IMG/VR virus record: IMGVR_UViG_3300043470_001109
Span: 1 to 28,324 of that record
Source: a virus
Direction: 5' to 3' (one strand)
Length of the DNA: 28,324 bases
The stretch's first letter is position 1. Every line of letters begins with the position of its first letter. This document shows, one piece after another, positions 1 to 28,324 of this stretch. The notes beneath the pieces were generated by a model, which saw only the letters and a list, made by a program, of their open reading frames with translations, made no database searches and was not told the DNA's origin. A program made the translations under genes and the position numbers.

Positions 1-936
1 GGGGCTAGCGTTGATCGTACAACCTATCAAACAAGGCAAGCAAATGGATTTGATGGAATACTTGCGCCAAAAAAGGATATGATTGTTCAAGTAACACTTA
101 CTAGGAATGAACTATTCCTATTGAAAGAAATGCTTCCCATTTGGCAAAGATATGCCGATGGGTTTGTGTTTATGGATGATTGTTCGACCGATGGAACTTA
201 TGAATTCTTGATGGAGAATGCTAGCAAGTATAACATTCTTTCAGTTCTCAAGACAGACAGATCCAATGATGAGTTGACTGTAGAATCAAATGTCAGACAA
301 AGACTTTTTGATGAAGCATATAAACATTCTGGTAAAATCATTTGTCTTGACACAGATGAATATCTTGATGGGCAAGTTACAAAGGAACAACTAAAGTCCA
401 TAATGCAAGACAATGTAGACACAATGTTCTATACTCATTGGATTCAGTACACAGACAAGAACCAAATCCGAGTTGATGGTAAGTGGGAAGTACATTGGGT
501 TGATAGAATTGCATCATATGGAACCCATATTCAGTTTAAGAACAAGCAAAATCACGCAGAGCATTTGCCACTTCCATCAACCCAAAAAAATATAAATTTG
601 CCTCATTTGTTTGTGGCACACCTACAATGGCTAGATAAGAAAACAGTCGCAGTCAAGCAGTACTATTGGAAGGTCTTTGATTATGTGAACCGAGTGAAAT
701 TCAATGCTGATGTGATCGACTACAAGGAGTACGATAGGTCTGTAAACGATTTTAATTGGAAATGTGTTTCTTTTGCATTCCCCTTGCGCGTGAGACAAAA
801 TATATACTCCGATCAAGATCCATCAAAAGACTACAAGTTTCAGTTTATCCAAGAGAGCGTAACTAAACACAACATCCCTAATCTGAACGATTGGGGAATG
901 AATATTCATAAATCTACATTACAGGGGAATGCATAA
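1..936 (+). CDS. Glycosyltransferase, GT-A/GT2-like (5' end outside window)
   Basis: The reading frame is open from the first base, so the gene almost certainly starts upstream and the ATG at 79 may be internal. From that ATG the protein begins with a Rossmann-like strand (MIVQVTLTRNE) followed by a long-stem segment and the D-D-x-S-T-D-G-T motif that marks GT2-type GT-A enzymes of the Glyco_tranf_2_4 group. A later D-T-D-E, in a hydrophobic-then-acidic context around residue 90, is the likely DXD metal and nucleotide-sugar site. It probably transfers a sugar from an NDP donor in the cytoplasm. It is the first visible gene of the 13-gene glycan run, and its end lies just before the start of the methyltransferase gene. 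Donor and acceptor cannot be inferred. No signal peptide or membrane span is visible. Confidence 0.82.
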   Translation, partial: GASVDRTTYQTRQANGFDGILAPKKDMIVQVTLTRNELFLLKEMLPIWQRYADGFVFMDDCSTDGTYEFLMENASKYNILSVLKTDRSNDELTVESNVRQRLFDEAYKHSGKIICLDTDEYLDGQVTKEQLKSIMQDNVDTMFYTHWIQYTDKNQIRVDGKWEVHWVDRIASYGTHIQFKNKQNHAEHLPLPSTQKNINLPHLFVAHLQWLDKKTVAVKQYYWKVFDYVNRVKFNADVIDYKEYDRSVNDFNWKCVSFAFPLRVRQNIYSDQDPSKDYKFQFIQESVTKHNIPNLNDWGMNIHKSTLQGNA

Positions 937-937
937 T

Positions 938-1468
938 ATGATTACAGAACAAACAAATTCCGAAAATCCATCATTACATTGGAAATACATTAATTGCAAA
1001 GGACGAATTTCATTAGATTTAGGATGTGGCAGATGGGAAACTGTCGAGTATCGGGATCCAAATTGGCCTACGACACCAGAGTATTTGATTCAACAGGGAG
1101 CCACCGAGGTACACGCATTTGATATAGATTCGGCAGAAATCGATTGGTATACCACTAATATTACCCCAAAGATGGCAGTATTTCCCGAATGTATGGCTGT
1201 ACATACAGTAGAAGACATCAGGAGCATAATGAAAAAGTACGCTCCCAAAGCAATTAAATGTGATATTGAAGGTGCAGAACAAGTATTTTTAGAACTATCT
1301 GATGAAGAATTTTGCTCTATTGATCATTATGCACTTGAAACCCATTCAACTGCACTATATGATGCATTTGTGCAGCGGTTTAATGACCTAAACTATGAAA
1401 TCATAGCAGTAATCGATCTAGTACACGCTCCTCCAATGAAAGCAATTTTTGCAGAAAAGAAGAGATGA
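938..1468 (+). CDS. FkbM-type SAM-dependent methyltransferase
   Basis: A short class I methyltransferase of 176 residues. SAM motif I is L-D-L-G-C-G near residue 30, and a later I-K-C-D-I-E-G-A-E segment is the acidic motif typical of the FkbM family, which O-methylates sugars and other small acceptors. The upstream ATG at 929 would sit one base after the Shine-Dalgarno AGGGG (923-927), which is too close; the ATG at 938 has a 10-base spacer and is preferred. The stop overlaps the next gene by ATGA, indicating translational coupling. Expected to methylate a sugar hydroxyl made or transferred by the neighbouring enzymes. The family assignment rests on motifs only, and the acceptor is unknown. 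Confidence 0.78.
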   Translation: MITEQTNSENPSLHWKYINCKGRISLDLGCGRWETVEYRDPNWPTTPEYLIQQGATEVHAFDIDSAEIDWYTTNITPKMAVFPECMAVHTVEDIRSIMKKYAPKAIKCDIEGAEQVFLELSDEEFCSIDHYALETHSTALYDAFVQRFNDLNYEIIAVIDLVHAPPMKAIFAEKKR

Positions 1469-2541
1469 AAAGTAAAGTATTTGACAATCTATTCGTCTTG
1501 GAATTGGCAAACAATCATTGGGGTTCTCTTGAACGAGGCAAGCAAATTGTCCGAGAATTTGCCAAGGTTGTTCGGGACAATAAAGTGAAGGCTGCAATCA
1601 AGTTGCAGTTCAGAGATATAGATTCATTTGTCCACAAGGACTTCCAAACCGATGGAAGTGGCGTTGATCTGTCTACTTTGTCAAAGCGCAGTAGATATAT
1701 TCAAAAGACATCCAAGACAAAATTGACCTATAATGAGATGAAAGAATTGGTTGGCTACATCAAGAAGCACAACTGTATTCCGATGTCTACTCCATTTGAC
1801 GAGAAGTCCGTTGACTGGTGTGTAGAGATGAATCTACCAATCATCAAAGTTGCAAGTTCCGATATCAATGATTGGATTCTACTCAACAAGATTGCAGATA
1901 CAAAGAAACCAGTTATCCTCTCTACTGGTGGCGCAAACGATAAGCAGATAGATGATGTCGTAACATTCTTTACTAATAGAAAAATATCCATCGCCATAAA
2001 CCATTGCGTGTCAAAATACCCTAGCGAAGATAATGAACTAGAGTTGGATCAAATTGATTACTTGAAAGAGAAGTATCCCGATCTAACAATTGGTTTATCT
2101 ACGCATGAGTACCATGATTGGCACTCATCTATGTACATTTCCTATGCAAAGGGTGTACGAACTTGGGAGCGTCATATTGACATTCCATATCCTCCCGACC
2201 ACGAACAAAAGGAAGTTTCCAAGTATTGTTCATTACCGTATCAAGTTGATGAGTGGTTCAAGACTTTTAATCGCGCAAAGATCATGTGTGGTACTTCTAC
2301 TACGATGAGAAGAGTGATAGATGATAAGGAGACCAATTATTTGGAGGCTCTATATCGTGGTTTATATCTCAAGGAAGACTTGAAGAAGGGTACTAAAATC
2401 ACGCTTGACCATCTCTATAGTGCAATTCCTTATCAAAGGGAGATTGGGCATATCACTTCTCGTCAGTATTTTGACGGCGACTTTATATTGATTCGAGATC
2501 TCAAGAAGGATTCTCCTCTAACCAAGAACGACATTTCATAA
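1465..2541 (+). CDS. NeuB-family synthase (nonulosonic/sialic acid synthase-like) with C-terminal SAF domain
   Basis: 358 residues, the usual NeuB length. The N-terminal TIM-barrel landmarks are present in order: the glutamate in LELANNH, the lysine in IKLQ, S-T-P-F-D, K-V-A-S-S-D, L-S-T-G-G, H-C-V-S-x-Y-P, G-L-S-T-H-E and an E-R-H near residue 240. The last 65 or so residues form an SAF/antifreeze-like domain (YLKEDLKKGTKIT) that in NeuB closes over the partner subunit's active site. Family enzymes condense phosphoenolpyruvate with an N-acyl-hexosamine to give a nine-carbon acidic sugar. No CMP-sugar synthetase (NeuA) or hexosamine 2-epimerase (NeuC) is visible here; they may lie upstream. 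The substrate may differ from N-acetylmannosamine. It starts with an ATGA overlap, and the next gene begins 1 base after its stop. Confidence 0.85.
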   Translation: MKSKVFDNLFVLELANNHWGSLERGKQIVREFAKVVRDNKVKAAIKLQFRDIDSFVHKDFQTDGSGVDLSTLSKRSRYIQKTSKTKLTYNEMKELVGYIKKHNCIPMSTPFDEKSVDWCVEMNLPIIKVASSDINDWILLNKIADTKKPVILSTGGANDKQIDDVVTFFTNRKISIAINHCVSKYPSEDNELELDQIDYLKEKYPDLTIGLSTHEYHDWHSSMYISYAKGVRTWERHIDIPYPPDHEQKEVSKYCSLPYQVDEWFKTFNRAKIMCGTSTTMRRVIDDKETNYLEALYRGLYLKEDLKKGTKITLDHLYSAIPYQREIGHITSRQYFDGDFILIRDLKKDSPLTKNDIS

Positions 2542-2542
2542 T

Positions 2543-4279
2543 ATGAAGGTTGCTGATATTGTCATCAAGTTCCTAGAAAATAAGGGAATAGACACCACTT
2601 TTACCGTATCGGGTGGTGGATGTATTCATCTTATCGATGCGTTGCGGCGATCCAAAATGCAGGTTGTGTGTCCTCACCATGAGCAATCCGCTTTGATGGC
2701 AAGCGAAGGATACTATCGACAAGCAAATCGAATGGCTGCAAGTGTGGTAACTACAGGTCCGGGTGGTACAAATGCCATAACAGGATTATTGGGACTATGG
2801 TTAGATAGCATCCCGTCTATTATTATTTCAGGGCAAGTTCCTCGCAGCCAATTGTCGGCGGGAACTGGATGTAGGCAAATAGGCGATCAGGAATTTGACA
2901 TTGTTGGCATTGTGAAGTCAATGACAAAGTATGCTGTGATGGTTAACGATCCACTAGACATACTTTCCGAACTTGAAAAGGCATATCGGATTGCATTAGA
3001 AGGAAGACCTGGTCCGGTTTGGATCGACATTCCTTTGGATGTACAAGGTGCAAATATTAATCCTGATGAATGTCATATCTCAACCTACGATTTGCCTTCA
3101 TCAACTATCAACAGAGAACAAGTCGAACAACTTGTTTCTTTGTTGCAGTCCTCAAGTAAGCCCTTGATTATTGCTGGCAATGGGGTGCGATTGTCAGGTT
3201 GTTATGACAAACTCAATTCATTCTTAACTGCAACCGGTATACCTGTGGTTACTGGCCCGCATTCGGGTGTTGATGTAGTTGACAACACTCTTCCAAACTA
3301 CTGTGGAAGAATCGGCATTCTTGGTCAGATGACATCAAATCAAATTGTCCAAGAAGCAGATCTGTTGATTGGATTGGGAACACGATTGCCTGTTAAGATG
3401 ACGGGCTATAATGTAGCAGAGTTTTCACCGCTTTCTAAAAAAGTTATTGTTGACATAGATCCAAATGAAATAAACAAGCATAAGTTTAAGATTGATCTTC
3501 CTATAGTCGGAAATTTATCGAATTTGTTTGATCTCTTTGATGGTAGTAACTTGACTTTGAACATTTCGGAATGGCAGAGTCATGTATTGGAACTACGGAA
3601 GCAACAGAGATATTTCTATCCCAAGCATGAGGGGTTGAAAGAGTACGCTAGTTTATACTATCTAATGAACAAGGCACCAAAAATCTTTGGATCAACTCCC
3701 ATAGTCACAAGCAATGGAACCGCCCATGTAGTCACTTTGCAGACATATTGCCTCAATAAAGGACAAAGACTCTTCACAAATGTAGGGTGTGCCAGCATGG
3801 GTTATGGGTTACCCGCTGCAATAGGTGCTTGTATGGCTAACAAAAAGCAGCCAGTAATCTGTGTAGAGGGGGATGGGAGTTTAATGATGAATCTCCAAGA
3901 ATTGGAAACAGTTGTTGGATATAATCTTCCTTTGAAGATATTGGTTGTGAACAACGATGGTTATCTATCCATAAAACTTACACAGGAATCGTTCTTCAAT
4001 GGGGCTGAATTTGCAAGTAGCAAAACAACCGGAGTTACAATTCCTTGTTATGAAAAGGTAGCAACTGCTTTTGGACTACCATATATGAGTATTCGGTCTA
4101 ATGATGAAATTGAAAAAGTTCTATTAGGCATGATGGAAATGGACGGCCCTTGTTTTGTGGAGGTTTTCACGCATCCCAAAGAGAGACACGAACCAAAGGT
4201 AGTTCACAAGGGTATAGACAAGGATGGAAAAATTATTCCCGGCACCTTGACAGATATGTACATTTCTGATACCTTCTAA
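2543..4279 (+). CDS. Thiamin-diphosphate-dependent enzyme, acetolactate synthase-like
   Basis: 578 residues with the three-domain layout of the acetolactate synthase/benzoylformate decarboxylase superfamily. The ThDP-activating glutamate is E47 (in H-H-E-Q-S), followed by the T-T-G-P-G-G-T-N segment. A central domain follows (about 190-350). The cofactor motif G443-D-G-S446 through N470-N471 matches GDG-X(24-27)-NN. Acetolactate synthases join two 2-oxo acids, but paralogues in polysaccharide clusters and inositol catabolism (IolD-like) act on sugar-like or cyclitol substrates. Lying between a NeuB-like and a cyclase-like gene, and far from any branched-chain amino acid genes, this copy is more likely a glycan-pathway enzyme than an isoleucine/valine one. 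The exact reaction is unknown. Confidence 0.82.
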   Translation: MKVADIVIKFLENKGIDTTFTVSGGGCIHLIDALRRSKMQVVCPHHEQSALMASEGYYRQANRMAASVVTTGPGGTNAITGLLGLWLDSIPSIIISGQVPRSQLSAGTGCRQIGDQEFDIVGIVKSMTKYAVMVNDPLDILSELEKAYRIALEGRPGPVWIDIPLDVQGANINPDECHISTYDLPSSTINREQVEQLVSLLQSSSKPLIIAGNGVRLSGCYDKLNSFLTATGIPVVTGPHSGVDVVDNTLPNYCGRIGILGQMTSNQIVQEADLLIGLGTRLPVKMTGYNVAEFSPLSKKVIVDIDPNEINKHKFKIDLPIVGNLSNLFDLFDGSNLTLNISEWQSHVLELRKQQRYFYPKHEGLKEYASLYYLMNKAPKIFGSTPIVTSNGTAHVVTLQTYCLNKGQRLFTNVGCASMGYGLPAAIGACMANKKQPVICVEGDGSLMMNLQELETVVGYNLPLKILVVNNDGYLSIKLTQESFFNGAEFASSKTTGVTIPCYEKVATAFGLPYMSIRSNDEIEKVLLGMMEMDGPCFVEVFTHPKERHEPKVVHKGIDKDGKIIPGTLTDMYISDTF

Positions 4280-4295
4280 CTCATTGGGAGGTTTT

Positions 4296-4928
4296 ATGCG
4301 AGTATTTTTGACAGGTGGAAAAGGTGGAATAGGAACAGTAATACGCACAGCATTTGAGCGTAATGGAATGGAAGTAATTGCTCCCTCTTCGACAGAACTA
4401 GATTTAGGAAACAATTTTGATTGTTCATTATATCCAGAGGTAAATGGGCTTGTTCATTGTGCTGGTATCAATCTACTATCAAAGCATGACGAGATGGATC
4501 TTGATTCATTCTCTCGCCTATTTGCAATAAACACCATGAGTTTTGTATCGCTTTGCTCTAAACTGCGATTTGCCCCGCGTAGCAGCATAGTTGCTATTGG
4601 ATCTCTGTACGCAACAGAAACAAAAGAAGAACGCATTCAGTATGCCATGTCCAAACACGCTCTATATGCAGCAGTAAAGACAATAGCCTTGGAAAAAGCA
4701 AAGCAGCAGATCAAGGTAAACATGGTGTCTCCTGGATTTGTTGATACTCCTATGACAAGAAAGAACAACACAGAGGATAGGATTCGTTATCTTAACTCTA
4801 CTATCCCGTTGGGATTGGTAGATGCAGACCAGATTGCGTCTTTGTGCGTATACTTGCTGTCCATCAACACAGCAATTACGGGTCAAAACCTAATAGTTGA
4901 TGGTGGCTATTCGCTAAAGGGAGCATGA
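4296..4928 (+). CDS. Short-chain dehydrogenase/reductase (SDR)
   Basis: A classical SDR of 210 residues. The glycine-rich cofactor motif is TGGKGGIG at the N terminus, H-C-A-G replaces the usual N-N-A-G near residue 54, the catalytic tyrosine and lysine are in Y-A-M-S-K with an upstream serine in A-I-G-S, and the S-P-G-F-V-D-T-P segment follows the active site. The start was chosen at ATG 4296 because GGGAGG (4286-4291) sits 4 bases upstream; the TTG at 4284 lies before that ribosome site. It probably reduces or oxidises a sugar or cyclitol carbonyl with NAD(P)H. It lies directly between the ThDP enzyme and the cyclase-like gene and ends 1 base before the next start, which suggests the three act in sequence. 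Confidence 0.83.
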   Translation: MRVFLTGGKGGIGTVIRTAFERNGMEVIAPSSTELDLGNNFDCSLYPEVNGLVHCAGINLLSKHDEMDLDSFSRLFAINTMSFVSLCSKLRFAPRSSIVAIGSLYATETKEERIQYAMSKHALYAAVKTIALEKAKQQIKVNMVSPGFVDTPMTRKNNTEDRIRYLNSTIPLGLVDADQIASLCVYLLSINTAITGQNLIVDGGYSLKGA

Positions 4929-4929
4929 C

Positions 4930-5955
4930 ATGACTAATACATTTGTTATTGATGGAACAACATTTGCATTAGAAACCGAGCGTTCAAATGAACTGACAAT
5001 CCGTTCTCATCCTACGGATTACAAAGTAGTGTTTGAGCCGTTTGAAAACAAGTTCACCAATAACCAAGTTGTTTTAGTTGACAAGCGCGTAAGGGAACTC
5101 TATGGCATCTCTCATCACAAGTTGATAGAGGTGGAAGCCATTGAAGAAAACAAGAATATAGACACGGTTCTGCGTGTATGTGAACAGTTGTTGCAGTATG
5201 AGTTTGATAGAGGTCAAACTTTGATTGTCATCGGTGGTGGTATTGTGCAGGACATAGGAGCATATACCGCAAAGACATTCAAGAGAGGTATTGAATGGGT
5301 ATATGTACCTACTACCTTGCTTTCTCAATCCGACAGTTGTATTGGTGGAAAGACGGCATTGAATTTCAAGAACTATAAGAATCAGTTGGCTCTCTTCTCC
5401 GCACCAAAGAAAGTCGTGATTGATGTCTCTTTCTTAAAAACTCTGTCGGAACGCGATATGATTTCTGGCTATGGCGAAATCGCTAAGTTGTTTATTACCG
5501 GCGGCAGTTACTACATCAATAACTTTGATGCGTTTGATATTGAAACTACCATATACCACTCACTTTCAATCAAGAAAGCCATAGTCGAAGTGGATGAGTT
5601 TGAAATCCGAGAGAGGAAATCTCTGAACTATGGGCATTCGTTTGGTCACGCAATTGAGTCTGTGATGAACTATGAGATCCCTCACGGAGAAGCCGTGTTG
5701 CTAGGAATAGAGTTGATCAATCGCCTATTCACAAACTCCTCGCTGATAACGGATGTGGTTGAGAGGTTTACTTCTTTAAAACGATTAAAGAGGATTGATA
5801 TTGATGCCTTGATTCGCGCCTTGAAGACCGATAAAAAGATCTCAAATGGGATGATCACATTTGTAGTGACTCCATCTGTAGGCGAAACGGTGTTTGTTAG
5901 AAGTGCAATAAATGATGATGTCAAGGATAGAGTAAATGCGATACTTGCTGATTGA
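4930..5955 (+). CDS. Sugar-phosphate cyclase, 3-dehydroquinate synthase family
   Basis: 341 residues aligning by eye to the dehydroquinate synthase fold. The NAD-binding G-G-G-I-V-Q-D-I-G run is followed by P-T-T-L-L-S-Q-S-D-S and the G-G-K-T-A-x-N loop. The metal ligands would be E183 (in GEIAK), H236 (in GHSFGH) and H252 (in PHGEA). Family members turn a C7 sugar phosphate into a carbocycle: dehydroquinate, or valiolone/2-deoxy-inosose-type products. No other shikimate genes are present and the neighbours are glycan genes, so a cyclitol-forming role is as plausible as dehydroquinate synthesis. The arginine before the LNYGH segment is retained as in true dehydroquinate synthases, so motifs alone do not settle the substrate. 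Ribosome site AAGGGA lies upstream; the gene overlaps the kinase gene by 20 bases. Confidence 0.83.
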   Translation: MTNTFVIDGTTFALETERSNELTIRSHPTDYKVVFEPFENKFTNNQVVLVDKRVRELYGISHHKLIEVEAIEENKNIDTVLRVCEQLLQYEFDRGQTLIVIGGGIVQDIGAYTAKTFKRGIEWVYVPTTLLSQSDSCIGGKTALNFKNYKNQLALFSAPKKVVIDVSFLKTLSERDMISGYGEIAKLFITGGSYYINNFDAFDIETTIYHSLSIKKAIVEVDEFEIRERKSLNYGHSFGHAIESVMNYEIPHGEAVLLGIELINRLFTNSSLITDVVERFTSLKRLKRIDIDALIRALKTDKKISNGMITFVVTPSVGETVFVRSAINDDVKDRVNAILAD

Positions 5956-6883
5956 TTTTGGAGCATCGTTTATAAAGACGATGATCTATGACAGTTCTGA
6001 TGATAAGCATGGAAACATGGTATCTACGGTATCTCCATTTCAGGGAAGCAATATCATTTCCAAGTGTGATTTGTTTCGGATTCTTGAAGAGATTGTTGAA
6101 CAGCATCTTCCTGTCGAAGCAATCGTGGTGTGCAGTATTCTTGGGGGAGGATGGATTGGCGACACATACTATTCTTGGAAATCCATCGTTGCTGCTCCAA
6201 AGAAGTATTGTCTGATAGGCGGATTATTTGCAGATGAACCAACCTATCATCTGCATTGTCATCATGGGGGTGATGTTGATAGACTTCTACCTATTGGTTT
6301 TGTGAAGGGGGTGGTGGTTTATAGTCCTCTTGGTGATACAAACTGCGTAGTTGAATCATTGGATCTACAGGAAGATGAGTATGTAATTAACATTGGTACT
6401 GGGTCACAAGTAATACACAGAACCGAATCGGGCATCAATATTGTTAAATTTTTTCCCGCAGGAAGAGCCTTTCTAGTGTTTGAAAAATTCTTTGCTGCAT
6501 TTGGTGTTGATTTCTTTGAGCAGTTGGATAGAATCACAGAACAGCAAGTCTACGATAGCAATCTGACTGTGGATCTGAATGTGTTTCCGCAAGCCAAAGA
6601 CTTTTTAGGTGGCGGCTCCATTCAAGGTATTCTTGAAGAAGGATTCACGCTTACAAATCTATTGGGATCTATTCTTCGGTGTTTTGTATTGCAGTATGCA
6701 TCTCATCTGATTTTGCCAACAAAGACCAAGATTCGTTTGGTTGGAGGTATACCAAATAAACTTCCAATTTTGAAACAACTTTTTTCGCACTACTATACGG
6801 GTAAATTAATTATGATCAGTAATTCCACCGTATCAAATACTCATGTGGGCATGATCAAACTAATTGGGAGATATTTGCCATGA
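5936..6883 (+). CDS. FGGY-like carbohydrate kinase (actin-like ATPase fold)
   Basis: 315 residues, shorter than the roughly 500 usual for FGGY kinases. The phosphate-1 motif is LIDFGASFIKTMIYD at the N terminus, the phosphate-2 motif is N-I-G-T-G-S-Q near residue 152, and an adenosine-type glycine motif V-G-G-I-P-N-K lies near residue 272. This is the ASKHA arrangement of sugar kinases. The start ATG has AAGGA (5923-5927) 8 bases upstream and overlaps the cyclase gene. A plausible role is phosphorylating a free sugar or cyclitol, for example making a sedulose-type C7 phosphate for the neighbouring cyclase, but this is inference. Compression of the second lobe makes the fine family uncertain; a ROK or BadF-type enzyme is the main alternative. 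Confidence 0.68.
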   Translation: MRYLLIDFGASFIKTMIYDSSDDKHGNMVSTVSPFQGSNIISKCDLFRILEEIVEQHLPVEAIVVCSILGGGWIGDTYYSWKSIVAAPKKYCLIGGLFADEPTYHLHCHHGGDVDRLLPIGFVKGVVVYSPLGDTNCVVESLDLQEDEYVINIGTGSQVIHRTESGINIVKFFPAGRAFLVFEKFFAAFGVDFFEQLDRITEQQVYDSNLTVDLNVFPQAKDFLGGGSIQGILEEGFTLTNLLGSILRCFVLQYASHLILPTKTKIRLVGGIPNKLPILKQLFSHYYTGKLIMISNSTVSNTHVGMIKLIGRYLP

Positions 6884-7665
6884 AGGTATTAATTACAGGT
6901 GGTAATGGTTACATTGCTTCAAGTCTAAACCGAGGGTTGAATTCATCACACGACATTACCAATATCACTAGATTGAATTTTGATCTTACTGATTCAGTAG
7001 AAGTCAAAAAGTGGTTTCAAGGTAAATGGTTTGATGTGGTTATTCATACGGCAATAGTAGGAGGAAGCCGTCTACAGACAGAGGATGAACGAGTGATAAG
7101 ACAGAACCTTCTGATGCACTACAACTTATTGGCTAACAGAAATAGTTTTGGAAGATTTATAACCTTTGGTTCCGGTGCCGAAACATTTGCTCCCGATACT
7201 CCATATGGTATAAGTAAACGAATTATTGCGGACTCTATACAGGCAACAGCCAACTGGTACAACTTACGCATATTTGCGGTGTTTGATGAAAACGAATTGA
7301 ATACCCGTTTCATTAAGGGAAACTTAATACGGTATTTGAGAAAGGAGCCAATGCTGATACATTCAAATAGATTGATGGATTTCTTCTATATGAAAGACTT
7401 GGTTTCTTTGGTTGATCACTATCTTATGACAGATAGCCCCTCTAAAGAAGTAAATTGCTCATATGCCGACAAATATACCCTCACTAATATCGCGGCTATG
7501 ATCAATGAGTTAGGAACACATAAAGTTCCAATTATAGTAGAAGAAGTTGGAAAGTTGGGAGTTTATTGTGGGGATGGCGAATCTCTACCAATAAATACCA
7601 TAGGATTACGAACAGGCATCCGCGAAACATACAAGGCTTTGTTAAAAGAAGAGCATACATTATGA
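6880..7665 (+). CDS. NAD-dependent epimerase/dehydratase (extended SDR), short form
   Basis: 261 residues. The N-terminal cofactor motif is TGGNGYIA; the active-site Y-x-x-x-K is Y-G-I-S-K near residue 108, preceded by F-G-S-G-A-E in place of the usual S-S-x-x-V-Y. Family members act on NDP-sugars as 4-epimerases, 4,6-dehydratases or reductases. It is shorter than typical UDP-glucose 4-epimerases (about 330), having lost part of the substrate domain, which suggests a reductase or epimerase on a particular nucleotide sugar. It is joined to the kinase gene and the following glycosyltransferase gene by ATGA overlaps at both ends. Confidence 0.78.
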   Translation: MKVLITGGNGYIASSLNRGLNSSHDITNITRLNFDLTDSVEVKKWFQGKWFDVVIHTAIVGGSRLQTEDERVIRQNLLMHYNLLANRNSFGRFITFGSGAETFAPDTPYGISKRIIADSIQATANWYNLRIFAVFDENELNTRFIKGNLIRYLRKEPMLIHSNRLMDFFYMKDLVSLVDHYLMTDSPSKEVNCSYADKYTLTNIAAMINELGTHKVPIIVEEVGKLGVYCGDGESLPINTIGLRTGIRETYKALLKEEHTL

Positions 7666-8453
7666 AGATTCCCTCATATAGCATTACCATCCAAACTTAT
7701 GTCCATCGGTTTGAACCATACTTCAAACCCCTCTTGGCAAGAGTACACAAACAAAGACCTAATGTAGAGAAGGTTGTTTTTGTCAACGGACAGCACAAAG
7801 AAAAGTTTGACGAAAACTATCGTAGAGAGATGCTTCAGTACGCATCGTATTTTTCGAATACCTTTCTGTTGATGTCTCCCATCGTGCGTGGGTGTGCGTT
7901 CATGTGGAACAACTCAATCAACTATACAAGTGGGGAATATGTGCTTGTATTAAGCGATGATGTAATTGTTCTTGATGGATTTTTTGATGATTTTGAAAAT
8001 ATGTTGGCACACAATCACCAATTAGGTGACGAATCATTTAGAATCAATACTCATTGGGGACATTTTTGTATGTATCGAAAAGACCTTATAGATGTAGAAA
8101 AAATTGGATTTTTTGATGAGAGGCTTGTTGGATTCGGAGAAGAAGATTATGATTGGATGTGGAGATATCAAAATCTTCACAATAAACATATGCGTAATTA
8201 TGGCACCAATAAGATGCCATACAATACTGATGATGCGTGTCTTCCTGGTAAAAATACAAGAACCCACAGCAATAGTAAGTATAGTGCATTCAATCGTGAG
8301 TTTATGGAAAGCAAGATGGAACCTGATCCAACTGGTACAAATGATGGGTGTGGAATTTCTAGAGGGTTTGCACAAAAAACAATACCAGGAATGGAGACAC
8401 CTAATTTCTATCCTGGCGAAACTTGGTATAGAAGCAACATACAGAAACTTTGA
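7662..8453 (+). CDS. Glycosyltransferase, GT-A-like
   Basis: 263 residues counted from ATG 7662, which overlaps the previous stop as ATGA; an in-frame extension upstream lies wholly inside the preceding gene and is rejected. A strand with S-D-D-V near residue 105 gives the DXD metal site, and G-F-G-E-E-D-Y-D near residue 160 resembles the acidic 'ED' motif of GT2-like enzymes that holds the catalytic base. The N terminus (ITIQTYVHRFE) is a typical GT-A first strand. The C-terminal 60 residues are asparagine- and glycine-rich and do not look like membrane segments, so the enzyme is probably cytoplasmic. Donor and acceptor are unknown. Together with the gene at the left edge, the cluster encodes at least two different transferases. 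Confidence 0.72.
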   Translation: MKIPSYSITIQTYVHRFEPYFKPLLARVHKQRPNVEKVVFVNGQHKEKFDENYRREMLQYASYFSNTFLLMSPIVRGCAFMWNNSINYTSGEYVLVLSDDVIVLDGFFDDFENMLAHNHQLGDESFRINTHWGHFCMYRKDLIDVEKIGFFDERLVGFGEEDYDWMWRYQNLHNKHMRNYGTNKMPYNTDDACLPGKNTRTHSNSKYSAFNREFMESKMEPDPTGTNDGCGISRGFAQKTIPGMETPNFYPGETWYRSNIQKL

Positions 8454-8461
8454 AAACTGTT

Positions 8462-9334
8462 ATGAACAACAATAATAAAATATCAGTCTATGGGGGATCA
8501 GGCTTTATTGGAAGTTCCTTTCTATCGGCGTTTCCATCACAAACAATACAGATACCAAGAGATCAAAATACACCAATGTCCGATGAGGTGCTATATTTTA
8601 TCAGTACAAACCACAACTACCATGTATTTGATAATCCACACCTAGACATTGATACCAATTTAACCAAGTTGATTGATGTATTAGAGGCTTGTAAAAATAG
8701 TAGTAGAACCTGCACATTTAACTTTATTAGTTCTTGGTTTGTATATGGAAAAAAGAATAAGTTTCCTGTCATGGAAACAGATGAATGTCATCCTGAAGGA
8801 TTCTACTCAATCACAAAATATGCAGCAGAAAGATTGTTGGTATCATACTGTGATACCTTTAAGATGAAGTATCGTATTCTTCGTTTGACTAATATCATTG
8901 GAGAAAATGCAACAGAAGTATCAATCAAAAGAAATGCCTTGCAGTATTTGATTGAAACTTTATTCGATAACAAAGAAGTAAAATTATACAATGATGGATC
9001 GGATATGCGAGATTTTATGCATATCATAGATGCTTGTCGGGCTATTATGAAATGCATTGAAAATGCTTCAATCGGAGAAACCATTAATATCAGTAATTCA
9101 GATCCTCATACCATAGGAGAACTTGTTCGTTACGCTCAAAAACGCATGGGAGGTAATGGCAAGATTATTAGCGTGGAACCTCCGGATTTTCATAAGGTAG
9201 TTCAGAGCAAAGATATGCATTTAGACAATATCAAGTTATTATCGTATGGATACGCTCCTTCTATCAATACATATGATGCAGTAGATCGAATAGTAAATTA
9301 TATTATGGAAAGAAAAATACAAAATGTATCGTGA
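8462..9334 (+). CDS. NAD-dependent epimerase/dehydratase (extended SDR)
   Basis: 290 residues from ATG 8462. A TTG at 8450 overlapping the previous stop gives four more residues and is a possible coupled start; neither has a strong ribosome site. The cofactor motif is GGSGFIG; the active site shows F-I-S-S-W-F-V-Y-G and Y-S-I-T-K (Y-x-x-x-K). A C-terminal N-I-S-N-S-D segment matches the 'NvgsG' nucleotide-sugar loop of UDP-glucose 4-epimerase-like proteins. Probably an epimerase or reductase on an NDP-sugar. It is the second of three extended SDRs in the cluster, and their sequences clearly differ, so they are not recent duplicates. Confidence 0.8.
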   Translation: MNNNNKISVYGGSGFIGSSFLSAFPSQTIQIPRDQNTPMSDEVLYFISTNHNYHVFDNPHLDIDTNLTKLIDVLEACKNSSRTCTFNFISSWFVYGKKNKFPVMETDECHPEGFYSITKYAAERLLVSYCDTFKMKYRILRLTNIIGENATEVSIKRNALQYLIETLFDNKEVKLYNDGSDMRDFMHIIDACRAIMKCIENASIGETINISNSDPHTIGELVRYAQKRMGGNGKIISVEPPDFHKVVQSKDMHLDNIKLLSYGYAPSINTYDAVDRIVNYIMERKIQNVS

Positions 9335-9563
9335 AACAAAAACAAGAAGTTGGACAAAATCAATATTGTGGAGGGTAATCGCAACCGCAAACAGTTTTGC
9401 TATTTTGACTTCTGCTTTAACAGATAAACCCTTGACTAACGCAATCTATATGAACATAACAGGTCTGTTTATTTACTACTTTTACGAAAGAATATGGAAT
9501 TATATTTTTTGGGGTAAAGTAAAGGTAACAACAAAAAATCTAGAACAAGAAAAGGATAATTAA
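9324..9563 (+). CDS. DUF2061 small membrane protein
   Basis: 79 residues. The N-terminal R-S-W-T-K-S-I-L-W-R-V-I-A-T run and the C-terminal Y-Y-F-Y-E-R-I-W-N-Y-I-F-W-G run match the two conserved ends of DUF2061, with two predicted membrane helices between (about residues 15-32 and 40-58). The family's function is not established; members occur next to nucleotide-sugar and sulfate-activation genes, including in phages. It overlaps the upstream epimerase by 11 bases and ends 1 base before the next gene, so it belongs to this operon. In context it may anchor or assist a membrane step of glycan assembly, which is inference. Confidence 0.8.
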   Translation: MYRETKTRSWTKSILWRVIATANSFAILTSALTDKPLTNAIYMNITGLFIYYFYERIWNYIFWGKVKVTTKNLEQEKDN

Positions 9564-9564
9564 A

Positions 9565-10536
9565 ATGAATAAAGTTATGATTGTAGGCGGTGCGGGATAC
9601 ATTGGAACTCTACTTTCAACTAAACTACATGAACGCGGATATGATGTTCGTGTAGTAGATCTTATGTGGTTTGGTAATAATCTACCGCAAGTACTGAAAG
9701 AGAAGGCAAAGGTTGCTGATGTGTTTGACCTAACGCAGAAAGATCTTGAGGGATTTGATTCGGTTGTCTTTGTTGCTGGACTTTCCAACGATCCTATGGC
9801 TGACTATTCGCCAGCGAAGAACTTTATTTCTAACTCCGCTAGCCCTGCTTACCTTGCTTATATTGCAAAGAAAGCAGGAGTGAAGCGTATGGTATATGCT
9901 AGTAGTTGCTCTGTTTATGGATATGCAGTTGATCAGTTTTATGATGAGACTGGCCCTACTACAGCAGTCTATCCATATGGTATCTCTAAGTTACAGGGAG
10001 AGAAGTCAGTACTGCAATTGGCAGATGATTCATTCTCAGTAATTGCTTTTAGAAAAGGTACAGTATCGGGAGTAAGTCCTCGTATGCGATTTGACCTAGT
10101 GGTCAATGCTATGTTCAAGACTGCAATGTCTACGGGAACAATTACCATGAGTAATCCTGCAATTTGGAGACCCATCTTGTCCATCAGGGATTGTGTTTCT
10201 GCTTACATCCGAGCAATTGAATGTGATCCTACGATCTCTGGTGTTTTCAATGTTGCTTCGGATAACTGCACTATTGGACAGATTGCTGATATTGTAAAAA
10301 ATACAATAGAAGCCACCACAAAAACAAATTTAAAAATTATTAACAATAATGTTAAGGATGTTCGCAACTATAAGGTTAATTGTGATAAAGCAAAGACGGT
10401 TTTAGGATTCTCACCTACCTGTGGGGTGAAGCAGATTGTCCAAGATTTATTAGATAATAGAGAGATTTTTGGTGACATGGACAACCCTGCGTATTACAAT
10501 ATCAAGACCTTTATTGGAATGGAGCAACCAACATGA
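9565..10536 (+). CDS. NAD-dependent epimerase/reductase (extended SDR, UDP-glucose 4-epimerase-like)
   Basis: 323 residues, a full-length extended SDR. Cofactor motif VGGAGYIGT; active site A-S-S-C-S-V-Y-G and Y-P-Y-G-I-S-K; an R-P-I-L-S-I-R-D segment matches the conserved 'R..i.V.D' of the substrate domain, followed by N-V-A-S-D-N. It overlaps the RfbH-type dehydrase gene by ATGA, so the two are probably made together. In 3,6-dideoxyhexose pathways the dehydrase product is reduced or epimerised by proteins of this family (RfbS/RfbJ/TyvB-like), so this is the best candidate partner. The precise product is unknown. Confidence 0.82.
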   Translation: MNKVMIVGGAGYIGTLLSTKLHERGYDVRVVDLMWFGNNLPQVLKEKAKVADVFDLTQKDLEGFDSVVFVAGLSNDPMADYSPAKNFISNSASPAYLAYIAKKAGVKRMVYASSCSVYGYAVDQFYDETGPTTAVYPYGISKLQGEKSVLQLADDSFSVIAFRKGTVSGVSPRMRFDLVVNAMFKTAMSTGTITMSNPAIWRPILSIRDCVSAYIRAIECDPTISGVFNVASDNCTIGQIADIVKNTIEATTKTNLKIINNNVKDVRNYKVNCDKAKTVLGFSPTCGVKQIVQDLLDNREIFGDMDNPAYYNIKTFIGMEQPT

Positions 10537-11867
10537 TGGACATCAGTATTGACAATAAGAACAAGCAACTACAGGAACTTGTTAAGGATCGCTTAACAGC
10601 AAACAAGAAGAAGTGGATACCTGGCGAGAGTTGGGTACAGTATGCAGGAAACTACTTTACAGAAGATGAGTATGTTGCTGCTATTGATTGTCTACTTGGA
10701 GGATGGCTTGCTCTTGGTGAGAATGGATTTAGATTTGAACGAAACTTTCGAAGCCGCCTTGGCAAGGATCACGGTGCGCTTGTAAATAGTGGATCAAGTG
10801 CAAATCTTCTTATGGTATCTGCTTTAAAGTCCAAAAGACTATTTGGATTCAAGCCAGGAACAAAAATCATTACACCCGTAGCGGGGTTTCCAACCACAAT
10901 CAATCCCATCATTCAAAATGGGTTTGAGCCGGTATTTGTTGATATTGAGTTGGATACTTTGAATCTAAATGTAGATCAAGTAGAGGAAGCCGCAAAGCAG
11001 GGAGCAAAGGCTCTTATATTTGCCCATGTATTAGGCAATTGTCCAAATATGGATCAAATTATGGATATCGTAAAGCGTTACGATTTGATTCTTCTTGAAG
11101 ATTGTTGTGATGCACTTGGAACTACTTACGATGGCAAGTTGCTTGGTAGTTTTGGTACATTTGCATCTTGCTCATTTTATCCCGCTCATCACATCACTCT
11201 AGGCGAGGGTGGATTTGTTGCTTGCCAAACAGAGGAACAGAATATCGTAGTGAAGAGTTTACGCGAATGGGGAAGAGGCTGCTACTGTTATGGTGCTGCT
11301 GCGTCTTGTCTAAAGAATGGGATGTGCAAGAAGAGGTTTAGTAATTGGTTGCCAAGTCTTCCCGATGAAGTGTTTGACCACAAATTTGTTTATGAGGAAA
11401 TTGGATATAATCTAAAGCCCCTAGATCTACAGGCTGCTATAGGTCTTGTTCAACTTGAAAAATTAGATGAGATTATTGCTATCCGTAAACACAATTATGC
11501 TCGTCTGTTTGATGTATTTGCAAAGTATGAGAATTATTTCCATATGCCACGCGCAAATGCAAAGACAAATCCGTCTTGGTTTGCATTCCCATTAACCGTT
11601 CGTGATGATGCACCATTTAAGCGCAAAGATTTAACTATGTTCTTGGAGAACAGTAAAATTCAGACAAGAAATTATTTTGCAGGTAACATTTTGTTACAAC
11701 CTGGCTATTCTGAAGTAGCACCTCATATTGATGCAAAGAAGCAATTTCCTGTTGCAACAAAGGTAACAACAGATACCTTCTTCTTGGGCGTAAGTCCAGT
11801 CATTACTGACGAGCAACTTGATTATGTTGGTAAAACTGTAGATTCCTTCTTTGAAAGCAGAAAATAA
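10533..11867 (+). CDS. rfbH: RfbH/E1-type NDP-4-keto-6-deoxyhexose 3-dehydrase (PMP/PLP and [2Fe-2S])
   Basis: 444 residues of the DegT/DnrJ/EryC1/StrS fold. The usual PLP lysine is replaced: the segment reads Y-P-A-H219-H220-I-T-L-G-E-G-G, with histidine where aminotransferases have lysine. This is the signature of E1/RfbH and ColD dehydrases, in which His220 of Yersinia E1 is the reported active-site base. Iron-sulfur ligands fit the E1 pattern: C192-X57-C250-X1-C252, then C259 (X6, against X7 recalled for E1) or C265. The enzyme removes the C3 hydroxyl of a CDP- or GDP-4-keto-6-deoxy sugar on the way to 3,6-dideoxyhexoses. No E3 reductase (RfbI-like) is visible. ATG 10533 overlaps the upstream stop; ATG 10536 is an alternative. 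Last gene of the glycan run. Confidence 0.88.
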   Translation: MMDISIDNKNKQLQELVKDRLTANKKKWIPGESWVQYAGNYFTEDEYVAAIDCLLGGWLALGENGFRFERNFRSRLGKDHGALVNSGSSANLLMVSALKSKRLFGFKPGTKIITPVAGFPTTINPIIQNGFEPVFVDIELDTLNLNVDQVEEAAKQGAKALIFAHVLGNCPNMDQIMDIVKRYDLILLEDCCDALGTTYDGKLLGSFGTFASCSFYPAHHITLGEGGFVACQTEEQNIVVKSLREWGRGCYCYGAAASCLKNGMCKKRFSNWLPSLPDEVFDHKFVYEEIGYNLKPLDLQAAIGLVQLEKLDEIIAIRKHNYARLFDVFAKYENYFHMPRANAKTNPSWFAFPLTVRDDAPFKRKDLTMFLENSKIQTRNYFAGNILLQPGYSEVAPHIDAKKQFPVATKVTTDTFFLGVSPVITDEQLDYVGKTVDSFFESRK

Positions 11868-11881
11868 TATATTATCTCCGC

Positions 11882-11916
11882 TTGACTATAAAGGATTTTC
11901 TGTTATAATATCCTGA
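11882..11916 (+). promoter_or_regulatory. Sigma70-like promoter giving a leaderless helicase mRNA
   Basis: TTGACT (11882-11887), 16 bases, TATAAT (11904-11909), 7 bases, then the helicase ATG at 11917. A start site 7-8 bases after the -10 hexamer falls at or one base before that ATG, so the mRNA should have no ribosome site. Two other promoters in the window have the same spacing. It begins a new transcription unit after the glycan genes. Confidence 0.75.
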
Positions 11917-13347
11917 ATGCCAAATGACCGTATTGAAACCTTAGTCCTCCGTTCGCTTATTCATGATGAAGAATACGCACGGAGGACTTTGCCTTTTCTA
12001 AAGCCCGAATACTTTATGGATCGCACCGAGCGTGTGGTCTACGAAACCATTGCAGGGTTTATCCTGAAGTACAACAAGACTCCTACGATTGAGACCATTA
12101 CAATTGATCTCTCCAATCGAGAGGGAACATCTGAGGAGGAGTTCAAGCAAGGAAAGAAATTGCTAGATGAACTTATCTCCTTCGATAAACCTGATACCAA
12201 ATGGTTAGTCGATGCTACTGAGAAGTTCTGCCGTGACAAGGCTGTCTACAATGCCATCATGGAATCGATTCAGATCATCGATGGTAAGGGTACAAAGACA
12301 CAGAATGCCATTCCCGAAATACTAACAGATGCATTGGCAGTCTCCTTTGATACACACATTGGACATGACTTTATCGAAGACCACAATGAGCGGTTTGACT
12401 TCTACCATAAGGTCGAACGCAAGATGCCGTTTGACTTGGAGTACATGAACAAAATTACACAGGGTGGTGTTCCGAGCAAGACTCTGAATGTGATCCTCGC
12501 AGGTACGGGCGTGGGTAAGAGTCTGTTCATGTGTCATCATGCTGCCAACTGCCTCATCACAGGAAACAATGTCCTCTACATCACTTGCGAAATGGCAGAG
12601 GAGCGTATTGCAGAACGCATTGATGCTAACCTCATGGACATCTCACTTGATGATTTGAAGAAATTGCCTAAGGATATCTACAGCCGCAAGATGCAGCGTA
12701 TCATGTCCTCTACCTCTTCTAAGTTAATCATCAAGGAATATCCAACTGCTACTGCAAATGCAATGCACTTTGAAGCCCTCTTAGATGAACTGCGACTGAA
12801 GAAGAACTTCAAGCCAGACATTGTGTTTATCGATTACCTGAACATTTGTGCATCTAGTCGCTTCAAGGCAAACGCTAATGTCAACTCGTACACTTATGTC
12901 AAGGCGATTGCAGAAGAACTTCGTGGCATGGCAGTCAAGTATGATGTTCCAATCTTCACCGCTACACAGACAAATCGTGAGGGGTTTTCTAATAGTGATG
13001 TCGAACTAACAAATACAAGTGAGTCATTCGGTCTTCCTGCAACAGCAGACTTTATGATTGCTCTAATCTCCACCGAAGAACTTGAGGAATTAGGGCAACT
13101 CATGGTCAAACAATTGAAAAATCGTTATGGTGATCCATCTGCATACCGCCGCTTTGTTGTGGGTGTAGATCGAAGCAAGATGAAGTTGTTTGATCTTGAT
13201 GCACAGGCACAAAAGGGTATTTCACGAATGGGTGGAAAGGGCGATGAAGAAAAAGTAGAAGTACCTGAAGGCGGCAATAGTTTTAAAACTTTTCGTCAGC
13301 GTTCAGATGAGAAATTTTCCAAGAGAAAGTTCGAGAATTGGTCTTGA
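11917..13347 (+). CDS. 41: Replicative DNA helicase, DnaB/T4 gp41 family
   Basis: 476 residues, close to T4 gp41 (475). A small N-terminal helical domain (about 1-140) with Leu-rich segments is followed by a RecA-like ATPase core. Walker A is AGTGVGKS with K201; Walker B is DIVFIDYLN with D306; T-A-T-Q-T-N-R near residue 350 is the H3/sensor segment, and an arginine-finger-like region lies near R390. The C-terminal tail is lysine-rich. gp41 forms a hexamer that unwinds the lagging-strand template at the phage fork and works with the gp61 primase, encoded about 12 kb downstream here. It starts directly after a strong promoter with no Shine-Dalgarno site. A TATAAATA motif follows the stop. Confidence 0.92.
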   Translation: MPNDRIETLVLRSLIHDEEYARRTLPFLKPEYFMDRTERVVYETIAGFILKYNKTPTIETITIDLSNREGTSEEEFKQGKKLLDELISFDKPDTKWLVDATEKFCRDKAVYNAIMESIQIIDGKGTKTQNAIPEILTDALAVSFDTHIGHDFIEDHNERFDFYHKVERKMPFDLEYMNKITQGGVPSKTLNVILAGTGVGKSLFMCHHAANCLITGNNVLYITCEMAEERIAERIDANLMDISLDDLKKLPKDIYSRKMQRIMSSTSSKLIIKEYPTATANAMHFEALLDELRLKKNFKPDIVFIDYLNICASSRFKANANVNSYTYVKAIAEELRGMAVKYDVPIFTATQTNREGFSNSDVELTNTSESFGLPATADFMIALISTEELEELGQLMVKQLKNRYGDPSAYRRFVVGVDRSKMKLFDLDAQAQKGISRMGGKGDEEKVEVPEGGNSFKTFRQRSDEKFSKRKFENWS

Positions 13348-13350
13348 TCG

Positions 13351-13358
13351 TATAAATA
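13351..13358 (+). promoter_or_regulatory. T4-type late promoter (TATAAATA)
   Basis: An exact match to the T4 late consensus TATAAATA, three bases after the helicase stop and 18 bases before the methyltransferase ATG at 13377, which has an AAAAGGA ribosome site. It is the only perfect copy seen; other candidate late motifs in the window read CTAAATA. Confidence 0.65.
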
Positions 13359-13376
13359 TAAAAAGGATTGAATACA

Positions 13377-13934
13377 ATGAAGAATTATAACGGCATTTCA
13401 TTACAGCACGAAACCGAAGCAGGGGCTTCACATCAGACCGCCTTGATTTGGGCAGTAGAAAATACAACTGGAGATGTATTGGAATTGGGTTGTGGTGATT
13501 ATAGCACGGAACTACTACATAAACTACTTGAAGGGACAGGCAGAAAATTAGTTTCTGTTGATGATAATTACGAATGGACAAATAGGTTCACTCATATGGC
13601 TAATGATAACCATGTATTCAAAGTAATAGATAAAGACAAATGGTTTGTAGCAATACATGAATTTACAAAAGTTGAATGGGGGGTTGTTCTTGTTGATCAA
13701 GGATATGATGCATCTGGAGATACATCTAGATTTTACTCTGTAAAAAAACTTGTAGATCATGCAGAATATGTTATTGCACATGATGCCGATTTATTGCCAC
13801 ATATGCAAATCAAAGACTACAACTGGAAGATTTTTTATCCAAAATATACTCCAATTGTATGGAGAAAAGGCCCACCCACATATATTATCTCAAACAGACA
13901 CAATTTAAGTGAAGTGGCAATTGCAGAGGATTGA
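13377..13934 (+). CDS. Putative class I SAM-dependent methyltransferase
   Basis: 185 residues from ATG 13377; AAAAGGA (13361-13367) lies 9 bases upstream, whereas a TTG at 13368 falls at the end of that ribosome site. Motif I is V-L-E-L-G-C-G-D-Y-S-T near residue 37, motif II is V-S-V-D-D-N with an acidic end to strand 2, and V-V-L-V-D-Q-G-Y probably corresponds to motif post-II. The C-terminal half has Y-V-I-A-H-D-A-D, which could hold a metal or acceptor. The substrate is unknown. It stands alone between two promoters, outside the glycan operon, so it may have been inserted separately; its tolerance of lone expression from a late promoter hints at a virion or surface target. Lower-confidence alternatives are other Rossmann enzymes. 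Confidence 0.62.
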   Translation: MKNYNGISLQHETEAGASHQTALIWAVENTTGDVLELGCGDYSTELLHKLLEGTGRKLVSVDDNYEWTNRFTHMANDNHVFKVIDKDKWFVAIHEFTKVEWGVVLVDQGYDASGDTSRFYSVKKLVDHAEYVIAHDADLLPHMQIKDYNWKIFYPKYTPIVWRKGPPTYIISNRHNLSEVAIAED

Positions 13935-13938
13935 CCTC

Positions 13939-13973
13939 TTGACAACAACTTGCTTCGTGATATACTACCATTC
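13939..13973 (+). promoter_or_regulatory. Sigma70-like promoter giving a leaderless mRNA
   Basis: TTGACA (13939-13944), 16 bases, TATACT (13961-13966), 7 bases (ACCATTC), then ATG at 13974. Same geometry as the helicase and primase promoters. No ribosome site can fit between the expected start site and the ATG. Confidence 0.75.
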
Positions 13974-14210
13974 ATGTACAGATTACACATCGACATTCCA
14001 TTTGATGCTTGTTCGGTAGAGGAAGCACAAGAGAAAGCAAAGCAACTCCTCAATGAACTCTCCATTAACAACAATATTCAGTTGGGTCATCTCGCTGAAG
14101 AACTCAATTATCGATTGGGTAATGATGAAGATCGTCAGCGTTCGAACTATCTTGATATCAATCATAAGGGGCATTGCTCAAGTAAGAAGTCCACAATACG
14201 ATTTTCGTAA
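13974..14210 (+). CDS. Small conserved T4-like phage protein, function unknown
   Basis: 78 residues. I recognise the general look (a short amphipathic protein with N-Y-R-L-G-N-D-E-D-R-Q-R and a G-H-x-S-S-K-K tail) from small hypothetical proteins of T4-like marine phages, but no function is known to me. The ATG at 13974 is chosen because it sits exactly 7 bases after a strong -10 element; an upstream in-frame start at 13950 would lie inside that promoter. The predicted fold is a strand, two helices and a charged tail. It overlaps the next reading frame by 89 bases if that frame starts at 14122. Confidence 0.68.
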   Translation: MYRLHIDIPFDACSVEEAQEKAKQLLNELSINNNIQLGHLAEELNYRLGNDEDRQRSNYLDINHKGHCSSKKSTIRFS

Positions 14211-14466
14211 TGAGAAATGTCCGACTTGTGTTGAGTGTGGATGTGCCACATATAAGACACAAAGAGATCATACTTTTATGATAGGTGGAAATGAAGAAGT
14301 TCGCTCAGAGCCATTAGTAAAGGCTACAGTTGTTTACAACTCTACTGTATTTCAATGTACCAATCTAAAGTGCGGACGATACTATATGGGGCCTGAAGCA
14401 ACGCAAGAATTTGAACCGATACATAAGGTGTTAACAAAAAGCATCAAGACATACAAGAGATTGTAA
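14122..14466 (+). CDS. Small zinc-ribbon-like protein, start uncertain
   Basis: The convincing part begins about 14185: C-P-T-C-V-E-C-G-C and, some 45 residues on, C-T-N-L-K-C-G-R-Y, which together could bind one zinc (C-x2-C ... C-x4-C). Upstream of this the frame runs antiparallel in character (I-V-S-V-R-T-I-L-I-S-I-I) because it is the shifted reading of the preceding gene, so the start at ATG 14122 is doubtful; TTG 14152 and ATG 14053 are alternatives, and none has a good ribosome site. A +1 shift at TTT-T-CGT (14202-14208), just before the upstream stop, would instead join it to the preceding gene. A nucleic-acid-binding or structural role is possible; nothing more can be said. Confidence 0.6.
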   Translation: MMKIVSVRTILISIIRGIAQVRSPQYDFRNEKCPTCVECGCATYKTQRDHTFMIGGNEEVRSEPLVKATVVYNSTVFQCTNLKCGRYYMGPEATQEFEPIHKVLTKSIKTYKRL

Positions 14467-14471
14467 CACAT

Positions 14472-14545
14472 GGGACGAGGGGGTCTTTGGTTGGCCCAGA
14501 TGAGTTTATACCTCTTCGGCACAGGTTCGATTCCTGATCGTCCTA
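14472..14545 (+). tRNA. tRNA-Ile-like, anticodon UAU (no encoded CCA)
   Basis: A cloverleaf can be drawn by hand. The acceptor pairs GGGACGA with TCGTCCT (one G-U). The D arm is GGGT/GCCC with GG in the loop. The anticodon stem is ATGAG/CTCTT with one T-T mismatch around loop TTTATAC, giving anticodon TAT. A 4-base variable loop follows. The T arm is ACAGG-TTCGATT-CCTGA, with a mismatch at its base. The discriminator is A, followed by CTCG rather than CCA. Length is 74. G at position 8 is unusual. UAU would read the AUA isoleucine codon, which is frequent in this A/T-rich sequence. Confidence 0.58.
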
Positions 14546-14586
14546 CTCGCAACTACTTACACTATTAACTTTTTAGGGAGATTATT

Positions 14587-14970
14587 ATGCTGATTCCGAA
14601 CACAAATTACATCATCGTTGAAACCACCAAGGAAGTCTTTGAATCTCATGTCGATGGAAATGTTGATAGCCGAATCGGCTCTCGACTTCCTGTCCTTGTT
14701 GGCAAGATTTACGCTATTGGAGATAGTCAGTTCTCTGATAGTCCTGTAATGGGCGATGGACGCTCGTTCTCATGGGCGCGTAAGCCTGATGCCTTTCCTT
14801 TGACTCATAACGAAGAAGTCATTTGCCAATATTGGGAACACGCCACACAGCACGAAGACAAATACTTATTCCTTGTTATGAAGGAAAGTGTCCTTGGAGT
14901 ATATCGTGATCGTCAAGAAGTCGAATCTAGCCTTTTTGATAATATGCAGCCTGAAATCGAATTGGTATAA
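14587..14970 (+). CDS. Possible GroES-like co-chaperonin (T4 gp31-like); otherwise hypothetical
   Basis: 127 residues, with AGGGAGA upstream. By eye the order of features follows GroES: a first strand N-Y-I-I-V-E near residue 7, a polar stretch where the mobile loop would be (about 17-33), V-G-K-I-Y-A-I-G-D, then a charged loop, and E-E-V-I-C-Q-Y-W near 77 followed by K-Y-L-F-L-V-M-K-E-S-V-L-G-V-Y, much like the C-terminal strands of GroES (VLIMSESDILAIV). T4 encodes gp31, a co-chaperonin needed for major capsid protein folding by GroEL. No clear hydrophobic tripeptide is visible in the supposed mobile loop, so this is tentative. It lies between the tRNA and a terminator. Confidence 0.45.
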   Translation: MLIPNTNYIIVETTKEVFESHVDGNVDSRIGSRLPVLVGKIYAIGDSQFSDSPVMGDGRSFSWARKPDAFPLTHNEEVICQYWEHATQHEDKYLFLVMKESVLGVYRDRQEVESSLFDNMQPEIELV

Positions 14971-14982
14971 CCTTACCACGAT

Positions 14983-15013
14983 GGGTCGCTGACCCCAAAG
15001 ATCGCGCCTTTGG
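14983..15013 (+). ncRNA. Two small hairpins in 3' UTR upstream of terminator
   Basis: GGGTC-gct-GACCC (14983-14995) and CCAAAG-N7-CTTTGG (14995-15013) follow one another within the 47 bases between the upstream stop and the terminator stem. They may stabilise the mRNA end or form a short 3'-derived RNA. No known RNA family is recognised. Confidence 0.35.
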
Positions 15014-15017
15014 CATG

Positions 15018-15048
15018 ACAACCCCCCTTATACGGGGGTTGTTTCTTT
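15018..15048 (+). terminator. Rho-independent terminator
   Basis: The 9-bp stem ACAACCCCC (15018-15026) pairs with GGGGGTTGT (15034-15042) around a 7-base loop and is followed by TTCTTT. It ends the helicase-region unit before the late genes. Confidence 0.85.
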
Positions 15049-15069
15049 AGAATTGAGGTTTGCTGAAGA

Positions 15070-15076
15070 CTAAATA
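15070..15076 (+). promoter_or_regulatory. Late-promoter-like CTAAATA, 5 bases before an ATG
   Basis: CTAAATA differs from the T4 late consensus only at its first bases. In T4 the start site lies about 6-7 bases after the motif, which here is at ATG 15082-15084, implying a leaderless message if that ATG is used. Confidence 0.55.
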
Positions 15077-15081
15077 CCGTG

Positions 15082-16347
15082 ATGATAGTCAACTTTTCGA
15101 GTCTGATTACCCAACCACAACGAGTCTGCCCCATGAACGAGGCGGTGGAGACTCAACACCTTGAGCATATTGAAGATTTGATGTTAAAAGATTTGGATAA
15201 TGGTATATCCAATTCCATGTTGCTAATGACCAATATTGCCAAGTCCTTGGCTAGCAGTACCCCAACCGCCAAAATGGTCATTACGACAAAATGGGATGGC
15301 GCACCTGCTATCGTGGCAGGTAAACACCCATCAAACAATGAGTTCTTTGTTGCTCTAAAACACGCAACGACCTCCAAGAATCCAAAGATAAACTTTACAG
15401 CAAAAGATATTAAGACCAATCACGGCGATAATGCTGACCTACTAAGCAAACTCACCCTTTGCTTGGAATATTTACCTTCGGTACTTCCTTCCACGGGAGT
15501 CTACCAAGGCGATCTGATGTTTAGCACCAACTCTAGAAAAGAGATGGATATTGATGGAGTTAAGAACTTTGTATTCCGTCCGAATACTATCCTCTATGCA
15601 GTTCCTGTTGGTTCACCTCTAGGCAAAAAGATAGGTGCTGCTAAGTTAGGAATTGTGTTCCATACGGTATATACAGGCAAGTCTGATACCTTGCAGGGAA
15701 TGAATAAAGGAACGCTTGCTTCTTTGGATGGATTTAAGCAGACAACGAATGTATGGTTTTCTTCAGCCACTCTTCCTTCGCCTCCAACAGGTAAGACATT
15801 CATTACTGCAAGCGATTCTTCACAAATAACGGCACTTCTTAAATTAATGAAACCTTTGGCTCCCAAGACCAAGTCATTCATCAAGATCGTATTCAAGTCG
15901 CATAAGACTGATATCTTTGATGAACTAACACCTTTTATAAATTCAGGTGTCAGAGCAGGAATTTCAAAGTACGATTCCTCTAAATTGAAAACGCATATCG
16001 CTTCAAAATATGACTTGGCAATTGCTAAACTAAAGCAAGCAAAGAATCAAGAACTGAAGCAAAAGGCGAAGATAGATGCATTAAAGTTTATTGATGCCTA
16101 TGCTTCTCAATTCGATCAGATGTTTCAACTGCACTCTCTTATTAGCGAGGCAAAACTCATAATCATCAAAAGACTTTCCGAAGTCAAGACTATTGGAACT
16201 TACCTACCTACAACTACTGGTATCAAGGCAACGAATCCTGAAGGCTTTGTTGCTGTTTGTGGTGATACCTGTCAGATGATTAAATTGGTAGATCGTATTG
16301 AGTTCGCACAGGCAAACTTTAACCTAGCCAAGGATTGGAAGTTATGA
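15082..16347 (+). CDS. KxDG nucleotidyltransferase-like protein (RNA/DNA ligase-fold candidate, DUF6267-like)
   Basis: 421 residues from ATG 15082; a later ATG at 15133 is possible and starts just before the conserved-looking Q-H-L-E-H-I-E-D. The key segment is T-T-K70-W-D-G73-A-P-A, which fits the K-x-D-G motif I lysine of covalent nucleotidyltransferases (ligases, capping enzymes). Further on are G-V-Y-Q-G-D-L near 139-145 and, at the C terminus, P-E387-G-F-V followed by I-K401-L-V-D-R, matching motifs IV and V. I recall such proteins in T4-like cyanophages annotated only as an uncharacterised family (DUF6267, recalled not checked). It would charge the lysine with AMP and seal or cap a nucleic acid or other substrate. 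It overlaps the following multidomain gene by ATGA. Confidence 0.7.
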   Translation: MIVNFSSLITQPQRVCPMNEAVETQHLEHIEDLMLKDLDNGISNSMLLMTNIAKSLASSTPTAKMVITTKWDGAPAIVAGKHPSNNEFFVALKHATTSKNPKINFTAKDIKTNHGDNADLLSKLTLCLEYLPSVLPSTGVYQGDLMFSTNSRKEMDIDGVKNFVFRPNTILYAVPVGSPLGKKIGAAKLGIVFHTVYTGKSDTLQGMNKGTLASLDGFKQTTNVWFSSATLPSPPTGKTFITASDSSQITALLKLMKPLAPKTKSFIKIVFKSHKTDIFDELTPFINSGVRAGISKYDSSKLKTHIASKYDLAIAKLKQAKNQELKQKAKIDALKFIDAYASQFDQMFQLHSLISEAKLIIIKRLSEVKTIGTYLPTTTGIKATNPEGFVAVCGDTCQMIKLVDRIEFAQANFNLAKDWKL

Positions 16348-19220
16348 AGACCTTTTTAGAAGCAACAAAAAGTAAGAAACCCGCAAAGAAGTCTGTAGTC
16401 TTTGCATATGGTCGCATGAACCCGCCCACCACAGGTCATGGAGTTCTTGTAAAGAAGGTTATCGATGAGGCAAGTTCTCGCGGAGCAGATCACTTTATCT
16501 TTGTTTCTAAGTCACAAGAGCCAAAAAAGAATCCACTCACGCACACACAAAAGGTATCCTATCTTCGTAAGTTGTTCCCACAGGGCAACTTTCCGCTGAA
16601 CAAAGCAGTAAACCCATACGAGGCTGTTCTGTATCTGTGCGACTTGGGATACACCGATATCACCATGATTGCAGGAAGTGATCAGGTTGAAAACTTCAAA
16701 AGCATTGTGAACTACAAGGGTAAGATTGCAGAGAAAGATCCTAAGAAGCGCAAGTATTCCTTTGATACTTTCAATGTTGTTCAGGCAGGAGAAGAGCGCG
16801 TAGAGAAGATTACTCTCGCAGACATTGATAAGATGCTAAAGAAAGGCAAGACAGTCGATCCAATGTATATGTCGGCATCTCTCATGCGGGCTGCTGCATT
16901 CGCCAAGCGTTTCGATATATTTGCTATCGGCATTCCTGGTAACAAGACTCTAGCCAAACAACTTTACAATGATGTTCGAAAGGGCATGGCACTCAACGAA
17001 GAATATATTCCAGAAGCCAAGGATGATCCAACGGACAAGGTTACCATTCTTGCTCTTACTTCATCAGATAAAGACTTGAGTGATACTATTGAGAAGATGC
17101 AGGAAATCTGCAAAAGGCGTAAGATTGAATTCTATGCTGTTAAAACTTCCAAAGCACAAATTGATATTTCGAATGTGATTGCCAACAAGATTGTAATTAA
17201 GAACTACGATGGTGAAGGAAAAGATATAGCAATTGTTCCTGGCGATACTGTAGCAATTGTTCGTGGTGGTGTAATGAATACCGACATCGGTGTTGCTATT
17301 ATGACTATCTTGCAGAATAATGGCGTATTCATGATTAATGAGCGTGGAGGAATGGAACTCTGTGCAAATAAGTTAGAAACTGCTATTGCTCTAAAGAAGC
17401 ATAATCTTCCACATCCTCGCACCGCTTTTGTTGCGGCTGAAGAGAATATTGAAACTGCTGTTAAAGAGATTGGTGGCAAGTTCCCTGTTATTGTGAAGAC
17501 TCTCACAGGTGCTGAAGGCATCGGCGTTTCCAAGATTGAAAGCATGGAGAGCCTGAAGTCTGTATTGCAAACCTTGTGGAAATATGGCGCAGAGATCATT
17601 ATGCAAGAGTTCTTGCCTGATTTCAAGAACGATGTTCGCAGCATCTGTCTGAATGGCAAGATATTTGCCTGTGCCAAGCGAGACAAGGCTCCTAAGGATT
17701 TCCGTACAAACATTGCTCGTGGTTCAAAGGGTGGCGCATTCCAACTTTCTGATGAAGAAATCAAGTTGGTAGAGGAAGCCGCTCGGGTCAGTAAGTGCTA
17801 CTTTGTTGGAGTCGATCATGTAATTAATGATGGCAAACCATACATCATTGAAATGAATGCAAGTCCAGGTAGCGGCAATATCTACTACCGCTATTACGAG
17901 GATGGCAAGGGCAAGAATAATGTTAAGGGCGAAGAACTTGTAGAAGATTTTGTCAATTACATTCTTGTCAAGACGCATTGGAAGTTATTCTCTAATCTAG
18001 CCGTGCGTGAGAATATTACAATTGAAGGTGTAGACTACCATGCCAAAATTGATACAGGCAATAGTGGCTATAACATGATTCATGCAGATGAAATTAAGGA
18101 TAACGGCAATCATACGGTTACCTTTACCTTGCCAAACGGTAAGAGAATCACAAAGAAGATTGTCAGTCGCTTGGTGGTAAAGAGTGGAATTGGTAAGAAA
18201 AAGCGCATGGTTGTGTTGATGGACATCGTATTCCGTGGAAAGAAATACCCAAACATCAAGTTCAGTATTGGTGATCGGGCGCATATGAGCAGCAAAGTTC
18301 TTCTTGGCTTACAGTTCCTAAGCAAAACTGGCATGGTCGTTGATCCTGCACTTGCCATCTATCCTCAGAATAATACTGATGGACAAAAGGATACAGGTGA
18401 GGAAGAAGAAGAAGTCAAGGAAGCCTTCAAGACTAAAAAGAAGTCAAAGTACACTCAACTTTTTGCCGAGAAGTTTGGCGATAAGAAGGAACAGGTTGCC
18501 GAAATGGTCAATACTTTGATAGGAATCGAAGGATCAACAATGACCATATCGGAAAAGATTGAGAAGGCTCGTCTGTTGCAGTCCAAGGCTACTTCGAAAG
18601 AACTCAAGGAAACTTGCAATATCTACATCGAAGCAATGAAGGCAGAAATGTATGAGCCGTATGCAAACATTCAAACTACGCTTGATGAGGACTTTGAATG
18701 GATGTTGATCAATATGGTTCCTGTTAAAACTGCAACTCGTAGACTTCAATCACAGATCAAGGAATATCGATTACAAGGAACCGATGATATCGTTCATGCC
18801 TATTCCAAGATGACACCTGGTCAGAAGCAATACACCGCTGAAGATAAAGACAAAGAGCAACAAGAGAAAGATGAACTGTACAAGCAATGGAAAGGGTTAG
18901 TAAACATGGGCCCAAAGGAATTGCAAACATTCATCGACTCTGATCATGGTGAAAAGGCAGGACTTTCTCGCAAAGAAGCATCAAAGGCAGGAGCCAAAGG
19001 CAAGCCAATCAAAACTGGTAGAGATTCTGCCCGTGCTGTTGTTCGCATGAAAGGTATGAGCAAGGATAAATGGACTGCCAATGATTGGGCTTGGGCAAGA
19101 CGGCAAGTAAACTTCATAACTAGAATGAAGGGAGCCGCAGGAAAGATGCGTGAATCTGATGGTTCTCCTACTCGTAAACTTATGGCTCTTAAGATTTGGG
19201 GTCATAATCCAGAAAATTAA
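16344..19220 (+). CDS. Four-part fusion: nucleotidyltransferase + RimK-like ATP-grasp + retropepsin-like domain + C-terminal phage domain
   Basis: 958 residues from ATG 16344 (coupled by ATGA). Residues 17-190 are a cytidylyltransferase/NMNAT-like domain: G-R-M-N-P-P-T-T-G-H32 carries the (H/T)xGH motif and S177-A-S-L-M-R182 the ISSTxxR-like motif. Residues about 225-540 are an ATP-grasp ligase: V-I-V-K385-T-L-T-G-A-E-G-I-G is the ATP loop, D-V-R-S follows, and I-I-E503-M-N505-A-S-P-G binds metal, as in RimK glutamate ligases. Residues about 550-690 carry A-K-I-D570-T-G-N-S, the active-site motif of the retropepsin-like RimB/'ATP-dependent zinc protease' family that pairs with RimK. An acidic-lysine linker leads to a C-terminal domain (about 850-958) ending R-K-L-M-A-L-K-I-W-G-H-N-P. 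Substrates are unknown. The fusion is intact. Confidence 0.85.
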   Translation: MKTFLEATKSKKPAKKSVVFAYGRMNPPTTGHGVLVKKVIDEASSRGADHFIFVSKSQEPKKNPLTHTQKVSYLRKLFPQGNFPLNKAVNPYEAVLYLCDLGYTDITMIAGSDQVENFKSIVNYKGKIAEKDPKKRKYSFDTFNVVQAGEERVEKITLADIDKMLKKGKTVDPMYMSASLMRAAAFAKRFDIFAIGIPGNKTLAKQLYNDVRKGMALNEEYIPEAKDDPTDKVTILALTSSDKDLSDTIEKMQEICKRRKIEFYAVKTSKAQIDISNVIANKIVIKNYDGEGKDIAIVPGDTVAIVRGGVMNTDIGVAIMTILQNNGVFMINERGGMELCANKLETAIALKKHNLPHPRTAFVAAEENIETAVKEIGGKFPVIVKTLTGAEGIGVSKIESMESLKSVLQTLWKYGAEIIMQEFLPDFKNDVRSICLNGKIFACAKRDKAPKDFRTNIARGSKGGAFQLSDEEIKLVEEAARVSKCYFVGVDHVINDGKPYIIEMNASPGSGNIYYRYYEDGKGKNNVKGEELVEDFVNYILVKTHWKLFSNLAVRENITIEGVDYHAKIDTGNSGYNMIHADEIKDNGNHTVTFTLPNGKRITKKIVSRLVVKSGIGKKKRMVVLMDIVFRGKKYPNIKFSIGDRAHMSSKVLLGLQFLSKTGMVVDPALAIYPQNNTDGQKDTGEEEEEVKEAFKTKKKSKYTQLFAEKFGDKKEQVAEMVNTLIGIEGSTMTISEKIEKARLLQSKATSKELKETCNIYIEAMKAEMYEPYANIQTTLDEDFEWMLINMVPVKTATRRLQSQIKEYRLQGTDDIVHAYSKMTPGQKQYTAEDKDKEQQEKDELYKQWKGLVNMGPKELQTFIDSDHGEKAGLSRKEASKAGAKGKPIKTGRDSARAVVRMKGMSKDKWTANDWAWARRQVNFITRMKGAAGKMRESDGSPTRKLMALKIWGHNPEN

Positions 19221-19221
19221 T

Positions 19222-19914
19222 ATGACAGTATCTTTTAAGACATTCTCCGAGAATATCATTGAAGCAAACGCAACACAAAATATTTCTGTGTTTAACGATC
19301 TATCACCAATAGGTAAGGGTGCTATTGTTTCTGTAGGATCAGATGTTGCTTCTTTTGGTGCAGTTGGTTGGGGTCGCACTAATAGTAAGGGCAGTACAAG
19401 TAAGGGTCGTACAGATAACCCAATGCAAACATATTTCAATAACAATAGTAATTCGTCCAAATTGCAGACAAAGAACACACTTGGGTTATTAAGAGCAACT
19501 CCAGGATTGTTGCCTACCGAAAACGGTGAGGATGAAGGAAACGGAGACGAATCCGGAGACGAATCCAGAATCATATTTAAACTACAAATGCAGGATGGAG
19601 ACGATTCGGAAGCAGATGGTAGTAATGCATATACAGGCATGAACACAGATGCCTTGTATTTTGGTGATCCTGGAGATGACGAACAAATGGAAACAATTTA
19701 CAAAACCGCACTATATCGTCAGCAAGAGGCACAGCAAAGATGGAAGAAGTTAAAGAATTGGATCAAGTCTATAGGCGTAGACCCTAGTATCCAATCAAAA
19801 ATTGCATCACCTACGGCAGTTCTTTCAATCAATACTCCTGCGATCATGAAAGGTCACCATTATTACAAAGATCTGAAAGATCTGAAAAATAAAATCAAAA
19901 AAGGCAAAGGCTAG
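19222..19914 (+). CDS. Hypothetical phage protein with acidic low-complexity centre
   Basis: 230 residues from ATG 19222, one base after the preceding stop; no clear ribosome site, so it is probably translated by reinitiation. The N-terminal half is glycine-, serine- and asparagine-rich. Residues about 100-150 are highly acidic with repeated G-D-E-S and D-G-D-D units (E-D-E-G-N-G-D-E-S-G-D-E-S). The C-terminal 70 residues are helical and lysine-rich (Y-R-Q-Q-E-A-Q-Q-R-W-K-K), ending K-K-G-K-G. No family is recognised. The start resembles several other late proteins here (F-K-T-F-S-E-N, compare F-K-D-L and K-T-F-L-E-A), a pattern common among T4-like prohead or virion proteins. The acidic middle could bind DNA-packaging partners or metal, but this is speculation. 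Confidence 0.6.
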   Translation: MTVSFKTFSENIIEANATQNISVFNDLSPIGKGAIVSVGSDVASFGAVGWGRTNSKGSTSKGRTDNPMQTYFNNNSNSSKLQTKNTLGLLRATPGLLPTENGEDEGNGDESGDESRIIFKLQMQDGDDSEADGSNAYTGMNTDALYFGDPGDDEQMETIYKTALYRQQEAQQRWKKLKNWIKSIGVDPSIQSKIASPTAVLSINTPAIMKGHHYYKDLKDLKNKIKKGKG

Positions 19915-19926
19915 TATCAAAATTCA

Positions 19927-19933
19927 CTAAATA
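19927..19933 (+). promoter_or_regulatory. Late-promoter-like CTAAATA
   Basis: CTAAATA lies 39 bases before ATG 19973. Here the expected start site leaves a leader of about 33 bases with GAGG (19964-19967), so translation is conventional, unlike the three close-spaced copies. Confidence 0.55.
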
Positions 19934-19972
19934 CCCAAGCAATCGGACTAGTTTAGACCTTACGAGGCAACA

Positions 19973-20272
19973 ATGATTAACAACAAAATTTCGGTACAAC
20001 TTCAAAATGACATCATGCGAGTTCTCCGTGGCGAGACCACAGAGAAAATTGAACTTCCTGTAGCCATCTTGGAAGCAGCCAAACAGGCTTCCCTCGACCT
20101 ACACAACGCCTTCCTCGAAGAGGGCTATAGTTCTGTTGAGCGTAAGCGCGAGATTCTACGCCGCAACCTCAACGAGGGTTTGAAGAAGTGCAATTGTAGT
20201 CCAACTACCGACATGGTTACTCGTTTCGAAGAAGAGGCAATGAAGCCTGTCGAAGCAAAAAGAACTAAATAA
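19973..20272 (+). CDS. Small hypothetical protein, mostly helical
   Basis: 99 residues with a GAGG ribosome site 5 bases upstream. The sequence predicts three or four helices rich in Glu, Lys and Ala with no membrane span. Two cysteines in K-C-N-C near residue 81 could bind a metal, but there is no second pair. No family recognised. It is the first gene after a CTAAATA motif, and the CTAAATA for the next gene overlaps its stop codon, so it is expressed late, directly before a probable virion protein. Confidence 0.6.
   Translation: MINNKISVQLQNDIMRVLRGETTEKIELPVAILEAAKQASLDLHNAFLEEGYSSVERKREILRRNLNEGLKKCNCSPTTDMVTRFEEEAMKPVEAKRTK
20265..20271 (+). promoter_or_regulatory. Late-promoter-like CTAAATA overlapping a stop codon
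   Basis: CTAAATA ends 23 bases before ATG 20295, which has a strong AAGGAG site (20281-20286). It overlaps the TAA of the preceding gene. This fits high-level late expression of a structural gene. Confidence 0.6.
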
Positions 20273-20294
20273 CAGCATCAAAGGAGATCTATAG

Positions 20295-21323
20295 ATGCCA
20301 CTCTGGAACAACAACGACCGCGAAGAATCAAAGCCAAATTATTTAAATAAGACCGAGAAGCGTCATATCGTTCGCACCATTCGCGGATGGGAACTCCCTC
20401 AAATGGGTAGTCAGTTTGCTTATGGGTTGACCAATGGAAACTATGGTTCTGCTGTAGGATTAACCAATGCAATAGTTCAAACTGAACTACTTGTTTGTTT
20501 GCCAAACGATCCGTCAATCACTGGCGCAACTGCTTCAAACTATGCCTTTGGATTTACAGGGCAGTTGAGTGGTCTAACCTTTGGTGCAGATCAACAGGAT
20601 ATGCCATACTTTAGCGCACCATTCTTAGGGGATGGTGGCATCACGGGAGTTCCTGGTGCGGCACAAATTGGAGGATCAACAGGTGTTTCTCACGGATTCT
20701 TAAGTTATGTTTCTGGATTTGATACCAATGGTTACGGTATTCCTTGGGGTGCGCCAGGCGCAACTCCTGCGCTCAATGCTACAGGCCCAGGTGCTTTAAT
20801 AGGCTATCAATATGGCGTAAATGCATACGGTGTATCTACTCTCGCCGGTCTTACCGGTGTAACTGCATATATCAAGATTCAGGGACATGATACTAACCTA
20901 TCTCAATCTCTAACCATTGGTCTATCGGGAACATATGCAGGTATGGCATTGTATACAGGCATTTCGCTTACTTCTGGTACTAGTCTTACTTCAAATCATA
21001 TTCCAGTAGAAGTTTATAGAACATTCTTTGGCCCAACGGGTGACAAGAATGGTCGCGTTTCTTATCGTCAAGACAACATTGCAGTTCTTGTTGTAGGTGG
21101 ATTAACCGCAACTGGTACAAAGACAGTCAGTCTTACAATCAGAGATAATTCCAATTCAACTGCACCTTTTGGTGGAGTTACTGGTGCAACCGCAGGAACT
21201 ACTTTTGCTCTTGTGTTTGACCGTCCAGCAGGATTGACTACAGGTGGTGGTACTGCTGGTGGTGTAAACGCACCAACATTCGGTCAATACTTCTATACAA
21301 CTACTAGCACCAACCGTCACTAA
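20295..21323 (+). CDS. Probable virion structural protein
   Basis: 342 residues, Gly/Thr/Ala-rich, with a strong AAGGAG ribosome site. The start M-P-L-W-N-N-N-D and the following charged S-K-P-N-Y segment resemble a group of virion proteins seen in T4-like cyanophages that open with M-P/A-L-W-G-x-x-D. The rest predicts beta structure with many G-T and T-G turns and no membrane segment, cysteine cluster or catalytic motif. A C-terminal region (about 250-342) has regular strand-turn alternation typical of a beta-sandwich, suggesting a capsid-decoration, neck or tail-associated protein. Its own late motif and strong ribosome site suggest abundant product. The function is inferred from composition and context only. 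Confidence 0.62.
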   Translation: MPLWNNNDREESKPNYLNKTEKRHIVRTIRGWELPQMGSQFAYGLTNGNYGSAVGLTNAIVQTELLVCLPNDPSITGATASNYAFGFTGQLSGLTFGADQQDMPYFSAPFLGDGGITGVPGAAQIGGSTGVSHGFLSYVSGFDTNGYGIPWGAPGATPALNATGPGALIGYQYGVNAYGVSTLAGLTGVTAYIKIQGHDTNLSQSLTIGLSGTYAGMALYTGISLTSGTSLTSNHIPVEVYRTFFGPTGDKNGRVSYRQDNIAVLVVGGLTATGTKTVSLTIRDNSNSTAPFGGVTGATAGTTFALVFDRPAGLTTGGGTAGGVNAPTFGQYFYTTTSTNRH

Positions 21324-21333
21324 AGGAGTCATT

Positions 21334-21960
21334 ATGCGATTCAAGGATTTGAGAAATAAAATTGCGGAAGCAATGATGTCAACAGATACCTATGGTGGCT
21401 ATGTTGCAGGTACTGAGGTTGGCCCGATGGATTCACAGGATAATGCTGTTGATACCCCGGATGCAAGCGTTCATCAACTCACACAGAGAGAACTTCAACG
21501 CTTGAATACCTTTGTAGGTGCGTTGGAAGCCAAGTCCTATATTGACCCAAATACAGCGATCAGTCAGATGAAGCAGAAGTTAGCAACACAGGGCATCTCT
21601 TTTGACTTCAGCGCAGAAGCCATGCTTGAAGATGGAGATCATGCTTTCTCGCTTAAGCAATTTGGTGGACGCGAGGGTATGGACGGTACTTCATACAACC
21701 CAATCAAGGATGATGGCATTAAGCATCGTCTTGGTCATGGTCTAGACCTAATGGTTTCGGTTCAACGGGAATCAAGCGGAATGACTCGTATGAGTGCTAG
21801 AGTAGTTGCTAACAATGGTAATCCAAATCCTGGAAAAATTGGTTCACCACCAAATCTACAGCATAGAGGTGGTATGCAGGGAACGAACTCAGGAGAGGCA
21901 GGGGCATATAATAAGAACCCCTTCAACAATCCGACCTTCTCTAAATCAGGTCTCGGTTAA
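21334..21960 (+). CDS. Hypothetical late phage protein
   Basis: 208 residues. The upstream AAGGAG overlaps the preceding stop, so the pair are co-translated. A short basic N terminus (M-R-F-K-D-L-R-N-K-I-A-E-A) is followed by a helical segment about residues 45-85 and a Gly/Asn-rich C-terminal tail of about 60 residues ending N-P-T-F-S-K-S-G-L-G. No catalytic motif or membrane span. The N-terminal F-K-D-L style recurs in several late genes here. Probably a virion or prohead-related component, but no family is recognised. It is followed 12 bases later by a terminator. Confidence 0.6.
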   Translation: MRFKDLRNKIAEAMMSTDTYGGYVAGTEVGPMDSQDNAVDTPDASVHQLTQRELQRLNTFVGALEAKSYIDPNTAISQMKQKLATQGISFDFSAEAMLEDGDHAFSLKQFGGREGMDGTSYNPIKDDGIKHRLGHGLDLMVSVQRESSGMTRMSARVVANNGNPNPGKIGSPPNLQHRGGMQGTNSGEAGAYNKNPFNNPTFSKSGLG

Positions 21961-21972
21961 CAAATAAAGATA

Positions 21973-22004
21973 AAGGGCATCAGATAAAACTGATGCCCTT
22001 ATTC
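21973..22004 (+). terminator. Rho-independent terminator after the structural genes
   Basis: The 11-bp stem AAGGGCATCAG (21973-21983) pairs with CTGATGCCCTT (21990-22000) around loop ATAAAA. The run that follows is T-rich but weak (ATTCATT). Genes downstream therefore need their own promoter or readthrough; only weak -10-like matches are visible before the next ATG. Confidence 0.75.
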
Positions 22005-22035
22005 ATTGGATAGATACTATTAACTATGACACATT

Positions 22036-22425
22036 ATGCAATTCAAGAAACTTGACAACGAAAACTATGCCCTCTATGCTGCAAAGCATTATGACAATCC
22101 AACTTGTCGTAGTGTAGAAGAGTTTAATGAGGACTTGACCCGCTTGATATATCTCAAGCGGCTATTTCGCCGTTACAGGCGTACAGGTGAGTTGCGTGAG
22201 CGGTTAATACTCAATCATTTGATTACCTTCTATAATGTGTTCGGAAACGAAGCATCGACTCGTCTCTTGTTTTTCAAAATTGATGCTGATCTATACGATA
22301 TATTGAAGACCTTCTTGGTCTATCTTGATTATCTGCCTGATTCGACAAAGCCCGTGAACGGCATAGATATTGTTGGAATTGCATTAGATAACTCCATCGT
22401 GGATCAGTTGAGGAAACTAGGATGA
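22036..22425 (+). CDS. Conserved small T4-like phage protein, function unknown
   Basis: 129 residues. The pattern Y-A-A-K-H-Y-D-N-P-x-C then E-E-F-N-E-D-L-x-R-L-x-Y-L-K-R-L-F-R-R-Y-x-R-T-G-E-L and I-L-N-H-L-x-x-F-Y-N-V-F-G matches what I remember of a short conserved protein found in many T4-like marine phages, always all-helical and without assigned function. No Shine-Dalgarno is obvious. It overlaps the following gene by ATGA, so the two are likely co-translated and may work together. A protein-interaction role is possible, and no enzymatic motif is visible. Confidence 0.7.
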   Translation: MQFKKLDNENYALYAAKHYDNPTCRSVEEFNEDLTRLIYLKRLFRRYRRTGELRERLILNHLITFYNVFGNEASTRLLFFKIDADLYDILKTFLVYLDYLPDSTKPVNGIDIVGIALDNSIVDQLRKLG

Positions 22426-23162
22426 AGAACAAAGCATACGACAAACTCATTCAATATCGCTTGTTTGAAATTGTCACTACTCCTTGGAAAGACCAAAAGG
22501 CTTTCAAGATGGGAATCATTGATGAGAATGGTTCTATTATTATATCTCGCCGTCTTCTAACGACAGAAGAGAAGATAGCATATCCTAGTAAGTTCTATGC
22601 ATACGCATGGGAACTCAAACAGATCCTTGAGAATAAACTAACACCCGCCCGTGTGGGTAGGGCTTTAACTAAACTGTTTGATATTCGTGAGAAAGTCACA
22701 GCAGAAGATATGTTCTCTCCTCGCAAGATCGATGAAACAGGAACTGAATTGTTCAAACATTACGGCGTAGATTTACAGCCTATGCTTGAAGAAAATTACG
22801 ATGCGCTCCCTATAGAAGGAAAGTATGAACTTCATGGTGAGACTATTATGTTAGAACAAGCCTTAATGCCTGTTGGAGACATCATGGGATTCCCTGTGTA
22901 TAGTTTATCAAACGGTACTTCCTTCACCTTACTTGAAGCCAAGAAGTTGAATACAGAGGACGGTATGGGCGCAGGAGCAGCAAGTGGCGCACCCGCAAAC
23001 AATGTGGGTAGTGGAAACATTGCAGGAGTATCGCCTGGTCAAGAACCTCCCGGCCCTAAGGGTGGATTCAAGTCATTGGCAAAGCAGAAGCGAAAGCGTA
23101 TCACTCAACTTCGCCGTGATGCACAAACTTTGAATGTGGTAGCCAAAGAAAAGAAGGAGTAA
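22422..23162 (+). CDS. Conserved T4-like phage protein, function unknown
   Basis: 246 residues coupled to the preceding gene by ATGA. The first part (L-F-E-I-V-T-T-P-W-K-D-Q-x-A-F-x-M-G-I-I-D) resembles the start of a conserved cyanophage protein I cannot name. The middle is mixed helix and strand; residues about 185-215 are a Gly/Ala/Pro linker, and the C terminus is strongly basic (K-R-K-R-I-T-Q-L-R-R). That layout suggests a globular domain with a flexible, nucleic-acid- or partner-binding tail. No catalytic motif was seen. It ends 2 bases before the lipoprotein gene, within one operon. Confidence 0.66.
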   Translation: MKNKAYDKLIQYRLFEIVTTPWKDQKAFKMGIIDENGSIIISRRLLTTEEKIAYPSKFYAYAWELKQILENKLTPARVGRALTKLFDIREKVTAEDMFSPRKIDETGTELFKHYGVDLQPMLEENYDALPIEGKYELHGETIMLEQALMPVGDIMGFPVYSLSNGTSFTLLEAKKLNTEDGMGAGAASGAPANNVGSGNIAGVSPGQEPPGPKGGFKSLAKQKRKRITQLRRDAQTLNVVAKEKKE

Positions 23163-23164
23163 CT

Positions 23165-24085
23165 ATGAAACTTTCAAGATGTTTGGGAATGGCTTTAGGA
23201 ATTACGGCAGTCCTTCTGATGGGTGGTTGCCCACCAAAGACACAAGAAATTAAACAAAATGCACCGACACAACTTATGTCGGTGTCTTCTCATATTAAAG
23301 AATCAAATAAAACTATTCTTGAAGATGCAACTATCATAGTTAAAGATGCAACAGTTGCGAAACAGGGTGTGAATAGTATTGCTTCAGAAGCAAACCGTCC
23401 AATCATTAGTGGAATTACTGAATCTCTTTCCGATATAGAAAATCGTGCAGATCGAATTATTGATGGTTCAAAAAGAATTGCAGAAGAAACTGCACAACTA
23501 GACGAGACCCTATCTGATATTTCGGATATGGAAACAAAAATATCTAAATTGCAGCAATCATTAAATGATACGAAGAAGATTGCACTTGAAAGACTATACG
23601 CATACATCACAATGTTTTGGGTCATTGGATTCATTGTCATTGTTGGTGGTGTAGTACTGTCGTTCTTCGTCAACAAAACACTAGGATTTACCCTTATTAT
23701 GGTCGGTGCTTTGATGATTGGTTTTGCATCTGCTAGTCATTACTACTTGCAAGAAATTGCAATGGTAGGAGGATTTCTGATAATTGGAACCATGCTATTT
23801 GGAGTTGGGTTACTTGTATGGTCTATGATAAATGCAAAGAGATCAACAACCGCAGTCAAAGAAATTGTAGAAATGATTGAGATTTTAAAAGAGTCCATGC
23901 TTGATTCTGAGAAGGAGCGCATCTTTGGTACCGAGGGACTTGCTACAAAAGTACAGTCTGAGATTACTAAAGAAGTCATTGCAAAAATTAAAGAACGCAA
24001 TGGATTCAAGCGACTTGCCGAATTGCGTACTGCATCTGCCGATACAGCAGCACAGCAGAATCCAACTACGCCAAATCAGCCATAA
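23165..24085 (+). CDS. Predicted phage lipoprotein with coiled coil and three membrane helices
   Basis: 306 residues with an AAGGAG site. The N terminus is a signal peptide ending L-M-G-G-C22, a somewhat off-consensus lipobox. Residues about 35-145 form a long coiled coil (repeated S/E/I/D heptads). Three hydrophobic helices follow at about 146-168, 172-190 and 196-219. The C-terminal 85 residues are charged and helical, ending in a disordered P/T/Q tail. A lipid anchor plus coiled coil recalls spanins, which link the two membranes during lysis, but spanins do not usually carry three membrane helices. A membrane-remodelling or exclusion protein is an alternative. It is the last gene before a terminator. 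Confidence 0.66.
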   Translation: MKLSRCLGMALGITAVLLMGGCPPKTQEIKQNAPTQLMSVSSHIKESNKTILEDATIIVKDATVAKQGVNSIASEANRPIISGITESLSDIENRADRIIDGSKRIAEETAQLDETLSDISDMETKISKLQQSLNDTKKIALERLYAYITMFWVIGFIVIVGGVVLSFFVNKTLGFTLIMVGALMIGFASASHYYLQEIAMVGGFLIIGTMLFGVGLLVWSMINAKRSTTAVKEIVEMIEILKESMLDSEKERIFGTEGLATKVQSEITKEVIAKIKERNGFKRLAELRTASADTAAQQNPTTPNQP

Positions 24086-24170
24086 TCGCTATGTATACTG
24101 GATAAGTTCAAATTTTACTTGGAAAACAACAAATCCAAGAAATTCTTTTTCTGTGCATGAAATATACTGA
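24086..24170 (+). other. Intergenic segment before terminator
   Basis: 85 bases without a gene. It holds a weak hairpin CTTGGA/TCCAAG (24118-24139) followed by a T-run, possibly a first weak terminator, and two TATACT hexamers (24094-24099, 24163-24168) with no matching -35. Nothing else is visible. Confidence 0.35.
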
Positions 24171-24206
24171 AAGTCAAGGTTTTGTTCTATAAACCTTGAC
24201 TTTTTC
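24171..24206 (+). terminator. Strong rho-independent terminator
   Basis: The 12-bp stem AAGTCAAGGTTT (24171-24182) pairs with AAACCTTGACTT (24191-24202) around an 8-base loop and is followed directly by TTTTT. It separates the lipoprotein operon from the primase promoter, which begins only 4 bases later. Confidence 0.88.
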
Positions 24207-24209
24207 TAC

Positions 24210-24244
24210 TTGACATAGGTTTCATAACGGGTATACTTCGACCA
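24210..24244 (+). promoter_or_regulatory. Sigma70-like promoter giving a leaderless primase mRNA
   Basis: TTGACA (24210-24215), 16 bases, TATACT (24232-24237), 7 bases (TCGACCA), then ATG at 24245. It is the third member of the set and has identical spacing to the helicase promoter. No ribosome site fits between the expected start and the ATG. Confidence 0.78.
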
Positions 24245-25285
24245 ATGCCGAATTACATCGATATCAAGTACATCAATCTGATCTCGCCTCGTCTACCAAA
24301 ATTTGCATGGAAGAAGCAGGATCTTGCTGCTTGCCGATGCCCTATTTGTGGTGATAGCCAGAAATCTAAGAGCAAGACTCGCTTCTATTTCTATGAGAAG
24401 AAGGGTGGCTTCTTTGTTCGTTGCCACAATTGTGATTACGGCACAACGCTAGGAAAGTTTATTGAGTACCTAGATCCATTTGTTTACAAGCAGTATATGC
24501 TTGAGAAGTATCGGGATGGAGTTGAAGGTCGCCATGAAACGAAGGATACTGCGGAGAAGGAGTACAAGTTTGAGGCTCCTGTTTTTGAAAGTAAGAGAAG
24601 AGAATTACTATTGGAGTCGTTGGAACTTCTGTCTGAATTACCAGAAGATCATAAGGCTGTAGAGTTTGTGCGGCGGCGTAAGATTCCTATTGACAAGTGG
24701 GATCGCCTCTATTTTATGGAGGACTTTGGATGGTGGGCAAAGCAAGTAGATCCTGAGGTAGAAGCACCACCTGATGAGCGTCTAGTTATCCCTATTATGC
24801 GTGGGAATCGACTGGTGGCTGCACAGGGGCGTTCCTTGACCGCTACGGCATCTGGCAAGAACATTCGCTACATTACCATTAAACGAGACAAAGACATTCA
24901 ATCCATATGGTTTGGCTTGGATCATATCGATAAGACAAAGCCTGTTATTGTGGTAGAAGGGCCGTTGGATTCTCTATTCATTCCCAATTGTGTAGCCATG
25001 CTTGGAGCAAAACACATATCCGAATTGCCCTCTGAGTTAAAGAACTGCAAGTTAATATTTGCCCTAGACAATGAACCTCGCAACAAGGAAGTGGTTGGCA
25101 TTTATCAAAAACTAGTCGAAGAAGGATATCGTCTTTGCTTTTGGCCCGAAAACATTCGAGTCAAAGACATCAACGATATGGTACTTGTGGGGCATGATCC
25201 GAAAGATATCGAAAAAATTATCCATGAAAATGCAGCAGAAGGGCTAATGGCACGGCTAAAATTGTCTACTTGGCGGCAAATCTGA
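24245..25285 (+). CDS. 61: DNA primase, T4 gp61/DnaG-type
   Basis: 346 residues, close to T4 gp61 (342). The N-terminal zinc ribbon is C32-P-I-C35 and C60-H-N-C63. The TOPRIM domain has V-V-E238-G-P-L-D242 and L-I-F-A-L-D275-N-E, the acidic metal sites for primer synthesis. gp61 makes short RNA primers on the lagging strand and works with the gp41 helicase encoded upstream. The C-terminal helices would contact that helicase. It is the first gene after a strong terminator and promoter with no leader, the same arrangement as the helicase, so both replisome genes are probably expressed together early. Confidence 0.92.
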   Translation: MPNYIDIKYINLISPRLPKFAWKKQDLAACRCPICGDSQKSKSKTRFYFYEKKGGFFVRCHNCDYGTTLGKFIEYLDPFVYKQYMLEKYRDGVEGRHETKDTAEKEYKFEAPVFESKRRELLLESLELLSELPEDHKAVEFVRRRKIPIDKWDRLYFMEDFGWWAKQVDPEVEAPPDERLVIPIMRGNRLVAAQGRSLTATASGKNIRYITIKRDKDIQSIWFGLDHIDKTKPVIVVEGPLDSLFIPNCVAMLGAKHISELPSELKNCKLIFALDNEPRNKEVVGIYQKLVEEGYRLCFWPENIRVKDINDMVLVGHDPKDIEKIIHENAAEGLMARLKLSTWRQI

Positions 25286-25286
25286 A

Positions 25287-25293
25287 CTAAATA
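25287..25293 (+). promoter_or_regulatory. Late-promoter-like CTAAATA, 5 bases before an ATG
   Basis: CTAAATA starts 1 base after the primase stop and ends 5 bases before ATG 25299. The expected T4 late start site falls on that ATG, predicting a leaderless message. Confidence 0.55.
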
Positions 25294-25298
25294 TATGC

Positions 25299-26021
25299 AT
25301 GAACGAAGAACCAACTGACAATGAAATCGAACAGCCATCCTTAGATGGTATCTTAGATCGCCTCTCAAATAAAGATATGATCGGTGGACGGCATCAACTC
25401 CGTTCCATGCTATTTACTAAGTTGAAGGATCGATTGGATTCTCTAAACTCAATATCTGCACCAATCAATTCACAACAAGACGAACAAACAATTGAAGAAG
25501 ATGGTGTAGGTGCATCTATGACTACAGATAAGTTAGTCACCAATCGCCGTGGGTTTGATCGTCATTATCGTGAGTTCCCCAAGGAGTTCGTATGGGTTGC
25601 TGAGAAGGAAGGCAAGATTGTCGATACAGCCATAATCAATGTTCAAGATCTCAAACAAGCACATGAGTCAATCCGCGAGATGGCACCGAATCTTGCAGAA
25701 AAAGGTGCAGACACAGTCAAGATTATGGGTCGAGGTGACAAGTTACTTTCTACGATGAAGATTGATAACGAAGGCAAAGTTACCAATTACGAATCAGTCG
25801 AATCAGGTGGATGGAACCTTGGCGCACTTGATGATGTTAAGGGTACAGGAAAGGCAAAGAAGCCTTTTGCAACAACGAACATCCGTGAGAAGATTGTCAA
25901 GCAAGGTAGCAAATTTGTTATTCTCTCGAAAGATGGCGATAAAAAATTAGGAGAATTTGACAACGAGGAAGCAGCAAAGAAGCGTCTTCGTCAGATTGAA
26001 TTATTCAAGAGTAAGCACTAA
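25299..26021 (+). CDS. Hypothetical late protein
   Basis: 240 residues. The start ATG follows CTAAATA by only 5 bases, so no ribosome site is present. The N-terminal 90 residues are polar and helical (L-D-G-I-L-D-R-L, Q-L-R-S-M-L-F-T-K-L-K), followed by a mixed region. The C terminus repeats short lysine-rich segments (K-F-V-I-L-S-K-D-G-D-K-K, E-E-A-A-K-K-R-L-R-Q-I), ending in a basic helix. A W-V-A-E-K-E-G-K segment and later D-K-L-L-S-T-M-K recall small repeated beta hairpins. No recognised domain. Position between primase and ThyX suggests a replication-time or packaging role, but the late-type motif argues for structural or assembly work. Confidence 0.6.
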   Translation: MNEEPTDNEIEQPSLDGILDRLSNKDMIGGRHQLRSMLFTKLKDRLDSLNSISAPINSQQDEQTIEEDGVGASMTTDKLVTNRRGFDRHYREFPKEFVWVAEKEGKIVDTAIINVQDLKQAHESIREMAPNLAEKGADTVKIMGRGDKLLSTMKIDNEGKVTNYESVESGGWNLGALDDVKGTGKAKKPFATTNIREKIVKQGSKFVILSKDGDKKLGEFDNEEAAKKRLRQIELFKSKH

Positions 26022-26033
26022 AGGAATTATATT

Positions 26034-26723
26034 ATGAAGATTGATATGGGAAAAACTCCTACCAATGTTGTGGTATTGGATCATGGTCATGTTTCATATG
26101 TGTCGCATATGGGAAATGATTTAACTGTGGTAAATGCAGCAAGGGTTTCCTTTCAAAAGGAAAGCACGGAGTTTACTGGCAAAGATGAGAAACTAATTCA
26201 ATATCTTGCCAAACACAAGCATTGGACTCCATTTGCACATCCACAGATTACGCTGCGAATCAAGGCTCCTATTTTCATTCGCACTCAACTTTTTAAACAT
26301 AAGGTTGGATTTACCGAGAATGAAGTTTCTCGCCGCTATGTTTCGGATTCACCCGTGGTGTATCGTCCTCGTTGGCGTGGTAAGCCTACAGGAGGAGCCA
26401 AGCAGGGATCTGAAGACTTCATGCCCGTAGATGACGATTACAACACCGTAAACCGTCATTATGAACTAACAGTACGCGATGCGTTACTGACATACGAAGA
26501 ACTCCTAAAGCGGGGTGTGGCTCCTGAACAGGCTCGTTCTGTGTTGCCACAAGGAACCTACACCGAATGGTGGTGGACAGGATCACTCTCGGCATTCGCA
26601 AGAGTGTACGCACAAAGAAGCGATTCTCATGCACAATGGGAATGTCAGGAATATGCCAAAGCATTTTCAACAATTATTCAACCTTTATTTCCTTATTCGT
26701 GGAAGTCTCTAACAGGGACTTAA
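26034..26723 (+). CDS. thyX: FAD-dependent thymidylate synthase ThyX
   Basis: 229 residues, typical ThyX length, with an AAGGA site upstream. The ThyX signature is diverged: F-K-H-K-V-G-F-T-E-N-E-V-S-R-R-Y-V, in which the usual R-H-R-x(7)-S has lysine at both arginine positions. Early N-A-A-R-V-S-F and later T-P-F-A-H-P fit the family, and Y-T-E-W-W-W-T-G-S-L precedes the C-terminal helices. The enzyme methylates dUMP to dTMP using methylene-tetrahydrofolate, with FAD carrying hydride, in the cytoplasm. Many marine T4-like phages carry thyX to support DNA synthesis. It lies next to the primase gene, and the K substitutions deserve note for activity but occur in some phage copies as I recall. 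Confidence 0.85.
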   Translation: MKIDMGKTPTNVVVLDHGHVSYVSHMGNDLTVVNAARVSFQKESTEFTGKDEKLIQYLAKHKHWTPFAHPQITLRIKAPIFIRTQLFKHKVGFTENEVSRRYVSDSPVVYRPRWRGKPTGGAKQGSEDFMPVDDDYNTVNRHYELTVRDALLTYEELLKRGVAPEQARSVLPQGTYTEWWWTGSLSAFARVYAQRSDSHAQWECQEYAKAFSTIIQPLFPYSWKSLTGT

Positions 26724-26730
26724 GCGGGGT

Positions 26731-28324
<1,594 letters not shown>

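Follow-up and report, generated by a model that had tools for sequence, protein, structure and literature searches.

The window, i.e., the whole 28,324-nucleotide stretch of viral DNA analyzed, harbors a gene for a protein of the Pfam family DUF6267 (PF19782), a family without an assigned function. On balance, DUF6267 is probably a divergent lysyl-AMP polynucleotide ligase that is paired with an adenylyltransferase and has DNA or RNA as its substrate, and it could be the ligase that T4-like cyanophages seemed to lack. These phages are among the most abundant marine viruses, and nearly all of them carry DUF6267, which is found in about 470 phage records under the label "hypothetical protein." According to a 2010 review, these phages are without the DNA ligase gene of T4 but may have a distant homolog that went unrecognized (PMC2984593); DUF6267 is a concrete candidate for that activity. 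The papers searched contained neither DUF6267 as a term nor an identification of it as a ligase.

Organization of the Gene Pair

The upstream protein matched PF19782 over profile positions 2–376 of 376 with 306 bits against a cut-off of 27. Its gene starts at ATG15082, with GTG15079 as a possible alternative; the amino-terminal M-I-x-N-F is common to the relatives. The TGA stop (16345–16347) lies inside the ATGA at which the downstream ORF begins, and translation confirmed the start-stop overlap by which the earlier note had coupled the two genes.

15082..16347, + strand: DUF6267 gene (PF19782), 421 aa, predicted covalent nucleotidyltransferase/polynucleotide-ligase core (PF19782 E 5.7e-91 and AlphaFold model)
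16344..16347, + strand: ATGA, start-stop overlap of the DUF6267 gene and the fusion gene (translation)
16344..19220, + strand: fusion gene, 958 aa, predicted adenylyltransferase, RimK-like ATP-grasp, RimB-like retropepsin, and C-terminal domain

Conserved Motifs of DUF6267

Conservation was evaluated in an alignment of 105 relatives, in which K70, D72, G73, K93, D144, N168, H194, and K358 were invariant, E387, G388, and K401 were kept in 104 and R405 in 103.

15157..15177, + strand: N-terminal segment H26-L-E-H-I-E-D32 (H26, H29, E31, and D32 nearly invariant)
15289..15300, + strand: motif I, K70-W-D-G (next residue A), with the predicted AMP-accepting lysine (K, D, and G 105/105)
15511..15513, + strand: motif III-like D144 in Q-G-D (105/105; Glu in T4 Rnl2 and NgrRnl)
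15574..15597, + strand: motif IIIa-like F165-x-P-N-T-I-x-Y172 (F165 102/105; N168 and Y172 invariant)
15808..16176, + strand: four-helix block, aa 243–365, between IIIa and IV (AlphaFold model and short variants)
16240..16251, + strand: motif IV, E387-G-F-V (E and G 104/105)
16282..16296, + strand: motif V, K401-L-V-D-R405 (K 104/105, R 103/105)

Translation from ATG15082 gave numbering identical to that of the earlier note for K70-W-D-G, E387-G-F-V, and K401-L-V-D-R. The motifs, whose order and spacing had been likened to those of motifs I, IV, and V in covalent nucleotidyltransferases, are not due to chance, as they are near-invariant in the 105 relatives; the spacing is narrow (67–75 residues from I to III and 11–15 from IV to V), and none of the relatives had lost K70. 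The family name, the motif III carboxylate D144, and the IIIa-like segment are additions to that description.

Motif V of DUF6267 reads K401-L-V403 (position 403 is V in 95/105 and I in 9/105) and does not contain the K-x-K of the Rnl2 type. A C-terminal OB domain with motif VI is not present, 20 residues being left after K401. Motifs IIIa and IV are parted by the helical block of ∼120 residues, which is largely gone from short natural variants (L024–L026) that retain the motifs.

Sequence searches gave no link to ligases. The hmmscan of DUF6267 against Pfam, PHROGs, and NCBIfam showed no match to a ligase family, including PF09414 (Rnl2-type RNA ligase) and PF01068 (ATP-dependent DNA ligase), and no ligase was matched by phmmer and hmmsearch of PDB sequences. 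The hhalign comparison with a T4 Rnl2-clade alignment likewise found nothing, which is weak negative evidence because that alignment is narrow. The comparison of HMMs with ligase families proposed earlier thus revealed no relationship at the sequence level. No relative was found on plasmids.

Predicted Structure and Comparison With Known Ligases

The AlphaFold model of DUF6267, built from 105 sequences (pLDDT 91.7, pTM 0.89), appears to contain the ligase-type nucleotidyltransferase core that the motifs had suggested. The best 50 matches listed by VIA-align were all RNA or DNA ligases (Z 5.8–8.4), with the Naegleria RNA ligase NgrRnl at the top (Z 8.4, 185 residues, 3.8 Å), although a Z of ∼8 is close to the level at which the tool itself cautions. 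TbREL1 (Z 8.0, 196 residues) and T4 Rnl2 (Z 7.6, 177 residues) were also matched, with human Lig1 (Z 6.7) and T4 Rnl1 (Z 6.1) lower down. E-values of the model in Foldseek against the PDB were not significant. The structural alignments with ligases begin at model residue 23, close to the H26–D32 segment.

Among the matches listed, the model places DUF6267 closest in fold to the RNA ligases NgrRnl, TbREL1, and T4 Rnl2. The catalytic residues of NgrRnl, K170, D172, E227, E312, and K326 (PMC9931718), correspond by order to K70, D72, D144, E387, and K401 of DUF6267, with at most one exception (a gap) among the 105 sequences. Human C12orf29, a standalone nucleotidyltransferase domain with KX(D/H/N)G and a DALI Z of 7.4 to NgrRnl, was proved to be an RNA ligase (PMC9931718). 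Both proteins resemble DUF6267 in the nucleotidyltransferase core, K-x-D-G, and counterparts of the five catalytic residues, and NgrRnl also in a motif IV–V spacing of 14 and C12orf29 in the absence of an OB domain. DUF6267 differs from them in sequence (∼11% identity), in having Asp rather than Glu in motif III, in the ∼120-residue helical insertion before motif IV, and in its fixed adenylyltransferase partner. With T4 Rnl2 and trypanosome RNA editing ligase 1 (PF09414), it shares the predicted core fold (Z 7.6 and 8.0) and a similar III–IIIa spacing, but it contains no C-terminal domain past motif V and has KLV instead of KxK. T4 gp30 and other ATP-dependent DNA ligases (PF01068) share the superfamily core, motifs I, III, IV, and V, and possibly the same replication role, whereas the chain of DUF6267 is without OB domain and motif VI. 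The KxDG lysine, the motif III acid, E-G of motif IV, and the lysine of motif V are found in order in DUF6267, as in members of the covalent nucleotidyltransferase (ligase/capping) superfamily.

The Predicted Adenylyltransferase Partner and Add-On Domains

The downstream fusion protein comprises the following segments.

16386..17003, + strand: predicted NMNAT/PPAT-type adenylyltransferase domain, aa 15–220 (fold and motifs)
17088..17888, + strand: RimK-like ATP-grasp domain, aa 249–515, lineage-specific add-on (TIGR00768 E 5e-41)
18009..18356, + strand: RimB/RloA3-like retropepsin domain, aa 556–671, with catalytic-type D-T-G at aa 570–572
18399..18413, + strand: polyglutamate linker EEEEE, aa 686–690, between retropepsin and C-terminal domain
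19092..19199, + strand: C-terminal segment, weakly DUF6321-like (below curated cut-off)

The first domain is best assigned to the NMNAT/PPAT-type adenylyltransferases by predicted fold and motifs: its model (pLDDT 91.1) matched NadD/NMNAT/PPAT-type folds best (Z up to 12.8), and (T/H)xGH with G31-H32, G111-S-D113, and S177-x-x-x-x-R182 are present. It differs from them in that no curated NMNAT or PPAT model matched at cut-off, the NCBIfam matches being below it with far lower scores. The adenylyltransferase assignment would correct the label "cytidyltransferase" given to the partner in phage annotation without evidence.

This nucleotidyltransferase (NTase) domain is the constant partner of DUF6267, whether adjacent, elsewhere in the genome, or fused. 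Both were found together in all 21 whole records, including two (W10 and W11) with distant loci, and DUF6267 was present in 32 of 37 contigs picked by the NTase; in S-PM2, they form a single ORF. The co-occurrence of the two genes put forward in the earlier note therefore holds for DUF6267 and the NTase but not for the remainder of the fusion, ATP-grasp being found in 16 and retropepsin in 11 of 143 loci, mostly the close relatives of the window. In other members of the family, the domains found in their stead are SET, zeta/AAA_33 kinase, pol-beta-type NTase, or DUF5824. ATP-grasp and retropepsin were accordingly rejected as core parts, and the novel three-enzyme end chemistry that had been proposed is not the core, since the two occur as add-ons in particular lineages and resemble RimK and RimB. 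The retropepsin domain is a putative RimB by its match to PF05618 (Zn_protease/RimB; 32.8 bits against a cut-off of 27) and its D-T-G motif, the NCBIfam RimB and RloA3 models scoring below their equivalog cut-offs. This ATP-grasp plus DTG-retropepsin half is similar to the RimBK hybrid (ATP-grasp glutamate ligase and RimB retropepsin); in Desulfotalea RimBK, RimB comes first (PMC11957791), whereas here RimK precedes RimB and both follow the adenylyltransferase. The C-terminal region of the 958-aa protein showed weak similarity to DUF3140/DUF6321.

Genomic Context and Ligase Census

In carriers, DUF6267 adjoins DNA polymerase, uvsX, gp41 helicase, and MazG. Ligases were counted in 18 records (14 carriers of DUF6267 and four non-carriers), a comparison confounded by phylogeny as the carriers are nearly all Kyanoviridae. 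RNA ligase families were found in none of the 14 carriers as against three of the four non-carriers, and the DNA ligase PF01068 in 2/14 as against 4/4; PF01653 was found in none of the 18. A simple replacement of gp30 is less plausible in view of S-CRM01 and DLP_6, where DUF6267 and a DNA ligase occur together. The end-healing partners PNKP phosphatase and RlaP were not found in the carriers, which weakens a canonical RNA-repair set of PNKP, RlaP, and ligase.

Proposed Function and Alternative Explanations

In the ligase reading, K70 would be adenylylated from ATP, or possibly NAD+, with D72, D144, and E387 as putative metal/nucleotide ligands and K401 touching phosphate. Transfer of the AMP to a 5′-phosphate end would follow, and finally the sealing of a nick or break in the nucleic acid of the phage. 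The NMNAT/PPAT-type partner may act with DUF6267 through nucleotide or NAD+ supply or substrate activation, and in T4-like cyanophages and their relatives, DUF6267 might take the place of T4 gp30, Rnl1, and Rnl2. A more specific version, in which DUF6267 takes AMP from NAD+ and frees NMN while the partner remakes NAD+ from NMN and ATP, is quite unlikely; such a self-recycling NAD+-driven pair would constitute a ligase of a new type and give cyanophages an activity they seemed to be without. If DUF6267 seals ends, the ligase superfamily would gain a new branch, one that has an unusual fixed partner and is possibly of use as a reagent.

Capping and AMPylating enzymes also have this ligase-type fold. 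DUF6267 could be an enzyme that does not seal but adenylylates or caps its target, be it a 5′ end, a protein, or a small molecule, with the partner making or removing the activated group. The missing OB fold, motif VI, and KxK fit this explanation, as do the protein-modifying domains (e.g., SET and ATP-grasp) on partner ORFs, and the S-PM2 polypeptide with two adenylyl-transferring folds suggests a dedicated metabolite pathway. It is nevertheless a minority possibility, as the nearest folds among the matches listed are polynucleotide ligases and never capping enzymes, and the location in the replication cluster together with the missing canonical ligases fits end joining.

The NadD/NMNAT/PPAT folds matched best by the partner would also suit NAD+ supply or counter-defense, in which the partner rebuilds NAD+ after a host NADase, with DUF6267 assisting by using or sensing the nucleotide; HIGH-type NMN adenylyltransferases operate in the NAD+ systems of jumbo phages (PMC7824862). 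However, the annotation of the neighborhoods examined showed neither NAMPT nor any other gene of an NAD+ pathway, the partner family has diverged from true NMNATs (its scores are far under curated cut-offs), and the invariant ligase motifs are left unexplained, which makes this explanation improbable. It is very improbable that DUF6267 is a non-catalytic or unrelated protein of structural or regulatory function with convergent KxDG-like motifs and fold similarity. Although the non-significant sequence and Foldseek matches would agree with this, invariance sits exactly on the catalytic positions of the superfamily in the right order, every fold match among those listed is a ligase, and the short variants drop the helical block yet keep the motifs.

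Sequences Upstream of the Gene Pair

Two sites precede the DUF6267 gene.

15023..15048, + strand: terminator-like hairpin and T-rich tail, CCCCC-TTATAC-GGGGG followed by TTGTTTCTTT (match to consensus only)
15070..15076, + strand: CTAAATA, late-promoter-like motif of putative function

The total of terminator-like sites in the region was not above that in shuffles; the hairpin would set the gene pair apart from the upstream genes. CTAAATA presumably resembles the late-promoter motif of T4-like cyanophages, and its five copies in the window, a number not above chance, all lie on the + strand.

Sequence Analysis of the DUF6267 Gene and Its Downstream Partner

The upstream gene of the pair encodes a protein matching Pfam PF19782 (DUF6267; E 5.7e-91, profile search), a family without assigned function, and phrog_455, labelled "unknown function." The motifs K70-W-D-G, E387-G-F-V, and K401-L-V-D-R, from which the earlier note had argued for a ligase-like enzyme, are all present in the 421-aa translation from ATG15082. 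The start-stop overlap reported with them is real, the DUF6267 stop codon lying inside ATGA 16344–16347, the start of the 958-aa frame.

Gene pair and domains of the downstream protein (profile search)
15082–16347, +, DUF6267 protein, 421 aa
16344–19220, +, fusion protein, 958 aa
N-terminal nucleotidyltransferase (the partner domain, aa 15–220), phrog_3041/395
RimK-like ATP-grasp domain, after the nucleotidyltransferase
RimB-like retropepsin, after the ATP-grasp domain
C-terminal segment, weakly similar to DUF3140/DUF6321

The window is a virus record of 28.3 kb in which the pair lies among replication genes, with a gp41-type helicase before it and a DnaG-type primase and thymidylate synthase after it.

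Computational analysis established the DUF6267 family, its invariant motifs, ligase-type fold, partnership, fusion, and the ligase census of its carriers. The evidence leans toward DUF6267 being a polynucleotide ligase that works through K70-AMP on a DNA or RNA substrate. We infer adenylylation of K70 with ATP or NAD+ as donor, sealing of polynucleotide ends, and likewise the substrate and the role of the partner. A literature search, with subscription journals and preprints outside its scope, found no paper naming DUF6267 or identifying the family as a ligase. Both families are already known in databases, as "unknown function" (DUF6267) and "cytidyltransferase" (partner), the latter label being an annotation habit.

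Conserved Motifs and Predicted Fold of DUF6267

DUF6267 genes were gathered from phage genomes, viral contigs, and genome contigs, and 105 were aligned. K70, D72, G73, K93, D144, N168, H194, and K358 are invariant (105/105), so that no relative without K70 was found; E387, G388, and K401 are kept in 104/105 and R405 in 103/105. Motif spacing is narrow (I to III, 67–75 residues; IV to V, 11–15). Motif III has Asp in place of Glu, and motif V reads K-L-V-D-R instead of K-x-K. A helical block (aa 243–365) separates IIIa from IV. The chain ends just 20 residues beyond K401, and there is no OB domain. Short natural variants lack most of the helical block and retain the motifs.

The AlphaFold model, built on the collected relatives (mean pLDDT 91.7, pTM 0.89), placed K70 at a strand end, D144 inside strand 140–148, and E387 and K401 at or beside the last two strands. 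Foldseek gave no significant match in the PDB, its weak matches including NAD+-ligase adenylation domains and RNA ligases. With a finer structural aligner, all 50 listed rows were RNA or DNA ligases, led by Naegleria gruberi RNA ligase (NgrRnl; Z 8.4/185 residues), trypanosome RNA editing ligase 1 (8.0/196), and T4 Rnl2 (7.6/177), with DNA ligases and T4 Rnl1 below; Z near 8 is modest, and the aligner itself warns at such values. The model has a ligase-like nucleotidyltransferase core, and this reading carries weight because all listed rows belong to one superfamily whose catalytic residues are the invariant ones in DUF6267.

The catalytic residues of NgrRnl, K170, D172, E227, E312, and K326 (PMC9931718), have ordered counterparts in K70, D72, D144, E387, and K401, with equal motif IV–V spacing (14). 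A like route led to human C12orf29, which also lacks an OB domain: its AlphaFold model matched NgrRnl with DALI Z 7.4, and the protein was afterward demonstrated to be an RNA ligase (PMC9931718). No sequence method (profile scans, PDB-sequence searches, profile comparison with the T4 Rnl2 clade) links DUF6267 to known ligases. Owing to this and to the departures in motifs III and V, the helical block, and the missing OB domain, DUF6267 is assigned to the superfamily on its fold and motifs and is classed neither with Rnl2-type RNA ligases nor with DNA ligases. We rate it as a putative divergent branch of the ligase superfamily with an unusual fixed partner.

The Adenylyltransferase Partner

The partner domain was modeled as a NadD/NMNAT/PPAT-type adenylyltransferase (pLDDT 91.1); its best Foldseek matches are NadD enzymes, and VIA Z reaches 12.8 to PPAT and 11.9 to NMNAT. 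All curated NMNAT and PPAT models stay below their cut-offs on this domain. Speculatively, the NMNAT-like partner would recycle NMN released by an NAD+-using DUF6267.

Co-occurrence of the two genes held in 21/21 whole DUF6267 records searched, S-SSM6a and RN05-S carrying both at distant positions. Among 37 viral contigs selected solely for the partner, mostly fragments, DUF6267 is also present in 32. In the phage collection, 471 records contain DUF6267 and 523 contain the partner. The two sets are almost the same in their counts by organism, and jumbo phages are among the additional partner-only records listed. In phage S-PM2 (LN828717), both form a single 591-aa frame. This record, a spontaneous deletion mutant, has the frame open (L146:2498–4273), and NC_006820 has it split into two genes (L022:3980–5777), through either a sequencing error or a real difference.

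The partner protein serves as a scaffold to which varying domains are joined: RimK and RimB in the window, and SET, zeta/AAA_33 kinase, pol-beta-type NTase, or DUF5824 elsewhere.

Loci of different phages with adenylyltransferase fused to SET, zeta/AAA_33 kinase, or pol-beta-type NTase
L052:2126–7528
L047:8600–12028
L045:7907–10711
L044:2512–5148

The kinase and pol-beta fusions recall RNA-repair sets. With these domains changing, and ATP-grasp in only 16/143 loci and retropepsin in only 11/143, the three-enzyme chemistry proposed earlier is not the general system. Within 18051–18413 (aa 570–690 of the downstream protein), a glutamate run follows the RimB-like domain, and 4–7 glutamates occupy this place in most relatives (L005, L006, L008, L009, L031, L153, L154; absent in L011). 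As RimB cuts an internal 8-glutamate linker (PMC11957791), self-processing is possible and would release the C-terminal domain.

Ligase Census and Possible Roles

The ligase census covered 18 complete phage records (14 DUF6267 carriers, 4 non-carriers). No carrier has a PF09414 or PF09511 RNA ligase (0/14); T4, CBB, and SCTP-2, all without DUF6267, have both. PF01068 DNA ligase occurs in 2/14 carriers (S-CRM01, DLP_6) versus 4/4 non-carriers, and PF01653 in 0/18 records. The split is unlikely by chance within the sample (Fisher's test ∼0.005 each, hand calculation), which is confounded by descent, carriers being nearly all one family.

PNKP phosphatase and RlaP are the usual end-healing enzymes of tRNA repair; both are absent from carriers, which disfavors such a role. 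Simple replacement of a DNA ligase is disfavored because two carriers have both enzymes and DUF6267 has no OB domain. According to a 2010 review, cyanomyoviruses lack the T4 g30 DNA ligase and have either unidentified distant homologues or none, the latter judged more probable (PMC2984593). In these phages DUF6267 usually adjoins DNA polymerase, uvsX, gp41, and MazG, and it is a candidate for the missing homologue.

Other Features of the Locus

A tRNA-Ile (anticodon TAT, 14472–14546) lies just upstream of the pair. CTAAATA motifs at 15070, 19927, 20265, 25287, and 26731, all on the + strand (5/5), are possible late promoters judging by their sequence; four sit 12–46 bases before a gene start, and their total is not above chance. 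The run at 79–11867 resembles sugar/glycan metabolism by eye, in an amount unusual for a phage, and includes a NeuB-like synthase, a thiamine-dependent enzyme, a dehydroquinate-synthase-like protein, several NAD-dependent epimerases, and an aminotransferase. In several cyanophages, a gene of ∼385–485 aa directly precedes DUF6267 (L018:2544–4001, L024:1759–2931, L027:1835–2986); uncharacterized, and phrog_1462 in L018 and L024, it is possibly a third member of the module.
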